Source of the DNA: Morganella psychrotolerans
GTDB lineage: Bacteria; Pseudomonadota; Gammaproteobacteria; Enterobacterales; Enterobacteriaceae
Assembly: GCF_001676055.1 (NCBI RefSeq)
Contig: NZ_LZEX01000034.1
Location: 186,001-250,000, forward strand
DNA: 64,000 nt
Direction of reading: 5' to 3'
Positions 1-64,000 of the stretch are shown piece by piece; positions within the stretch are counted from its first letter, which is position 1, and each line of letters starts with the position of its first letter. Below the pieces are notes generated by a model that searched no databases, had not been told where the DNA came from, and was given only the letters and a program-made list of their open reading frames with translations. Made by a program: the position numbers and the translations under genes.

Positions 1-3
1 CAT

Positions 4-36
4 AAGAACAGGGTAATTAATAACCTGTTCTTTATT
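4..36 (+). terminator. Possible rho-independent terminator at the left edge
   Basis: A 9-bp stem (AAGAACAGG paired with CCTGTTCTT) is followed by a short U-rich tail on the plus strand. It could end a plus-strand transcript that enters from outside the window. The reverse orientation would serve the small minus-strand ORF at 81-500. The tail is weak, so this is tentative. Confidence 0.4.
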
Positions 37-80
37 TGGCACCATTGCTTAATCAGGTTGAAGAGCAGATGAAATAACCA

Positions 81-500
81 CTAAATATGAGAGAGCAGAG
101 TAGACTGGCTTATCGGATTATTCTGCTCAACTATTCTATCAGCAAGAGAGAAACCTTCACTATCACACGCTATTATGTTGATGATGGCACTAAAGTCATT
201 TTCATATAAATACGTCCTTATATGGCGACCACTGTACCTATCATTTATGTAGATAATGGAGTTTTCAACCATTTTCATGAATTCAGCGTTAATTACATAG
301 TCTATTGATTTTTGTGATATGCCCTTCGCTATATGTATAACCAATAAGTTTGATAGTGTCTCTGAGCTGCTGTAATCACTTTTTAGGCTCATAGAGCACA
401 GCGCTTTCCCAGCACTGGTTACAGTGAACCCGAGATCATTTGCCATTCTTTCAACTTCGTCGAATGTATTTTTTTCTTTTTTCCGGAACAGGCCAAACAT
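81..500 (-). CDS. Hypothetical prophage protein, 139 aa
   Basis: I do not recognise this 139-residue protein. It has no signal peptide or membrane segment. The N-terminus is lysine-rich (KKEKN) and the rest looks like a small soluble alpha/beta protein. It lies downstream of the antirepressor gene on the same strand, separated from it by a terminator, so it probably has its own promoter in the gap at 501-550. AT-rich codon use and position place it with the prophage accessory genes. A role in lysogenic conversion is possible but nothing in the sequence shows it. Confidence 0.6.
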   Translation of the reverse strand: MFGLFRKKEKNTFDEVERMANDLGFTVTSAGKALCSMSLKSDYSSSETLSNLLVIHIAKGISQKSIDYVINAEFMKMVENSIIYINDRYSGRHIRTYLYENDFSAIINIIACDSEGFSLADRIVEQNNPISQSTLLSHI

Positions 501-550
501 ATCTTTCTCACATATACAGTGTTTTATTTCAGTATATGACGGCCTATATC

Positions 551-577
551 AAAAAGCACCGGCCTAAACCGGTGCCC
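551..577 (-). terminator. Rho-independent terminator of the antirepressor gene
   Basis: On the minus strand a GC-rich hairpin (GCACCGG, loop, CCGGTGC) is followed by a U-run. It sits just after the stop codon of the ORF6N antirepressor. Confidence 0.75.
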
Positions 578-584
578 GATCACA

Positions 585-1316
585 TTATAACTTACTGACA
601 GCGTGTTCTATGTACTGAGCGTGGGTGATGATGGTGTTGATGGTTTTACCCATATCGCACATATAATCGCGGAGCCACATCAGGACGCGCTCTGCTTCTT
701 CCACATTGTGGCCGTCCCGTTTCAGGTAGGCCAGAAGCTGATGGAGCGTATCGTCTTCCGGCGACCGGAGGAAGTCATTGAGGATCTGCGGACGTGACTT
801 CTTCGTTTTCGGGAAGCTGTATTCCTGCGCTACCTGCCCGGCAGGGATGAACTCACCTTCGTGAATGGTACGTTGGAGCTGATCCACCAGCGCCAGCAGT
901 TCATCGGTAGAGGCATTGCGGGGTAATGATTTATTGATCCGGCCGGTGCCGCGGTACTTGGTGAAGTAGTTGTCTTCCAGAATCTCAAATACATCCCAGG
1001 CGCGATCGGTATCCAGCATTTTGGCATGACGTGCAGCGCCGCGTTCTGTCCAGAGAATGAGGTGACTGGCTTGTTTATTAACAATATTAACCAGCTTACT
1101 TTGAGTAAGTTGCTTCTTAAAATCTTTTAAAATTGAACCAGTTAACTTGAAGTAATGTTTGCCATCGACAAATCTATTTCTGTTGCGTGAATGGTTTACT
1201 TGAATGTTTCTGATTTCAGTTTCATATGCATCAGCGAGTAGTTCAGTGGTGATCACTGGCATGCTGTTATGAATGATAGACGGCAGGTGCGATACAGAAA
1301 TGCTGAGATTAGTCAT
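585..1316 (-). CDS. Phage antirepressor with ORF6N domain
   Basis: This 243-residue protein carries an ORF6N domain at about residues 20-120. Visible family marks are the region around NRNRFVDGKHYFKL, the LWTERGA motif, and AKMLDTDRAWDVFEILEDNYF. ORF6N/KilA-N proteins are DNA-binding antirepressors or regulators of temperate phages. The C-terminal half (about 130-243) is phage-specific and unassigned. The ATG is preceded by AGGAGA with 8-base spacing. The upstream leader contains a c4-like structured RNA, which supports an Ant role under antisense control as in P1/P7 and P22. The gene is transcribed opposite to the tailspike and lysis genes, as expected for an immunity or antirepressor locus. 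A terminator follows it. Confidence 0.85.
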   Translation of the reverse strand: MTNLSISVSHLPSIIHNSMPVITTELLADAYETEIRNIQVNHSRNRNRFVDGKHYFKLTGSILKDFKKQLTQSKLVNIVNKQASHLILWTERGAARHAKMLDTDRAWDVFEILEDNYFTKYRGTGRINKSLPRNASTDELLALVDQLQRTIHEGEFIPAGQVAQEYSFPKTKKSRPQILNDFLRSPEDDTLHQLLAYLKRDGHNVEEAERVLMWLRDYMCDMGKTINTIITHAQYIEHAVSKL

Positions 1317-1359
1317 TTTGACGTCTCCTGTGAGATATTTTACATCACCACCGGAGGTG

Positions 1360-1451
1360 CAAATCTCTTGGGTGGTGAACTGAGCAGGGTTTGCACTACC
1401 GGACTCACAGTACCGGCCTACCTTTCGGTAGCCCTGCCCAGCCCACCATTG
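1360..1451 (-). ncRNA. c4-like antisense RNA upstream of the antirepressor
   Basis: Read on the minus strand, the leader of the antirepressor gene can fold into several short stems: GCAGGG with CCCTGC around a CTACC-GAAA-GGTAG hairpin, and a CCGG...CCGG segment. From memory this matches the layout of the phage c4 antisense RNA family. That RNA is cotranscribed with ant genes and blocks their translation by pairing to a downstream segment. Position (same strand, directly 5' of an ORF6N gene) agrees. Exact ends are estimated. A covariance-model search for c4 would settle it. Confidence 0.6.
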
Positions 1452-1477
1452 AAAAGATGTAGCTGTGCTTTGTGCAT

Positions 1478-1498
1478 AAAAAAACCGCTAACGCGGTT
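1478..1498 (-). terminator. Terminator after the YafO-like toxin gene
   Basis: On the minus strand the stem AACCGCG/CGCGGTT is followed by seven U residues. It lies about 140 bases past the stop codon of the toxin-like gene and before the antirepressor leader. Confidence 0.6.
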
Positions 1499-1638
1499 AT
1501 GCGCTGTGAGTATTCGGCGGGGTGCAAATCCCGGCACCAGATTTTGCTGGTGCATATTCACTATGGCGCATAATTTGGGGGTTGTAAATATACCAATTTG
1601 GTCATGTTTTTGGAAGGGGAATATTTTTAAGGCGGGGA

Positions 1639-2106
1639 TCAGGTATTGGCTTCCCGGTGTTGACGAGCAAGTTCAACCCACTTCAATATTTGTTCGCTGT
1701 CTTCAATGATGGTGTGAGCCTGATCCCTGACGAAGTCTATAATGTAGAAATGGTGATCGCTGTCAGCATCCAGAAAATACGAGTAAACAACAAACGTATC
1801 ACTGGTACTCCTCCACTGAACAAACAACCCGTCACCATCTTCCCAGATACAACCTTCTTGCCATATGTGAGTATGGTGGAGTTCTTCATATCTGGCAGAA
1901 TTTGGTCTGTCCATCGGCTTATCTCTTCCGATAGTATCAATGTGGGCAGGGTGCTCTAACTGCTCATGGTATGGAGGGATCGGAAGATCGCCGAAATCAA
2001 GGCTTACTGTTTTATATTCCTCAAATTCGGCGATAGGGTGTTCTGTTTCAGGGAACTCATTAATAAATTGTTGTATAAACTGTGATCTTATTAATTTGAT
2101 GCCCAT
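1639..2106 (-). CDS. YafO-family toxin-like protein
   Basis: This is a 155-residue protein. Its central part resembles the YafO mRNA-interferase family. A stretch reading IGRD...ARYEELHHTHIW (about residues 58-82) aligns by eye with the FGRD...FERVAHIHL segment of YafO. A following WRSTSDTFVVYSYF block matches the region that ends in acidic and aromatic residues in YafO. YafO toxins act with the ribosome to cleave mRNA. The gene starts 5 bases after the stop codon of a 39-residue basic ORF, a spacing typical of toxin-antitoxin operons. The N-terminal ~50 residues are extra compared with the 132-residue E. coli YafO. The assignment is from pattern memory only. Confidence 0.6.
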   Translation of the reverse strand: MGIKLIRSQFIQQFINEFPETEHPIAEFEEYKTVSLDFGDLPIPPYHEQLEHPAHIDTIGRDKPMDRPNSARYEELHHTHIWQEGCIWEDGDGLFVQWRSTSDTFVVYSYFLDADSDHHFYIIDFVRDQAHTIIEDSEQILKWVELARQHREANT

Positions 2107-2111
2107 TAAGA

Positions 2112-2231
2112 TTATCTTACCTTAGCCATCTTCTCGGCCAGAATTTTTGATCCAGCTTCAAGCGCCTTTTTAAACTCATCAGAACGACGGATAGTTCTGC
2201 GTTCTTTTTTAACATTTTCTTTATTGGCCAT
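2112..2231 (-). CDS. 39-aa basic ORF upstream of the YafO-like toxin (candidate antitoxin)
   Basis: This short ORF encodes a Lys/Arg-rich helical peptide (KKERRTIRR near residue 10, then an amphipathic stretch to KMAKVR). I chose the ATG with GAGGAG seven bases upstream rather than the longer 75-residue reading, whose N-terminal part lacks a Shine-Dalgarno sequence. Its stop is 5 bases before the toxin-like start, so the two are almost certainly cotranscribed. It is shorter than YafN antitoxins and I do not recognise its family. An antitoxin role is inferred from position only. Confidence 0.5.
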   Translation of the reverse strand: MANKENVKKERRTIRRSDEFKKALEAGSKILAEKMAKVR

Positions 2232-2359
2232 TTGTTTCACTCCTCTGCAACTAATGTGGGATTTCATCACCTCATTGGTCAATGTCAGTATACACAATTT
2301 ATTTCCAGGAAAACAGTTTTCCCCAACACAAAGGGACATTTATGCAATTAGGTGGCGTG

Positions 2360-2382
2360 AAAAAGCACCTTTAAAAGGTGCC
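2360..2382 (-). terminator. Terminator of the 83-aa phage ORF
   Basis: On the minus strand GGCACCTTTTAAAGGTGC forms a hairpin followed by five U residues. It is located just past the stop of the minus-strand ORF that ends at 2408. Confidence 0.65.
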
Positions 2383-2407
2383 TAATTATGCATATATAAT
2401 TATTTGT

Positions 2408-2659
2408 TTATTTATTTAATTCAGAAAAAATAAATTCCAGGTGGGTTTTTATCGTATTCCGCTGTTTCTCCGTGTGCGTAACGTAGTTTTTCAACGCCAC
2501 CATCTCTGTCATCGGCCCTGATACATCATGACCATCCAGATCCATTTCCCGCAGTAACTCCTCGAGCATTGATGTGATGGAAAGTTGCTTAATTCCGTCA
2601 TTGTCGTTAACTTTTTTTGCATAATCTTCAGGCGATTGATACACATATTTCTGTTTCAT
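2408..2659 (-). CDS. Hypothetical prophage protein, 83 aa
   Basis: This small soluble protein has no motif that I recognise. It is acidic in the middle (EELLREMDLDGHD) and helix-rich towards the C-terminus. It sits between the toxin-like pair and the tailspike, on the opposite strand to the tailspike, with its own terminator. An independently transcribed small cargo gene beside a tailspike is a common site for lysogenic-conversion genes, but no function can be read here. Confidence 0.55.
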   Translation of the reverse strand: MKQKYVYQSPEDYAKKVNDNDGIKQLSITSMLEELLREMDLDGHDVSGPMTEMVALKNYVTHTEKQRNTIKTHLEFIFSELNK

Positions 2660-2816
2660 TTTAGATTCCTTTATTGTGCATTATTGCCACTGTTATCATA
2701 TCGATATGAAACTGAAATGTTTATGTAATTGGTCATTGTTTAAATAAAAACAAAACCATTATTCCGTATGTGGTTTGTTTTGGCTATCCTGTCAGTATTA
2801 ACCAGGAGAAAAAGCC

Positions 2817-5081
2817 ATGACCGTATCAACCGAACTTAGCCATGAAGAGTACACCGGCAACGGTGTTACCACTGATTTCGACTTCCGCTTCCGTATCTTT
2901 GAAGCCAAACACCTGATTGTGTCCGTTGCTGACACTGATGGCACCGAACGTATTCTGACGAACGGCACTGATTACACGCTGCGCGGGGTGGGAGCCTACC
3001 GTGGCGGAAAGGTGATCTTAAAAATGCCGCTGGCGACCGGCTTGAAAATCGGTATTGCCCGTGATCTGCCGGCAGTGCAGGAAACCGACCTTCGCAACCA
3101 GGGGAAATTCTTTGCAGAGGTGCATGAGGATGCTCTCGACTACCTCACCATGCTGGTACAGAAGATACTAGGTTATCTGTCGCTGTGCCTGCGTAAACCT
3201 AGTTTTATTGCTGATCACTATGATGCCAAAGGAGATAAAATCTCTAACCTTGGAAAGCCGGTAAAAGACGGTGACGCGGTTGATCTCAGCACGATGAAGG
3301 AGCACATCAGCGCGAAAGATAAACGCTCTCTGCGTGTTGCTGATAAGGATATTCCGGTACTGCCTAATGTTGCTAATCGTGCCAATAAACTGCTGTCGTT
3401 CGATGACAACGGGAATCCGGTGGTCATTGTGCCTGAGTCCGGTAGCGCGGCAGATGTGTTGATTGATCTGGCTAAGCCAGGAGGAGCTGAGCTGATAGGA
3501 ACCGATTCTGGCGGGACAGTTCAGGCAGAAATAAATGATTTACGTGAAGATGCAAAATCAACGAAACGTATATCGGCACCATGCATATCATTTATTTTTG
3601 ATGACGGGAAGATGTCACACGTGACTGTTGTTGCCCCTTTGTTTCGCAGTTATAACCTGCGATGTGGGTTCGCCATAAACACAGAGGGTCTTGGGCTTAC
3701 TGATAATATGCAGGGGTCGGATGTTATCAGCCTGTCAGATGATGGTTTTGAAATAATAAGCCACTCATATTCTGCGGTAAATCTTGGCAGCCAGGTGAAT
3801 GACACGTTCGTTATGGCCGAGTTAAGCACGGCGCAATCAATGTTCTATGAAATGGGGATTTCTCCATCTATATTCCAGGCACCCAGCTCTGTTGTTGCTG
3901 ATGAGCATATGCATATTGTTGATGGATTCTACAGTTACGCATTTACAAGATCGCCGTCACCATTGCCAATGAAAAATGAGTACCCCACCAGGCTGCGCCG
4001 GTTTGGACTGGAAACAGCAACAGGAATCATTAGTTTAGACGAGGCAAAATCTGTTGTTGATGACGCTGTAAGTAAGAATGGCGTTATTGTTTTTTACGCC
4101 CATGATGTCCCTGATGGAAGTGATAAAAAGAAACTGATATCTGACATTATTGATTACGCCATTACAGAAAGGGTAAGTATTGTCCCTCCTTCATCGGCTG
4201 TATTTTCTGCATCAAAATCGCAGAATTTACCATCAAAAATGATTACCATGGGAGATACAATACTCAATGAGTTAAACGGATGGGTGGCGACAAATGGTAC
4301 TGCTCAGGTGACAGCAAACAAAGATATTGTTGTCACGGCCTCATCACCAGGTTCATGTCTTATTCAGTTACCTGTTGGCATGAAATTAACGGACAACAGA
4401 GGGATAACTTTCTCTGCGGCATTCAGAAACCTGAGGGGTTCCGTTTCTTCGGCCTCTATAGGTGCCAATATTTACTCTGGGTCTTCTGTGATCAGTTCCG
4501 TGGAAAAGCCTATCACCGGCCTTGATGCTGTATACCGGAGATATAGTGTATCTCATGTTATGCCTTTTAACGCAGGCAGGATTCTCTCATTTTTCCGGGT
4601 TAATTTTTCTGCCACCGGGGATCAGGTTCTTATCCGCGCTCCTGTTGTTCGTTATGGAACAAGCGTCAACCCGGACACGCACTGGAAATCATTCTACGAT
4701 GTTGGTATTGTCGGCGGACAAACAATACCTAACCCATCATCGTCATATTCAAGGATAAAACTGACCGATTCATCATCTAACGGGCTGTTTTCTGTATCTG
4801 AAAACAAAATATCATTTGACCGCGCGTGCACGGTGTCACTTACTGTATCTATTCTTGCTAACGGAGCTAATTTAGCCGGTAATACCGGTGGTATATTGCG
4901 GATTAGTGTTGGCTCAGCCACATTTAATATTCCGTCATCATCAGGGACTAACAATGCCGGAGCGTCGCAGTCAATGACCATCAATGTCACGACACTGGGA
5001 AATATAGCTTTTGATATGATAAATACCGGGTCGCAATTTACTATAAATAACTTGTCATCTATTAGTATCCAGGAAGTTTGA
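2817..5081 (+). CDS. Phage tailspike/tail fibre with polysaccharide-deacetylase-like domain
   Basis: This 754-residue protein starts with a podovirus-type particle-binding region (about residues 1-120), opening with a TGNGVTTDFDFRF segment. A linker follows to about 250. Residues 255-460 look like a NodB-type polysaccharide deacetylase: FDDG at 261-264 and a late VIVFYAHD block with His at about 429. The usual H-(S/T)-x-x-H zinc motif appears as SHSYSA, keeping the first histidine (about 316) but not the second. The remainder (460-754) is serine-rich beta structure, probably trimerisation and receptor contact. The likely role is recognition, and perhaps deacetylation, of the host O-antigen or capsule. 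AGGAGA precedes the ATG. The lysis genes follow directly, as in epsilon15-like phages. Confidence 0.85.
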   Translation: MTVSTELSHEEYTGNGVTTDFDFRFRIFEAKHLIVSVADTDGTERILTNGTDYTLRGVGAYRGGKVILKMPLATGLKIGIARDLPAVQETDLRNQGKFFAEVHEDALDYLTMLVQKILGYLSLCLRKPSFIADHYDAKGDKISNLGKPVKDGDAVDLSTMKEHISAKDKRSLRVADKDIPVLPNVANRANKLLSFDDNGNPVVIVPESGSAADVLIDLAKPGGAELIGTDSGGTVQAEINDLREDAKSTKRISAPCISFIFDDGKMSHVTVVAPLFRSYNLRCGFAINTEGLGLTDNMQGSDVISLSDDGFEIISHSYSAVNLGSQVNDTFVMAELSTAQSMFYEMGISPSIFQAPSSVVADEHMHIVDGFYSYAFTRSPSPLPMKNEYPTRLRRFGLETATGIISLDEAKSVVDDAVSKNGVIVFYAHDVPDGSDKKKLISDIIDYAITERVSIVPPSSAVFSASKSQNLPSKMITMGDTILNELNGWVATNGTAQVTANKDIVVTASSPGSCLIQLPVGMKLTDNRGITFSAAFRNLRGSVSSASIGANIYSGSSVISSVEKPITGLDAVYRRYSVSHVMPFNAGRILSFFRVNFSATGDQVLIRAPVVRYGTSVNPDTHWKSFYDVGIVGGQTIPNPSSSYSRIKLTDSSSNGLFSVSENKISFDRACTVSLTVSILANGANLAGNTGGILRISVGSATFNIPSSSGTNNAGASQSMTINVTTLGNIAFDMINTGSQFTINNLSSISIQEV

Positions 5082-5120
5082 TTCTCTTTAACGCATTTTT
5101 GTTTATCTTTTTTTTGCTGT

Positions 5121-5152
5121 AGCATCATGGTTATTTAATAATCATGGTGCTA
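5121..5152. repeat. Inverted repeat between tailspike and holin
   Basis: AGCATCATG and CATGGTGCT form an imperfect 9-bp stem around an AT-rich loop, immediately before the first holin start. It may act as a weak terminator or a translational brake on the lysis cassette. Its function is inferred only. Confidence 0.4.
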
Positions 5153-5156
5153 AGCA

Positions 5157-5528
5157 ATGCATGAAGACCTCTCTGTAAAAACCACGCTCAGCCTTGCCGC
5201 GTTCTTCAGCTACTTTGCCGGGCTGCCTGCTGAGGTAGTGATGGGTTCCCTGATGGGGGCTATTTACTTCATCACTGCCGCAACAGAATACACACTTCTG
5301 CGCCGGTCGGTACTGGCGCTTGTCAGTTTCATATCAGGGCTTTTATTCTTTAGCCCGGCAGCGGCACTGTTCATCAAAGTAACCAAGATATTCGAGATCC
5401 CACCTGACGCCTACAGCATTGACAGCATCGATGCCGTGGGTGCTTTTGTGTCTGCGTTACTGTCGGTGAAGCTGAGCATCAAAGCGTATCGTAAAGCTGA
5501 TAGTCAGCAAGGAGGCAACGATGTTTGA
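5157..5528 (+). CDS. Phage holin, first of two
   Basis: This 123-residue membrane protein has two or three hydrophobic segments (roughly residues 10-45, 48-72 and 85-105) and a charged, lysine-rich C-terminus. Its size and position, directly before another small membrane protein, an endolysin-like gene and Rz, fit a holin that opens the inner membrane at lysis. It overlaps the next gene by 8 bases, indicating coupled translation. Whether this one or its neighbour is the holin and the other an antiholin or second holin cannot be told from sequence. Confidence 0.75.
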   Translation: MHEDLSVKTTLSLAAFFSYFAGLPAEVVMGSLMGAIYFITAATEYTLLRRSVLALVSFISGLLFFSPAAALFIKVTKIFEIPPDAYSIDSIDAVGAFVSALLSVKLSIKAYRKADSQQGGNDV

Positions 5529-5793
5529 GAAGTTGTTAATCATCCTGAATGCCGCGATCTGTTCAGTGATTTTTGTCCGGGTATTTACGTTCAGACGTAA
5601 CGGGCGACAGCACTGCACAAAAGGGGCATGGATAGCCTGGCTCGTACTTTCATACTCAGCGAGTGTGCCGGTGCGGGCGTACTTTGATCCCATCTATCAC
5701 GCCGATTTCACCAGCGTGATTTCAAACTCTCTTATTTGTGCGGCGGTGCTGGTGTACCGCGGCAATGTTATGTCATTTTTTAAAGCGGGGTGA
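5521..5793 (+). CDS. Phage holin family protein, second of two
   Basis: This 90-residue protein has three predicted membrane segments. The family look is the opening LIILNAAICSVIFVRVFTFRRNG, an internal SASVPVRA turn, and a final hydrophobic helix ending in YRGNV. It resembles the holin family common in enterobacterial prophages just before the endolysin. It overlaps the first holin by 8 bases and is followed after 3 bases by the hydrolase gene, so all are in one lysis operon. Confidence 0.8.
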   Translation: MFEKLLIILNAAICSVIFVRVFTFRRNGRQHCTKGAWIAWLVLSYSASVPVRAYFDPIYHADFTSVISNSLICAAVLVYRGNVMSFFKAG

Positions 5794-5796
5794 TTT

Positions 5797-6273
5797 ATGT
5801 CAGAGCAGGTTAAACAAAAAGTCTTCAAGGATGGTTTTGTTAACACAGGTGCGCGGGGGATACGGAATAACAATCCGGGGAATATCCGTCATGGCAGTTC
5901 AAAATGGCAGGGGCTGGCAGTAGCACAGCCAGATAGTAAATTTTGTGCGTTCATTTCTGTTGAGTTCGGCATCCGGGCGCTGATGAAGCTCCTGCAAACT
6001 TACTCAAAGCACCAGGGTAAACCCGGTATTGGTTGCGGCAAGATCGACACGGTGGAAGAAATCATAGAGCGCTGGGCACCATCTGGTGATAACAACCACA
6101 CAGAGAACTATATTAAGCGGGTCTGTAAAGAAACCGGCTTTGATCATCACGCCTGTTTAAATCTGCACGACAAAGATACGTCACTCGCAATGGCTAAAGC
6201 GATTGTGGCTGTCGAAAATGGTCAGCAGCCATACGTTGATGATGTTTTTAAACGTGCCTGGACACTTATCTGA
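5797..6273 (+). CDS. Phage peptidoglycan hydrolase/structural protein (lytic-transglycosylase-like)
   Basis: This 158-residue protein has the marks of a phage family usually labelled structural protein or lysozyme-like: RGIRNNNPGNIR at about 19-30, GIRALMKLLQTYSK near 67-80, IIERWAPSGDNN near 88-99, and YI shortly after. It lies between holin and Rz, the endolysin slot, so it most probably degrades peptidoglycan during lysis. It has no signal sequence, so access to the wall would depend on the holins. The stop codon overlaps the Rz start by one base (TGATG). Confidence 0.8.
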   Translation: MSEQVKQKVFKDGFVNTGARGIRNNNPGNIRHGSSKWQGLAVAQPDSKFCAFISVEFGIRALMKLLQTYSKHQGKPGIGCGKIDTVEEIIERWAPSGDNNHTENYIKRVCKETGFDHHACLNLHDKDTSLAMAKAIVAVENGQQPYVDDVFKRAWTLI

Positions 6274-6767
6274 TGAAAAATACAGCCATGGCACTGATTG
6301 CTCTGGCTGTCTCTTTCTCTGCCGGTTGGTGGACCGGCGGTGTTCTGTATGATAACCGGCAGATGAAAGGGCAGATTACAGGTCAGCAACTGGACGAAAA
6401 AGATATGGCCACAAATATCGAACTACGGCATCAGGCGGACGACCACCAGCAGGTAAATGTCGGGGAATATCAGGAGGGGAAAAAGAGTGATACGATACGT
6501 ACAGAAGCTCTGCTTGATCGGGTGCTTAATCATTTTGACCGCATGCAGCAGCCAGCCGGTACCACGAAAGCAGAAGTTGCAGATCCCGGCTACACCGATA
6601 CCTGCCGAACTGAGAGAGACAAAGCCGGTGAACTTTCTCGACAACTACGAAGCACACTTGAAAGATATGGGCGTGAAGCTCAGCGGGCTGATGAGAATAC
6701 CAGGCTCCTTAATCTTTGTATCATTGACCTGAAAGCGAAGGAAAAATTGCTCGAAAGTTACCGGTGA
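6273..6767 (+). CDS. Rz-like inner-membrane spanin
   Basis: This 164-residue protein has an N-terminal signal anchor (about residues 5-24) followed by a long charged, coiled-coil periplasmic region with QADDHQQVNV and repeated E/R/K heptads. This is the usual build of i-spanins, which bridge the periplasm to the o-spanin and fuse the two membranes in the last step of lysis. The o-spanin gene Rz1 is nested in the +1 frame within it, the classical arrangement. Confidence 0.85.
   Translation: MKNTAMALIALAVSFSAGWWTGGVLYDNRQMKGQITGQQLDEKDMATNIELRHQADDHQQVNVGEYQEGKKSDTIRTEALLDRVLNHFDRMQQPAGTTKAEVADPGYTDTCRTERDKAGELSRQLRSTLERYGREAQRADENTRLLNLCIIDLKAKEKLLESYR
6487..6732 (+). CDS. Rz1-like outer-membrane spanin lipoprotein, nested in Rz
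   Basis: This ORF is read in a different frame entirely inside the Rz gene. It encodes a short lipoprotein with a signal peptide ending in the lipobox LTAC, followed by a proline-containing periplasmic part. I chose the GTG start because AGGAGGGG lies a few bases upstream and the resulting leader has the right length for a signal peptide. An ATG 30 bases further upstream (6457) is the alternative. The o-spanin partners the Rz protein at lysis. Confidence 0.75.
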   Translation: MIRYVQKLCLIGCLIILTACSSQPVPRKQKLQIPATPIPAELRETKPVNFLDNYEAHLKDMGVKLSGLMRIPGSLIFVSLT

Positions 6768-6788
6768 AAAAGTAGACAGTTTTGCATG

Positions 6789-7083
6789 TGACGGTATCAG
6801 TGACGGTATATTTTTAGTTTGTTTAAAATAACCACATTAAAATCAATCAATTAAACATTCCATAAACAATTGAGTGGGAATGATATCCCTATAGTTTTTA
6901 ACTGTCGGTAATTATCAGAAAACCGAAAGCCATCAGTAACTTACTGGTGGCTTTTTTGTTTTCTATTGTTTTTAATTGTTGACAAGAGCCGGTATTTTTG
7001 ACGGTATATGTGACGGTATCAAAAAATAAAATCACTATAAACCGGCTGTGATACCGTCAGAAAAATAAAAACTATGACGGTAT
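6789..7083. repeat. Cluster of TGACGGTAT repeats (candidate integrase arm-type/att region)
   Basis: The nonamer TGACGGTAT occurs at 6789, 6801, 6999, 7011 and 7075, and inverted at 7051. One more copy lies inside the integrase gene at 7363. The first two pairs are each spaced exactly 12 bases. Such repeats directly upstream of a P4-type integrase are best read as arm-type sites for the recombinase next to the phage attachment site. A core att duplication was not found in this window. Confidence 0.5.
6926..6957 (+). terminator. Terminator of the lysis cassette
   Basis: AAAGCCATCAG pairs with a CTGGTGGCTTT arm and is followed by a U-run on the plus strand. It ends the holin-hydrolase-Rz transcript and lies between the two blocks of TGACGGTAT repeats. 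Confidence 0.75.
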
Positions 7084-7102
7084 TAAGAGAGAGAATACCG
7101 AC

Positions 7103-7457
7103 GTGCTGACTGATACAAAATTAAAAAGTATGAAGCCGCAGGACAGGCTTTATAAGGTGTCTGATCGTGATGGTTTGTATGTTGCGGTCAATGCTGGCGG
7201 GACTTTGTCGTTCCGTTATGATTACCGGTTTAACGGCAGAAGAGAAACAATTTACTTTGGAAGTTACGGACCTGACGGTGTTTCACTGGCAGAAGCCAGG
7301 CAAATGCTGATTGAAGCAAAAAGGCTGCTCAACTCAGGTGTATCACCGGCTGCAAGCAAACGTGACGGTATCGACAGGAAAAAAGGTGCGACGGTGTTTG
7401 GCGAATACACCGTCAGATATATGCAGAACGTCCGGCTGGCGGACTCTACACGGGCAC
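7103..7457 (+). pseudogene. Truncated P4-type tyrosine integrase (N-terminal part only)
   Basis: About 117 residues remain of a phage/island integrase with the N-terminal DUF4102 arm-binding domain (LTDTKLKSMKP, then LYKVSDRDGLYVAV, FRYDYRFNGRRETIYFG, and SLAEARQ...AKRLL). The catalytic domain with the R-H-R-Y residues is missing. Homology stops at the point where a scrap of IS3-family transposase begins, just before the stop codon read at 7463-7465. No C-terminal integrase piece was seen on the far side of the defence island. The prophage therefore probably cannot excise on its own. Confidence 0.8.
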
Positions 7458-7514
7458 TCGCCTGAGATTTACCGGAAGCAACGGGAAAACTCTAACCAGG
7501 ACTGTTCCAGATAA
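7458..7514 (+). mobile_element. Left remnant of an IS3-family transposase (orfB 3' end)
   Basis: In one frame this reads PEIYRKQRENSNQDCSR and a stop codon, nearly the same as the last residues of the orfB remnant on the other side of the island (PPAIYRKQLENSNLDCFR, stop). The plus-strand copy and the minus-strand copy point outwards-in, so they form an inverted pair about 45 bases long around the OLD/UvrD genes. It marks the left junction of the island in the integrase gene. Confidence 0.7.
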
Positions 7515-7681
7515 GGAAAGGTGGACAAAGGGACATAAAAGTTAGAATTTTTGTTCAAAATTATTTCCGGAATAAAATTCTCAATAAGGGCTGGATAAAG
7601 TGCAAAACATGTACGCAAAATAAACCAAGCAAGTAGCATCGATTTTCGGATTGCTATCTTGATGTGTCAAGGAGGGATTAT

Positions 7682-9787
7682 ATGAAAGTAAGTCGCGTAG
7701 CAATTCGAAACTTCCGGCGATTGGAAAATGTGCAGATTGACATTGAAGAGAAGGAGTCCATTTTTGTTGGTCCGAACAACAGTGGCAAGACTTCTGCGAC
7801 TGCGGTTTTTCGTTGTTTTCTTGGCGGACGAGATTTCAAGATTCACGATTTTTCAGTCGCTCGGATAGCAGATTTCGACACATTTGTAACGACCGGAGAT
7901 GATACACTTCTTCCCAAAATCAGTCTTGACATTTGGTTCACTATTGACCCGGAAAGCATTGGTTTTGGTAGAGTTTTCACATTATTGCCAAATCTTTCAG
8001 ACTTCACGTGTGTAGGGATTAGGCTGTCGTATGAGGTCTCTGAAGTAAGGAAGTTATGCGAGAATTACGACGCTGCCTATCCTCCGAAGGAAGATGGAAC
8101 CCGCTCTAAGTCGCTTTCGCAATATTTATCTCTCGACGGAAATCTTGGCCGATATTTTGCGGTTTGTTACTACTCACTCGACGAGAAGATTCAAGAGGGA
8201 GCACTGCCTGAGATCTTATCGAGTTATCTTGATCCTGATGAAGGAAAGCGTCTTCTTAAGCAGCTTATTCGTGTTGAATTCGTAGACGCGCAGCGCAACA
8301 TTAATGACGATAACAGCAGTCGTAGTAATAGGCTCTCTTCGGCATTCGCCACCTTCTACCAAAAGAACCTTGAGCAGGTTGGGCATGCCGCTGATGCTCA
8401 CAGCGTAATCGATGCGAATAACAAACAACTGACAGATCATTATGCAAAGCAATTTGCTCCACTGATCAATCTCATTAAGCACCTTGGTGTACCGTCAATT
8501 AACGATCGCGAATTGCAGATTATATCATCGCTCAGCCCCGAGACTGCTCTTCGTGGAAATACTGAATTGCTTTACATTGACCCTAATCGGAAGCATGAAC
8601 TACCTGAGCTATATAATGGTCTTGGATTCAAAAATCTAATATATATGGCCATTCAGGCTCGGCACTTCCATTCTCAATGGTTAATGACCACCGATAACAG
8701 GCCTTTGTGTCTGATGATCTTTATTGAAGAACCTGAAGTTCACCTCCATGCTCAGGTACAACAAACTTTTATATCCAACATTTGGCGGGTAATTAATCAG
8801 TCCGCTGAGGCGGCTGGAGAGCCGAATCTCGTACCGCAACTTGTCGTAACCACACATTCTTCACATATCATGGAGGCTGTAGATTTTGAGAAAGTTCGCT
8901 ATTTCCAGCGCTGCCATAGTGAGGGTGAAGTAGAAACGACTGGCATTCGCAATGCATCAATGGTTAGAAGCCTCCGGGCCTTCCAGCCAAACGTGGAGAC
9001 AATTGATGGTAAGGTTATCCCACCATCGGAATCACTAGCCTTCCTTAAACGCTATTTACGTCTAACACACTGTGACCTATTTTTCGCCGATGCTGGCATC
9101 CTTGTTGAAGGCGCTGTTGAGAAGTTGTTAATGCCGACCATGATTGAGAGTGCTGCTGAGCGGTTACGGACTGTATATCTCACAGTTTTGGAGGTAGGGG
9201 GAGCGTATGCTCACCGTTTCGAGGGTTTGTTTAGCTTCCTTCATATTCCCTATCTTGTTATCACTGACATTGATTCAGTTTCACCTACCGGTTATCCCAA
9301 AACCTGTCGAGCGGATATTGCTGGAGCAAAAACGTCTAACGCGTCCCTAAAGAAACTTTGTGGGCTGACAACAATTGACCAACTGATCGCATTGACTTGT
9401 GCGCAGAAGCAGCACAACGATAAGGATCGTTGCATCGCTTTTCAGACCGATGTTTTGGTCGAGGAAAATGATGCCAGCGCGATGTTGCGTCCACGCACGT
9501 TGGAAGAAGCAATTGTATATGAGAATTTTGGGCTACTTCGATCTGGTGCTTTATCTATTGGCATTACTATCCGAGCGCCTCTCAGCGACGCTTACCAGGA
9601 TGTTTACGATAGGGTTCGGTCGGATAATTTCAAAAAAACTGATTTTGCCATGGACATCTTGGCTTGCGCTGAGCAATGGATTGTCCCTGGATATATTGCC
9701 GAAGGGTTGAAATGGCTTGAGTCGCGCCTATTACCCCCGCTACCAGTGGTGGTGGATACAGAAGCCTCTGTCGCGGCGGGAGAATAG
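7682..9787 (+). CDS. OLD-family ATP-dependent nuclease, GajA-like
   Basis: This 701-residue protein joins an SMC/ABC-type ATPase to a TOPRIM nuclease, the OLD architecture. Visible motifs: Walker A GPNNSGKT at 30-37, Walker B with FIEEPEVHLHAQ near 345-356, a switch histidine in TTHSSH near 390, the TOPRIM glutamate in ILVEGAVEK near 474, and a DIDS acidic motif near 527. Class 2 OLD proteins are defined by an adjacent UvrD/PcrA-like helicase, and that partner follows after one base. GajA of Gabija nicks phage DNA in this arrangement. I chose the ATG with AGGAGG six bases upstream; an in-frame GTG lies six codons earlier. Flanks are transposase remnants, so the pair looks imported. Confidence 0.88.
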   Translation: MKVSRVAIRNFRRLENVQIDIEEKESIFVGPNNSGKTSATAVFRCFLGGRDFKIHDFSVARIADFDTFVTTGDDTLLPKISLDIWFTIDPESIGFGRVFTLLPNLSDFTCVGIRLSYEVSEVRKLCENYDAAYPPKEDGTRSKSLSQYLSLDGNLGRYFAVCYYSLDEKIQEGALPEILSSYLDPDEGKRLLKQLIRVEFVDAQRNINDDNSSRSNRLSSAFATFYQKNLEQVGHAADAHSVIDANNKQLTDHYAKQFAPLINLIKHLGVPSINDRELQIISSLSPETALRGNTELLYIDPNRKHELPELYNGLGFKNLIYMAIQARHFHSQWLMTTDNRPLCLMIFIEEPEVHLHAQVQQTFISNIWRVINQSAEAAGEPNLVPQLVVTTHSSHIMEAVDFEKVRYFQRCHSEGEVETTGIRNASMVRSLRAFQPNVETIDGKVIPPSESLAFLKRYLRLTHCDLFFADAGILVEGAVEKLLMPTMIESAAERLRTVYLTVLEVGGAYAHRFEGLFSFLHIPYLVITDIDSVSPTGYPKTCRADIAGAKTSNASLKKLCGLTTIDQLIALTCAQKQHNDKDRCIAFQTDVLVEENDASAMLRPRTLEEAIVYENFGLLRSGALSIGITIRAPLSDAYQDVYDRVRSDNFKKTDFAMDILACAEQWIVPGYIAEGLKWLESRLLPPLPVVVDTEASVAAGE

Positions 9788-9788
9788 C

Positions 9789-11627
9789 ATGAGGACATGG
9801 ATAGAAAGCGAAGCGGATATTCAAGTCCGTGAATGCATCGATGGCCATCGTAGTTTTGCGATGATAGCCGGTGCAGGCGCGGGCAAGACTAGTTCACTGG
9901 TAGATGCTCTTGGCCGGGTCCGGGATAATGAAGGGAATATCCTTAGAAAGCATGGTCAACGCATTGCCTGTATTACCTTTACCAAGCGTGCGGTTGAGGT
10001 CATCAAGAAAAAATTGGGGTTTGATGAGTTGTACCTAGTTTCGACTCTTCATGGATTTCTGTGGGGCTTGATTGGCCATTTCCACGAAAATATTCGTCAA
10101 GCATTATATGAAAGCCGTATTCCAAATCTTATAGACAAGGCTAGGGGAGATGATAACGGCGGTAACAGCAAAAAGGCACTTAAAGCCCGCGCAAAAATAG
10201 AACGACTGACAGAACAGCTTGCCCTTCTCGAAGCAGTCAATCATTTTGACTATTCTGACACTAGCTTCAGTGATTACGAAAAAGGACAGATTGGGCATGA
10301 TGATGTCATAGAAATTGCAACCTACTTGCTTGAAAATAATCAAACACTTAGACGAATCATTGGCCTACGTTTCCCTTACATCTTCGTCGACGAAGCACAG
10401 GACACATTTGAGGGAATCGTTTCAGGGCTCAATCTCGTCTGTGCGGGTGATGAACTTCCTATGATTGGCTATTTTGGTGACCCCTGGCAGCAGATTTATG
10501 ACCGAAGTGCCGGTGATTTTGCGCCACCAGACAATGGTAAAGTCATCAAGAAAGCTGAAAACTTTCGCAGTTCTAAGAGCGTTATCCGACTTCTCAATGC
10601 TTATCGTGGGGATGTTGAGCAGTATGCTGCTGGCGAAAATGCTGAATGTGAAGGTAGTGTTGAATTTTTGCTAATTAAAGCAGAAGAGCCAACAGAACCA
10701 CGCAGGCGCTATTCAGAAGAACAGATTGAGCGGGCGCTAGCTCGTATGGATGCTGCAGTCGAAAACTGGGGGTGGGCAGGCCGCGACGATGTCATGAAGC
10801 TCTTCCTGGCACGTCAAATGATCGCGCGACGGCTTGGCTTCGCTGATCTCAATCGCCTCTTCACTGGAGACTATGCCTCATCACGGGCTCAAGATGCTTT
10901 TGAGGAAGGGACGCATTTCCTTCTTAAGCCATTTCTTTCGACGATTTGCCCTCTCATAACAGCTCAAAGCCAGGGTGACGATCGAAAAATTATTAATCTA
11001 CTTCGTAGAGATAGTCCTGCTTTCGCGAGCGATGGATTAAATGCGGAAAAGTCACTGAAAGTGATGATTGAGACTTCGAAGTCTTTGGTTGAGCAGTTGC
11101 ATGCTTTGTGGGATACCGAGACGATTGGAACGGTCCTTCACTTTTGCGTCGAGATGCAGATAACCCAGCCCTCAGAAAGGTTGAGTGAGCATCTTGATCG
11201 TCCTCCACGTACTGAGCCTTTCAATGAGGAGCTTCACAGTTTCGACAAAGGAGACTGGCTCGCAGACTCATTTTTTAAAATGACCACCGGAGCAGTCTCA
11301 CACTATGTCGAATATCTTAACAACAATACCGACTATAGTACTCAACATGGAGTCAAGGGCGAGGAATATCAAAAAGTATTGGTCGTTTATGATGATGTTG
11401 AAGCAGCATGGAACCAGTACAGCTTTAGCAAAACCCTAATACCGCTCACCGCTGGCGAGCCATCTGTTCGACAACTTTCTGTAACTCAGAAGCTCGCGTA
11501 TGTCTCATTTTCCCGTGCGGAGGAGGATCTACGTATAGTACTTTTTACAGCTGATCCTGAGGGAGCACGGGCTGAACTAATTGAAAGCAAATTATTATTG
11601 TCTGATCAGATCCGAATTATGGCCTGA
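9789..11627 (+). CDS. UvrD/PcrA-like superfamily I helicase, GajB-like
   Basis: This 612-residue helicase shows Walker A GAGAGKT (28-34), motif Ia ITFTKRA, motif II VDEAQD (about 199-204), motif III GYFGDPWQQIYD, motif IV ENFRSS, a degenerate motif V region HGVKGEEYQKV, and motif VI VSFSRAEED near the C-terminus. It starts one base after the stop codon of the OLD gene, so the two are translationally coupled. In Gabija, GajB binds GajA and enhances or terminates its nicking activity. It is longer than the ~490-residue B. cereus GajB, so it belongs to a larger subgroup or has extra insertions around 320-480. A 24-codon upstream extension inside the OLD gene was rejected as start. Confidence 0.87.
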   Translation: MRTWIESEADIQVRECIDGHRSFAMIAGAGAGKTSSLVDALGRVRDNEGNILRKHGQRIACITFTKRAVEVIKKKLGFDELYLVSTLHGFLWGLIGHFHENIRQALYESRIPNLIDKARGDDNGGNSKKALKARAKIERLTEQLALLEAVNHFDYSDTSFSDYEKGQIGHDDVIEIATYLLENNQTLRRIIGLRFPYIFVDEAQDTFEGIVSGLNLVCAGDELPMIGYFGDPWQQIYDRSAGDFAPPDNGKVIKKAENFRSSKSVIRLLNAYRGDVEQYAAGENAECEGSVEFLLIKAEEPTEPRRRYSEEQIERALARMDAAVENWGWAGRDDVMKLFLARQMIARRLGFADLNRLFTGDYASSRAQDAFEEGTHFLLKPFLSTICPLITAQSQGDDRKIINLLRRDSPAFASDGLNAEKSLKVMIETSKSLVEQLHALWDTETIGTVLHFCVEMQITQPSERLSEHLDRPPRTEPFNEELHSFDKGDWLADSFFKMTTGAVSHYVEYLNNNTDYSTQHGVKGEEYQKVLVVYDDVEAAWNQYSFSKTLIPLTAGEPSVRQLSVTQKLAYVSFSRAEEDLRIVLFTADPEGARAELIESKLLLSDQIRIMA

Positions 11628-11661
11628 GGATTGTTATTGACTTTTGATTGGCTTATTCAGA

Positions 11662-11915
11662 CTATCTGAAACAGTCTAGATTAGAGTTTTCCAGTTGTTT
11701 CCGGTAAATCGCGGGTGGAAGATTATTCAGGCCTCCATGTGTCCGGTTCTGGTTATAATCCTGCATCCAGAACCGGTCATTTCTTTTACCTGACTCAGTT
11801 ATTCAAACAAATACGCATTTAAAAATTTATGGTGGAATGATTCGTTAAAACTCGTAATAAACCCGTTTTGTTGTGGGTTTCTCAACTGAATATAATTCAG
11901 TTTTTGTGGGGTTCT
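11662..11915 (-). mobile_element. Right remnant of an IS3-family transposase (orfB, degenerate)
   Basis: Read on the minus strand in pieces, the sequence gives LNYIQLRNPQQNGFITSFN, then FHHKFLNAYLFE, and after a frameshift WMQDYNQNRTHGGLNNLPP and the tail that matches the left remnant. These are the C-terminal rve/DDE landmarks of IS3-family orfB (NGFIESFN and YN-x-RPHGGL in intact members). It carries an internal stop codon and at least one frameshift, so it is non-functional. Its orientation is opposite to the left remnant. Confidence 0.75.
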
Positions 11916-12179
11916 ATAGTGAATTACCGATTAACCTCACTATTATTTTAACTTTTCCCTATATCCACATTTTTACCTTTTCAATATAAATCCGTATTAC
12001 CAGATTTTTCCCGCATTGCACATAATCCCAAACACAACACCAGCGCAGATCCTCAATTTATCAGGCAAATAAGCAATTTTGACCCTAATCAATAAAATGG
12101 ATTATTGTCAGTATATGCATTGACTAAAATTGTAAGTAATACCATCATTGTGTGAAGGTAATCACATAATGAAAATAAA
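11916..12179. other. AT-rich gap right of the defence island
   Basis: No ORF, RNA gene or repeat was recognised here. It is the transition from the transposase remnant to chromosomal sequence near xthA, and may contain the lost right end of the prophage. No copy of the TGACGGTAT repeat is present. Confidence 0.5.
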
Positions 12180-12329
12180 ATGATTAAAATGATAGATAAT
12201 GAAAGTCAAATGAGTACAAAGCAGGGATTGGTGGCTATTGAGTATTTTGTTCAGATTTTTTTCAGAGTATCGCTTGTCGTTGTGGCCGTAACATTTTTGT
12301 GCCCGATCCTTGCATTTGCCGTGATGTAA
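12180..12329 (+). CDS. Small hydrophobic protein, about 46-49 aa
   Basis: A short ORF with a polar N-terminus and one strong transmembrane segment (YFVQIFFRVSLVVVAVTFL, then CPILAFAVM). ATG codons at 12180, 12189 and 12210 are all possible starts; none has a strong ribosome binding site. It reads towards the end of xthA, which is on the other strand. The clear single-span build argues for a real small membrane protein, but I do not recognise a family. Confidence 0.4.
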   Translation: MIKMIDNESQMSTKQGLVAIEYFVQIFFRVSLVVVAVTFLCPILAFAVM

Positions 12330-12430
12330 TTTTTGGTTTTGTCCGGGATATATTTTGCGGACCAGGCTGAAATAAATGAAGCTCCGTACCGGGAGCTTCA
12401 TTCAGGTTATTTCTTTTGGATCTGACATTG

Positions 12431-13240
12431 TCAGCGGGTCAGATCAAATTCTGCCCAGATTGGTGCGTGGTCTGAGGGTTTTTCCATACTGCGGATTTCA
12501 TAATCAATGCCGGTGGCAGTACAACGCGGTGCCAGTCCCAGGCTTGCCAGGATAAGATCAATACGCAGACCCCGGTTTTCATCAAACCCGCGTGAGCGGT
12601 AATCAAACCACGAGAAGCGATCGTCTGTATCCGGATACATCGCACGGAAAGTATCTGTCAGCCCCCAGTTGAGCAGGCGTTCCATCCATTCCCGTTCTTC
12701 CGGCAGGAAAGAGCATTTCCCTGTTTTAAGCCAGCGTTTACGGTTGGCTTCACCAATACCGATATCAATATCAGTGTGACTTATATTCACGTCGCCCATG
12801 ACAATGATCGGATCCTGATTCGAACGTCCGGACAGATAGTCCTGCAAATCCTGATAAAATTTCATTTTTGCCGGAAATTTCAGCGGGTGGTCGCGGCTTT
12901 CACCCTGCGGGAAATAGCCGTTAATAACGGTGAGTAACCCGGCGGGTGTTTCAATATCAGCCATAATAAGGCGGCGCTGAGCATCTTCATTATCACCGGC
13001 AAACCCTTTACGTACGGCAACCGGCTTATTTTTTGTCAGTAGTGCAACGCCATAGTGTGATTTCTGGCCATGATGAAAAATGTGGTAACCCAGATGTTTA
13101 AGGTCATCATGGGGAAACATGTCGTCGTGAACTTTGATTTCCTGTAAGCCGATAACATCGGGCTGATGTTGCGCGATGATAGCTTCCAACTGATGAGGCC
13201 GGGCTCTTAACCCGTTAATATTAAAAGAAACAAACTTCAT
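12431..13240 (-). CDS. xthA: Exodeoxyribonuclease III
   Basis: A 269-residue Mg-dependent exonuclease III/AP endonuclease that removes abasic sites and 3' blocks in base excision repair. The order of catalytic motifs is standard: [14 protein letters not shown] at the start, LQEIKV with the metal glutamate (34), [13 protein letters not shown], and a C-terminal SDHAP histidine. Length matches E. coli XthA (268). It stands alone and faces the end of the defence island. Confidence 0.97.
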
Positions 13241-13652
13241 AGAATTTCAACCGGTTGATGAGTTAACAGTAAAAGAGTAACAGATCACGGAAAGAAAGTA
13301 ACCTGTCAGAGGAATAATAAAAAATAAGACTCATTATACTTTTTATTATTCCCCGATTTTAATTGACAAAATTAACAGCATTAATAATGATTCATATTCA
13401 TGTTGTAAAGAAAAACAACCAAGGGTTGCTAAAATTTAAATAACAGGTTTTTGTTATTATGTATTAATCTTTAAAGATAGATTTAATTAAATAAAAAACA
13501 TAAGTATCAAAAAATATTATTTTGAAATAAATATTAATAAATAAACGTATTTTAACTGTTTGTTTAAGAAAAAAACGCCGGAAATAAAGTCGTTATATAT
13601 CAATAAGTAATTGTTTTATTGGTTATTTACCACAGCAATAGGAATCGACATT
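13241..13652. other. AT-rich intergenic region between xthA and the LysR-like gene
   Basis: About 410 bases, very A/T-rich, with divergent promoters expected for xthA and the regulator. No ORF, RNA or defined operator could be supported. The high A/T content makes it a plausible H-NS target. Confidence 0.4.
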
Positions 13653-14516
13653 ATGTTTTTTTCAAGGAAGTTGGAAGCCTTTATGGCTGTTGTTGAATAC
13701 GGATCACTCAGCAAGGCAGCAAAAGTGATGAACAGAACAACGCCTCCTGTGGCAAAATCGATTAAAGATTTCGAGATTTTACTGGGAAAGCGTTTATTTA
13801 AGCGTGAAAAATTTGGTATGAGTCTGACACGAGAAGGTCTTGAACTGTATAGTGACCTGAAAGATTTATATACACAGGAAAAAGAAATTACGAAAAAGCA
13901 TATCACCGGAACAATATGTAATAAGATAAATGTATTTTATGATTGGGGAAAAAGTAAATATATCGATGCATTATACCGGGCTGCATTTAAAGCCGGTGTG
14001 CAAATTAATGTATTTCGGTTTAATTATGATTGTATTGATGAAATAAACGATTTTGAAGGAAATACACTGCTGCTTTCTTCTGAGCCGGTTATCAGTGAGC
14101 GTTTTGCTCTGTTACGCAATTTACCGCAGGGACAGATTGGTATTTGTTGCCGGAAATCACTTTTTCAGTCCTGTGATAATAATCTGCAAACATTATTATC
14201 CCGTTGTGTCTGGTTATGTGAGCCGCTGTTATATGAAAGCCCGCTTCTGAAAACACTGTTACAACAACATGATGAACAGAGTAAGCATGAACATGTGCAC
14301 TTAATTGACAGTATACACGGCTATCTGCATCTGCTGGTTGACGGGGATTATCTCTGTTTTATTGATGAACACCCGAAAACATCACCGCACAGCAGTGAAC
14401 TGATCTTTTTACCGCTGTCACAAAGTGAGGCGGAAAATAGTTGCCATTTATATAAATCAAAATCACATGCAAGTGTGCTGAATAAGATTATGGATTGTAT
14501 TGAGAATTTAAAATAG
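13653..14516 (+). CDS. LysR-like transcriptional regulator
   Basis: A 287-residue protein with a LysR-type winged helix-turn-helix in the first 65 residues: KLEAFMAVVEYGSLSKAAKVMN, then a recognition helix and RLFKRE. The effector domain is divergent and poorly conserved, with many cysteines and hydrophobic residues, and lacks an obvious LysR substrate-binding signature. I chose the ATG that follows AGGA; a TTG 14 codons upstream is possible. The codon use is AT-rich compared with purU and galU nearby, suggesting acquisition. The target is unknown; no divergent metabolic gene flanks it. Confidence 0.75.
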   Translation: MFFSRKLEAFMAVVEYGSLSKAAKVMNRTTPPVAKSIKDFEILLGKRLFKREKFGMSLTREGLELYSDLKDLYTQEKEITKKHITGTICNKINVFYDWGKSKYIDALYRAAFKAGVQINVFRFNYDCIDEINDFEGNTLLLSSEPVISERFALLRNLPQGQIGICCRKSLFQSCDNNLQTLLSRCVWLCEPLLYESPLLKTLLQQHDEQSKHEHVHLIDSIHGYLHLLVDGDYLCFIDEHPKTSPHSSELIFLPLSQSEAENSCHLYKSKSHASVLNKIMDCIENLK

Positions 14517-14534
14517 AGGAGGGCAGTGCTGAAA

Positions 14535-14619
<85 letters not shown>

Positions 14620-14739
14620 AGTTTTAAATTGTGTGCCTGAACAGTTATTGCCTCAGGACGGGCTGCATAATAGCAAATATGCGGATGCTGTAAAGTAAAA
14701 AAAGAGAAAAAATGAGTGTCCGTTGTTTTTTTACCCGAA

Positions 14740-14765
14740 GTGCACGGTTTACGTGCAACTTCGGG
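14740..14765. repeat. Inverted repeat downstream of purU
   Basis: CCCGAAGTGCACG and CGTGCAACTTCGGG form a strong stem with one bulge. It is flanked by a T-run on the 5' side on the plus strand, which is the wrong side for a standard terminator of either neighbour. It may stabilise the purU 3' end. Confidence 0.5.
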
Positions 14766-14777
14766 CAATTAATCCAT

Positions 14778-15626
14778 TTACAGAATAACTGTGCGGTTAC
14801 CGTAAACAAAAACACGCTGTGACAGAACCCGGCTCAGCGCGTGGCTGAGTACGTTTTTTTCAACATCACGTCCGGCGAGCACCATATCGTCAGCGCTGTA
14901 AGTGTGATCGACATTAATCACGCTTTGATAGATGATCGGACCTTCATCGAGATTATTGTTCACGTAGTGCGCGGTTGCACCGATAATTTTCACACCACGT
15001 TCATAGGCCTGATGATAAGGGCGCGCGCCGATAAAGGCCGGCAGGAATGAGTGGTGGATATTGATTATCTGGTTCGGGTAGTGCTCAACAAATTCCGGTG
15101 TCAGAACACGCATGTATTTTGCCAGTACGACATAATCAGGCTGGTATTGATCAATTTGTTTAATGATCTGCATATCGTGCTGTTCACGGGTTAAACCGTC
15201 ATGGCTGATATGATGGAACGGAATACCAAATTGGGTGACGAGAGGCCCCAGTAAATCGTGGTTACCGATGATCGCGGCAATATCGACATCCAGGCCGCCA
15301 TAGGCGCTTTTCATCAGAATATCGCCAAGACAGTGCGCTTCTTTTGTCACCATAATGACAATACGGCGGCGGCCGGAAGTGGTTAATTCACGGGTTGAGC
15401 CTTTCGGCAGCGCATCGTCCAGATCGGCAAGCAGGGTTTCGTCGTTAAAAATACCTTCCAGTTCGGTGCGCATAAAAAAGCGTCCGGTACGGTGGTCGAC
15501 GAATTCATTGTTCTGAATAATATTAAGCTGATGCTTATAACAAATATTGGTGATTTTTGCGATAAGCCCTTTTGCATCAGGGCAAATGGTTCTCAGGATC
15601 TTTTTCTGGCTGGTTTGGTGTTGCAT
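14778..15626 (-). CDS. purU: Formyltetrahydrofolate deformylase
   Basis: A 282-residue enzyme that hydrolyses 10-formyl-THF to formate and THF, supplying formate for PurT and balancing one-carbon pools. It has an N-terminal ACT domain (residues ~8-85, starting ILRTICPDAKGLIAKIT) and a formyltransferase-like domain with the INIHHSFLPAFIGARPY motif and the catalytic histidine and aspartate region (GATAHYVNNNLDEGPII). Length matches E. coli (280). It lies next to tRNA-Tyr and ychJ as in E. coli. Confidence 0.97.
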   Translation of the reverse strand: MQHQTSQKKILRTICPDAKGLIAKITNICYKHQLNIIQNNEFVDHRTGRFFMRTELEGIFNDETLLADLDDALPKGSTRELTTSGRRRIVIMVTKEAHCLGDILMKSAYGGLDVDIAAIIGNHDLLGPLVTQFGIPFHHISHDGLTREQHDMQIIKQIDQYQPDYVVLAKYMRVLTPEFVEHYPNQIINIHHSFLPAFIGARPYHQAYERGVKIIGATAHYVNNNLDEGPIIYQSVINVDHTYSADDMVLAGRDVEKNVLSHALSRVLSQRVFVYGNRTVIL

Positions 15627-15687
15627 GGACGGTGTAAATCCTTAATAACTGATATTTTGTTGTTTGCAAGAGGGTGCTTACTCTGTG

Positions 15688-16164
15688 TCATGCACAGCAT
15701 TTTTTATATTTTTTTCCGGAGCCGCAGGGACAGGGGTCGTTACGGCCTGTTTGCGGTGCCACGCCGTCCAGATAGAACCACTGGCTGTCAATCAGGCGAA
15801 AGCGTGAGCGCTCATGGATAAGTTGTTTATCTTCGGACTTTTTATCAATAAAGCAAGCACAAAATTCGACGAAAGCCTCGTCCGGTGCAGGACCGGTCTG
15901 AAAATCAATAACATTGAGGCTCAGCCACTGTGTGCGGGCAAATCCGGCTTCAAGATCGTCCCGCAGCGGCTGTGCGCGCTCAGGCGGGTACCATGTGCGG
16001 ATCAGGTGATCTGCATTATGTGTGACAAAGGCGCTGTAACGGGAGCGCATCAGTGCCCGTGCATCGGGTGCGGATTGTTGTCCGGACAGATAAGGCCCGC
16101 AGCACTGAGACAGGTCTTTTTCACTGCCGCAGGGGCAGAGTGTATTATCAGTAAAATGAGGCAT
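15688..16164 (-). CDS. ychJ: YchJ family SEC-C zinc-binding protein
   Basis: A 158-residue protein with two SEC-C-type cysteine motifs, one at the N-terminus ([13 protein letters not shown]) and one at the C-terminus ([13 protein letters not shown]), around an NTF2-like YchJ core with [11 protein letters not shown] and HLIRTWYPP. Function is unknown; SEC-C motifs bind zinc and often contact nucleic acids or ribosomes. I used the ATG rather than an in-frame TTG three codons earlier, as no ribosome site favours the latter. It lies between purU and rssB, as in E. coli. Confidence 0.93.
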
Positions 16165-16331
16165 AAGTATCAATCAGTGTGTTCAGGGTAAATAAACGTA
16201 AGAAACAGAGGTTAAATGCTACCGGAAATACAGATCACACGCTATTCTTTATCTTAGTTGCATAGCGGGAACCGCGCCGTCACCGGTGTTTGCGCCGGTC
16301 TGTGAAGTCATGCGGGGAATGAGGGAATGCC

Positions 16332-17360
16332 ATGAAAAGAGCACTGGATGAAAAACGAATTTTAGTCATTGACGACGACCCGGCATTCAATATGACGCTG
16401 TCATCGTATTTGCGGCTTCTCGGTGCGACTGTATTGTCTGCCGAAGATGGTGCTCAGGCGCTGTTATGTATTGAAAACGGCTTTCAGCCGGAACTGATAT
16501 TTTGTGATTTGAATATGCCGGTGATGAGCGGCACAGAATTTATCGCAGGTATTCAGCCGGTGTTACCGGATGTTCCGGTGATTGTGATTTCTGCGACTCA
16601 GAAAATGTCTGATATTGATGACGCGTTGCGACTCGGTGCAAAAGATGTGTTGCTCAAACCGCTTAACCGGCTGGAAGAAGTCAAAAAACTGTGTCTGTCT
16701 CATTTTTATCCCTTATTTTTTTCCCCCGGCGTGCTGGAGCAAAATTCTCTGTCCGGTATCTGGTCGCAACTGCAGCATAATGTGGATGATGTTTTACGTT
16801 TATTAAAACAGCTTAATCCGCCGCCTACCCAGGTGCTGGCTAATTATCAGATTCGCTATGCGCAATTATCAGATGCTTGCCAGACAGGGCTGGTATTTGA
16901 TGTGGCAGAGTTTTCCGATAACGAAGTGGCATTTTATTGTCTCGATATCAGCAAAAATATCGGGAATGGTCCGCTGGTGGCGATGTTAATCCGCGTGATT
17001 TTTAACGATTTGCTTAAACGTTATATTCATAATAATCACCGCCGGTTACCCAGTATGACGGCGATTTTAAATAAACTGAATACCCTGTTGCAGGATGCCG
17101 GTATTCCGGGGCAGTTACCCTTGCTGCTGGGGTATTATCATACTCAGCGCAAATCAGTATTACTGTCCAGTGCAGGGATCAGCGCTGAATTGCGCTCAGA
17201 AAATAATGTGATTCGCGTAAACAGGGGGATACCGCTGGGAACGCTCTCGGCTGTTTACTCCAGTCAGATAAGTGAATTCAGCCCTCATCTGCAATGCCGG
17301 ATATGGAACGGCAGCAGTCAGATTAAATTAAGTTTAACGCCGGGACCCCGTTACGGATAA
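16332..17360 (+). CDS. rssB: Regulator of RpoS, response regulator/adaptor
   Basis: A 342-residue protein with an N-terminal receiver domain (acid pocket DDD at 14-16, phospho-acceptor Asp 59 in FCDLNMPV, lysine in LLKPL near 108) and a C-terminal PP2C-like pseudo-phosphatase domain. RssB delivers the stationary-phase sigma factor RpoS to ClpXP for degradation. The position directly before galU is the E. coli order (rssB, hns/galU region). Length is close to the E. coli protein (337). Confidence 0.95.
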   Translation: MKRALDEKRILVIDDDPAFNMTLSSYLRLLGATVLSAEDGAQALLCIENGFQPELIFCDLNMPVMSGTEFIAGIQPVLPDVPVIVISATQKMSDIDDALRLGAKDVLLKPLNRLEEVKKLCLSHFYPLFFSPGVLEQNSLSGIWSQLQHNVDDVLRLLKQLNPPPTQVLANYQIRYAQLSDACQTGLVFDVAEFSDNEVAFYCLDISKNIGNGPLVAMLIRVIFNDLLKRYIHNNHRRLPSMTAILNKLNTLLQDAGIPGQLPLLLGYYHTQRKSVLLSSAGISAELRSENNVIRVNRGIPLGTLSAVYSSQISEFSPHLQCRIWNGSSQIKLSLTPGPRYG

Positions 17361-17523
17361 TTTCAGTCCCTTATCAACCCGGTCAGATATTAAACATCTC
17401 TTAACATCAATTGCCATTTACACGGGACAGAGTATTTATCCCTGAAAATTAGCTGGTATACTCAGACGCATTATTTTGTATTAATCGCGTATTGGTTTTG
17501 TATATACGCATTGAGGATGATGT

Positions 17524-18429
17524 ATGTCAGCGCTGAAAAATAAGGTTCATAAGGCCGTGATCCCGGTTGCAGGATTAGGAACACGCATGCTTCCGGCCAC
17601 CAAAGCAATTCCGAAAGAAATGTTACCGCTGGTGGACAAACCACTTATCCAGTATGTCGTTAATGAATGTATCGCCGCAGGGATCACTGAAATTATTTTA
17701 GTGACCCACTCCTCAAAAAACTCCATTGAAAACCATTTTGATACCAGTTTTGAACTGGAAGCCATTCTGGAAAAACGCGTTAAGCGTCAGTTACTCGATG
17801 AAGTTCAGTCAATCTGTCCCCGCCATGTCACTATTATGCAGACCCGTCAGGGGATTGCGAAAGGGCTGGGACACGCCGTGTTATGTGCCCGCCCGATGAT
17901 CGGTGATGAGCCGTTTGCTGTTGTGCTGCCGGATGTGGTTATCGATGAGTACAGCACTGACCTGTCAAAATTTAATCTCAAAGAGATGATCGGGCGCTAT
18001 GAAGAGCATCAGGCAAGCCAGGTGATGGTCGAACCTGTGCCGCTTGAGGTTGTCTCAAACTATGGTGTGGTCGATTGTCATGGTGAAAGCCTGGCAGCGG
18101 GCGAAAGCAAACCGATGTTTGCCGTGGTCGAAAAACCGGAGCCGGCTAAAGCGCCATCTAATATGTCTATTGTCGGTCGCTATGTGTTATCTCCGGATAT
18201 CTGGTCGCTGCTGGGTAAAACAGCCCCGGGTGCGGGTGATGAAATCCAGTTAACGGATGCCATCGCTATGCTGATTGAGAAAAACCCTGTTGAGGCTTAC
18301 CGCCTGGTCGGACGCAGTCACGATTGCGGCGACAAAATGGGTTATATGAAAGCGTTTGTCGAATACAGCATGCGTCATAAACATCTGGGTGGTGAATTCT
18401 CAGATTGGCTGAAAACATTACAGAATTAA
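17524..18429 (+). CDS. galU: UTP-glucose-1-phosphate uridylyltransferase
   Basis: A 301-residue nucleotidyltransferase that makes UDP-glucose for LPS core, galactose use and UDP-sugar synthesis. It shows the signature [19 protein letters not shown] near residues 17-35 with the catalytic lysine region, and later VEKP and GDKMGYMKA segments. It is followed after 22 bases by a UDP-glucose dehydrogenase and then an epimerase, so UDP-glucose would be channelled into UDP-glucuronate and UDP-galacturonate. In E. coli galU lies beside hns but without these two genes. Confidence 0.96.
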
Positions 18430-18451
18430 TTATTGTCACAATGGGTGAATT

Positions 18452-19795
18452 ATGAAAGTAACCGTATTTGGAATCGGATATGTAGGGCTGGTGCAGGCAA
18501 CCGTTCTGGCTGAAGTCGGTCATGATGTTATGTGTGTGGATGTTGATGCACAAAAAGTCGAAAACCTGAAAAACGGACTTATTCCGATTTTTGAACCTGG
18601 TTTAACGCCGCTGGTAAAGAAAAATTATGAAGAAGGGCGTTTAAGCTTTACCACGGATGCCGCAAAAGGTGTGGCACACGGCACATTACAGTTTATCGCG
18701 GTCGGTACGCCGCCGGATGAAGATGGCTCCGCTGATTTACAATATGTGACGGCGGTTGCCCGCACTATTGCGCAGCATATGGACGGCTATAAAGTCATTA
18801 TTGATAAATCAACCGTTCCTGTCGGTACGGCAGATAAAGTTAATGCGACGATCAAAGCCGCTCAGGCCGAACGCGGCACTGATTTTGCGTACGATGTGGT
18901 TTCCAACCCGGAATTCCTGAAAGAAGGGGCGGCGGTCGCAGACTGTATGCGTCCTGAACGTATCGTTATCGGTTGTGATAACGAAGGCGTTGTGGATATT
19001 ATCCGTGAACTGTATGAGCCGTTTAACCGCAATCACGATCGCATGATTGTGATGGATATCCGCAGTGCAGAGCTGACAAAATACGCGGCAAACTGCATGC
19101 TGGCGACAAAAATCAGCTTTATGAATGAGATTTCAAACCTTGCGGAACTGCTGGGCGCGGATATCGAAAATGTCCGCCAGGGGATTGGTTCTGACTCCCG
19201 TATCGGCTATCACTTTATTTATCCGGGCTGCGGCTATGGCGGCTCCTGCTTCCCTAAAGATGTGCAGGCGCTTATCCGTACTGCCGAACACATTGGTTTC
19301 ACGCCAAGAATTCTGCAGGCAGTGGAAGAAGTGAATGAGTTGCAGAAATATAAACTGCCTTCTTTTATTAAGCGCCACTTCGGTGACGACCTGCGCGGCA
19401 AAACCTTTGCAGTGTGGGGACTCTCTTTCAAACCGAATACAGATGATATGCGTGAAGCCTCCAGCCGTGTTCTGTTACAGGAATTATGGGCTGCCGGTGC
19501 GAAAATTCAGGCCTATGACCCGGAAGCCATGCAGGAAGCGCAGCGGGTTTTCGGACAGCGTGATGACCTTGTATTGATGGGTACCAAAGAAGCGGCACTG
19601 CACGGCGCAGATGCACTGGTTATCTGTACCGAATGGCAGAGTTTCCGTGCACCGGACTTTGACACCATTAAATCAGGACTGAAAACACCGGTTATTTTTG
19701 ACGGGCGTAACCTTTATGACCCGGAACGTTTAGAAAACCGTGGCTTTATCTATTATGGTATAGGCCGTGGTGCTTCCATTAATCCGGTAATTTGA
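18452..19795 (+). CDS. ugd: UDP-glucose 6-dehydrogenase
   Basis: A 447-residue NAD-dependent enzyme that oxidises UDP-glucose to UDP-glucuronate. It has an N-terminal Rossmann fold (GIGYVGL), the substrate-binding segment with the [18 protein letters not shown] block, the catalytic cysteine in [10 protein letters not shown], and a C-terminal NAD-binding-like domain ([14 protein letters not shown]). It is of the longer class, about 60 residues more than E. coli Ugd (388). The product feeds the next enzyme and, in Morganellaceae, L-Ara4N and galacturonate decoration of LPS. It overlaps the next ORF only if that ORF used an upstream TTG. Confidence 0.95.
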
Positions 19796-19803
19796 GTCTG
19801 AAT

Positions 19804-20820
19804 ATGAAAATACTTGTAACCGGCGCGGCTGGTTTTATTGGTTATCATGTCACACAGCGCCTGCTTGAGCAGGGTCATGAGGTTGTCGGTGCCGACAATC
19901 TCAATGACTATTACGATGTTAATCTCAAGAAAGCGCGCCTTGATCTGATTTTATCGCATCCGAATTTTCATTTTTTTAAAATGGATCTGTCGGTGAAAAG
20001 TGATGTCAGTGAATTATTTGCCTCACAACAGTTTGAGCGTGTTATTCATCTCGCGGCTCAGCCGGGTGTCCGGTATTCTATCCAGAACCCGATGGCGTAT
20101 ATAGACGCAAATATTCTGGCACACATGAATATTCTGGAAGGCTGCCGTCATCACGGGGTGGGACATCTGATTTATTCTTCTTCCAGCTCGGTATATGGCC
20201 TGAACCGTAAACAGCCTTTCTCTGTGGAAGATGATGTTGATCATCCGGTTTCGTTATATGCGGCGACAAAGAAAGCCAATGAATTAATGTCGCACAGCTA
20301 TTCACATCTTTATCAGTTACCGACGACCGGACTGCGTTTTTTTACAGTTTACGGACCGTGGGGACGTCCGGATATGGCTTTGTTTAAATTTGTTAAAGCC
20401 ATGTTGGACGGAAAACCGATTGATGTTTATAACCATGGAAATATGGTTCGCGATTTTACTTATGTCGGTGATATTGCGGAAGCTGTGGTGCGGTTATTAG
20501 ATGTTATACCAACAGCAAATAATGATTGGACGGTTGAAGAAGGGTTGAAATCAGCCAGTTCTGCGCCGTACAAAATTTATAATGTCGGTAACGGACAACC
20601 TACCCGGTTAGGCGATTTTATTCAGGCGATTGAAACTGCATTGAATATTAAAGCGGCTAAGCACTTTATGGATATGCAGGATGGTGATGTGTTATCCACC
20701 TGTGCAGATTCCGGCGAGCTGTATAAAACGATAGGTTTCTCTCCGGATACACCGGTTAATTATGGTGTACAGCAGTTTGTTGATTGGTATATGTCGTTTT
20801 ATCACGGTAAAAATAAGTAA
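19804..20820 (+). CDS. UDP-glucuronate 4-epimerase-like NAD-dependent epimerase
   Basis: A 338-residue extended SDR enzyme: NAD-binding GAAGFIG at ~8-14, substrate segment around PGVRYSI, catalytic serine patch SSSSSVYG, and the YAATKK tyrosine-lysine pair. These features, with GLRFFTVYGPWGRPDMAL, match bacterial UDP-glucuronate epimerases that make UDP-galacturonate for LPS or capsule. The upstream dehydrogenase makes its substrate. I start at ATG because a TTG four codons earlier would overlap the ugd stop. A strong terminator follows, ending the three-gene cluster. Confidence 0.9.
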   Translation: MKILVTGAAGFIGYHVTQRLLEQGHEVVGADNLNDYYDVNLKKARLDLILSHPNFHFFKMDLSVKSDVSELFASQQFERVIHLAAQPGVRYSIQNPMAYIDANILAHMNILEGCRHHGVGHLIYSSSSSVYGLNRKQPFSVEDDVDHPVSLYAATKKANELMSHSYSHLYQLPTTGLRFFTVYGPWGRPDMALFKFVKAMLDGKPIDVYNHGNMVRDFTYVGDIAEAVVRLLDVIPTANNDWTVEEGLKSASSAPYKIYNVGNGQPTRLGDFIQAIETALNIKAAKHFMDMQDGDVLSTCADSGELYKTIGFSPDTPVNYGVQQFVDWYMSFYHGKNK

Positions 20821-20841
20821 TCAGGCTGACTGTCTGTAACA

Positions 20842-20866
20842 AAAAAGGAGGCGAAAGCCTCCTTTT
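20842..20866 (+). terminator. Terminator after the nucleotide-sugar cluster
   Basis: AAAGGAGGC-GAAA-GCCTCCTTTT is a perfect stem with a GAAA tetraloop and T-run, placed 20 bases after the epimerase stop. Confidence 0.9.
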
Positions 20867-20888
20867 GCTTATCAAAATATCGGCAGAT

Positions 20889-20961
20889 ATTTCCTTATTC
20901 ATTTAAACCGCAGGGTCGTTGACAGAACTCAGTCTGCCTGCATTTTGAATAACCCGGGTAT
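20889..20961. repeat. Degenerate, internally deleted ERIC element
   Basis: The left part (CCTTATTCATTTAAACCGCAGGGTCGTTG) and right part (CTGCCTGCATTTTGAATAACCCGGGTA) match the two ends of the 125-bp ERIC copies elsewhere in the window, but the central ~50 bp, including the GTATGCTCC core, is missing. Confidence 0.6.
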
Positions 20962-20973
20962 CAATGAATAAAA

Positions 20974-20999
20974 AAAAGCCCTTCGCAGAAGGGCTTTTC
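20974..20999 (-). terminator. Terminator of hns
   Basis: AAGCCCTTC-GCA-GAAGGGCTT with a seven-base A-run on its left reads on the minus strand as a stem followed by U7, just past the hns stop codon. Confidence 0.9.
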
Positions 21000-21015
21000 A
21001 GTGTGGAAATCCGGA

Positions 21016-21426
21016 TTATTTAATTAAGAAACTATCCAGAGATTTACCTTCACTTTCGATGGCCTGTTTGATAACAGCTGGTGTGCGGCCCTGACCTGTC
21101 CAGGTTTTCTGCTCACCGTTTTCATCGATGTACTCGTATTTAGCCGGGCGCTGCGCACGTTTTGATTTGCTTGCAACTTTACCGGTAGACATTGACTGAA
21201 TTAATTCTTCAGGATTGATACCCTGCTTGAGAATGAACTGGCGAACTTCTTCTAATTTACGGGTACGCTCTTCCAGTCCAGCTTTAGCCTGAGATTCTTC
21301 AGAACGGCGTTCTTCAACAACCGAAGTGAGTTTCTCCAGCATTTCTTCCAGACTTTCCAGGGTAGATTCTCTGGCCTGTGCGCGAAGAGTACGAATATTA
21401 TTAAATGGCTTCAAAGATTCACTCAT
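21016..21426 (-). CDS. hns: DNA-binding protein H-NS
   Basis: A 136-residue nucleoid protein that silences AT-rich, often imported DNA. It has an N-terminal coiled-coil oligomerisation region (about residues 1-80), a flexible linker, and a C-terminal DNA-binding domain with the minor-groove loop TGQGRTP (QGR at 112-114). Length and context (near galU and tdk) match E. coli hns (137). The AT-rich defence island and Septu-like region in this window would be natural targets. It is monocistronic. Confidence 0.97.
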
Positions 21427-21926
21427 AATTCTGGTCTCAAATTAAATGTTGGCTGATGTGTAGTTAATAATAGATTGCTATTTAAAAATCTGCAATAGCA
21501 AATTTCGGGATAAGGTTAAAACACATTTTTTTTAAAAGCAATTATTTCTGCGGAATAATAAGCCTCTTTGTGCTTTTTTGTTTAATTTCGATAAGGGGAC
21601 AGGGTAAAACGGTGTTGGCGCTCAGCGATTTCAAAAAGGTTTGATCATAAACGATGAGGAAGATACAAATTATATTTAACCTTATTTTATGTAAAGAAAC
21701 GTTATTCTTCAGCTCAGATATAATAAAAAACAGGATAAAATGACCATCGCTGATAACAATTGTGAATATTCGTCATGTAATCATGCTTCCTATGAATTGC
21801 GGTAACGATGAATAACGGATATTGCACATGCGCTTAAGGCATGCAGACAAATACTGATCGCGCTATTTTTATTGCGGTTGTGTTAGTATTGCAGCGATTT
21901 TTGAATGACTGAGAGGGAGAGAGCCG
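21427..21926. other. Divergent intergenic region between hns and tdk
   Basis: About 500 bases, AT-rich, holding the hns promoter (minus strand) and the tdk promoter (plus strand). I could not fix a single operator or small RNA. The tdk ribosome site (AGGGAGAG) lies at its right end. Confidence 0.5.
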
Positions 21927-22529
21927 GTGGCTCAGCTTTATTTTTATTACTCCGCGATGAATGCGGGAAAATCGACCGCACTATTACAATCTTCCTATAA
22001 CTACAATGAACGCGGAATGCGCACATTGATATTTACGGCAGAAATTGATAACCGGTATGCACATAGCAAAGTGACCTCCCGTATCGGCCTGAGCGCGGAT
22101 GCACGGGTCTTTGGTGAAGAGACTGATATCGGTAGTGTTATCACACATGAACATCAGCAGGCGCCTGTACACTGCGTATTAATAGATGAGTGCCAGTTCC
22201 TGACGAAAGCGCAGGCAGAGCAGTTATGTTATATCGTTGATGATATTGATATACCCGTTCTTTGTTACGGATTACGCACTGATTTTAAAGGTGAGTTATT
22301 CAGCGGTAGTCATTATTTATTAGCCTGGGCTGATAAATTAGTGGAATTAAAAACAATTTGTCATTGCGGGCGGAAAGCCAGCCGTGTTTTACGTTATGAC
22401 GGACAGGGCCATGTAATGTCAGATGGTGCACAAATTGATATTGGCGGAAACGAAAAATATGTTTCGGTATGTCGTAAACATTACCGTGAAGCGATGCGCA
22501 CGGTAATGGCAACACAGTGTCATTCATAA
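21927..22529 (+). CDS. tdk: Thymidine kinase
   Basis: A 200-residue type II thymidine kinase of the pyrimidine salvage pathway. It shows the P-loop SAMNAGKST near residues 9-17, DECQF (Walker B-like, near 89), [10 protein letters not shown], and a zinc site with CHCGRKA and a later cysteine. The start is GTG, preceded by AGGGAGAG, and the N-terminus [16 protein letters not shown] is identical to E. coli. E. coli Tdk has 205 residues. Located between hns and adhE as in E. coli. Confidence 0.97.
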
Positions 22530-22556
22530 AATAGATACCCGCTTCATTTATACGGA

Positions 22557-22587
22557 AAATGCCGGACAAACATGTCCGGCATTTTTA
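22557..22587 (+). terminator. Terminator of tdk
   Basis: AATGCCGGACA pairs with TGTCCGGCATT, followed by a T-run; 27 bases past the tdk stop. Confidence 0.9.
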
Positions 22588-22827
22588 TATCAGAGCCGGA
22601 TAAAAGTACAGACAGGGATGAAAAGGATACCAGGTAAACAGGAAGGAGTAAGGCGGTATTTGTGTTGTTCGTGATAAAATACTGAAAAATAGCGTCCGGC
22701 ATCATATCTGTTTTGTCATTTGTATTAAGTTAAATATTAAAAATCAGCAGCAGGTTGAATTGTTGATCAAAAAAGAATACATATTAAATTTGTGACAATT
22801 ATTCAATTATTATTATGAGACAACTAT
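22588..22827. other. Intergenic spacer between tdk and adhE 3' ends
   Basis: The genes converge here and each has its own terminator. The 240 bases between the terminators are AT-rich, and I see no ORF, repeat or RNA in them. Confidence 0.5.
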
Positions 22828-22853
22828 TAAAAAGCCCTCAGAAGAGGGCTTTG
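22828..22853 (-). terminator. Terminator of adhE
   Basis: AAAGCCCTC-TTCT-GAGGGCTTTTT on the minus strand, directly after the adhE stop codon. Confidence 0.9.
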
Positions 22854-22878
22854 CGGTTATTATTTATCAAATAGATGA

Positions 22879-25552
22879 TTATTTCTTAGCAATTCGTTTT
22901 GCAACAGGTTTGACCTGCGACTTTGGTGCCGCAACCGGAACAGACTCGTCATAGACGCGGCCATAATAAGTATCCAGCATAATTTGTTTTAATTCAGCAA
23001 TAAGCGGATAACGCGGATTTGCCCCGGTACATTGGTCATCAAATGCATCTTCAGACAGTTTATCCAGTTTCGCCAGGAATTCTGCTTCCGGTACACCGGC
23101 TTCACGGATAGATTTCGGGATCCCCAGAGACGCTTTAATTTCCTCCAGCCAGACCAGCAGTTTTTCAATTTTCTGCGCGGTGCGGTCACCATCGGCACCT
23201 AATCCCAGATGGTCGGCAATTTCAGCATAACGGCGGCGCGCCTGCGGGCGGTCATACTGACTGAATGCGGTCTGTTTGGTCGGGTTATCTGTTGCGTTAT
23301 AGCGGATCACGTTACAGATAAGCAGGGCGTTGGCTAATCCGTGCGGGATATGGAACTCAGAACCCAGTTTATGGGCCATTGAGTGACAAACACCGAGGAA
23401 GGCGTTAGCAAATGCGATACCGGCGATAGTGGCGGCATTATGAACGCGCTCACGGGCGACCGGGTTCTTCGCGCCTTCATGGTAACTGGCCGGCAGGAAT
23501 TCTTTCAGCAGTTTCAGCGCCTGTAATGCCTGTCCGTCTGAATATTCATTTGCAAGAACAGATACATAGGCTTCCAGAGCATGCGTTACGGCATCCAGTC
23601 CGCCGAATGCGGTAAGGGATTTCGGCATATTCATGACAAGATTCGCATCCACGATGGCGATATCCGGGGTCAGTGCATAGTCTGCCAGCGGATATTTTTG
23701 TCCGGTTGCATCATCGGTCACAACGGCAAATGGTGTCACTTCAGAGCCGGTACCGGATGTGGTGGTGATCGCGACCATTTTGGCTTTTACACCCATTTTC
23801 GGGAATTTATAGATACGTTTGCGGATATCCATAAAGCGCAGGGCGAGTTCTTCAAAATGGGTTTCCGGATGCTCATACATGACCCACATAATTTTTGCCG
23901 CGTCCATCGGTGAACCACCACCGAGTGCAATAATCACGTCCGGTTTGAAACTGTTCATCTGTGCGGCACCTTTGCGCACAACAGATAAGGTCGGATCCGC
24001 TTCCACTTCAAAAAATATTTCCACTTCCATGCCGTGAGATTTCAGCACGCGGGTGACTTCATCAACATAGCCGTTATTGAATAAATAACCGTCAGTAACA
24101 ATAAATGCCCGTTTTGCGCCATCGGTCGCAATTTCTTCCAGGGCAATCGGCAGGCAGCCCCGGCGGAAGTAGATAGATTTCGGAAGTTTATGCCACAACA
24201 TATTCTCAGCCCGTTTTGCCACAGTTTTGGTGTTGATCAGGTGTTTCGGCCCGACGTTTTCAGAAATGGAGTTACCGCCCCAGGAGCCGCAACCCAATGT
24301 CAGTGACGGAGAGAGCTTAAAGTTGTACAGGTCGCCGATCCCGCCTTGTGAGGCAGGGGTGTTAATAAGGATACGCGCGGTTTTCATTTTTTCGCCGAAG
24401 TATTTTATGCGCTCCGGGCGGTTATCCTGATCAGTATATAAGCAGGAGGTGTGACCTATCCCGCCCATTTCCACTAATTTTTCTGCTTTCAATACTGCGT
24501 CTTCAAAATCTTTGCCGCGATACATCGCTAACAGCGGAGAGAGTTTTTCATGGGCGAAAGGTTCTGATTCATCAACGACGGAAACCGCACCAATAAGAAT
24601 TTTTGTCCATGCCGGGACTTCAATTCCCGCCATTTCAGCGATTTTCACCGCGGACTGACCGACAATTTTGGCATTCAGTCCGCCGTTGAGCAAAATAATG
24701 TCCTGAACCGCTTTCAGATCTTTGCCTTTGAGGATGTAACCGCCGTGGTTTTCAAAACGCTCTTTAACCTGCTCATACACTTCATCAACGACAATCACAG
24801 ATTGCTCAGAAGCACAAATCACACCGTTATCAAAGGTTTTGGACATCAGAATAGATGCCACAGCGCGTTTGATATCGGCGGTTTCATCAATAACAACCGG
24901 GGTATTACCCGCGCCGACACCAATGGCAGGTTTACCGGAGCTGTAGGCCGCTTTCACCATGCCCGGTCCGCCGGTGGCGAGGATCAGGTTAGTATCAGGG
25001 TGGTGCATTAAAGCATTGGACAATTCAACGGAAGGCTCATCAATCCAGCCGATGATATCAGCCGGTGCACCGGCGGCAACCGCGGCATTCAATACAATCT
25101 GCGCCGCTTTATTGGTGGCATTTTTTTGCCCGCGGATGCGGGGAGAAGATAATACCGTTACGGGTTTTCAGGCTGATCAGCGCTTTAAAGATAGCTGTGG
25201 ATGTCGGGTTGGTGGTGGGCACTATTCCGCAGATGATGCCGATAGGCTCAGCAATGGTGATGGTCCCGAATGTCGGGTCTTCAGACAAGATACCGCAGGT
25301 TTTTTCATCACGGTAGGCATTATAGATATATTCAGATGCAAAATGGTTTTTGATCACTTTGTCTTCAATAATCCCCATTCCGGACTCTTCAACGGCCAGT
25401 TTCGCCAGAGGGATACGCGCATCCGCCGCAGCAAGAGCCGCCGCACGGAAAATGGTGTCTACCTGTTCCTGAGTGAAACCGGCAAATTCACGCTGTGCTT
25501 TTTTAACGCGGGCAACTAATTCATTGAGTTCGGTGATATTGGTTACGGCCAT
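22879..25552 (-). pseudogene. adhE: Bifunctional acetaldehyde-CoA/alcohol dehydrogenase, frameshifted
   Basis: AdhE reduces acetyl-CoA to ethanol in mixed-acid fermentation. The N-terminal aldehyde dehydrogenase half shows the active cysteine in NGVICASEQS. The C-terminal iron alcohol dehydrogenase half shows GGGSPMDAAK, CHSMAHKLG and FHIPHG. One extra base in a run of seven A (T7 at 25121-25127 on the plus strand) shifts the frame after PRAK, about residue 144, giving a premature stop. With six A the protein reads on as NATNKAAQ and is 890 residues, matching E. coli (891). The start ATG has AGGAG upstream. Sequencing error at the homopolymer is a strong alternative to true loss. Confidence 0.9.
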
Positions 25553-26104
25553 ACAGATGACTCCTGATAAATTGTTAAACTTTTTAAGCAAATTAGCGGG
25601 TCGGTACGATCTGATTATAGTCACAACAGTAAAAGGTAACTAAATCGATTTTGCTCATAACCTATACTCGTCATCCTTCAGGATGCCCGCTGATTTGCTT
25701 AAAAAGCCCGTCAGGTACTCTGTTAATGACTGAAGTTGAATCGATTCAACTTCAGTAAAGTGAGCTTAACATTACAGGGGGATATTAAAGTGATCGAAAT
25801 CACAAATATAGCAAGCTGACACCATTCAGCTTGCGCTTAAATGAGATTAATTATCAATTTCAATTATAGTGTCTGCCATCGATTTTACAGAAGAACTGAT
25901 GATTGACTAAAATATATACGTAGATGAGGGAATTAAGCTGTATCGCATCAGCCGGCGGGGAGAAATATTCTGTTGAAAGCAATTTCTTTTATCCTGGATT
26001 CAACGGTATGATGTCCGGGTTAATATAATTATTACAACCCTTTGGCAATACGCGGCGGCGTATATCAGCCGTTCATTACAGTGTTATTAGGTTGAGGATT
26101 TTTT
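25553..26104. other. Divergent regulatory region between adhE and ychE
   Basis: About 550 bases. It contains the adhE promoter with a Cra-type palindrome listed separately. Near 25661-25690 a fragment (TATACTCGTCATCCTTCAGGATGC) resembles one end of an ERIC element. The part next to ychE is AT-rich without a recognised ORF. Confidence 0.5.
25730..25755. promoter_or_regulatory. 26-bp perfect palindrome containing a Cra (FruR) operator
   Basis: CTGAAGTTGAATC is followed by its exact complement. The centre, TGAATCGATTCA (25737-25748), matches the Cra consensus TGAAWCGWTTCA. It lies about 180 bases upstream of adhE. In E. coli Cra represses adhE, so a conserved control site is likely. Confidence 0.6.
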
Positions 26105-26752
26105 GTGGGCAACACATTACTGGACTTTTCCGGCTATTTAAAATTTTTTGTCGGATTATTTGCTTTAGTCAACCCGGTCGGTATTTTACCGGTGTTTATG
26201 AGTATGACGAATTATCAGACCGCAGCTGTCCGCAATCGAACCAATATGATTGCGAACTTTTCGGTCGCCATTATTTTGTGCCTGTCACTGCTGGTCGGCG
26301 ATAAAATCCTCATTATGTTTGGTATTTCCATTGAGTCTTTCCGGATAGCCGGAGGAACGCTGATCGTCCTGATCGCGATGTCCATGATCAGCGGAAAGCT
26401 CGGGGAAGATAAACAAAACAAGCAGGAACAATCAGAAACAGCGATCCGCGATAACATCGGTGTTGTGCCGCTGGCGCTGCCGCTGATGGCCGGACCTGGT
26501 GCCATCAGCTCTTGTGTGGTCTGGAGTGCGCGCTGGCAGGGCTGGCAGAATTTTGCCGGACTGGCACTGACCAGCATAGTGTTTGCGTTTTTTTGCTGGC
26601 TGCTGTTCCGTTCAGCGGGGCTGTGGGTGAAATATCTGGGACAAACAGGGATAAACGTCGTGACCCGTATTATGGGGCTGATGTTGATGTCATTAGGTAT
26701 TGAACTGATTATTACCGGAATGAAAATGAGCTTTCCGGGATTATTGTCATAA
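26105..26752 (+). CDS. ychE: MarC-family membrane protein YchE
   Basis: A 215-residue inner-membrane protein with six hydrophobic segments, of the MarC/UPF0056 family. Conserved marks are FALVNPVGILPVF near 19-31, FRIAGGTLIVLIAM, and PLALPLMAGPGAIS. The transported substrate is unknown for the family; small neutral amino acids have been proposed for relatives. The start is GTG with GAGG seven bases upstream. It is located beside adhE as in E. coli. Confidence 0.93.
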   Translation: MGNTLLDFSGYLKFFVGLFALVNPVGILPVFMSMTNYQTAAVRNRTNMIANFSVAIILCLSLLVGDKILIMFGISIESFRIAGGTLIVLIAMSMISGKLGEDKQNKQEQSETAIRDNIGVVPLALPLMAGPGAISSCVVWSARWQGWQNFAGLALTSIVFAFFCWLLFRSAGLWVKYLGQTGINVVTRIMGLMLMSLGIELIITGMKMSFPGLLS

Positions 26753-26772
26753 TCACACTGTTCACTATTATC

Positions 26773-26801
26773 AAAACGGGGCGAATGCCCCGTTTGCTTT
26801 T
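26773..26801. terminator. Bidirectional terminator between ychE and the ABC operon
   Basis: AAACGGGGC-GAAT-GCCCCGTTT with flanking A and T runs serves two convergent genes. Confidence 0.85.
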
Positions 26802-26803
26802 AC

Positions 26804-27544
26804 TCAGCGAACTTCCTCTGTTGTTTCCATCCTGTGCTCTCCCCGGCGCAACGCTGCGCGATCAAATTCCCGTACTATTTGCCCGTGAGCCATAAAAGCT
26901 GCTCTGTCAGACATATGTGCCACCACATCGGCGTCGTGACTGACCAGCAGATAGGTCATATTGTGAGCGGTTTTCAGGTGATTAAGCAGATTGAGAATTT
27001 CGGCCTGAACGGACATATCCAGTGCGGATGTCGGCTCATCCAGTAATAAAATCTGCGGGCGCAGCATCAGTGCGCGGGCAATCGCAATACGCTGGCGCTG
27101 CCCGCCGGAAAGCTGATGGGGATAGCGCTGCGCTACATCCTGCGGTAATCCGACAGACGCTATTGCCTGCGTGACCCGGGCTTCAATATCATTTTCATGG
27201 TGAATGCGTAGCGGCTCTGCAAGGGCGCGATGAATAGTATGAAACGGATGCAGAGACGCATAAGGATCCTGAAATACCATCTGCACATTGCGCCGGAGTT
27301 CGCCCCGGTAGCGTTGTCCCGGGTGGATATGCTGTGACAGCAGCTGAACGCCTCCCTGCCATTCCCGCTGCAATCCGGCGATCACCCGCAGAATAGTGGA
27401 TTTTCCGCATCCGGACTCACCGATAAGACTGAATGTTTCGCCGGCATTGAGGTGAAAGCCGGCCTTGCAGACGACCTGCCGCTGCCCGAAACTGACGGAA
27501 AGATTACTGACCTCTATAATCGGGGTTGAATTATTCTCCGGCAT
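26804..27544 (-). CDS. Peptide/nickel-type ABC transporter ATP-binding protein (second)
   Basis: A 246-residue ATPase of the DppF/OppF/NikE class: Walker A GESGCGKST near 38-46, Q-loop FQDPYASLHPF, signature LSGGQRQR, Walker B LLLDEPTSALD and switch histidine VSHD. It is the last gene of a five-gene operon and overlaps the preceding ATPase gene by 14 bases. It lacks the C-terminal cysteine-rich iron-sulphur tail of OppD/DppD-type ATPases. Substrate is set by the binding protein and is not known. Confidence 0.9.
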   Translation of the reverse strand: MPENNSTPIIEVSNLSVSFGQRQVVCKAGFHLNAGETFSLIGESGCGKSTILRVIAGLQREWQGGVQLLSQHIHPGQRYRGELRRNVQMVFQDPYASLHPFHTIHRALAEPLRIHHENDIEARVTQAIASVGLPQDVAQRYPHQLSGGQRQRIAIARALMLRPQILLLDEPTSALDMSVQAEILNLLNHLKTAHNMTYLLVSHDADVVAHMSDRAAFMAHGQIVREFDRAALRRGEHRMETTEEVR

Positions 27545-28379
27545 GATGCGTCTCCTGAGTCAGTAATGTTTCCAGCGCCTGCCTGTCCAGTACCGGTAAG
27601 TCCGTCCCGTAAGTCTGAGCGTCAGGACGGCAGGTCCATAACGTGCGGGTATAGGGATGCGTTGCCTGCGGCAGTTGTGCGGCGGGCAGTTCATCCACCT
27701 GTTGCCCCTGATACATTACCATCACGCGCTGACAGTGAGCGGCGACCAGCGGCAGGTCGTGGCTTATCAGCAGTAATCCCATCTGTCGTTCTTCACACTG
27801 ACGGACAATCAGCTCCAGTATTTGATGACGCAGCCGTGCATCAAGTGCTGAGGTAGGTTCATCAGCAATTAATACAGCGGGATTATTGATCAGGGCAATT
27901 GCAATCATGGCGCGCTGTCCCATTCCGCCGGAAAGTTGTCCCGGATAGCGGGAAAGGGCGGACTCTGCCAGCCCGGCTGCACGCGCCATATCATATACAC
28001 GGTCACGACGGTCGGCTTTTGACAGTCTCTGATGTCGCACCAGTGCTTCTTCAATCTGCTGATACAGGTTTTTTACCGGATTGAGGGCATAACGCGGATC
28101 CTGCATTATCATGGCGATATCATTACCACGCAGTGCCGCCCACTGTTTTTCACGCAGTGACAGCAGCGGGGTATTGCGAAATTCCAGCGTTTGCGCACTG
28201 ACCTTGCCGGGTTTGCGCACCAGTCCCATCAGTGTTCTCGCTGTCATGGATTTGCCGGAGCCGGATTCACCGACCAGCGCCAGCCGTTCCTGTCCCAGGC
28301 TGAATGAAACGCTGTTAACCACCCGCGCACGCGGGTAATCTACCGATAAATTATTGACCCGGATAAGTGGCTCAGTCAT
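27531..28379 (-). CDS. Peptide/nickel-type ABC transporter ATP-binding protein (first)
   Basis: A 282-residue ATPase of the DppD/NikD class, with Walker [11 protein letters not shown]-loop equivalent MQDPRYALNPV, signature LSGGMGQR (variant G for R) and Walker B LIADEPTSALD, followed by switch histidine ISHD. The ATG start overlaps the end of the upstream permease gene by 8 bases; the 11 additional upstream codons are inside the permease. It works with the other ATPase to energise import. Slightly shorter than OppD, without the usual zinc/cysteine tail. Confidence 0.9.
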   Translation of the reverse strand: MTEPLIRVNNLSVDYPRARVVNSVSFSLGQERLALVGESGSGKSMTARTLMGLVRKPGKVSAQTLEFRNTPLLSLREKQWAALRGNDIAMIMQDPRYALNPVKNLYQQIEEALVRHQRLSKADRRDRVYDMARAAGLAESALSRYPGQLSGGMGQRAMIAIALINNPAVLIADEPTSALDARLRHQILELIVRQCEERQMGLLLISHDLPLVAAHCQRVMVMYQGQQVDELPAAQLPQATHPYTRTLWTCRPDAQTYGTDLPVLDRQALETLLTQETHHAGE

Positions 28380-29196
28380 GTTCAGGCTCCATAATATCGC
28401 GTAAACCATCACCCAGAAGATTGAATGCCATCCCGGCAGTCAGAATAGCAGCACCGGGTATTGCCGCTATCCACCACTGGTCAAAGATAACCTGCATACC
28501 GTCTGCTATCATCGCTCCCCATTCCGCCATCGGCGGTTGTGCACCAAGTCCTAAGAACCCCAGACCGGCTGCCGCCAGGATGATAGTCGCAAGATCAAGC
28601 GCGAGCCGGACAATGGCTGAGGGCAGACAGAGCGGCAAAATGTGCCCCCATAACAGACGAAGACCGCGGATCCCCATCATTTCTGCACTGGCCAGATAAT
28701 CACTGTTGCGCAGATGACGGATTTCACTGCGCGCCTGGCGGGCATATGCAGGCCAGGAGGTGAGTGCGAGTGCCAGCGCGCCGTTTATCAGTCCCGGTCC
28801 CAGGATGGCGACAAAGGCAAAGGCGAGGATCAGGCGCGGCATCGACATCACAATATCGGTAAAGCGCATCAGAATGGTTTCAAGCCAGCGCCCGTAAAAT
28901 CCTGCCAGAATGCCGATCAGCAAACCGGCGGGCAGAGTGATGACGGCAACCAGGGCGACCAGACCAAACATCGGGCGGGCGCCGTAAATCAGGCGTGAGA
29001 GAATATCCCGTCCGTAGCTGTCAGTACCGAGCCAGTGTTGTGCATCCGGCGCCAACAGGCGCTGTGCCGGGTTTTGCAGCACCGGATCAAACGGCGCAAG
29101 GCCCGGGGCAAACAGAGCAACCAGCAGGAGAAAAAGAATTATCAGCGTGCCGGTCAGAGCAGAAGGTGACCGGCGGATTTTCGGCAGCAATGTCAT
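28372..29196 (-). CDS. Peptide/nickel-type ABC transporter permease (DppC-like)
   Basis: A 274-residue inner-membrane permease with about six membrane helices. It opens with the OppC-type N-terminal region, then GTDSYGRDILSRLIYGAR, and carries the EAA loop SAEMMGIRGLRLLWGHILP that contacts the ATPases. It overlaps the upstream permease by four bases and the downstream ATPase by eight, so translation is coupled across the operon. Confidence 0.9.
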   Translation of the reverse strand: MTLLPKIRRSPSALTGTLIILFLLLVALFAPGLAPFDPVLQNPAQRLLAPDAQHWLGTDSYGRDILSRLIYGARPMFGLVALVAVITLPAGLLIGILAGFYGRWLETILMRFTDIVMSMPRLILAFAFVAILGPGLINGALALALTSWPAYARQARSEIRHLRNSDYLASAEMMGIRGLRLLWGHILPLCLPSAIVRLALDLATIILAAAGLGFLGLGAQPPMAEWGAMIADGMQVIFDQWWIAAIPGAAILTAGMAFNLLGDGLRDIMEPEHD

Positions 29197-30239
29197 AATG
29201 TCACCCGCGGATCAGTTAAGCGCACAATCATATCAGTCACATTATTGATAAAAATGAAGCAGATCCCGATAACCAGTGTGCCGCCCATGACGGCGGTGGT
29301 ATCTCCGGCAAACAGGGCGGCGGTGAGATAGCGTCCGATACCGGGCCAGGAGAAAACGGTTTCGGTCAGTACTGCTCCTTCCAGCATCCCGGTGTACGCC
29401 AGCGCGACTACCGTTATCAGTGTGCCGCGGATATTGGGCAGCACATGGCGGAACAGAACCTGCATATCCGTATTTCCTTTAGCTCGCGCTAAAGTGACAT
29501 ATTCTTTGTTCATTTCACTCAGACATGCGGCACGGGTCAGCCGGGTTATCCCGGCAAGACAGAAATAGGCAAGCAGCGACACAGGTAAAATCAGATGTGC
29601 AACCGCATTGGTAAATGCTCCCGGCTCGCCGGAAAGCCAGGTATCAATCAGTACAAATCCGGTTTTTGCCTCAATCGTATATTGATAGATATCATCCAGC
29701 CTCCCGGGGCCGGGACTCCATTGCAGCGTGGCATAAAATAGCAGCAGCATCAGTAGTCCCAGCCAGAAGACAGGAACCGAGTTGCCGAGAAGTGTCAGGG
29801 TGCGGATGATAAAATCAAGCGGTGAGCCGGCATAGCGGGCACACAACACACCGCACAAAATACCGAGCGATGACCCCGCTACCAGTGCAAGGGTTGCCAG
29901 TTCAATTGTGGCGGGCAGGGTAGTCAGTACACCGTTGAGTACAGGCTGCCCCATAGAGGACGCCATACCGAGATCCCCGTGCAGCAATCTGCCCAGATAA
30001 TGCCAAAACTGAATATACACCGGCTGATCCAGTCCCAGCTCCAGTTTTACCTGCTGATAAGTTTCGTGGCTGGCGTGATCGCCGACAATCTGCAGCACCC
30101 GGTCAACCGGGGAGAGCGCTGACAGCGCGAAGGTGATGATCAGCAGCCCGAGCAGTGTCAATGCCAGCGTAAAAATACTCTGAACAGTGACACGCAGGAT
30201 ATGGCGCAGCATCGTGGCGGAAGGCGAAGAGTCAGACAT
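29193..30239 (-). CDS. Peptide/nickel-type ABC transporter permease (DppB-like)
   Basis: A 348-residue permease with an N-terminal helix, a periplasmic loop ending in LHGDLGMASSMGQPV, and further membrane helices with the EAA loop LARAKGNTDMQVLFRHVLPN. It carries the usual B-component end (GICFIFINNVTDMIVRLTDPRV). I chose the ATG with AGGA upstream; the 24 extra codons before it lie in the gap after the binding protein gene. It pairs with the DppC-like subunit. Confidence 0.9.
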   Translation of the reverse strand: MSDSSPSATMLRHILRVTVQSIFTLALTLLGLLIITFALSALSPVDRVLQIVGDHASHETYQQVKLELGLDQPVYIQFWHYLGRLLHGDLGMASSMGQPVLNGVLTTLPATIELATLALVAGSSLGILCGVLCARYAGSPLDFIIRTLTLLGNSVPVFWLGLLMLLLFYATLQWSPGPGRLDDIYQYTIEAKTGFVLIDTWLSGEPGAFTNAVAHLILPVSLLAYFCLAGITRLTRAACLSEMNKEYVTLARAKGNTDMQVLFRHVLPNIRGTLITVVALAYTGMLEGAVLTETVFSWPGIGRYLTAALFAGDTTAVMGGTLVIGICFIFINNVTDMIVRLTDPRVTL

Positions 30240-30320
30240 ACAGCTATTCCTGAATAAAACAAAAGACAATAGCCCCACAGGTGATCCCTGCAGGGCTGTA
30301 ACCGTATTCATTCAAATAGG

Positions 30321-31889
30321 TTATTTGGTGACTCTGTCGTAATACACCATATCCGCATTCAGTCCCTGCTGATAGCCTTTGACATTATCACGCAGAACAA
30401 CCTGGTTTTGCCCCTGAGCCATAAACACATATGGTGAACTGCGCTGTAACTCTTCCTGCATCGCGGCATACATCTGTGTGCGTTTGGCTTTATCAGGCTC
30501 TGCCACCGCTTTCAGTGTGGTTTCTGACAGCGCGGGAATATCCCAGCCGTTCAGCCATGCGACAGTGCTGCTTTTGCCGTCATTAAAGGCGAAGGCGCTG
30601 GCGTTTGAGTGGGCATCAAAATAGTCCGGGATCCAGAAACGGACCGCCGCCTGATGTGAACGCGCCCGCACCCGTGAATACACCTGGCTGCCTGCCGCAG
30701 GCAGAAGTTCCACGCGGATCCCGCCTTGTGCAAAACTTGCCTGAAGTGACTGCGCGATAGTGATATATGGTGGTTTGTTCTCTACATCAAGCGTGAAATG
30801 TGCATCTTGAATACCGGCTTTTTCCAGTATGGCTTTTGCTTTGACGGGATCAAATTTATACGGATTATTGGTCAGCGTGCCGGGTAAACCGACCGGCAGG
30901 AAGCTCTGATGAATAAAATACTGACCTTTCAATAAATCCTTGGTAATACCTTCATAATCAACCAAATAACGTGCTGCTTCCCACAATGCAGGGTTTTTCA
31001 GCAGCGGATTGGCACTGTTTCCGGTATTGAATGCCAGGTAATCCTGCTCGGCGGACGGAATATTTTCCACTCTGATCCCGGCGGTATTTTTCAGTGCCGC
31101 AGTCTGGTCTGCGCCCAGTTCGCGGGCAATATCCGCATCTCCCTGCTGAATAAGCAGACGGCGCGATGCCGGGTCTGGTACGTTTTTAATAATAATGGAG
31201 GCAATTTTTGCTTCACCGGTGGAAACATGCGGGTTAGCTGCCATCACAATAGCCTGATTCGGCTGATAAACTTTAAGTAAGTATGCACCGCTGCCGGCGG
31301 AATGCATTTTCAGCCAGGCATTACCGAAATCATTATTTTTAATATTTGGTGTCACTAATTTTTCATCAACAACGGAGGCAATCGGCGTGGATAATAAATT
31401 AAGCGCCACATCCGGGCTGATATCCGCACTCCATTTAATTTTCAGAGTACGATCGCCGGTTTTTTCAAATTGCTGTGCAATATTGTCTTTATCCCAGCCG
31501 AGAATATTGAGAATAAAGGCCGGTGATTTATTCATTATCACTGCGCGCTGATAAGAGAAAATAATATCTTCAGGGCGCACCGGGTTACCGGAAGCAAATT
31601 GTGCATTTTCTTTAATACGGACAGTCAGCGTTTTATTTGCAGCGTCAGCCTGCCAGTCTTCTAATAAGATGGCATCAAGTTGTGCCGGATTATCCCGGTT
31701 TGGCTGCACAATACGCTGGTAGAAACTCGGGACCGTCTGAATACTGGAAAGCTCATTGCTTTCGGCGGGGTCGAGGCTGACAATATCATCCAGGCCCTGA
31801 ACAACAATAAGCGTACCCGGTGGTGTTGCGGCGAATGCGGAGGCTGAAAAGAGCAGAGCCAATGACACTGACAGTGTTGTTTTTCTCAT
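30321..31889 (-). CDS. Peptide/nickel-type ABC transporter substrate-binding protein
   Basis: A 522-residue periplasmic binding protein (SBP_bac_5 family) with a clear signal peptide (MRKTTLSVSLALLFSASAFAA). The mature part starts GTLIVVQGLDDIVSLDPAES, and includes the conserved GAYLLK and YLAFNT segments. It leads a five-gene operon SBP-permease-permease-ATPase-ATPase. Peptides, nickel chelates or other small ligands are possible; the sequence does not decide. I use the ATG with AGGGGA upstream because the longer reading starts inside an ERIC element. An ERIC half-element and a full ERIC sit in its promoter. Confidence 0.9.
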   Translation of the reverse strand: MRKTTLSVSLALLFSASAFAATPPGTLIVVQGLDDIVSLDPAESNELSSIQTVPSFYQRIVQPNRDNPAQLDAILLEDWQADAANKTLTVRIKENAQFASGNPVRPEDIIFSYQRAVIMNKSPAFILNILGWDKDNIAQQFEKTGDRTLKIKWSADISPDVALNLLSTPIASVVDEKLVTPNIKNNDFGNAWLKMHSAGSGAYLLKVYQPNQAIVMAANPHVSTGEAKIASIIIKNVPDPASRRLLIQQGDADIARELGADQTAALKNTAGIRVENIPSAEQDYLAFNTGNSANPLLKNPALWEAARYLVDYEGITKDLLKGQYFIHQSFLPVGLPGTLTNNPYKFDPVKAKAILEKAGIQDAHFTLDVENKPPYITIAQSLQASFAQGGIRVELLPAAGSQVYSRVRARSHQAAVRFWIPDYFDAHSNASAFAFNDGKSSTVAWLNGWDIPALSETTLKAVAEPDKAKRTQMYAAMQEELQRSSPYVFMAQGQNQVVLRDNVKGYQQGLNADMVYYDRVTK

Positions 31890-31916
31890 GGTGCTTCCCC
31901 TGAATGACGTTGGGTA

Positions 31917-32041
31917 TATACCCTTATTCATTCAAACTGCAGGTTCGTTGGCTGCTGTCAGCCAGCCGGGTCACATACTTGTGTATGCTCCCCGTCTGTC
32001 TTCCCTTGCCGCCTGCCTGCATTTTGAATGACGCTGGGTAT
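31917..32041. repeat. ERIC element upstream of the ABC operon
   Basis: A 125-bp imperfect palindrome from TATACCCTTATTCATTC to TGACGCTGGGTAT, with the ERIC core of GTCACATACTTGTGTATGCTCC. A 20-base piece of another ERIC right end (CTGAATGACGTTGGGTATA) abuts it at 31901-31919, so two insertions have occurred at this place. Confidence 0.9.
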
Positions 32042-32765
32042 CTGTTTTAATAATGACACGTTAGAAAAAATCACCGGAATTTGCAAAGTCTGTTACGGAC
32101 TTGTTTATAACTATTCGTTATAGATATTGTTAATGATAGTCCGTCATTTCAATTACGGTAGCCCGGAAGATAAAAACAGGTATAAAACTGTATTGATATA
32201 ACAACAAGTTATCAGTACATAAGAAATAATGATAAAAATGCGGCGGTATTTTGGCAGTGAAATGAAGCCATACAGTTTATTGGCTTTCGGGTATAACAGA
32301 TAAAGTGCTCAAATAAACACCGTCGACCGGTTTTATACCGGAAAGGATATTTATACAATTAGTTCTTTGATTTTGAACCGGAAATTACGTTTTACTTTTT
32401 TTATTTACAGTTGTGTTTTAACTGATTATTAATATTTAATTGGTCAAAATTGTGATGCATGTAGGTTTTTGCACTGGTTAAATTGCTTTTTGTTAATTAA
32501 ATGTTTATTTTTCTATTTAGGGGAAAGCGATTTCCCCGTAGTGTGAGGGGAAATAATTATCTTTTGATTTTGCCGGTGCTTTTCGCATTGACAGGGGTAT
32601 TTACAAACAAAAACAGTCCCCGGGCTTAAAAATCACGGTCAGAGGTAAGAAATGGCCGGGCAGAATAAACAGACCCCATTTTTGACTACACTTATAAATA
32701 ACGCATTTGCGGTGCTTCAATCACGTTGTTTGTTTAATTGGTGTTATTCAGACCGGGACGGAAAA
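32042..32765. other. Long intergenic region before the first oppA
   Basis: About 720 bases, strongly AT-rich, between divergent transporter operons. No ORF, RNA or structured element could be defined. It presumably contains promoters for the minus-strand ABC operon and for oppA, with a long leader on the oppA side. A possible 5' extension of oppA from 32652 was rejected. Confidence 0.45.
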
Positions 32766-34397
32766 ATGAAGAAAAACATTATTGCTGTTTCCCTCACACC
32801 CGCACTGTTGCTGAGTGTTTTCGCATATTCTGCATCAGCGGCACAGGTGCCTGCCGGAACAAAACTGGCGGCAAAACAAGAGATTGTTATTAATAACGGT
32901 AGTGAACCGGTATCACTGGATCCGCATAAAGTGGAAGGTGTCCCGGAGTCCAATATTATTCTTAACCTGCTGGAAGGTTTGGTTTCCACGGATGCGGACG
33001 GAAAAATTGTGCCGGGTGTGGCACAGAGCTGGTCATCACCGGATAACCGGACCTGGACATTTATATTATATCCGGATGCAAAATGGAGTGACGGCTCACC
33101 TGTCACCGCGAATGATTTTGTCTACAGCTGGCGGCGGCTGGTGGATCCGAAAACTGCGTCGCCTTACGGCAGTTATCTGCATTATGCCTATGTCGAAAAT
33201 GTGGATGAGATCCTCAAAGGTACAAAATCACCGGATACACTCGGTGTGAAAGCATTGGATGACCACACTTTACAGGTGCAGCTTACGCAACCTGTGCCGT
33301 ATTTTGTGGATATGCTAAGCCATACGGCACTAAAACCGGTGCCCAAGGGCGCTATTGAGCAGTTTGGCGATAAATGGACGGCAGTCGGGAAATTTACCGG
33401 CAACGGTGCGTATACCCTGTCGTCATGGAATGTCAATGAGCGCCTGGTCCTGAAACGCAATCCGGAATACCGCAATGATAAAGAAACCGTGATTGAGCAG
33501 GCGACCTTTTTGCCTCTGCAATCAGAAACCAGTGATATTAACCGCTATCGTGCCGGAGAGATTGATATCACTAACAGCGCGGTTCCGCCGGTCTTATTCA
33601 GTAAGCTGAAAAAAGAGATCCCGGCAGAGGTGCGTATTTCCCCTTATCTGTGCACGTTTTATTACGAAATCAATAATTCAGCCGCCCCTTTTACCGATCC
33701 GCGTGTCCGGGAAGCCGTTAAACTGGGTATTGATCGCGATATCATTGCCAATAAAATTATGGGCCAGGGGCAGATCCCTGCATATGGTTTTACACCGCAC
33801 TATATTAACGGCGGGAACTTTACCACCCCGGAATGGGCATCCCTGACACAGGCCCAGCGTAATGAAAAGGGACGGAAATTGCTGGAAGAGGCCGGTTTCA
33901 GTGAAAAAAGCCCTCTGACCTTCGAATTGCTCTATAACACGTCTGATCAGAACAAACAGCAGGCAATTGCTGCCGCATCCATGTGGAATAAAAACCTCGG
34001 AGTGAATGTGGTACTGAAAAATCAGGAATGGAAAACATCGAATCAAAACCGTCACGAGGGTAACTATCAGGTCGCGCGGGCAACCTGGTGCGCGGATTAC
34101 AATGAACCTTCCTCGTTTTTGAATATTTTCCTGTCAGACAGCAGTAATAACACCAGTTTCTATCGTAATGCCACTTTTGACAGCGCAATGCAGCGTGCAT
34201 TACTGGCAACCGATGAAAAAACGCGCCAATCCGCTTATCAACAGGCAGAAATGCAGTTAGATCAGGACTCTGCATTGATCCCAATCTATTATCGTGTGAG
34301 TGTACGGTTGATAAAACCAGCAGTTGGCGGGTTTACCGGTAATGACCCGCTTGATTATATGGATATTAAGCGCTTATATATGGTAGAAACGTATTAA
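32766..34397 (+). CDS. oppA: Oligopeptide-binding protein OppA, first copy
   Basis: A 543-residue periplasmic SBP_bac_5 protein with signal peptide (about residues 1-24). Motifs shared with OppA: NNGSEPVSLDPHKVEGVPESN, DFVYSWRRLVDPKTASPYGSY, and the C-terminal WCADYNEPSSFLNIF. It binds peptides of two to five residues for import by OppBCDF, also used in murein-peptide recycling. The ATG choice rests on the signal peptide starting there. A second oppA follows 123 bases downstream, and the two copies have clearly diverged. This one is intact. Confidence 0.93.
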   Translation: MKKNIIAVSLTPALLLSVFAYSASAAQVPAGTKLAAKQEIVINNGSEPVSLDPHKVEGVPESNIILNLLEGLVSTDADGKIVPGVAQSWSSPDNRTWTFILYPDAKWSDGSPVTANDFVYSWRRLVDPKTASPYGSYLHYAYVENVDEILKGTKSPDTLGVKALDDHTLQVQLTQPVPYFVDMLSHTALKPVPKGAIEQFGDKWTAVGKFTGNGAYTLSSWNVNERLVLKRNPEYRNDKETVIEQATFLPLQSETSDINRYRAGEIDITNSAVPPVLFSKLKKEIPAEVRISPYLCTFYYEINNSAAPFTDPRVREAVKLGIDRDIIANKIMGQGQIPAYGFTPHYINGGNFTTPEWASLTQAQRNEKGRKLLEEAGFSEKSPLTFELLYNTSDQNKQQAIAAASMWNKNLGVNVVLKNQEWKTSNQNRHEGNYQVARATWCADYNEPSSFLNIFLSDSSNNTSFYRNATFDSAMQRALLATDEKTRQSAYQQAEMQLDQDSALIPIYYRVSVRLIKPAVGGFTGNDPLDYMDIKRLYMVETY

Positions 34398-34470
34398 TAA
34401 TAAAAATTTGCACACTGATAAAGTAGTGCGAAAACAATAAAGGCATGAGTAATAAAAAATAAGTGCCTGA

Positions 34471-34500
34471 AAAACACGCAACAAACGCAAAACACATTCG
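34471..34500 (+). promoter_or_regulatory. CA-rich leader element, candidate GcvB target
   Basis: The leader of the second oppA contains an A/C-rich run with ACACGCAACAAACGC and AAACACA units just ahead of the ribosome site (GGGGAG). In E. coli and Salmonella the GU-rich R1 region of the small RNA GcvB represses oppA by pairing to such a CA-rich element. No GcvB gene is in this window. Confidence 0.4.
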
Positions 34501-34520
34501 TCAATGGGGAGTTATGTAAG

Positions 34521-36160
34521 ATGGTAAAGCTGACAAAGAAGAGTTTATTAACACTAAGTGTGATTAGTGCGCTGGGAATGGGGTTGGGGACTCAGGCGTT
34601 TGCGGCGGAAGTTCCGGCAGGCGTTCAGCTGGCTGAGAAACAGGATTTGGTCCGTAATAACGGTTCCGAGCCTCAGTCACTTGATCCGCATAAAGTGGAA
34701 GGCGTTCCGGAAGCTAATATTATCCGTGACCTGATGGAAGGTATCACACTTGAAAGTCCGGACGGTACAGTGTTACCCGGGTCCGCGACATCCTGGGAAA
34801 ATAAAGATTTTAAAGTGTGGACGTTTAAAATCCGGGAAGATGCAAAATGGTCAAACGGTGATCCGGTTACTGCACAGGATTTTGTTTACAGCTGGCGTCG
34901 TTTAGCTGATCCGAATACCGCGTCGCCGTACGCCAGTTATTTGCAGTATGCCCATATTGCGAATATCGATGATGTTATCGCCGGGAAAAAGAAACCGGAA
35001 GAACTCGGTATTAAAGCGCTGGATGATAAAACATTAGAAATTACCCTGACAGAAGAAGTGCCGTATATTCCGAAACTGCTGGCGCATAACTCTATGTCAC
35101 CGGTGCATCCTGCTTCTGTGGAAAAATTCGGTGATAAATGGACGCAGCCGGGAAATTATGTCAGTAACGGCGCGTACAAACTGAAAAACTGGGTAGTAAA
35201 CGAAAAAATTGAGCTGGAGCGTAACCCGAATTACTGGGATAACAAAAAAACCGTTATTAATAATATCCGCTTCCTGCCTATTTCGTCAGAAGTCACAGAT
35301 GTAAACCGCTACCGCAGCGGTGAAATCGACATGACGTATAATAACCTGCCGATTGAATTGTTCCAGAAACTGAAAAAAGAGATCCCGGATGAATTACGTA
35401 TTTCACCGTATATGTGTACCTATTACTATGAAATAAATAATGAAAAAGCGCCGTTTAATAATCCGAAAGTCCGTGAGGCTCTGAAACTCGGTTTAGATCG
35501 AGATATCATGGTGAATAAAGTGAAAGCACAGGGCGATACCCCGGCTTATGGTTTCACACCGCCGTTTACCGATGGTATGTCTGCGAAAGAGCCGGAGTGG
35601 TTCTCCGGAATGACTCAGGCACAGCGTAATGAAAAAGCACGCAAATTGCTGGAAGAAGCGGGCTACACCAAAGATAATCCGCTGAAATTCAATCTGCTGT
35701 ATAACACGTCTGATCTGCATAAAAAAATGGCGATTGCCGCCGCATCTATCTGGAAGAAAAACATCGGTGTTGATGTGCAGCTGGAAAATCAGGAGTGGAA
35801 AACATTCCTCGATACCCGTCATCAGGCACGTATGATATTGCCCGTGCCGGCTGGTGTGCAGATTATAATGAGCCTTCATCCTTCCTGAATATGATGCTCT
35901 CCTACAGCAGCAGTAATACCCCGCATTATAAAAACACAGATTTTGATAAGCTGATGAAACAGTCTCTTCAGGTGAAAACCGATGAAGAGCGCGCGAAAAT
36001 CTACCAGCAGGCTGAAACCGTGCTGGATAACGATTCCGCCATTGTGCCTGTCTATTACTATGTCAGTACCCGTTTAGTGAAACCGTACGTGGGGGGATAC
36101 AGCGGAAAAGATCCGTTAGATCACCTTCATACAAAAGATCTCTATCTGATGAAAAAATAA
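34521..36160 (+). pseudogene. oppA: Oligopeptide-binding protein OppA, second copy, frameshifted
   Basis: It starts with a signal peptide and the same NNGSEPQSLDPHKVEGVPEAN motif as the first copy. The reading frame is lost after TRHQ (about residue 435) near 35825, where two G stand in place of an expected three (CAG-GGC-ACG). Adding one G restores GTYDIARAGWCADYNEPSSFLN and an open frame to the end, 546 residues in total (E. coli OppA 543). It lies directly upstream of oppB, so it is probably the main oppA of the operon. Either a sequencing error or a real loss buffered by the first copy. Confidence 0.9.
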
Positions 36161-36170
36161 TAAAGACGGT

Positions 36171-36194
36171 TGGCGGCCTCCCCGGAGGCTGCCT
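36171..36194 (+). terminator. Stem-loop between oppA and oppB
   Basis: GGCGGCCTCC pairs with GGAGGCTGCC with almost no loop, just after the oppA stop. Without a T-run it is more likely an mRNA stabiliser or attenuator that keeps oppA expression above the permease genes. An ERIC follows at once. Confidence 0.5.
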
Positions 36195-36197
36195 GTG

Positions 36198-36322
36198 TAT
36201 ACCCAACGTCATTCAGGATGCAGGCAGGCGGCAAACTCCGACCTATGGGGAGCATACATAAGTATGTGACCCGTCGGGTATCGTTCCGCCAACGACCCTG
36301 CAGTCTGAATGAATAAGGGTAT
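36198..36322. repeat. ERIC element inside the opp operon
   Basis: Full-length copy in the reverse orientation relative to the one at 31917, with TATACCCAACGTCATTC at one end and GAATGAATAAGGGTAT at the other and a core GGGAGCATACATAAGTATGTGACC. Located between oppA and oppB, it will be part of the operon transcript and form a long hairpin. Confidence 0.9.
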
Positions 36323-36361
36323 GTATGTACCCCGGGAGCGGGTACTGTATAGGAACGGGCA

Positions 36362-37282
36362 ATGTTTAAGTTTATTCTTCGCCGTATACTCGAGGCGATC
36401 CCGACACTGTTTGTGTTGATTACCATCTCTTTCTTTATGATGCGTCTGGCACCGGGCAGTCCTTTTACCGGTGAGCGCAAATTACCACCGGAAGTGATGG
36501 CCAATATTGAAGCAAAATATCACCTGAATGATCCCATCCATGTTCAGTATTTTGATTATTTAGTCCAGTTATCGAAAGGGGATTTCGGACCCTCATTCAA
36601 ATATAAAGATTACTCTGTGAATGATTTAGTGGCGACGGCATTTCCGGTCTCCGCCAAACTCGGCTTAGCGGCGTTTATACTCGCATTGATCACGGGGGTG
36701 AGCGCAGGGGTTATTGCCGCGCTGAATCAGAATACCCGGTGGGATTATACGGTTATGGGTTTTGCCATGACCGGTGTTGTGATCCCGAGTTTTGTGGTGG
36801 CGCCATTGCTGGTTCTTATTTTTGCTATCCACCTTCACTGGCTGCCGGGCGGCGGCTGGAACGGCGGACAATTCACTAATATGATCCTGCCGATGGTCGC
36901 GCTTTCGCTCGCCTATATCGCCAGTATCTCCCGTATTATGCGCAGTTCAATGATTGAAGTGATGCACTCCAACTTTATCCGTACCGCACGGGCAAAGGGG
37001 CTGCCGATGCGTAAAATCGTCTGGCGGCATGCGTTGCGTCCGGCGCTGTTACCGGTTGTTTCCTTTATGGGACCGGCGTTTGTGGGGATTATCACCGGCT
37101 CGATGGTCATTGAGACGATTTTCGGTTTACCGGGTGTCGGGCAGTTATTTGTGAACGGTGCACTTAACCGTGACTATTCACTGGTACTGAGCCTGACTAT
37201 CCTTGTCGGGGCGCTGACTATCGCCTTTAACTGTATCGTTGATGTGCTGTATGCCGTTATCGATCCGAAAATCCGCTATTAA
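36362..37282 (+). CDS. oppB: Oligopeptide ABC transporter permease OppB
   Basis: A 306-residue inner-membrane permease with six helices, same length as E. coli OppB. Visible: LRRILEAIPTLFVLITISFFMMRLAPGSPF start, EAA loop ARAKGLPMRKIVWRHALRPALLP, and C-terminal VDVLYAVIDPKIRY. It pairs with OppC to form the pore for oligopeptides. Fifteen bases separate it from oppC. Confidence 0.97.
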   Translation: MFKFILRRILEAIPTLFVLITISFFMMRLAPGSPFTGERKLPPEVMANIEAKYHLNDPIHVQYFDYLVQLSKGDFGPSFKYKDYSVNDLVATAFPVSAKLGLAAFILALITGVSAGVIAALNQNTRWDYTVMGFAMTGVVIPSFVVAPLLVLIFAIHLHWLPGGGWNGGQFTNMILPMVALSLAYIASISRIMRSSMIEVMHSNFIRTARAKGLPMRKIVWRHALRPALLPVVSFMGPAFVGIITGSMVIETIFGLPGVGQLFVNGALNRDYSLVLSLTILVGALTIAFNCIVDVLYAVIDPKIRY

Positions 37283-37296
37283 TTCCGGAGCACGCT

Positions 37297-38205
37297 ATGT
37301 TACCGAATGAAAAAAAATGCGAAGCTCTGGCGAATTTTGCGGAGCAGCAAAATGTTGAAGGGCGCAGTTTATGGGCGGATGCCCGTCGTCGTTTTATACA
37401 CAATAAAGCGGCGATCACCAGCCTGTGTCTCCTGTTTTTAATTACCCTGTTTGTTATTTTTGCGCCGATGTTATCGGATTTTGCTTACGATGATACCGAC
37501 TGGGAAATGATGTCTGCATCACCGGACAGTGAAACCGGTCACTATTTCGGCACGGATTCCTCCGGGCGTGACCTGTTGGTGCGTGTGGCAATCGGCGGGC
37601 GCATTTCACTGATGGTCGGACTGGCTGCCGCGCTGGTGGCTGTGCTGGTGGGAACACTCTACGGCGCAATGTCCGGGTATGTCGGCGGTAAAACTGACTC
37701 CGTGATGATGCGTGTGCTGGAAATCCTCAACTCTTTCCCGTTTATGTTCTTTGTTATCTTACTCGTTACCTTCTTCGGGCAGAATATCTTCCTGATCTTT
37801 GTGGCCATCGGAATGGTGTCCTGGCTGGATATGGCGCGTATTGTGCGCGGACAGACCCTCAGCCTGAAGAGCAAAGAGTTTATTGAAGCCGCGAAAGTCT
37901 GTGGTGTGCCGACCCGCAATATTATTCTGCGCCATATTGTGCCGAATGTACTGGGTGTGGTGGTGGTGTATGCCTCACTGCTGGTGCCGAGCATGATCCT
38001 GTTTGAATCCTTCCTCAGTTTCCTGGGGCTGGGAACACAGGAGCCGTTAAGCAGCTGGGGTGCATTACTTAATGATGGTGCAAACTCCATGGAAGTATCG
38101 CCCTGGTTACTGATGTTCCCGGCAGCATTCCTCGTGGTGACTCTGTTTTGTTTTAACTTTATCGGTGACGGGTTGCGTGATGCCCTTGACCCGAAAGATC
38201 GCTGA
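37297..38205 (+). CDS. oppC: Oligopeptide ABC transporter permease OppC
   Basis: A 302-residue permease, same length as E. coli OppC. It has a cytoplasmic N-terminus (GRSLWADARRRFIHNKAA), the GTDSSGRDLLVRVAIGGRISL motif, and EAA loop AAKVCGVPTRNIILRHIVPNVLG. It works with OppB; ATP from OppD and OppF drives transport. Confidence 0.97.
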   Translation: MLPNEKKCEALANFAEQQNVEGRSLWADARRRFIHNKAAITSLCLLFLITLFVIFAPMLSDFAYDDTDWEMMSASPDSETGHYFGTDSSGRDLLVRVAIGGRISLMVGLAAALVAVLVGTLYGAMSGYVGGKTDSVMMRVLEILNSFPFMFFVILLVTFFGQNIFLIFVAIGMVSWLDMARIVRGQTLSLKSKEFIEAAKVCGVPTRNIILRHIVPNVLGVVVVYASLLVPSMILFESFLSFLGLGTQEPLSSWGALLNDGANSMEVSPWLLMFPAAFLVVTLFCFNFIGDGLRDALDPKDR

Positions 38206-38216
38206 GGAGGCCGCCA

Positions 38217-39194
38217 ATGACTCAGTTATTACAGGTAAAAGACCTGAATGTGGCGTTTAAAACGCCGGACGGTGATGTTACGGCTGTCAATAAACTCAAT
38301 TTTTCATTATCGGCAGGTGAAACACTCGGTATTGTCGGCGAATCCGGATCCGGAAAATCACAGACTGCGTTTGCATTGATGGGGTTATTAGCCCGCAATG
38401 GCGTGGTCAGTGGCTCTGCCATGTTTAACGGCCGTGAAATTCTCAATCTGAAAGAGAAAGCCTTAAATAAAATGCGCGCGGAAGAGATTTCCATGATCTT
38501 CCAGGACCCGATGACATCACTTAATCCGTACATGAAAGTTAGCCATCAGCTCACTGAAGTGCTGATGCTGCATAAAGGGCTGAGTAAACATGATGCCTTT
38601 GAAGAATCAGTACGGATGCTGGATGCGGTGAAAATGCCGGAAGCCCGTCAGCGGATGAATATGTATCCTCATGAGTTTTCCGGCGGAATGCGCCAGCGCG
38701 TGATGATCGCCATGGCACTGTTATGTAAGCCGAAACTGCTTATTGCGGATGAACCGACCACGGCGCTGGATGTGACTGTTCAGGCACAGATTATGACGCT
38801 GCTCAATGAACTGAAACATGAATTTAACACAGCGATTATTATGATCACGCATGATTTGGGTGTTGTCGCGGGAATTTGTGACAAAGTGCTGGTGATGTAT
38901 GCCGGGCGCACTATGGAATACGGTACTGCGCGCGATGTATTTTATCGGCCGGTGCATCCGTATTCTATCGGGTTGCTTAAAGCGGTTCCGCGCCTTGACG
39001 GGCAGGATGAAGGCGCACTCGCTACTATTCCCGGAAATCCGCCGAATCTGCTGCGTCTGCCGGCAGGCTGTCCGTTCCGTCCGCGCTGTCAGTATGCGAT
39101 GGAGCAGTGTGCTCAGCAGGAGCCGCCATTAAATGCATTTGCTCAGGGCCGTTTGCGTGCCTGCTTTAAAACAGTTGAGGAGCTGGCATCATGA
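38217..39194 (+). CDS. oppD: Oligopeptide ABC transporter ATPase OppD
   Basis: A 325-residue ATPase with Walker [11 protein letters not shown] (about 40-49), [12 protein letters not shown]-loop, signature FSGGMRQR, Walker [13 protein letters not shown], and switch ITHD. The C-terminal tail has a cysteine cluster ([17 protein letters not shown]) typical of OppD/DppD, thought to hold an iron-sulphur cluster. Its stop overlaps the oppF start (ATGA). Confidence 0.97.
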
Positions 39195-40189
39195 CGAATC
39201 CTGAACGTCCTGTTCTGCTGGAGATTGAAGATTTAAAAGTCCATTTTTCTGTCAGAGATAACAAACAGTGGTTCTGGCAACCGGCAAAAAGCCTGAAAGC
39301 CGTTGATGGTGTTACTGTCCGTCTGTATGAGGGCGAAACTCTCGGCGTTGTCGGTGAATCCGGTTGCGGAAAATCAACCTTTGCCCGGGCGATTATCGGG
39401 CTGGTTAAAGCGACAGAAGGGCGCGTGACCTGGCTCGGTAAAAATCTGAGCGGTATGAGTGAAAAAGACTGGCATAACATCCGCAATGATATTCAGATGA
39501 TTTTTCAGGACCCCTTGGCGTCACTGAATCCCCGTATGACTATCGGTGATATTATTGCCGAACCGCTGCGCACTTATCATCCGCGCATGAGCAAAACCGA
39601 AGTGACAGAAAAAGTGAGAGCGATGATGATGAAAGTCGGGCTTCTGCCTAACCTCGTCAACCGCTATCCTCATGAATTTTCCGGTGGTCAGTGTCAGCGT
39701 ATCGGGATTGCACGTGCCTTAATTCTGGAGCCGAAACTGGTTATTTGTGATGAACCGGTATCGGCACTGGATGTCTCAATTCAGGCTCAGGTGGTAAACC
39801 TGCTCAAGGAATTACAGCGGGAAATGGGGTTGTCGCTTATTTTTATCGCGCATGACCTTGCAGTGGTAAAACACATTTCTGATCGCGTTCTGGTGATGTA
39901 TCTGGGACACGCAGTAGAGCTTGGTACATATGATGAGGTTTATCATAATCCGCTGCATCCTTACACCAAAGCACTGATGTCTGCGGTGCCGGTGCCGGAT
40001 CCTGACAGAGAACAGAATAAAGTTATTCAGTTACTGGAAGGCGAACTGCCGTCACCTATCAATCCGCCGACAGGCTGTGTTTTCCGCACCCGCTGTCCGC
40101 TGGCCGACAGTGAATGTGCACGCACACGTCCGTTACTGGAAGGCAGTTTCAGACATGCGGTTTCATGCCTGAAGGTTGATCCGTTGTAA
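39191..40189 (+). CDS. oppF: Oligopeptide ABC transporter ATPase OppF
   Basis: A 332-residue ATPase, near the E. coli length (334). Walker A GESGCGKSTF, Q-loop FQDPLASLNPR, signature FSGGQCQR, Walker B VICDEPVSALD, and switch IAHD. The tail has TGCVFRTRCPLADSEC with the cysteine cluster. It is the last gene of the operon and is followed by a terminator. Confidence 0.97.
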   Translation: MTNPERPVLLEIEDLKVHFSVRDNKQWFWQPAKSLKAVDGVTVRLYEGETLGVVGESGCGKSTFARAIIGLVKATEGRVTWLGKNLSGMSEKDWHNIRNDIQMIFQDPLASLNPRMTIGDIIAEPLRTYHPRMSKTEVTEKVRAMMMKVGLLPNLVNRYPHEFSGGQCQRIGIARALILEPKLVICDEPVSALDVSIQAQVVNLLKELQREMGLSLIFIAHDLAVVKHISDRVLVMYLGHAVELGTYDEVYHNPLHPYTKALMSAVPVPDPDREQNKVIQLLEGELPSPINPPTGCVFRTRCPLADSECARTRPLLEGSFRHAVSCLKVDPL

Positions 40190-40216
40190 ATTTAAGTTCT
40201 GTCTTATCTGCGACGA

Positions 40217-40242
40217 AGCGCTCATATTGAGCGCTTTTTTTT
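40217..40242 (+). terminator. Terminator of the opp operon
   Basis: AGCGCTCA-TAT-TGAGCGCT followed by eight T, 28 bases past the oppF stop. Confidence 0.92.
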
Positions 40243-40411
40243 CATTCTGTAACATCTCTTTTTCTGCGCCGGCAGCAACTTTTCTGATGTATAAAAAACG
40301 GCCATTGAGGCAGGTACTGATTTCCGTTATTAACAACAGGCCGGTATATACCCTTATATATTAAAAATATTCGCCGGTACGGAAATCTCCCGGTAACAGG
40401 GAGATATTGAG

Positions 40412-40429
40412 TGTTGACCGATGTCAACA
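40412..40429. promoter_or_regulatory. Perfect inverted repeat, candidate operator for the small pair that follows
   Basis: TGTTGAC-CGAT-GTCAACA has 7-bp perfect arms. It overlaps a TTGAC promoter-like hexamer and lies about 30 bases before the HicA-like ORF, as an autoregulatory operator would. The HTH protein encoded at 40863 is the obvious candidate to bind it; that is inference. Confidence 0.4.
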
Positions 40430-40458
40430 TTTTGACTACGGTACAGGTATCAGCAGAA

Positions 40459-40731
40459 ATGAAGAGACATCCGGATAAACATATCCAGTCGGCTATTGAG
40501 TATGCATTGCTTCAGGGCTGGGTTTGGATCTCTGGGGGAAATTCGGCACATGCGTTTTGCCGGTTACGGTGCAGCTCTCCGGCTGAAAAACACCGGTTAC
40601 ACCAGATGAGCGTCTGGTCAACACCGCGAAGCCCTGAGAATCATGCGAAGCAAATTATAAGAAAAGTATACCCTTATTCATTCAAACTGCAGGTTCGTTG
40701 GCTGCACTCAGCCCGCCGGGTCACATACTAG
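40459..40731 (+). CDS. HicA-like small protein, C-terminus fused into an ERIC element
   Basis: The first ~70 residues (KHIQSAIEYALLQGWVWISGG, SAHAFCRL, MSVWSTPRSPENHAKQIIRKV) belong to a family of ~80-residue enterobacterial proteins with a dsRBD/HicA-like look. The natural end after IRKV is lost: an ERIC inserted at that point supplies the last ~21 codons (VYPYSFKLQ and on) up to the stop. A GTG at 40411 would add 16 residues but overlaps the palindrome. The protein may still fold because only the extreme C-terminus is replaced. A toxin role is a guess from fold resemblance and the HTH neighbour. Confidence 0.5.
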   Translation: MKRHPDKHIQSAIEYALLQGWVWISGGNSAHAFCRLRCSSPAEKHRLHQMSVWSTPRSPENHAKQIIRKVYPYSFKLQVRWLHSARRVTY

Positions 40732-40792
40732 TGTATGCTCCCCGGCGGTCGGAGCTTGCCGCCTGCCTGCATTCTGAATGACGTTGGGTATA
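40667..40792. repeat. ERIC element inserted at the 3' end of the HicA-like ORF
   Basis: Full-length copy, from TATACCCTTATTCATTC to GACGTTGGGTATA, in the same orientation as the copy at 31917. It separates the HicA-like ORF from the downstream HTH gene. Confidence 0.9.
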
Positions 40793-40862
40793 GACAGTTG
40801 TTTGTTATTGCAGAATTAATCAGGGCGAAAGACGCCGGTTTCATATAAAGGAAGAGATAATT

Positions 40863-41420
40863 ATGGCACTGTATAATTTTACACTAACGCTTTCTGGTGT
40901 TACTGCGGATACAGAAAATCTGGAAGACGCTTTGTTTAAAAATGGTTGTGATGATGCATTACTCTGTTTTTACGGGAAATCTGTGTATCTGGAATTTGAC
41001 CGCGAAGCGCCGTCCCAGGATACCGCTATCCGCAGCGCGGTTGAGGATGTTGAATCAGCGGGGCTGAATGCCAGGGTTGAATCTGTGGATTCTGCTCTGG
41101 TCGGGCTGAGTGATATTGCAGAACTGACAGGCATGTCGCGTCAGGCGATTGCCCTGCTGAAAGACGGTGCCCGCGGGCAGGGTAACTTTCCGTGTCCTGT
41201 TCAGCGCCTTCGCGGGCAATCCCCGTTGTGGGACTGGGCGGAGGTCGCTGTCTGGCTGGCACAGCAAGGGCGGTTGACGGCACATCCTGAGCTTGCGGAT
41301 AATGCAAAAACCATCGTCAAGTGGAATGTGGCGCTGCGCGCCGGTGCGGCTGAAAACCCCGCAGAAATTGAAGCGATCACCCGGTCACTGCTGGCGCGCC
41401 GTGAGAAATGCCGCTGCTGA
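40863..41420 (+). CDS. Helix-turn-helix DNA-binding protein, 185 aa
   Basis: A soluble protein with a 90-residue N-terminal alpha/beta domain of unknown type, followed by a helix-turn-helix (LVGLSDIAELTGMSRQAIALLKDGARG at about 80-106) of the MerR/excisionase-like kind and a C-terminal helical part. The ATG has AGGAAGAG upstream. I do not know its name. It may regulate itself and the upstream HicA-like gene. It has no counterpart at this place in E. coli, where opp is followed directly by yciU. Confidence 0.7.
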   Translation: MALYNFTLTLSGVTADTENLEDALFKNGCDDALLCFYGKSVYLEFDREAPSQDTAIRSAVEDVESAGLNARVESVDSALVGLSDIAELTGMSRQAIALLKDGARGQGNFPCPVQRLRGQSPLWDWAEVAVWLAQQGRLTAHPELADNAKTIVKWNVALRAGAAENPAEIEAITRSLLARREKCRC

Positions 41421-41471
41421 GTGTGGCCACGGGGTAATAACCCCGCTCACATCCCGGAAATAAAAAACAGA

Positions 41472-41804
41472 TTATTTCCGCCAGCGGATAGCAAATTCCG
41501 GCGTGCCGGTAAACCGGCGCGAGAGGAGAACACGGGCGAAAATCTGGTCGATATCGGCATCATCGTCCGGTGCCAGCCCGATAACCACTTCTGCGCAGTC
41601 CGGGTTTTGTGCCGGAAAAGAGGCAATTTCAGACCAGTCGTTACCGGTGGTGACTATTTCCGCGCCTCCGCAATCTTCAAATTGCAGATTAAACAACAGG
41701 ACATCGGCAGGATCCAGATTATCCATTGCCTGTTCCAAAAACAGGTCGTATGCCATTTCAATGGTTTCTTGCTCGCTGAGGCGGCGGGGATGCGGGGTGC
41801 TCAT
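41472..41804 (-). CDS. yciU: DUF440 family protein YciU
   Basis: A 110-residue acidic protein with the YciU marks [14 protein letters not shown] and [14 protein letters not shown], then FARVLLSR. It is a small acidic protein sometimes described as a dsDNA mimic; the role is not firmly known. Length equals E. coli (109). It is located between opp and cls as in E. coli. Confidence 0.93.
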
Positions 41805-41869
41805 GGTCAGACAGCTTTCCGGTTATTCCCTGCAACAGGGTAGTTGCAGGGACAATAAAATAATCAGTA

Positions 41870-43330
41870 TTACAATAACGGGCTGAAGAAGTAACAGAGC
41901 CGCTCAAGAATACGGTTTGTCAGCGGGCGTTTTTCCCACTCAGTGTAATCGAGCCGCGCAGAACGGCTGATATAATCGTTTTGCACGATATTGAGATCAC
42001 CGGCAAAACTTTCATCATCAATAACAGCTGTAATTTCAAAATTCAGCCATAAACTGCGCATATCCAGATTGACCGATCCTACCATACTGAGCTGGTCATC
42101 CACTAACACACTTTTCGTATGCAATAAGCCATCTTCAAACAGGTAAATCTCCACACCGGCTTCCAGCAACTCGGTATAAAATGCACGGCTTGCCCAGCGG
42201 ACAAGAAAAGAGTCATTGAGGCGCGGCATCACAATGGCCACCCGCACGCCGCGCATGGCAGCGGTGCATATTGCATGCATCAGGTCATCGCTCGGGACAA
42301 AATACGGTGTGGTGAATGTCAGACGTTCCTGCGCGGCAAAAATTGCCGTCATCAGTGACTGCTGAATAAGCTCTTCCGGAAAACCCGGACCGGATGCCAC
42401 TATATTTACAGTATGTCCGCTGTCTTTTTCAAACGGCATTTCGATATCATCAGGCGGTGGCGGAAGACGGCGCTCACCGCGCTCCATTTCCCAGTCGAAG
42501 GCGTAGATAATCCCGAACAGAGCGGTAACCGGACCTTCCATCCGGACAAGAATATCGACCCATTCTCCCACGCCGGAATCCTGCTTAAAGTAGCGGGGGT
42601 CAACCATATTCATGCTGCCGGTGTATGAAATGTAGTTATCGATAACCACGATTTTCCGGTGCTGGCGTAAATCCATACGGCGCAGTGCAAAACGCAAAAT
42701 ATTGACCGGCAGCGCCTCGACAAACTCGATACCCGCATCCCGCATCATCTTCGGATAATCATGGCGGAAGAAGTGCCAGCTCCCGGCGGAATCCACCATA
42801 ATCCGGCATTTTACACCGCGTTTGGCGGCGGCAAGCAGGGCATTGGTGACGTGATCTACATCGCCGCCCGGTTTCCAGATATAAAACACCATATCAATAT
42901 TATATTTTGCATTATCGATATCTTTTACTATCTGCTTCAGCGAATCCTCACAGGTAGTAAATAACTGAATTTGGTTGCCTTTTACACCGGGAACCCCCTG
43001 GCGGCTCTCTATCAGCTGGAACAACGGCGCGGCTTGTTTGCTGTTTTCTGTGGAGAAAATATGTTTTGACTGACGCAGTCCTTCCAGCCAGCCGGCAACA
43101 GACGGCCACATCCCTTTTGCCTGATCGACTCTCCGGCGTCCCAGATGCAGCTCACCAAAGGCGAGATAGGCAATAATTCCGATGAACGGCAGGATATAAA
43201 TAATCAGCAACCAGGTCATGGTGGAGGTTACCGGACGGCGTTTGTACATAACACGCACAGTGATACCGGCAACCAGCAGCCAGTAGAAAAGAATACTCAG
43301 CCAATACAACAATGTATAAAATGTCGACAT
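41870..43330 (-). CDS. clsA: Cardiolipin synthase A
   Basis: A 486-residue membrane phospholipase-D family enzyme, same length as E. coli ClsA. It joins two phosphatidylglycerols into cardiolipin and glycerol. Two N-terminal transmembrane helices (about residues 4-58) are followed by two HKD motifs, HRKIVVID near 220 and HTKSVLVD near 400, each with a nearby serine/asparagine. Located upstream of yciU and divergent from yciY/tonB. Confidence 0.97.
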
Positions 43331-43547
43331 AGGTATGTTCTTTCCTGAAAATGAGGTTTACAGATACATCAGAGTGATTGATAGCGCACAGGAAAATGTA
43401 CCAGAAAGCGTTCTGTAATGCTGCTTTATTTGTGATTTCAGTCTGTTTGACCAACTTTGAGTTCAATTGTCTGAGGTTATTGCGGGAAAGCGGTTGGTTA
43501 TTGTGTCAGGGAGTTTATAATAATGCTCCTTATTATAGAGCTTATTA

Positions 43548-43622
43548 TATACCCAACGTTATTCAGGATGCAGGCAGGCAAAGTGCAGCCAACGAACCTG
43601 CAACCTGAATGAACAGGGTATA
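43548..43622. repeat. Internally deleted ERIC element (75 bp)
   Basis: Both ends are present (TATACCCAACGTTATTCAGGATGCAGGCAGGC and AACCTGCAACCTGAATGAACAGGGTATA) but the central ~50 bp is missing, leaving a short hairpin. It lies between clsA and yciY. Confidence 0.8.
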
Positions 43623-43646
43623 CACACTGTTTAAAAGGGTTTAGTC

Positions 43647-43826
43647 ATGAGGCACAGCAGGCCGGAAGTTTCACGTTGGCGGATGTTAAGACAGGTAACC
43701 CGTCGCCGTCGCCGTTGGTTAGAAAGTCAGTCCCGCCGGAATCTGCGGATTTTTTCACTGAGAAAACTGGATATTGCAGGACAACGCCGCTCACTGCTGT
43801 TTGCACATACGCGTTTTAGTCATTAA
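43647..43826 (+). CDS. yciY: YciY family small arginine-rich protein
   Basis: A 59-residue basic protein, too short for most gene callers. It matches E. coli YciY: R-x-E-V-x-RWRM-x-RQ, then RWLE-x-QSRRN, and LLFA near the end. It has about 15 arginines, no membrane segment, and an unknown function. AAAGGG precedes the ATG. Position between cls and tonB agrees with E. coli. Confidence 0.8.
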   Translation: MRHSRPEVSRWRMLRQVTRRRRRWLESQSRRNLRIFSLRKLDIAGQRRSLLFAHTRFSH

Positions 43827-43879
43827 AGAGTGATATTTCGCACGCCGGGTGACAATGGTTATGTTTTTCTTATTGAAAT

Positions 43880-43902
43880 TGATTGCTATTTGCATTTAAA
43901 CT
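43880..43902 (+). promoter_or_regulatory. tonB: Fur box in the tonB promoter
   Basis: ATTGATTGCTATTTGCATTT matches the E. coli tonB Fur-binding region almost base for base. It implies iron-dependent repression of tonB. Confidence 0.7.
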
Positions 43903-43945
43903 AGTGACCATTGTCATTATTAGTTCCTTATAAGATTGCATTGAT

Positions 43946-44668
43946 ATGTCTATTTTTCGTTGGGTGAGTTGGCCGATTCTGATTTCTCTTTCTCTGCACG
44001 CGTCTGTGGCAGCGGCAATCTATTACAATATGAACAAGGAAAGTGCGGAAGAACCGAAGGTGATGGCCGTTGAAATGGCGGTATTCGCACCAACGCCTGC
44101 CGCCGCCGCACCACAGCCGGAGCCTGAACCGGAGGTTGAACCGGAACCAGAACCGGAGCCGGAACCTGTGGTGAAACCGGTTATCGAAAAACCGGTTGAA
44201 AAAAAGCCGGTTGAGAAAAAACCAAAACCGAAGAAAGAAAAGAAAATTGAAAAACCGGCGGTAAAACCGGCGGAAACCAAAGCTCCGGTCTCTGACAAAC
44301 CGCTGTTCAGCGGAACCCCGGATGGTCAGCAGGATGTGAAAAAAACAGCGCCGGGACCTGTGAGTAACCAGCCGTCGGCCGGATTGAGTGATAACGGTGG
44401 CGGCGACCCGAAAGCACTAAGCCGGGCTGATCCTGTCTATCCTGCACGTGCCCGCAGTCTCGGTAAAGAGGGAACAGTCCGCGCCAGGTTCGATGTGGAT
44501 GAAAACGGACGTATTCAGAATATCGATATTATCGAGGCAACCCCGAAAAATATGTTTGACCGGGAAGTTCGTCAGGCAATGCGGAAATGGCGCTATGAGA
44601 AAAAAGCAAAGAAAGGTCTGACCACGACAATTATTTTCCGTCTCGATGGTAAAACATCAGTACAATAA
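43946..44668 (+). CDS. tonB: Energy-transducing protein TonB
   Basis: A 240-residue protein with an uncleaved N-terminal signal anchor carrying the SLSLHASVAAAIYY helix (with the histidine that senses ExbD), a long periplasmic Pro-Glu and Pro-Lys rod (about 55-110), and a C-terminal domain with the YP-box PVYPARARSLGKEGTVRARFDV. It couples proton motive force from ExbBD to outer-membrane siderophore and B12 receptors. E. coli TonB has 239 residues. The Fur box lies upstream. Confidence 0.97.
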   Translation: MSIFRWVSWPILISLSLHASVAAAIYYNMNKESAEEPKVMAVEMAVFAPTPAAAAPQPEPEPEVEPEPEPEPEPVVKPVIEKPVEKKPVEKKPKPKKEKKIEKPAVKPAETKAPVSDKPLFSGTPDGQQDVKKTAPGPVSNQPSAGLSDNGGGDPKALSRADPVYPARARSLGKEGTVRARFDVDENGRIQNIDIIEATPKNMFDREVRQAMRKWRYEKKAKKGLTTTIIFRLDGKTSVQ

Positions 44669-44682
44669 ACAGTATATAAGAA

Positions 44683-44712
44683 GAGAACCCGGCCGTGAAC
44701 CGGGTTTTTTAC
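44683..44712 (+). terminator. Terminator of tonB
   Basis: AACCCGG-CCGTGA-CCGGGTT then six T, 15 bases after the stop codon; also usable by the convergent DUF gene. Confidence 0.9.
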
Positions 44713-44718
44713 GTCCGG

Positions 44719-45516
44719 TTATTGGCCCGGTGAAAGTGTTGCAGGAAAGAGATCGGCCCGCAGATTAATCAGGTCGTCCGGCGTGACATGAATCACGCCT
44801 TCGCCCGGGATATCAATCTCTGCAATCATAAATAACGCCATGGTGGTCAGCAGCGGTAAAATTAAGATCATAATATTATTGCCCGGCAGCCCGCGGATAT
44901 TATACCCGATCAGCACATTGGCGCTTGCGGCAAAGAGAATGAGTAAAATCCACGCAGCCCCCGGAATTTGATAACGCCAGCTCGCCATGGTTTTTTCTTC
45001 AGATACATACAGATCACTGAATGCCGTTAATACGGAGGCAATCACCGGATTAGGTGCGCTGCGGGCTTGTGTGGCGGCTAATTCCCAGAGTGCGCTCTGG
45101 GCATCAAGGGACAGATCCCGCCAGCGTTCAGTTTTTGCCTGCGACCCTGCATTAAAAAAGGAAATGCGGGCATCAAGATAATCTTTCAGTAAAACTTGCG
45201 CCTGTAAATTATTTTCAGGAGAGAGTAGTTGTGCACGCTGATAGGCGTTGCCGATAGTAATGGCTTCGTTTTCTTCCATCTGCTCACGATTATTATAGCC
45301 GCCGATAGAAATTGTCAGTAAAAAACCGATTAACAGCCCCAGCAGGGACAATACCGCCCCGAGCACAATTTTGGTTTCATCATCCGCTAAATCTGTTTTA
45401 CCGTGACGTTTTTTGAACAGGTATTTTCCGCCATAAGCAGAAAAGACAGAAAGGATAAAAATAACAACGAACAATAATACAGAGTTGGAGACTAACGCGG
45501 TAAATAGTGCTGACAT
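44719..45516 (-). CDS. DUF4239-like membrane protein, 265 aa
   Basis: A bestrophin-like or DUF4239-type membrane protein by appearance: an N-terminal helix (about 10-28), a second pair around 50-70 (LGAVLSLLGLLIGFLLTISIGGYNNR), a middle cytoplasmic helical domain with EENEAITIGNAYQRAQLL, and two C-terminal helices (about 185-230). Function is unknown. It is convergent with tonB and preceded by an ERIC copy, so its promoter lies within or beyond that repeat. It is not at this place in E. coli. Confidence 0.75.
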   Translation of the reverse strand: MSALFTALVSNSVLLFVVIFILSVFSAYGGKYLFKKRHGKTDLADDETKIVLGAVLSLLGLLIGFLLTISIGGYNNREQMEENEAITIGNAYQRAQLLSPENNLQAQVLLKDYLDARISFFNAGSQAKTERWRDLSLDAQSALWELAATQARSAPNPVIASVLTAFSDLYVSEEKTMASWRYQIPGAAWILLILFAASANVLIGYNIRGLPGNNIMILILPLLTTMALFMIAEIDIPGEGVIHVTPDDLINLRADLFPATLSPGQ

Positions 45517-45534
45517 AAAAGAGACCCTTCAACG

Positions 45535-45656
45535 TTACCCTTATTCATTCAAACTGCAGGTTCGTTGGCTGCTGTCAGCCAGACGGGTCACATACTGATG
45601 TATGCTCCCCGGCGGTCGGAGCTTGCCGCCTGCCTGCATCCTGAATGACGTTGGTA
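45535..45656. repeat. ERIC element upstream of the DUF4239-like gene
   Basis: Near full-length copy starting TTACCCTTATTCATTC and ending TGACGTTGGTA; terminal TATA is partly lost at both ends, unlike the other copies. It is followed by the dbpA terminator. Confidence 0.88.
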
Positions 45657-45687
45657 CAAAAACGTCCCCGCAAAAAGCAGGGACGCT
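45657..45687 (-). terminator. Terminator of dbpA
   Basis: On the minus strand a CGTCCCTGC/GCGGGGACG stem is followed by five U residues, about 90 bases past the dbpA stop codon. Confidence 0.7.
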
Positions 45688-45773
45688 GATGGAATAAAAT
45701 CAGCCGGCAATAGCCTGATCTTATAGTTAATACTGATTTATCATCCGTTGATCTATTTTACTGTCCTTCAAAT

Positions 45774-47147
45774 TTATTTCAGCAATCTGACTCTGACTGC
45801 TTTACCTTTAATCTTGCCTTGCTGTAACTGTTTACGTGCATGGTTTGCGACGGACTGACGAACGGCAACATAGGTGTGCATAGGGTGAATAACGATTTTA
45901 CCGATATCCGCGCCATTAAGCCCCATATCGCCGGTCATAGCGCCCAGAATATCACCGGGACGCAGTTTGGCTTTCTTGCCGCCGTCAATACACAGCGTTG
46001 CCATTGCCGGCTCCAGCGGGGTGATGGAAAGCCCTGCCGGCACCGGCTGCCAGTTCAGTTTCATCCGGAGCATCTCTTCCAGCGCATTGGCCCGCGGAGC
46101 CTCTTCCGGTGCGCAAAGGCTGACAGCCAGTCCGCTTTCGCCTGCACGGGCAGTACGCCCGATGCGGTGAATATGAATTTCAGGATCCCATGCCAGTTCA
46201 TAGTTAATGACCATTTCCAGGGATTTGATATCCAGCCCGCGGGAAGCAACATCAGTTGCAACCAGCACGCGGCTGCTGCCGTTCGCAAAGCGGATCAGTG
46301 TCTGGTCGCGATCACGCTGCTCCATATCACCGTGCAGTACCAGTACGCTCTGATTGCTGTCGCTCAGGGCGTCAAAGACATCCTGACAATCTATTTTTGT
46401 GTTACAGAACACCACGCAGGAAGCCGGTTGTTCGCGACTCAGTAATTTCTGCAATAAATCAATTTTTCCCCGGCGGGACACTTCATAGAATTGTTGTTCA
46501 ACGGCCGGCAGTTCATCGGTACTGTTTATTTCAATTGTCAGCGGGTCACGCTGAAAGCGACGACTGAACGTTGCAATCTCATCCGGCCAGGTGGCGGAAA
46601 ACAGCAGTGTCTGACGATTTGCCGGGGTGCTGTCCACGATGGTGCTGATATCATCAGCAAAGCCCATATCCAGCATGCGGTCAGCTTCATCCAGAACCAG
46701 GGTCTGCAACGCATCAAGATGCACTGTTTCTTTGCTCAGGTGATCGAGCAGACGACCGGGTGTTGCCACAATGATATGTGCGGCGTGGATCAGAGAATCA
46801 CGCTGAATACTGAACGGCACACCGCCGCACAGAGTCAGAATTTTGATGTTCGGCAGATAACGTGCCAGACGGCGCAGTTCACCGGCGACCTGGTCGGCCA
46901 GTTCACGTGTCGGGCAGAGTACCAGAGATTGGGTTGTGAATTGTCTGGCATCAATCTGCTGTAACAGACCCAGACCAAAAGCCGCGGTTTTACCGCTGCC
47001 GGTTTTTGCCTGGGCGCGGATATCTTTCCCGGCGAGAATTGCCGGCAGTGCCGCTTCCTGAACAGGCGTCATGGTCAGATAGCCCAGTTCAGTCAGGTTG
47101 GCGAGTTGTTCCGCGGGAAGCGCGTTAAGTTCAGCAAATGAGGTCAC
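45774..47147 (-). CDS. dbpA: ATP-dependent RNA helicase DbpA
   Basis: A 457-residue DEAD-box helicase, same length as E. coli DbpA. Motifs: Walker A AKTGSGKTAA, PTRELA, DEAD in LVLDEADRML, SAT, and HRIGRTARAG. The C-terminal RNA-recognition domain (from about 380) binds hairpin 92 of 23S rRNA and directs the helicase to 50S assembly. The start is GTG. In E. coli dbpA is elsewhere near ompG; here it lies between the tonB and yciA genes. Confidence 0.96.
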   Translation of the reverse strand: MTSFAELNALPAEQLANLTELGYLTMTPVQEAALPAILAGKDIRAQAKTGSGKTAAFGLGLLQQIDARQFTTQSLVLCPTRELADQVAGELRRLARYLPNIKILTLCGGVPFSIQRDSLIHAAHIIVATPGRLLDHLSKETVHLDALQTLVLDEADRMLDMGFADDISTIVDSTPANRQTLLFSATWPDEIATFSRRFQRDPLTIEINSTDELPAVEQQFYEVSRRGKIDLLQKLLSREQPASCVVFCNTKIDCQDVFDALSDSNQSVLVLHGDMEQRDRDQTLIRFANGSSRVLVATDVASRGLDIKSLEMVINYELAWDPEIHIHRIGRTARAGESGLAVSLCAPEEAPRANALEEMLRMKLNWQPVPAGLSITPLEPAMATLCIDGGKKAKLRPGDILGAMTGDMGLNGADIGKIVIHPMHTYVAVRQSVANHARKQLQQGKIKGKAVRVRLLK

Positions 47148-47260
47148 AATGAAAATTCCGGATTAAATAAAAAGAGAGATATCCGCTAATGATACTATCC
47201 CTTACCGGTTGTGTCGCGGGGAACCTGCTGTATCCGGTGGCTGTCGTCTGACCCGTGTAC

Positions 47261-47289
47261 AAAAAAGGCCACTCAGTGAGAGTGGCCCG
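47261..47289 (-). terminator. Terminator of yciA
   Basis: On the minus strand a GGCCACTC/GAGTGGCC stem is followed by six U residues, about 25 bases past the yciA stop codon. Confidence 0.85.
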
Positions 47290-47311
47290 GAGGAAATGCA
47301 TTATCTTAATT

Positions 47312-47746
47312 TTAATCGCTGTTACTGCTGCCTAACTGAAAGTTACGCTTTCCGTCAGGTAACGGGCGGGGACGGTTATCAGCGTCAACGGCGACATAGC
47401 AGAACTCTGCTTCTGTCGCTCTGTAGCGGTCGCCGATAGGATCTGTCGCCACTTTTTTCACCCAGACTTCGACTTTGACTGTCATGGATGAATTGCCGGT
47501 TTTCAGACAGCGCGCGTAACAGCAGACCACATCCCCGACAGCGACAGAGCGCAGGAAGGTGATGCCATCGACACGCACGGTGACGACGCGCCCGAGTGCC
47601 ATTTCTTTTGCCAGAATTGCACCGCCGATATCCATTTGTGACATTAACCAGCCGCCGAAAATATCACCGTTGGCGTTGGTATCCATCGGCATGGTTAAGG
47701 TGCGCAGCACCAGTTCCCCGTTAGGTAAACATTGTTGTTGAGTCAT
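47312..47746 (-). CDS. yciA: Acyl-CoA thioester hydrolase YciA
   Basis: A 144-residue hotdog-fold thioesterase. The N-terminal family motif DTNANGDIFGGWLMSQMD contains the catalytic Asn-Asp pair, and VTVRVDGITFLR and VGDVVCCYARC follow. It hydrolyses a broad range of acyl-CoAs and is thought to feed membrane-related functions with its neighbours yciB and yciC. I start at the ATG three codons after a GTG reading, matching E. coli. Confidence 0.95.
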   Translation of the reverse strand: MTQQQCLPNGELVLRTLTMPMDTNANGDIFGGWLMSQMDIGGAILAKEMALGRVVTVRVDGITFLRSVAVGDVVCCYARCLKTGNSSMTVKVEVWVKKVATDPIGDRYRATEAEFCYVAVDADNRPRPLPDGKRNFQLGSSNSD

Positions 47747-47815
47747 GAGAAACACTTACGTCCGTTTGACAAAAAGGATACCGGTTAATGAAAGACAGAT
47801 ATCCGGTTGATTTTA

Positions 47816-48355
47816 TTATTTTTCTTCTTCGCGCGGCAGATGACGGTAAATATATACCACACTGACAAGGGTAAACACCAGCGTTACAGCGGTCAGACCA
47901 AAGACTTTGAAGTTAATCCAGGTATCCATCGACAACCAGAATGCGACATAAATATTCACCGCAGCGCAGATAATAAAGAACAGGGACCAGGCCAGATTCA
48001 GACGTTGCCATACGTGAGGCGGCAGCGTCAGCTCTTTACCCAGCATTTTCTGGATCAGCGGTTTTTTGAAGAACAACTGACTGCCCAGCAATACCAGGGC
48101 AAACAGGGCATAAATAATAGTCACTTTCCATTTGATAAACAGCGGATCATGGAAAACGATGGTCAGTGTGCCGAAAATCGCCACAATCGCAAAGGTGATA
48201 ACGGCAGATTTTTCCAGATGTTTATACAGAAACCAGCGAACAGCGAGTGCCACCGCAGACGCGGCGATTAATGCGCCGGAGGCATAATAGATATCCATGG
48301 TTTTATATATGGCAAAAAAGATAACCAGGGGAATAAAATCGAGTAGTTGCTTCAT
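47816..48355 (-). CDS. yciB: Septation protein A / inner-membrane protein YciB
   Basis: A 179-residue polytopic membrane protein with five or six helices, same length as E. coli YciB. Family marks are the opening [14 protein letters not shown], then [20 protein letters not shown]-like helices and [24 protein letters not shown]. YciB links envelope and cell-division machinery in E. coli and affects septation in Shigella. In E. coli it adjoins yciC; here ~9 kb separate them. Confidence 0.95.
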
Positions 48356-48578
48356 AATTGAGTCAGTCCGAAATTTAAAGTTATTTTAAGCACATTGCCA
48401 TCAGCCGCTTATTTTTAAAGAAAAAAAATATATTACAAATGACTTTGCAATATTTTACCATAAGACGGGCGATGACTATCTTCTTTATCCGCATTCGGTT
48501 ATAAATCAGTTTAATTATTAGCTGTAAAATTAAATTTTACGTCTTAATACGATATTTCTATTTCCATAAGGGGCAATA

Positions 48579-50348
48579 ATGCCGCAAAGCCGACTTCTGC
48601 GCTGGATGCCGGGACTTTCCGTTTTTCTGCACTATGAACGCAAAAACCTGCGTTATGATATCCGCGCCGGGCTTTCTGTTGCCGCGGTCGCATTGCCGGT
48701 CGCGATCGCCTATACCGGGCTGATGGGCATTAATGCGATTGTCGGGCTGTATGCTTGTATTCTGCCGATGGTCACTTATGCTTTGTTCGGCTCATCGCGC
48801 CAGTTGATTGTCGGGCCGGATGCTGCGACCTGCGCCGTCATTGCGGCGGCAATTATTCCGCTGGCGAAAGGCGACCCGGATACGCTCTGGCAACTGGCGA
48901 TCATTATGACGCTGATGACCGGGGTCTGGTGTCTGATAGCCGGTCACTTCAAACTTGCCGCATTCGCTGATTTCCTTTCACAGCCAATTTTACAGGGGCT
49001 GCTTAATGGTGTGGCGGCAACGATTATTGCCGGACAGATTGGTAATGTGCTGGGTGTCTCCGGGCTGCCGTCTCCGCTGATTGAGCGACTGTTTGCCCTA
49101 CCCGGAAAATTACATCTGGTTCACTTCCCGACACTGCTGCTGACCGCTGTCAGCCTGGCGGCGCTGTTGCTGCTGGGTAAAATCCGCCGCAACTGGCCGG
49201 GCCCGCTGATTGTGATGACTATTGCCACACTGGTCAGCGCCGGGATGGATTTTTCCACGATGGGCATCGCGGTTGTCGGTAATCTGGGGGACGGACTGCC
49301 GCACATTAAAATGCCGGCGTTTGACCCGGGGCTGTTGCGTGAACTGGTGATCCCGTCATTAAACTTAGCCGTGATTAGTATCGTCAGCTTTATGATGACG
49401 GTTCGCAGCTTTGCCGAGAAAAACGGCTATGCCATCGACGTGGATCAGGAACTGCGCGCGCAGGGCTATATTAACATCGCCTCCGGTTTGTCCCAGGGAT
49501 TTGCTGTCAGTGCCGCGACCAGCCGGACAGCGGTGAATGACGCCAGTGGAGGGAAAACCCAGATGGTATCATTGATTGCGGCAGGTCTGATCGCGCTGGT
49601 GCTGCTCTTTCTGACCGGGTTTTTAGGTCATATTCCGCTGGCGACCCTCGGTGTGGTTCTGATTTATTCGTCCTGGTCGATGTTCAGTATCCGGCAGATA
49701 TTCTCATTCCGTAAGCGCAATCATTCCGCGTTTACCCTGGCGTTGTTTACCCTGGTCGCTGTCCTGCTGGTGGGATTGATCAACGGTATTGGTTTTGCTG
49801 TTCTGCTGGGATTGATGCAGTTTTTGCGCACCGTCTTCCGTCCGACTGACCAACTGCTGGGCGTGGATGAGCAGGGTATGATCCATTCAATGAATAACAG
49901 CAATGTGGATATTGATCAGGTTGACGGATTAATAATGTACCGGTTCAATTCCCCGCTGACCTATTTCAATGTCGCTTATTTCAAAAAGCGGGTATTGCAG
50001 ATGGTGAATACGGCACCGAAACGCCCGGCCTGGGTGGCGATTGATGCAACAGTCAGCTTTATTAACAATGACATGAGTGTATTTACCACACTGAATGAGC
50101 TGGTGACAGAGCTGAAAATCAAAGGTGTCACCCTGATTCTGGCGGGACGGCGTACAGAATTGACGCGCTGGGTCTCTGAAAATAAAATCAAACGTAATGA
50201 TGATGATTTGATTATTGTGCCCGATCTCTATTTTGCTATCCGCCTGATCCAGAGCAAACAGCAAAGCCGCGTAAAAGCGATGGAAGAAGCGCTGTCACAG
50301 GCGGAAGACGGCATTACGGATGACGGAAAAAAACCGCAGACTGCGTGA
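48579..50348 (+). CDS. SulP-family anion transporter with STAS domain
   Basis: A 589-residue membrane transporter: about 11-12 helices in the first 420 residues, starting with RYDIRAGLSVAAVALPVAIAYTGLMGI and the GPDAATCAVIAAAIIPLA segment, then a C-terminal STAS domain (about 440-560). SulP proteins carry sulphate, bicarbonate or dicarboxylates. It is not a close match to E. coli DauA in the N-terminal region, so I give no gene name. It stands alone with a weak ribosome site and faces qseC convergently. Confidence 0.88.
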   Translation: MPQSRLLRWMPGLSVFLHYERKNLRYDIRAGLSVAAVALPVAIAYTGLMGINAIVGLYACILPMVTYALFGSSRQLIVGPDAATCAVIAAAIIPLAKGDPDTLWQLAIIMTLMTGVWCLIAGHFKLAAFADFLSQPILQGLLNGVAATIIAGQIGNVLGVSGLPSPLIERLFALPGKLHLVHFPTLLLTAVSLAALLLLGKIRRNWPGPLIVMTIATLVSAGMDFSTMGIAVVGNLGDGLPHIKMPAFDPGLLRELVIPSLNLAVISIVSFMMTVRSFAEKNGYAIDVDQELRAQGYINIASGLSQGFAVSAATSRTAVNDASGGKTQMVSLIAAGLIALVLLFLTGFLGHIPLATLGVVLIYSSWSMFSIRQIFSFRKRNHSAFTLALFTLVAVLLVGLINGIGFAVLLGLMQFLRTVFRPTDQLLGVDEQGMIHSMNNSNVDIDQVDGLIMYRFNSPLTYFNVAYFKKRVLQMVNTAPKRPAWVAIDATVSFINNDMSVFTTLNELVTELKIKGVTLILAGRRTELTRWVSENKIKRNDDDLIIVPDLYFAIRLIQSKQQSRVKAMEEALSQAEDGITDDGKKPQTA

Positions 50349-51698
50349 TCACCAGCTTATTATCACACAAAATCCGCCCTGCGGACCCCGGCGGAACTGT
50401 ATGGTCAGATGATGCAGTTCCGCAATGCGTTTCACGATAGATAATCCCAGCCCGCTGCCGGTTTTTTCCTGTCCCGGCGGGCGGTAAAAACGCTCTCCTA
50501 ACCTGGCCTGTACATCCTCACTGACACCCGGTCCGTCATCTTCAATTACCAACTGTTGCGGGCTGAGTATTAACTGAACATTACCACCATCCCGCCCGTA
50601 GCGGACGGCGTTATGCAGCAGATTACGCAGCATGACAGTCAGAAGAAGGTGTTCACCGCTGATAGTTTGTGCAGGATCTGTGATTATTTTGCGCACAGTA
50701 ACCCGGTGTTCATCCGCCTCATTCTGAGTTTGTGCAACTGCATCACTGATGATATCCGTCCAGCGCAACAGTGTGCAACTGACCGGTTGTGATTGGGATT
50801 CCAGTCGCGACAGTGTCAGTAACTGATCCACCAGGCGCGTTGCCCGGTCGATACCGGTTAACAGATTGGCGACAACGTGTTCGCGGGTCGCCGGGTCGTC
50901 TCCGGCAATCTGCATCACTTCTGATTGTATCCGCAGGGCTGCCAGCGGACTGCGTAATTCATGAGCAGCATCAGAGGTAAACTGACTCTCCCGTTCCCGT
51001 AAATCGCGGATGCGTGTAAATAATCCGTTCAGCGCATCCAGCATCGGTTTTACCTCACGGGGCAGCAACGGCGGGGCAACAGGGGTGAGATCGGCAGGGT
51101 TACGGCGCTGTAACTGACGGGCAAGCAGGCGCAATGGCTTCAGTGAACGTGTCAGCAGCCATAAAAACAGCAGCAGCATTACCGGCAGCGCAACCAGCCA
51201 GGGAATAACCTGTGCGGTGATAATTTTCAGCCCGGTATCCTCGCGGTACTCCCATTCCTGACCGACCACAATGACATAGTGACCATCGACAGACGGCAGT
51301 TGCACAAAGCGCCATTTATCACTGTCATCAATCAGTGAGTCATCACGAAAGCCGGATTTTTTATCGGCAAAGGGAATTTTTCTGCCATTTTCGCCATCAT
51401 CAAGTACCCGTTCTCCTTGCGGGGTAAAAATAGCAAAGGCGAGAGCATCATCATCCTGTTTTCCCCGGTTACCGGAGAGGATTTTTTTTGTTTTCTTAAT
51501 TATGGACGGCGGAAGATCCAGATTGGATGGCAAAACAGACAGGCGTTTGGCAAAGGCCATCTGTTGTGTGTCGAATAATTCATTAAGGGATTTTGTGGTC
51601 TGGAACCAGGCAAATACGCTGGCGGTGCCCCAGGTTATCAGTGAGAGTAGCAGCAGCAAGCCGCCCAGGCGAAGACGCAGACTAAAGATTTTCATCAT
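50349..51698 (-). CDS. qseC: Sensor histidine kinase QseC
   Basis: A 449-residue two-component sensor: first helix (about 8-30), periplasmic domain with [26 protein letters not shown], second helix (about 163-183), HAMP, H-box with His 246 in [14 protein letters not shown]-box [10 protein letters not shown], and G-boxes DDGPGV and GSGLGLSIV. QseC senses catecholamines and autoinducer-3 in E. coli. It overlaps the 3' end of qseB. E. coli QseC has 449 residues. Confidence 0.93.
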
Positions 51699-52353
51699 TA
51701 TTACCCAGAATATAGCCGATGCCGTGGCGTGTTTTGATAAATTCGCGGCCTAACTTACGGCGCAGATGGTGGATATGCACTTCGACTGCATTGCTGGATA
51801 CCTCTTCATCCCAGTTATACAATTTTTCTTCAATCATGGCGCGGGTGAGGACTTTCTGCGGGTTATTCAAAAACAGCGCGAGCAGGGCGAGTTCTTTCCC
51901 TTTCAGGGAAACCGGTACGCCGTTGCGGGTGACGGTCATCGCGACAGGATCCATCTCCACATTGCCGTGTGCCAGTTTTGCAGATAATTGTCCATGGCGG
52001 CGGCGGATCAGCGCCTGCAGGCGCGCAGCAACTTCCGCCAGGGCAAACGGCTTACACAGATAATCATCCGCTCCCTGCTGTAACCCGCCGACCCGCTGCT
52101 CCAGCGCATCACGGGCCGTTAAAATCAGCACCGACTCATCACGGCTCTGCGCCCGCCACTGCCTGAGAATATCCAACCCGTCAATTCCCGGCAGAGACAG
52201 ATCGAGGATCACCGCATCATAGGGAGCGGAAAACAGCGCCTGCTGCCCGGTTATGCCATCCGTAAACCAATCTACGGTAAAGCCGAGTTTTGTCAGCCCG
52301 ATTTTCAGTCCGTCGCCAATCAGGCGGTCATCTTCAATTAATAAAATTCGCAT
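51682..52353 (-). CDS. qseB: Response regulator QseB
   Basis: A 223-residue OmpR/PhoB-type regulator: receiver with DD at 8-9, phospho-acceptor Asp 51 and lysine in LCKPFAL, followed by a winged-helix DNA-binding domain with the [11 protein letters not shown] recognition segment. The gene overlaps qseC by 17 bases and stands divergent from ygiW with an ERIC and QseB-type repeats between. The E. coli order ygiW-qseBC is kept. Confidence 0.94.
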
Positions 52354-52370
52354 TATATTTATCCCCGGGG

Positions 52371-52498
52371 TATTTACCCAACGTCATTCAAATTGCAGGC
52401 AGGCGGCAAGGGAAGACAGGCGGGGAGCATACATTAGTATGTGACCCGGCTGGCTGAGTGCGGACAAAGAACCTGCAAATTGAATGAATAAGGGTATA
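52371..52498. repeat. ERIC element between qseB and ygiW
   Basis: Full-length copy in the same orientation as the copy at 36198, from TATTTACCCAACGTCATTC to GAATGAATAAGGGTATA. It separates the qseB start from the QseB-box near ygiW and may disturb shared promoter control. Confidence 0.9.
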
Positions 52499-52580
52499 GC
52501 TGTGGTAGTTTTAGCGCAGATGCCACAGGATAACCACCTGTTTTGTCTAAAATTAAAAATATAATTAAAAATAGGCTATC

Positions 52581-52597
52581 TTTAAGATCCTGTTAAG
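52581..52597 (+). promoter_or_regulatory. QseB/PmrA-type direct repeat
   Basis: TTTAAG-ATCCT-GTTAAG has two half-sites spaced by five bases, which is the OmpR-class PmrA/QseB binding pattern (YTTAAK-N5-YTTAAK). It is about 60 bases ahead of ygiW, overlapping the expected promoter. Known ygiW regulation by QseB in E. coli supports it. Confidence 0.5.
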
Positions 52598-52658
52598 AAC
52601 TTAATGGTTAAATGCATCTCATGAAGCAACAATGCTTCCTTATATCAGGAGATAAACA

Positions 52659-53075
52659 ATGAAAAAATTACCTGCACTCGCATTACTTGCTACATTACTG
52701 GCCGGCTCCGCAGGCTCCGTTTTTGCTGCAACAAACGGTGGGTTTGAAGGTCCGGGCGCACCATCTGCAACCTCTGCCACCACAACACAAGCAGGCGGAT
52801 TTAGTGGTCCGGATGCCCGTAAAATGACAGTTGCCGATGCGCTGAAATTATCCGATGACGCAAATGTTGTGCTGCGCGGAAAAATTGTCAGCCAGATTGA
52901 TAAGAAGCATTACGAATTTAAAGACAGCACCGGCACCATCCGTGTGGAAATTTCCCCGAAACGCTGGGATGGTTTAAAAGTCACCCCGCAGGATGAAATT
53001 GAAGTCGAAGGGGAAATAGATAAAGAGTGGAATAAAACCGAGCTGGATGTAAAAGCGGTACGCAAGGTTCAGTAA
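52659..53075 (+). CDS. ygiW: YgiW/YdeI family periplasmic OB-fold stress protein
   Basis: A 138-residue protein with a signal peptide (about 1-23), a low-complexity Thr/Ser/Gly linker (with two FxGP repeats, GGFEGPGA and GGFSGPDA), and a C-terminal BOF (OB-fold) domain starting about residue 60 with MTVADALKLSDDANVVLRGKI and ending DVKAVRKV. Family members protect against peroxide and cationic peptides. It stands divergent from qseBC as in E. coli. Confidence 0.92.
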   Translation: MKKLPALALLATLLAGSAGSVFAATNGGFEGPGAPSATSATTTQAGGFSGPDARKMTVADALKLSDDANVVLRGKIVSQIDKKHYEFKDSTGTIRVEISPKRWDGLKVTPQDEIEVEGEIDKEWNKTELDVKAVRKVQ

Positions 53076-53116
53076 TCACGCAATACTTAGTTTTGAAAAT
53101 GCCCTGTGATGGTGAT

Positions 53117-53142
53117 GCCAGTCAGGTAAGTAACTGACTGGC
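53117..53142 (+). terminator. Stem-loop after ygiW
   Basis: GCCAGTCAG pairs perfectly with CTGACTGGC, loop of eight bases, short T-rich tail; about 40 bases past the ygiW stop codon. Confidence 0.6.
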
Positions 53143-53333
53143 TATTTGTTTGAGATTCTATTGTATTTATATGGTTCTTCTTTCCTTCATTCAGATCGTC
53201 TGAGTCGTTTTTAGACACAGCTTGAATTAGCGTTAAAAACTGATAATGACAATATGGTAGATGGTGATAATTCAGACAACTAATTTAACGTGATATAATT
53301 GGAACAGGCAAACCCCCGAACCAAGGTTTTACA

Positions 53334-53594
53334 ATGGCGTTTAATTGTCCAAAATGCGGCGCCGCATCCTGGACTCGCACCAGCGAGCCGGTAACTGAAG
53401 AAACAAAACGCAGCTATCACCAATGTCAGAATATTTTGTGTGGCTGCACATTTACCACCCTGACAAGCGTAGAGCGGTATTTAACAAAACCAGACCCGCA
53501 GCCACTGCCAACAGGGTTCCGCCTGCCGGAGAATGCGTTTCCGAAAAGCCATTACGGCGAAAATCAGTTGGATATGTTTTCAGGAAGCATATAA
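53334..53594 (+). CDS. Ogr/Delta-like zinc-finger regulator (phage late activator)
   Basis: An 86-residue protein with the Ogr cysteine pattern: CPKCG at the start and a later C...C pair (YHQCQNILCGCTF). Ogr/Delta proteins of P2/P4-like phages bind RNA polymerase alpha and turn on late genes. No late genes are nearby, so this is a phage remnant or a satellite-type regulator. AAGG lies ahead of the ATG. It opens a low-GC accessory block that also holds the Septu-like pair. Confidence 0.75.
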   Translation: MAFNCPKCGAASWTRTSEPVTEETKRSYHQCQNILCGCTFTTLTSVERYLTKPDPQPLPTGFRLPENAFPKSHYGENQLDMFSGSI

Positions 53595-53609
53595 CAGGGT
53601 GTCAGAACT

Positions 53610-53858
53610 ATGTTTATTGAAGACAATGGAACACGATATGAGATTATCAGGGGGAGTGATGTTGTCAGAGACGGAATGTACCTTGAACTGAGCTTGCCGG
53701 ATACATATCCTGTAGAGCAACTGGCAGAGATATTTTATTCAGATGTGACTCATGATTTTATTATCAGTATTTTTGCGGACAGTTTGCCGTTATCGGTTAT
53801 TGAGATACTTGTAGCGGAAGCCAAAGTTTTACTTCCGCTAAAAAAGCCCCTTAATTGA
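53610..53858 (+). CDS. Hypothetical protein, 82 aa
   Basis: A small acidic soluble protein with no recognised motif, 15 bases after the Ogr-like gene and thus probably cotranscribed. A short hairpin (GCCCCTTAA/TTGAGGGGC) overlaps its 3' end. Likely of phage origin. Confidence 0.5.
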   Translation: MFIEDNGTRYEIIRGSDVVRDGMYLELSLPDTYPVEQLAEIFYSDVTHDFIISIFADSLPLSVIEILVAEAKVLLPLKKPLN

Positions 53859-54049
53859 GGGGCATGCTATTAATATGTACTAGCTCAGACCTGATCTGAC
53901 GGTTTTCACTGGCAGCATACCATCAAATCTGACAGTCTGCTTTGAGCGAGAAGCGAACATGCGATATATTTAAAACACTTACTGGTGGTGATTAAAGTAG
54001 ATAGATGACAACAGCAATTTTATGAATTGCAATGTTATGAGGTCACAAT

Positions 54050-54068
54050 GTAAGATTTGTTATCTTAC
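54050..54068 (+). promoter_or_regulatory. Hairpin enclosing the proposed TTG start of the PtuA-like gene
   Basis: GTAAGAT-TTGTT-ATCTTAC is a perfect 7-bp inverted repeat whose loop contains the TTG start. The nearest GAGG is well placed for an ATG at 54047 that is directly followed by a stop codon. The start region is therefore unusual, and either the hairpin limits expression or a small sequence error is present. Confidence 0.4.
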
Positions 54069-55266
54069 AATCAGATTAGCGATAATGAAATGCTTAATGC
54101 TCACAAACTTTTAACTTCTCAAAACGATTATTTTATTCTGGTGGGAAAAAATGGGAGTGGTAAAAGCCGACTGCTGCATGATCTGGCAGAGGATCTACAT
54201 AATTCAGGTTACAACACTATTACTGTATCAAATACTCTATTTGATAAATTTGAAGTTCATCCCCAAAGCCTTTATTATAGCTATATAGGAAGTAAGTTAG
54301 GTAGAAACTTCCCTGCTCAAGCAATAAAGAATACTCTTTCAACTGAAAGCCCCAAAAAAGTAAGTCACATTTTTTCAGTTTTAAATCACATAGGATATGA
54401 ACAAAAAATTGGTATCAAGGTAAAATTTAGGAAAAAATTCAAAGACGCAATTAGATATTCCACAAATGCATTTGATGATTATTATCCAATTTTTTTTTGA
54501 TAGCAGCGACCAAAAAATACCGGATGAACTTAAAATGGCAATAGATAAAGCCATTCATCAGATAAAGCGTGGCTATAGTGTTTTAGTCTGGCTGACCGGT
54601 AATGATAACGTTTTTTATGAGGGTAATTTCGATTCTTATTTAATCTTATTAAAGTTTGAGAGACTTTTAAAAAAAGCAAAAATAATATCCAATATAGAAG
54701 TGTTTTTAAGTAAAAATAATCATGTATTCCCCATAAGTCAAGCAAGTTCAGGTGAGTTATCGTTTATCGCTTTACTTGTTCATATTGCTTTTTGCGTAAA
54801 CGGTTATTCTTTTATATTCATTGATGAACCTGAAAATAGTTTGCATCCAAAATGGCAAAATAAATATTTGGATTTTTTAAGGGGGTCGATTGGTTATAAT
54901 AAATGTATAGTTGTTGTAGCGACGCATTCACCTATAATTATTACTTCAATATCAGAGAGTAATCAAGCTTCAATTTACAAGCGTGGAGTTTATGGGTTTG
55001 AAGAAGTAAATTCTTATGATGACAGTACTGAAGAATTATATATTGATTACTTCGACATACTAACACCTAAAAATAGAGCGCTATCTAACAGATGTGTAGA
55101 TATTATAGACCAATTTACTATTGGGGAAATTTCATTACAAACAGCGAGGGATCGTTTGTCAAAATTTGAGGAAATGGCAAATGATTCCGCCCAAAAAGAA
55201 TTCCTTTTAGGTGTAAATTCATTACTTACAAAAGTCAATCATAAAAAACGGAATGACCATGAATAA
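54057..55266 (+). pseudogene. Septu-like ATPase (PtuA-like), frameshifted
   Basis: An AAA/ABC-type ATPase with Walker A LVGKNGSGKS at about 28-37, signature-like QASSGELSFIAL, Walker B FIFIDEPENSLHPKW, and switch ATHSP. In the sequence as given a run of nine T near 54490-54498 shifts the frame after DDYYPI; with eight T the two halves join into one ~402-residue protein. It overlaps the HNH gene by 14 bases, the PtuAB arrangement of the Septu anti-phage system. No reverse transcriptase is nearby, so this is not a retron-linked PtuAB. AT-rich base composition indicates transfer. Confidence 0.7.
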
Positions 55267-55891
55267 TATTTCATTCCTTGCTGAAGAGCAAGATTTAATG
55301 AATCGAGCAATAGCGGAAGGTCATACTTTTTGGGGGGATAAAACTCTTAATTCTCTTAAAGGAAAGATTAAAGATCATTTACGTGAAAAGCAAGAAGAAT
55401 GCTGTTGTTATTGTTCACGAAATATAGATGATGAATTTAGTATGGTGCTTGATATAGAACATATTATTCCAAAATCAAAGATTACATCTGAAATGTTTGA
55501 AATGATGAACCTAGCAGTATCTTGTAAAAGATGTAATATGAGAATTAAAGGAGACGACGTATCATTCATTAATGATGAATTTCAGCATTTTAAAGAAACA
55601 GGTGATTACTATCTATCAGGTAGCTATAAATTTATTCATCCTAATCTTGATAGTTGGGATGAAAATCTGATTTACACTGTAGCTCAAGTCAATAGAAAAA
55701 AGATGGTTTATTATCAGGTCGTTCAGGATAGTTCTAAAGGGAGCTATGCAAAAAAATACTTTGAGTTGGATAAAATACAAGCAAATACTTTTGATGAAGC
55801 GCAGGACGCCACTAGTAGAAAAGAGCCGATAGACCCTACAATCGCCGAAGAATATTCAAGGTTAGTAAATTCTATGTTAGGGCGACAATAA
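55253..55891 (+). CDS. HNH endonuclease (PtuB-like)
   Basis: A 212-residue nuclease with the HNH/TIGR02646-type core: CCCYC zinc cysteines at about 47-51, DIEHIIPKSK with the catalytic histidine near 68, an asparagine in MNLAVSC, and CKRCN. The N-terminus (LAEEQDLMNRAI) and C-terminus (RLVNSMLG) are helical. PtuB cleaves phage DNA when PtuA ATPase permits. It overlaps the ATPase gene and ends the transcript. Substantially AT-rich. Confidence 0.82.
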   Translation: MTMNNISFLAEEQDLMNRAIAEGHTFWGDKTLNSLKGKIKDHLREKQEECCCYCSRNIDDEFSMVLDIEHIIPKSKITSEMFEMMNLAVSCKRCNMRIKGDDVSFINDEFQHFKETGDYYLSGSYKFIHPNLDSWDENLIYTVAQVNRKKMVYYQVVQDSSKGSYAKKYFELDKIQANTFDEAQDATSRKEPIDPTIAEEYSRLVNSMLGRQ

Positions 55892-56215
55892 ATCTCGTAA
55901 TATTTTCCGAGAGGGATTCATTAACTTTTAGTTAAAAAAACTGCTCCCAGTACAGAACTGCTTGTCAGATTAGGTTTGGATCTGTGCCATAGCTGTGTAT
56001 CCAAAGCCAAGTGGCGCTTATAAGCACTTACTTGCCCCAATGGGTGTTTGCTTGGAAAATAAAACCCCTCAGAAGAGGGGTTGGATTACATAAAAATATC
56101 GAATGTGGTCGCAATGTGGACATCGCCAGAAATAAATCCTTTTGTTTCATATGATTAGACTGCTAATAAATAGCCCCGGAATGGGGCATTTTTATATCAG
56201 CAACCCTCTGACTGC
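55892..56215. other. Gap between the Septu-like pair and the adenylyltransferase gene
   Basis: No ORF. It has two hairpins: ACCCCTC/GAGGGGT at 56067-56090 and GCCCC-GGAAT-GGGGC with a T-run at 56171-56196, which can end the minus-strand gene or the plus-strand pair. I see no attachment-site repeat flanking the accessory block. Confidence 0.6.
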
Positions 56216-57216
56216 TCAACCCAATTCATCTACCATATCCGCATAAATCCGCTTAATATAATGAACAGACGCCTCTGCTTCGCCTGTATTTATTGCAAAG
56301 CCCATTTTGTCTGCGGTTATTATCTGAAATTCACCAAATAACCGCAGCATGACAAACAGTGCCTGCCAGTTATTTTCCGGGACTGCATCAGAATAGGTAT
56401 CTGATATAGCCTGTATTTCTTCTTTGGTCAGATAACGGGACAGATATTTTCCGGCTTTACCGGTAGTGAGGTTAAAGCCGTGTGTACAGCCGATTTTCCA
56501 GTCAAGCATCTGCATAAATGCCGGGCGGATGACATTGTCAGTCATCTCTTTGGCAAAGGTGATTTCATTTCTTGCCAGACCTTTTGCCACATTGGTGGCG
56601 CACCACCAGAACTCATTGGCGGTTTCTGCAAATAAACGGGCATCCGGCGGGGGGATAAAATAACTGCTTTCATCTGCGGGAGGCAGCGAATCAAATAAAT
56701 TGTCTTTATCCAGCCAGAGAATACTCAGGCTGTCGTGTGTGTGATCCGTGCTTATGTGACTGACGGGTAATAAAGTCAGATCAATACGATGAGCACCTTC
56801 ATAGGTCATCAGATAGGTATATCCCCCTTATTCATTCAAACTGCAGGTTTGTTGGCTGCGTGAAGCCAGCCGGGTCACATACTGATGTATGCTCCCCGCC
56901 TGTCTTCCCTTGCCGCCTGCCTGCATCTTGAATGACGTTGGGGGCATGCCGCACGTGCAGGCGCATCTTTATTCTCCGGTAACATATCATCGGGGCATTG
57001 TTGTAATACCGGAACACCTAAGTGTACTTCCCACGAACGGACTGATTTAGCTGCGTTAATATCCTGTACAAAAAAGACTAAGTCAAAATCCTGATATTTA
57101 TCTTTTTTGACCTGCTTATTTGCCCGTGAGCCATTAAGAATAACCGCTCTGATATTATCGTCAGACTGCGCACAGCAAAGAATTGCCTGAGAAATAGTAT
57201 CATCACTTCGCATCAT
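56216..57216 (-). pseudogene. Aminoglycoside 6-adenylyltransferase-like gene, split by an ERIC element
   Basis: The two parts are the N- and C-terminal pieces of one ANT(6)/AadS-like protein. N-terminal: VILNGSRANKQVKKDKYQDFDLVFFV, with the nucleotidyltransferase GSR...D-x-D core. C-terminal: AHRIDLTLLPVS, LDKDNLFDSLPPADE, ANEFWWCATNVAKGLARNEI, and KYLSRYLTKEE. The ERIC at 56818-56943 sits between ARAA and TYLMTYEGAHRIDL, adding an in-frame stop (TGA) shortly after. Excluding the ERIC and one target-site copy restores an open frame. Active enzymes adenylate streptomycin-like drugs; this copy should be inactive. Confidence 0.85.
56818..56943. repeat. ERIC element interrupting the adenylyltransferase gene
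   Basis: Full-length copy, from TATATCCCCTTATTC to GACGTTGGGGGC, whose palindromic core is intact. It lies within a coding region rather than between genes, which shows recent movement. Confidence 0.9.
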
Positions 57217-57275
57217 CCGGCTCCGGTAATAAAAAATAAAAACCCCGTCAGACAGACGGGGCAGATAATAACGAA

Positions 57276-58052
57276 TTACTGATAATCATTAATCGATTGT
57301 GATTGGGTAAATAACTGATAAAACCGGAACAGATAAATAATCATCAGACCGCTGATAACGTTATTTAAGAACAACACGATGACCATCGTAATATGTTCAT
57401 TCGGCATCGGTAACCGGCTGAGTAACATGACGGATGCCTGTTTCAGCGCAAACCAGATCAGAATAGCCGGCAGCAGTGTTCTTATATTTTTCATCGCAAT
57501 ATTACCGCTGATTTTAATCGCGGTGAAAATACTGTTTTTTTCGGTGAACATCACGATAGGCGCGAGAGCCAGCAGCATAGCCAGTACCAGACCCGGTAAA
57601 TACATGGCGACCAACCCGAGAGCTATCACCAGTGAACAGATAAGCAGCAGAACTAACATGCGTGGCATGCGTCCGGCAGAGCCGGTGATTGCCTGAACGG
57701 CCGTCAGCCTCTCGCCCTGTGATGCGCTTAATACCAGAAAAATTATGGATGTCACAAAAATAGCGTTGCCCAACAGAGAGCCTAAAATACTGCCCAGCCC
57801 GGTTTTCAGCATCTGCCATTGATCGTCGGCTGTCAGTGCAGCGACTGCGCGCTGAAATTCGCCGGAACCCTCATTAATATAGGTGGATTCCAGCATACGG
57901 ATGATATCCGTTCCGTTAGAGTTATAAGTCAGCAGGACGTTGAGCGCTACGGCAATAACGGCGGTGAGCAGCGAAATAACCAGAACAGATGCAGCCTGAT
58001 TGCGGAAAAAATTAAGACTGTCGCGGGCAAGGCCTGACACCGACATGGACAT
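57276..58052 (-). CDS. yciC: UPF0259 inner-membrane protein YciC
   Basis: A 258-residue membrane protein with about five or six helices, of the YciC family. Marks: opening ARDSLNFFRNQAASVLVISLLTAVIAV, later GLVLAMLLALAPIVMFTEKN and the final NNVISGLMIIYLFRFYQLF. Function is unknown but linked to envelope stress together with yciB. AGGAG precedes the ATG. In E. coli yciA-yciB-yciC are adjacent; here accessory DNA separates yciC. Confidence 0.9.
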   Translation of the reverse strand: MSMSVSGLARDSLNFFRNQAASVLVISLLTAVIAVALNVLLTYNSNGTDIIRMLESTYINEGSGEFQRAVAALTADDQWQMLKTGLGSILGSLLGNAIFVTSIIFLVLSASQGERLTAVQAITGSAGRMPRMLVLLLICSLVIALGLVAMYLPGLVLAMLLALAPIVMFTEKNSIFTAIKISGNIAMKNIRTLLPAILIWFALKQASVMLLSRLPMPNEHITMVIVLFLNNVISGLMIIYLFRFYQLFTQSQSINDYQ

Positions 58053-58477
58053 GAAATAACTCCTGTAGACATGAATTCAAATGCTTTACGTAATTGTAAA
58101 ACAAAATGGCAGGGAGTGTAACCTGCCTGTCCGGCAAAAATACAGGATTCAGGCATCGCAGGATAAACAACAATCACAAAAATACACATTTTAGTAACAA
58201 AAATAAAACAGCGATAAAGACTGAAAGATACACATCGGATGTTTAAAATTGATATAAACCACCCGAATTATTAATGCGCTAAAAATGATGAAATACATTA
58301 TTGACTCAAATCAATAAAAGAAATAAATCCCGTGAAATAATAAATCCGAATTTATGTGATTATTGGTTTTTTATTTAAATGTTGTGATCTGTCTTGGATC
58401 ATAATTCGATTTAACGCTGTATATTTCAAACTGTATTTATTGTAATTTTTTTCTTTTTTTTTAGGATGGGATAGATA
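58053..58477. other. Intergenic region between yciC and ompW
   Basis: About 425 bases, AT-rich, with divergent promoters for yciC and ompW. An FNR-like site for ompW is listed separately. No ORF or RNA recognised. Confidence 0.5.
58301..58314 (+). promoter_or_regulatory. ompW: FNR-like site upstream of ompW
   Basis: TTGACTCAAATCAA matches the FNR box TTGAT-N4-ATCAA with one change in the left half. E. coli ompW is activated by FNR without oxygen, so conservation is plausible. Confidence 0.55.
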
Positions 58478-59128
58478 ATGAAAAAGCTTTCTGCTGTGTT
58501 TTTAGCACTGGCAACGGTTTTGCCGTCAGTTTCAATTGCGCACCAGGCCGGTGATATGATTATCCGCGGCGGTACAGCAACTGTACGCCCGAATACCGGT
58601 TCACCTAACGTATTAGGCGAAGTAGGGCCGGGTGTTGGTTCTTTTGAAGCCAATAATAATACTCAGCTAGGTTTAACCTTTACTTATATGGCAACTGATA
58701 ATATCGGTGTTGAATTATTAGCTGCTACTCCGTTTGAACATAAAATTTCCACTCCGGGAACGGGTGAAATTGCATCTGCCAAACATTTACCACCAACGCT
58801 GATGGCGCAATATTATTTCCGTACAGCGGAAGATAAATTACGTCCGTATCTTGGTGTTGGTGTGAACTACACCTTCTTCTTTGATGAAGGATTTAACGAC
58901 AACGGTAAAAATGCCGGTTTAAGTGACCTGAGCATGAGTGGCTCATGGGGTGTTGCAGCACAGGCTGGTCTGGATTATCAGTTGGATGATCACTGGTTAC
59001 TGAACGCCTCTGTATGGTGGATGAATATCGAAACTGACGTGGATTTCAAAGCCGGTGGCGAAGATTTTTCTTACAAAACCCGTCTTGACCCGTTTGTCTT
59101 TATGTTCGGTGCCGGTTACAAATTCTGA
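58478..59128 (+). CDS. ompW: Outer membrane protein OmpW
   Basis: A 216-residue eight-stranded beta-barrel with a signal peptide (about 1-20). Family marks: AGDMIIRGGTATVRPN after cleavage, LGLTFTYMATDNIGVELLAATPFEHKI, and LMAQYYF...RPYLGVGVNYTFFF; it ends with an aromatic residue (YKF) as outer-membrane proteins do. OmpW is a hydrophobic channel and colicin receptor, often induced without oxygen. Located near the trp operon as in E. coli. Confidence 0.97.
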   Translation: MKKLSAVFLALATVLPSVSIAHQAGDMIIRGGTATVRPNTGSPNVLGEVGPGVGSFEANNNTQLGLTFTYMATDNIGVELLAATPFEHKISTPGTGEIASAKHLPPTLMAQYYFRTAEDKLRPYLGVGVNYTFFFDEGFNDNGKNAGLSDLSMSGSWGVAAQAGLDYQLDDHWLLNASVWWMNIETDVDFKAGGEDFSYKTRLDPFVFMFGAGYKF

Positions 59129-59160
59129 TAACCGCATAAGCTGAAAATAGCTGAAAAAGA

Positions 59161-59194
59161 AAACGGCGCCTGAAAAGAGCGCCGTTTTTTTATA
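59161..59194 (+). terminator. Terminator of ompW
   Basis: AAACGGCGC-CTGAAAAGA-GCGCCGTTT followed by T-run, about 30 bases past the ompW stop; also serves the convergent BON gene. Confidence 0.9.
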
Positions 59195-59206
59195 TCTGAG
59201 GCCGCA

Positions 59207-59521
59207 TCATCGCAGCTTCATTGAGTTAATCACCAGTCTTACACCCGGGACTTTACGCGCGGTATTCACAGCAAGATTCGCTTCATTCTCGCTTGAGACA
59301 AACCCGCTGAGCTGTACTTTGCCTTTAAAGGTTTCCACGCTGATTTGGGTGGATTTAATGCCTTTTTCACCCAGTAATGCTGTTTTTACTTTTGTCGTGA
59401 TCACGGAGTCATCAAAATAGCCTCCGGTGCCTTCGCTTGTAGCACTCGGGGCACAGGCGGACAGCGTAAACGCCATAAACATGACAACAAAGAGTGATGT
59501 GACCAGTTTCATGTATTTCAT
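59207..59521 (-). CDS. BON-domain lipoprotein
   Basis: A 104-residue envelope protein with a lipoprotein signal (about 1-22, lipobox LSAC) and one BON domain (DDSVITTKVKTALL then VETFKGKVQLSGFVSSENEANLAVNTARKVPGV). BON domains bind phospholipid surfaces; the role may be membrane integrity, as for OsmY and DolP. I chose the ATG with AAGGAGA upstream; the longer reading adds 20 codons. It lies between ompW and trpA. Confidence 0.88.
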   Translation of the reverse strand: MKYMKLVTSLFVVMFMAFTLSACAPSATSEGTGGYFDDSVITTKVKTALLGEKGIKSTQISVETFKGKVQLSGFVSSENEANLAVNTARKVPGVRLVINSMKLR

Positions 59522-59633
59522 TATGTTCTCCTTATTACCGAGGCAATGAGAGCCTGACACTTCGAGTATTAATGAAATCAATATGATTCACAACAAGAAT
59601 AATCCACCAATACCAGCGCGTTAAACGAAATAA

Positions 59634-60440
59634 TCACAATTGTGTCGCGTTTTTCATTTTCTGCGTAAATTCCCGTAGTTGTTCGCACATCAGCGGCACA
59701 TTATCCAGATGTTCTGCAATAATATTTACGACGGCTGAGCCGGAAATTGCCCCCGCAGCACCATTTTTCAGTGATTCCCGCACTTGTTCCGGCTCGGATA
59801 TTCCGAAGCCCTGAATCGGCGGAGCCGCTTTATACGCATTCAGTTTACCCGCCAGAGAGGCGAGAGACTTTTCTGCCCGGTTTTCTGTCCCGGTAACACC
59901 TGCGCGGGAGAGCAGGTAGGTGTAGCCTTTTCCGGCGGCGGCAATCGCTTGTAATAATGCATCGTCTGCATCCGGCGGGCAGATAAAGATAGGTGCGATA
60001 TTATTAGCCAGCGCAGCTTCACGGAAGGGCTGTGATTCATGCAGAGGCACATCAGCAATTAATACCGAATCCACACCGGCGGCTGCCGCATTGGCATAAA
60101 ACTGATTTATCCCGCCATGAAAAACCAGATTGGCATACATCAGCAATCCGATAGGTAATTGCGGATATTTTGCGCGGATCTGCGCTATCAGCTCAAAACA
60201 GCGGGCAGGAGTAATACCGGCGGCAAAGGCGCGCAGATTGGCATCCTGAATGGTCGGACCGTCTGCCAGCGGATCAGAAAACGGAATACCGAGCTCAAGT
60301 GCATCCGCACCACCTGCCACGAGGGCATCAATTATCTGCAAAGAGACCTCAGCGGACGGGTCGCCGAGCGTGACAAACGGCACAAAAGCACCCTGGTTGC
60401 GGGCAGTCAGCTGCTGAAAAAGTTGTTCATACCGGCTCAT
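59634..60440 (-). CDS. trpA: Tryptophan synthase alpha chain
   Basis: A 268-residue TIM barrel that splits indole-3-glycerol phosphate into indole and glyceraldehyde phosphate. Catalytic Glu near 49 ([15 protein letters not shown]) and Asp near 60 are in place, with GFGISEP near the C-terminus. It starts within the stop codon of trpB (TGATG), so the two are translationally coupled, as needed for the alpha2beta2 complex. Length equals E. coli. Confidence 0.97.
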
Positions 60441-61630
60441 CAGAAATCCCCTCTTTCTTTAAGAATGTCATAAACAGTGAAAATATCTTTATCACCCCGT
60501 CCGGAGACATTGACGATAAGAAGTTGTTCTTTTTCCGGATTTTCGCGGATCATTTTCAGTGCATGCGCAAGGGCATGGGCGGATTCCAGTGCCGGGATAA
60601 TCCCTTCGTGGCGGCTTAGTGCTTTAAAGGCGTCAAGAGCCTCATTATCGGTTGCAGAGACATAGTCTGCCCGCCCGATGGCATTCAGATGCGCGTGTTG
60701 TGGCCCGACAGACGGGAAGTCCAGCCCGGCAGAAACAGAGTAAGATTCTTCAATCTGGCCGTCTTCTGTCTGCATCATCGGCGATTTCATGCCGAAATAG
60801 ATACCAACGCGTCCGTGTTTCAGCGGTGCGCCGTGCTCGCCGGTTTCAATACCGTGTCCGCCCGGCTCGACACCAATCAGGCTGACGGATTCATCAGGGA
60901 TAAACCCGGCAAATGCGCCGATAGCATTAGATCCACCGCCGATACAGGCGATCACCGCATCCGGCAGGCGACCTTCGCGCTCCAGAATCTGTGCACGGGC
61001 TTCATCACCGATCATGCGCTGAAATTCGCGAACAATGGTCGGGTACGGGTGCGGACCTGCCGCTGTGCCTAACAGATAGTGCGCGCGTTCATAGCTTCCG
61101 CTCCAGTCGCGCAGTGCTTCATTACAGGCATCTTTCAGGGTGGAAGAACCGCTGTGAACCGGGATCACTTCCGCCCCCATCAGGCGCATACGGAAAACGT
61201 TAGGCGATTGGCGCTCCACATCTTTCGCGCCCATATACACGCGGCATTTCATTCCCAGCAGCGCACAGGCAAGAGCAGTCGCCACACCGTGCTGACCGGC
61301 ACCGGTTTCTGCAATAATTTCAGTTTTACCCATGCGTTTTGCCAGCAGTGCCTGTCCCAGAACCTGGTTGGTTTTATGTGCGCCGCCGTGCAGTAAATCT
61401 TCCCGCTTGAGATACAGTTTGGTGTTGCTGCCCGCTGTCAGGTTTTTACATAGTGTCAGTGCAGTCGGGCGGCCTGCATAGTTTTTCAGGAGATCGGTAA
61501 ATTCGCGCTGAAATTCCGGGTCTTCTTGTGCGGCAATAAAGGCATCTTCCAGTTGATCCAGTGCCGGGATTAAAATCTGCGGGACAAATTGCCCGCCGAA
61601 CTCGCCAAAATAGGGATTTAACTTACTCAT
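60440..61630 (-). CDS. trpB: Tryptophan synthase beta chain
   Basis: A 396-residue PLP enzyme that condenses indole with serine. PLP lysine in GGAHKTNQ near 87, and [10 protein letters not shown] glycine-rich phosphate loop near 230. The end overlaps trpA by one base. E. coli TrpB has 397 residues. Confidence 0.97.
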
Positions 61631-61656
61631 TTTTTTGATCCTTTCCAGTTAAGTCG

Positions 61657-63030
61657 TTAGGCAACATATTTATGTAATATTTCAAACAGGATACGAATTT
61701 TTTCAGCATCTTTAATGCCGGGGGCCGATTCTGCGCCCGAGTTGAAATCCAGCCCGGTTGCAGCGCAGGAGGCAGCCGCAAGGCAATTTTCTGCATTCAG
61801 CCCACCCGCAAGGGTAAAGGGCACCGGCAGCGAGGCGGGCAGTGTTGTCCAGTCGAATGTGTGTCCGGAGCCGCCTTTGCCGTTATCCAGCACCAGCCGC
61901 ACTACGCCGTCAGGTACGGTAATCTCCGGCTGATGTGACATATCCAGCGCTTTCCAGATTTCACACTGCACCGGCAGATGCAGGCGGAGCATCGCGATAT
62001 CATGAGCATCTTCGCTGCCGTGCAACTGAACGGCATGCAGTTTCAGACGGCGGGCAATGGCGGCAATCTCTGCCGGGTCGTGATTGCGGAACACACCGAC
62101 ATACGCCAGCGGCGCGCCGGATATAACAGTAGCGGCCTGAGTTTCATTCACGCAGCGCGGGGAATCACTGACAAATATCAGTCCGCCGAATGTGCCACCG
62201 GCATCATAGACGGTGCGGGCATCTTCTGCGCGGGTCAGCCCGCAGACTTTGTGTTCACCGAATATCAGGCGGCGGATGGCAAAATCCAGATCCGGCTGAG
62301 CCATAATTGCACTGCCGATCAGAAAACCATTGGCATACGGGGAGATCTCCCGGATGTGCCGATGCGTGGTAATGCCTGATTCGCTGATAACAATGCAGCC
62401 GGCCGGAATACGCGGCGCAAACGCTTTTGTGCGGTTGCGGTCAATAGAGAGATCGCGTAAATCACGGTTATTAATACCAATGACTTTCGCCTCCAGATGA
62501 ATGGCGCGGGTCAGTTCCTCTTCTGTACTGACTTCTGTCAGCACGCCCATGTTCAGAGAGTGAGCAAGGGTCGCGAGAGAGTGATATTCCGCGTCATTGA
62601 GCACAGACAGCATCAGTAAAATTGCATCAGCCCCGTAATGGCGCGCCAGATAGACCTGATAGGCATCAATCATAAAATCTTTGCACAATACCGGCTGTGA
62701 AATCTGCGCGCGCACCCGGCGCAGATAGTCATGCTGTCCCTGAAAGTATTTTTCGTCAGTCAGGACGGATACCGCGGCTGCATAAGGCGCATAAGCTATA
62801 GCAATCTCTTCAGGATTAAAATCCTGCCGGATCAGTCCTTTGGATGGCGATGCTTTCTTACATTCTAAAATATACACTGTTTTTGTGCTGCTCAGCGCCT
62901 GATAAAAATCCCGGTCACTCGGTTGTAATGTATCAGCGAAATCCAGCAGTGGCTCTTGTTTCTTCCGCTCAATCAATGAGATGCGTTTATCACTAACTAT
63001 TTGTTCTAATACGGTGCCTTTCATGGTCAT
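61657..63030 (-). CDS. trpCF: Bifunctional indole-3-glycerol phosphate synthase/phosphoribosylanthranilate isomerase
   Basis: A 457-residue fused enzyme, as in E. coli TrpC. The N-terminal IGPS domain (1-255) has ILECKKASPSKGLIR and LCKDFMIDAYQVY, and ISESGI. The C-terminal PRAI domain begins VCGLTRAEDA near 262 and has QLHG, GLIF and DFNSGAESAPGIKD. The start overlaps the trpD stop (TAATG). 26 bases separate it from trpB. Confidence 0.96.
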   Translation of the reverse strand: MTMKGTVLEQIVSDKRISLIERKKQEPLLDFADTLQPSDRDFYQALSSTKTVYILECKKASPSKGLIRQDFNPEEIAIAYAPYAAAVSVLTDEKYFQGQHDYLRRVRAQISQPVLCKDFMIDAYQVYLARHYGADAILLMLSVLNDAEYHSLATLAHSLNMGVLTEVSTEEELTRAIHLEAKVIGINNRDLRDLSIDRNRTKAFAPRIPAGCIVISESGITTHRHIREISPYANGFLIGSAIMAQPDLDFAIRRLIFGEHKVCGLTRAEDARTVYDAGGTFGGLIFVSDSPRCVNETQAATVISGAPLAYVGVFRNHDPAEIAAIARRLKLHAVQLHGSEDAHDIAMLRLHLPVQCEIWKALDMSHQPEITVPDGVVRLVLDNGKGGSGHTFDWTTLPASLPVPFTLAGGLNAENCLAAASCAATGLDFNSGAESAPGIKDAEKIRILFEILHKYVA

Positions 63031-64000
63031 TATCCTCTCGCGGCCAGGGCGGTGACGCGCTCAAAGGCGTTGCCACTGTGGATCATTGCCAGCGCATGGT
63101 GTGCATTGGCTCGTAAATCTTCGTTATTATTAAGTTTCATCAGCAGGGCGACATTGGCGGCAACCGCATGGTTATGCGCGGCCGTGCCTTCACCCTGCAG
63201 TAACCGGGTCAGTAACTGACGATTTTCGTCCGGTGTGCCGCCGCGTAATTCATTCATGTTATAAGCCGGTAATGCAAAATCATCAGCTGTCAGGCTGTAT
63301 TCACGAATTTCCCCGTTATGCAGTTCTGCAACCTGTGTCGCGGCATGAAGGGAGACTTCATCCATGCCGCCGCTATGAACGACCGCCGCCCGCTGATAAC
63401 CCAGTACTTTCAGGGTTTGCGCGACAGGGCGGATAAGCGCCGGGCTGTAAACACCAATCAGTGCCACCGGCGGGCGGGCCGGGTTGATTAGTGGTCCGAG
63501 GACATTAAACAGTGTGCGGGTTTTCAGCTGCTGGCGCACCGGGGCGGCAAAACGGAAGCCGTCATGATAGTGGGGTGCAAACAGAAAACAGACGCCGACA
63601 TCATCCAGGGCGCTGCGCGATATCTCAGCCGGGGTATCAAGCGCGATACCGAAGGCATTGAGTAAATCAGACGATCCTGTCTTGCTTGAAACGCTGCGGC
63701 TGCCATGTTTGGCGACTTTTATACCGCAGGCAGCGGCAACAAATGCGCTGGCAGTCGAGATATTGATACTGTCGGAGGCATCACCGCCGGTGCCGACAAT
63801 ATCACTGAAACGATAATCCGGACGGGGAAATGCCCGTGCATTGTCCAGACAGGCTTGTGCGGCTCCTGCGATTTCGTCCGGCTGTTCGCCGCGCATTTTC
63901 ATGCTGATTAAGGCGGCGGCAAGCTGTGTTTCACTCAGTTCACCACGGATAATCGCAGAGAACAATTCGCGGCTTTCAGCCTGGTTCAGTGCTTCGCCCC
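63030..64000 (-). CDS. trpD: Anthranilate phosphoribosyltransferase, 5' end outside the window
   Basis: The visible 323 codons carry [45 protein letters not shown], with the PRPP-binding glycine loop, and [16 protein letters not shown]. It transfers the phosphoribosyl group to anthranilate. The frame stays open to the right edge ([17 protein letters not shown]), about ten to fifteen residues short of the usual start. In E. coli TrpD is fused to the TrpG glutaminase; whether that is so here is beyond the window. Confidence 0.96.

Follow-up and report, generated by a model that had tools for sequence, protein, structure and literature searches.

A Gabija defence system apparently left in place by a decayed integrative island at the guaA 3' end of Morganella psychrotolerans

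In the 64,000-nucleotide stretch of Morganella psychrotolerans DNA analysed here (the window), genes for an OLD-type ATPase and a UvrD-like helicase lie side by side between fragments of an insertion sequence (IS), next to a broken integrase gene and the lysis genes of a prophage. By what route did this pair reach its place, and what kind of element carried it? A preliminary description of the window had proposed that a Gabija-like module moved, in the manner of a composite transposon, into the integrase gene of the prophage and disabled prophage excision. The evidence assembled here points instead to an integrative island that carried Gabija into the 3' end of guaA and later decayed, a reading given a probability of about 0.8. 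Five features lead to it: the attachment-site (att) copies, the prophage's own integrase, a truncated second integrase, a missing right att and relatives linked to guaA.

Gabija consists of a class 2 OLD nuclease and a UvrD/PcrA/Rep-like helicase. The gajA gene (7682–9787, plus strand, ATG at 7682) encodes a 701-residue OLD-type ATPase with a Toprim nuclease, and gajB (9789–11627, plus strand, ATG at 9789) encodes a 612-residue UvrD-like helicase; both frames are open, and one base separates the gajA stop codon from the gajB ATG, as originally described. Gabija identity is borne out by near full-length matches to the PADLOC models for GajA (5.6e-211, residues 1–685) and GajB (1.3e-174, residues 6–611). 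The Pfam domains are AAA_15 (residues 1–396) and OLD-like_TOPRIM (467–531) in GajA and UvrD-helicase in GajB; an NCBIfam search of the pair gave no match near the cut-offs. Among solved structures, the top match of GajA is Bacillus cereus GajA (3.5e-7 with the single sequence, 1.2e-11 with a profile). A solved GajB was reached by profile alone (3.3e-6), the single-sequence search of solved structures yielding no solved GajB at 1e-5. AlphaFold models are too uncertain for use (mean pLDDT 57.9 for GajA and 59.3 for GajB); a fold search with the low-confidence GajB model ranked UvrD, Rep and PcrA above GajB, which scored a TM of about 0.3.

Walker A motifs lie at residues 30–38 of GajA and 28–35 of GajB, the latter with a DEAQD motif at 201. 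The catalytic Toprim positions of B. cereus GajA are E379, G409, D432 and D434 (PMC10781630); in the 8jq9 sequence these align gaplessly with E476, G506, D529 and D531 of the window protein, and the four residues are invariant in the window GajA and 15 aligned relatives (an alignment that excludes L032 and L040). The pair appears to have been under purifying selection, with dN/dS values of 0.10–0.16 against Erwinia, Citrobacter and Phytobacter, though much of this selection may have acted before the pair arrived. The Gabija of B. cereus VD045 has the same gene order and domains and all four Toprim residues, whereas similarity is low and the window proteins exceed the chain lengths of 578 and about 494 residues there. 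The size difference noted in the preliminary description is thus real, but not unusual: the best PADLOC models have 736 and 632 positions, the 16 GajA relatives measured have 689–705 residues, and longer proteins are normal for the PADLOC subgroup to which the pair belongs. A scripted search found a gajB-sized reading frame adjoining gajA in 15 of 16 relative loci and none in L034; L040, which is cut by a contig end, was omitted from the count. A sigma-70-like promoter was not found on the plus strand in 7440–7700, and the scan gave one minus-strand match, about the shuffle expectation. By its sequence, the pair is a complete, full-length Gabija system.

To the left, positions 1–6868 (plus strand) hold the right-hand part of an epsilon15/phiV10-like prophage, in which PHROGs matches on the plus strand identify a tail protein (2817–5081), a holin (5157–5528), an endolysin (5797–6273) and, weakly (5e-4), an Rz-like spanin (6273–6767). 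A 7.9-kb structural stretch upstream aligns over 54% of its length with phiV10 and TL-2011b, at about 69% identity, and two more records match it in the 90–95% band. The prophage is followed by att2 (6869–6957, plus strand), which comprises the guaA 3'-end attachment repeat, with the core ATTGAGTGGGAATGA at 6869–6883, and the guaA terminator. The 230 bp at 6866–7095 recur as a 99% copy at the guaA end (C34:152617; guaA reading frame, C34:151036–152634), 40.25 kb away; in the whole genome, the prophage of about 40.2 kb spans the two guaA 3'-end att copies. Ninety base pairs of att2 match the right att copy of a same-genus genome at 98%, and the core agrees in 16 of 17 bases with that reported for phage ZX5 and also for phiV10 and epsilon15 (PMC9782041). 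Six of the eight copies of GACGGTAT in the 64 kb fall at 6790–7083, on both sides of the att core (whole-window shuffle mean, 1.2), and probably serve as arm-type integrase sites. Six 120-bp repeats gave no ERIC match.

Two integrase genes have to be told apart. The first att is directly followed by the prophage integrase, full-length at 400 residues and with arm, core and catalytic domains, whereas 7103–7456 (plus strand) is a 118-codon 5' fragment of a second guaA-type tyrosine integrase, with an Arm-DNA-bind_3 match (E 4.6e-19), no Phage_integrase domain and the catalytic domain missing. The window matches the prophage att and integrase region in 525 of 591 bases (89%) up to 7456. Because of the att copies and the prophage's own integrase, att2 is read as closing the prophage and 7103–7456 as opening a second element; the truncated integrase would belong to this element, which would lie to the right of att2 (6869) and carry Gabija. 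The proposed interruption of the prophage integrase therefore falls away, and the disabling of excision is unsupported, since the prophage keeps its full-length integrase and both att copies (excision itself being a prediction). This corrects a natural misreading, as an integrase fragment next to a prophage may belong to another element.

The IS remnants begin where this fragment stops. The left one (7459–7527, plus strand) holds the 3' end of orfB and the right terminal end of the IS; it equals a genomic IS copy (L003) in 61 of 69 bases (88%, E 2e-20), extends to an IS end (..GTGGACA) common to several copies and, as first reported, starts where the integrase homology ends (7456 to 7459). The right one (11663–11901, minus strand), a 3' part of orfB broken by a one-base gap and stops, equals the same copy in 203 of 240 columns (85%, E 2e-72; both E-values have the 64-kb window as search space). 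Compared with each other, the remnants are 87.5% identical over 48 bp (E 2e-9). The earlier report of the same roughly 45-bp orfB 3' end on both sides in opposite orientations holds as to presence and orientation, but the right remnant extends to about five times that length, and the IS end that the left one reaches is not matched on the right, where the last 14 bp are missing. Relationship to an IS orfB is confirmed by the frame, a DDE integrase core (rve_3, 1.7e-25, in the same-genome copy; rve, 5.1e-17, in a copy from another same-genus genome). The element is presumably of the IS3 family, its copies having been read in part.

Copies or pieces of this IS are present in all six genomes of the genus and in none of 18 relative Gabija stretches (9.6–18.1 kb fetched), and the remnants therefore look like local, later decay; the IS 3' end gave no plasmid match in near mode. 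The outer junctions of both remnants fall inside the IS, and the outer IS ends are absent on both sides, so that no terminal repeat or target-site duplication is readable. The window becomes homologous to Erwinia, Citrobacter and Phytobacter at 7528, the first base past the IS end, and this homology covers the region upstream of gajA (7528–7681, plus strand). Since these three relatives continue leftwards of that point in shared sequence, the IS end seems to have cut into an older, longer module. It looks as if IS decay broke the integrase of the island and erased its right att.

The right border is formed by a core gene (12431–13240, minus strand), which from its protein sequence is presumably xthA and is found in six of six genomes of the genus (83–94% in the others). 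Between it and the right remnant lies host flank (11901–12430), which in a same-genus genome follows a right att copy that is missing here. The nearest such genome, G004 (guaA 96%, right flank 89%), has the order guaA, att, a 2.9-kb unit, att and the xthA flank; the unit contains a HipA gene and a small helix-turn-helix gene (the latter below Pfam cut-offs), with no integrase recognised. The window from 11901 matches L023 from 18307, where the right att ends at 18310–18313. A right att of the second element was not found in the window, and no right end is readable; because the flank joins at 11901, within a few bases of the att end in G004, the right att appears to have been lost. As guaA was not found near xthA in three other same-genus genomes (9–12 kb fetched), this reading of the border is drawn from G004.

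The same site recurs among relatives of the pair. GajA is 94–95% identical in Erwinia, Citrobacter and Phytobacter, and gajA shares a contig with guaA, within 10 kb on its downstream side, in four of 17 GTDB genomes with a close relative, at gaps of 0.3 kb in Pectobacterium, 1.8 kb in Xanthobacter, 8.7 kb in Erwinia and 9.9 kb in Phytobacter; one Gabija lineage thus sits at guaA in several genera. No guaA–gajA linkage was seen in a further 12 of the 17, and fragmented assemblies may conceal some cases; in G009, for example, guaA and gajA are on different contigs, and a 63-residue stretch of a guaA-type integrase (62% identical) comes after guaA. In Citrobacter a contig ends before the two genes can be linked, guaA and gajA being on separate contigs; the gajA contig is 99.4% identical to Phytobacter over 8.5 kb and has a guaA-type att near its end. 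The guaA link appears strong only for the closest relatives and Xanthobacter. Erwinia and Phytobacter share the order guaA, integrase, several genes (a TrbL/VirB6-like one among them, its domain tested in Erwinia only) and Gabija, and Xanthobacter has guaA, integrase and Gabija with no other gene recognised between. A right att copy is present in Phytobacter (L038:17544); the stretches retrieved from Erwinia and Xanthobacter showed none.

In Pectobacterium carotovorum (L028), Gabija stands alone between two att repeats (7656–7744 and 12143–12229; 89 bp, 95.5%) directly after guaA. The empty site is found in other Pectobacterium: 10 of 24 genomes have one att only, at which the two flanks overlap; in the other 14 the flanks lie apart or the right flank is unmatched. 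The layout of the window recurs in an IMG/VR contig, the sole relative that the scan of this collection yielded: phage-like reading frames (lysis genes assigned by eye) and att precede a broken integrase, which continues into gajA as a fusion, and gajB is followed by another att copy that differs at two positions. The integrase is broken or not recognised in the cargo units of the window, G004, L028 and L086 and full length in L027, L033 and L038; integrase loss is recurrent among the cargo units examined.

Wider searches returned few close matches. No match was found in 5,426 complete Escherichia coli genomes (7440–11930 in near mode, 7682–11627 in distant mode). GajA matches in plasmids (348 records) and in phage records (four) are all below 60% identity. 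Because 8 of 394 genomes in an order-wide survey match at E 1e-60 or better and the best match besides the genome itself is 50% identical, this Gabija lineage appears rare in that sample. In five other genomes of the genus there are weak partial matches at most; set beside the 94–95% identity of GajA in other genera, this agrees with transfer between lineages, as had been suggested, and speaks against an old, vertically inherited locus across Morganella. Horizontal acquisition of Gabija is thus supported.

How do other explanations of the locus fare? Two inverted IS3-family copies might have moved Gabija as a unit into the integrase gene, and the remnants do flank the pair, each with its 3' end towards Gabija, and the left IS end touches the Gabija module at 7527/7528. 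This composite-transposon-like transfer, favoured in the preliminary description, is nevertheless improbable: both outer junctions lie within the IS with neither terminal repeat nor target duplication, the right remnant also lacks its inner end, and relatives, with the IS in none of 18 stretches, occupy the same guaA site without it. Still less credence is due to Gabija as cargo of the prophage itself, at its lysis-gene end. Gabija adjoins the prophage lysis genes, and in E. coli defence systems are reported to be carried most often by prophages (PMC10121019); against this, an att copy with probable arm-type sites separates the two, a full-length integrase and an att of the prophage's own lie at its other end, and the pair comes directly after the guaA att in Pectobacterium and after the guaA integrase in Xanthobacter.

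The pair might also be a relic trapped between IS scraps, its function lost. This is unlikely, if somewhat less so than transfer by the IS copies or by the prophage. The island cannot move itself, its integrase catalytic domain and right att being gone, and no plus-strand promoter of the sigma-70 type was found in the region before gajA (7440–7700); yet the frames are open, the motifs are kept, dN/dS is low, and about 150 bp upstream that are common to three other genera have been retained. Still, that selection may for the most part have acted before the pair arrived.

With decay of a guaA island as the preferred reading, the locus would have arisen as follows. An island with an integrase and Gabija would have arrived by integrase-mediated recombination at guaA, and an epsilon15-like prophage would have taken the same site in tandem, before or after it. 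Copies of the genus-resident IS3-family element may then have landed on both sides of Gabija, and deletions from these copies would have taken away the catalytic part of the integrase together with the right att and the outer IS halves, so that the defence genes stayed locked at this position. The succession in which prophage, island and IS entered is our inference. The present locus is accordingly read from its sequence as a decayed island, not a working one. It would be a clear example of defence genes that apparently became fixed once their means of transfer were lost, beside a prophage at the same site.

A broader idea is tentative and rather doubtful: guaA might serve as a trading post where att-bounded defence cassettes, having lost their own integrase, are moved by the integrases of tandem guaA elements, epsilon15-like prophages included. 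It is prompted by L028, by the HipA unit, by a ThsB-like gene in L153 and by an 11.5-kb unit in another Pectobacterium genome (L151), which has MkoA-like (Mokosh-like) and IetA-like (Iet-like) genes, two flanking att-like sites and no integrase recognised by eye (first 60 residues of reading frames of at least 110 aa). If the idea were true, L028, the L151 unit, the HipA unit and the broken integrase of the window would be stages of one process.

As for function, Gabija forms a GajA4–GajB4 complex in which GajA is a DNA endonuclease strongly inhibited by ATP and GajB a helicase-type ATPase proposed to regulate GajA (PMC10781630; PMC10568477). By analogy, the window GajA (ABC-ATPase and Toprim) and GajB (SF1 helicase) would form one 4:4 complex, in which GajA, as a nucleotide-inhibited DNA endonuclease, would cut phage DNA once switched on by the GajB ATPase.

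Integration at guaA (phages and GIsul2) and its role as a defence-island border in Stenotrophomonas maltophilia are already known from the published accounts consulted. In the portions of the literature examined for Morganella, Gabija and guaA, no description of Gabija at guaA in this arrangement was found; guaA is not named in the main text of a paper on E. coli defence islands (PMC10121019), and in another it is a typing gene only (PMC13310844). Cis-mobilizable elements (CIMEs) have att sites at both ends but lack an integrase. The Pectobacterium copy (L028) resembles them in both respects, and by analogy it might be mobile. In S. maltophilia, guaA borders the variable guaA–pgrR defence region, and most Gabija systems are reported in another island (PMC11680222); the guaA border is common to that island and the window, whereas the host differs. 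In ZX5, 190 bp separate the att core at the 3' end of guaA from the integrase that follows (PMC9782041), and the guaA-site element GIsul2 has an inner unit between att sites that is separately excised (PMC9376610). The prophages epsilon15, phiV10 and vB_EcoP_ZX5 thus resemble the window in having their att core at the guaA 3' end; compared with them and with GIsul2, the window is distinguished by Gabija as cargo and by a broken island integrase.

The 5' fragment of the second guaA-type tyrosine integrase in the window (7103-7456) and the integrase of L048 (6854-7207) are nearly identical at both ends of the aligned region and clearly diverged in the middle. This mosaic pattern suggests recombination between guaA elements.

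At 7252-9176 of the viral contig L086 (IMG/VR), a deletion has joined a guaA-type integrase to gajA, with the junction lying mid-gene in both; gajA is retained from residue 311, and gajB remains whole. A GajA relative with 71% identity is encoded at 8001-10103 of L034, a Nitrosomonas MAG, and a script search found no gajB-sized ORF beside it.

In L023, a stretch from a same-genus genome, the guaA site is occupied by an att-bounded unit of 2.9 kb (15306-18313). Its genes include one for HipA and a small one of the helix-turn-helix type, but none was recognised as an integrase; a gene pair similar in sequence is located beyond Gabija in the Phytobacter guaA island. At the guaA site of another Pectobacterium-genus genome (L151), 11.5 kb between two att-like sites (196-11695) includes MkoA-like, IetA-like and other genes, and no integrase was recognised in this unit by eye.

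Elsewhere in the window, 32865-34154 and 34629-35920 are two tandem copies, each about 1.3 kb long, that have diverged to 66% identity. A repeat of about 120 bp is present in six copies in both orientations (31917-32041, 36193-36325, 40667-40797, 45536-45654, 52375-52498 and 56808-56942), which have 78-94% mutual likeness. These copies gave no match to an ERIC primer pattern with up to three mismatches allowed; the same repeat is found in L023.
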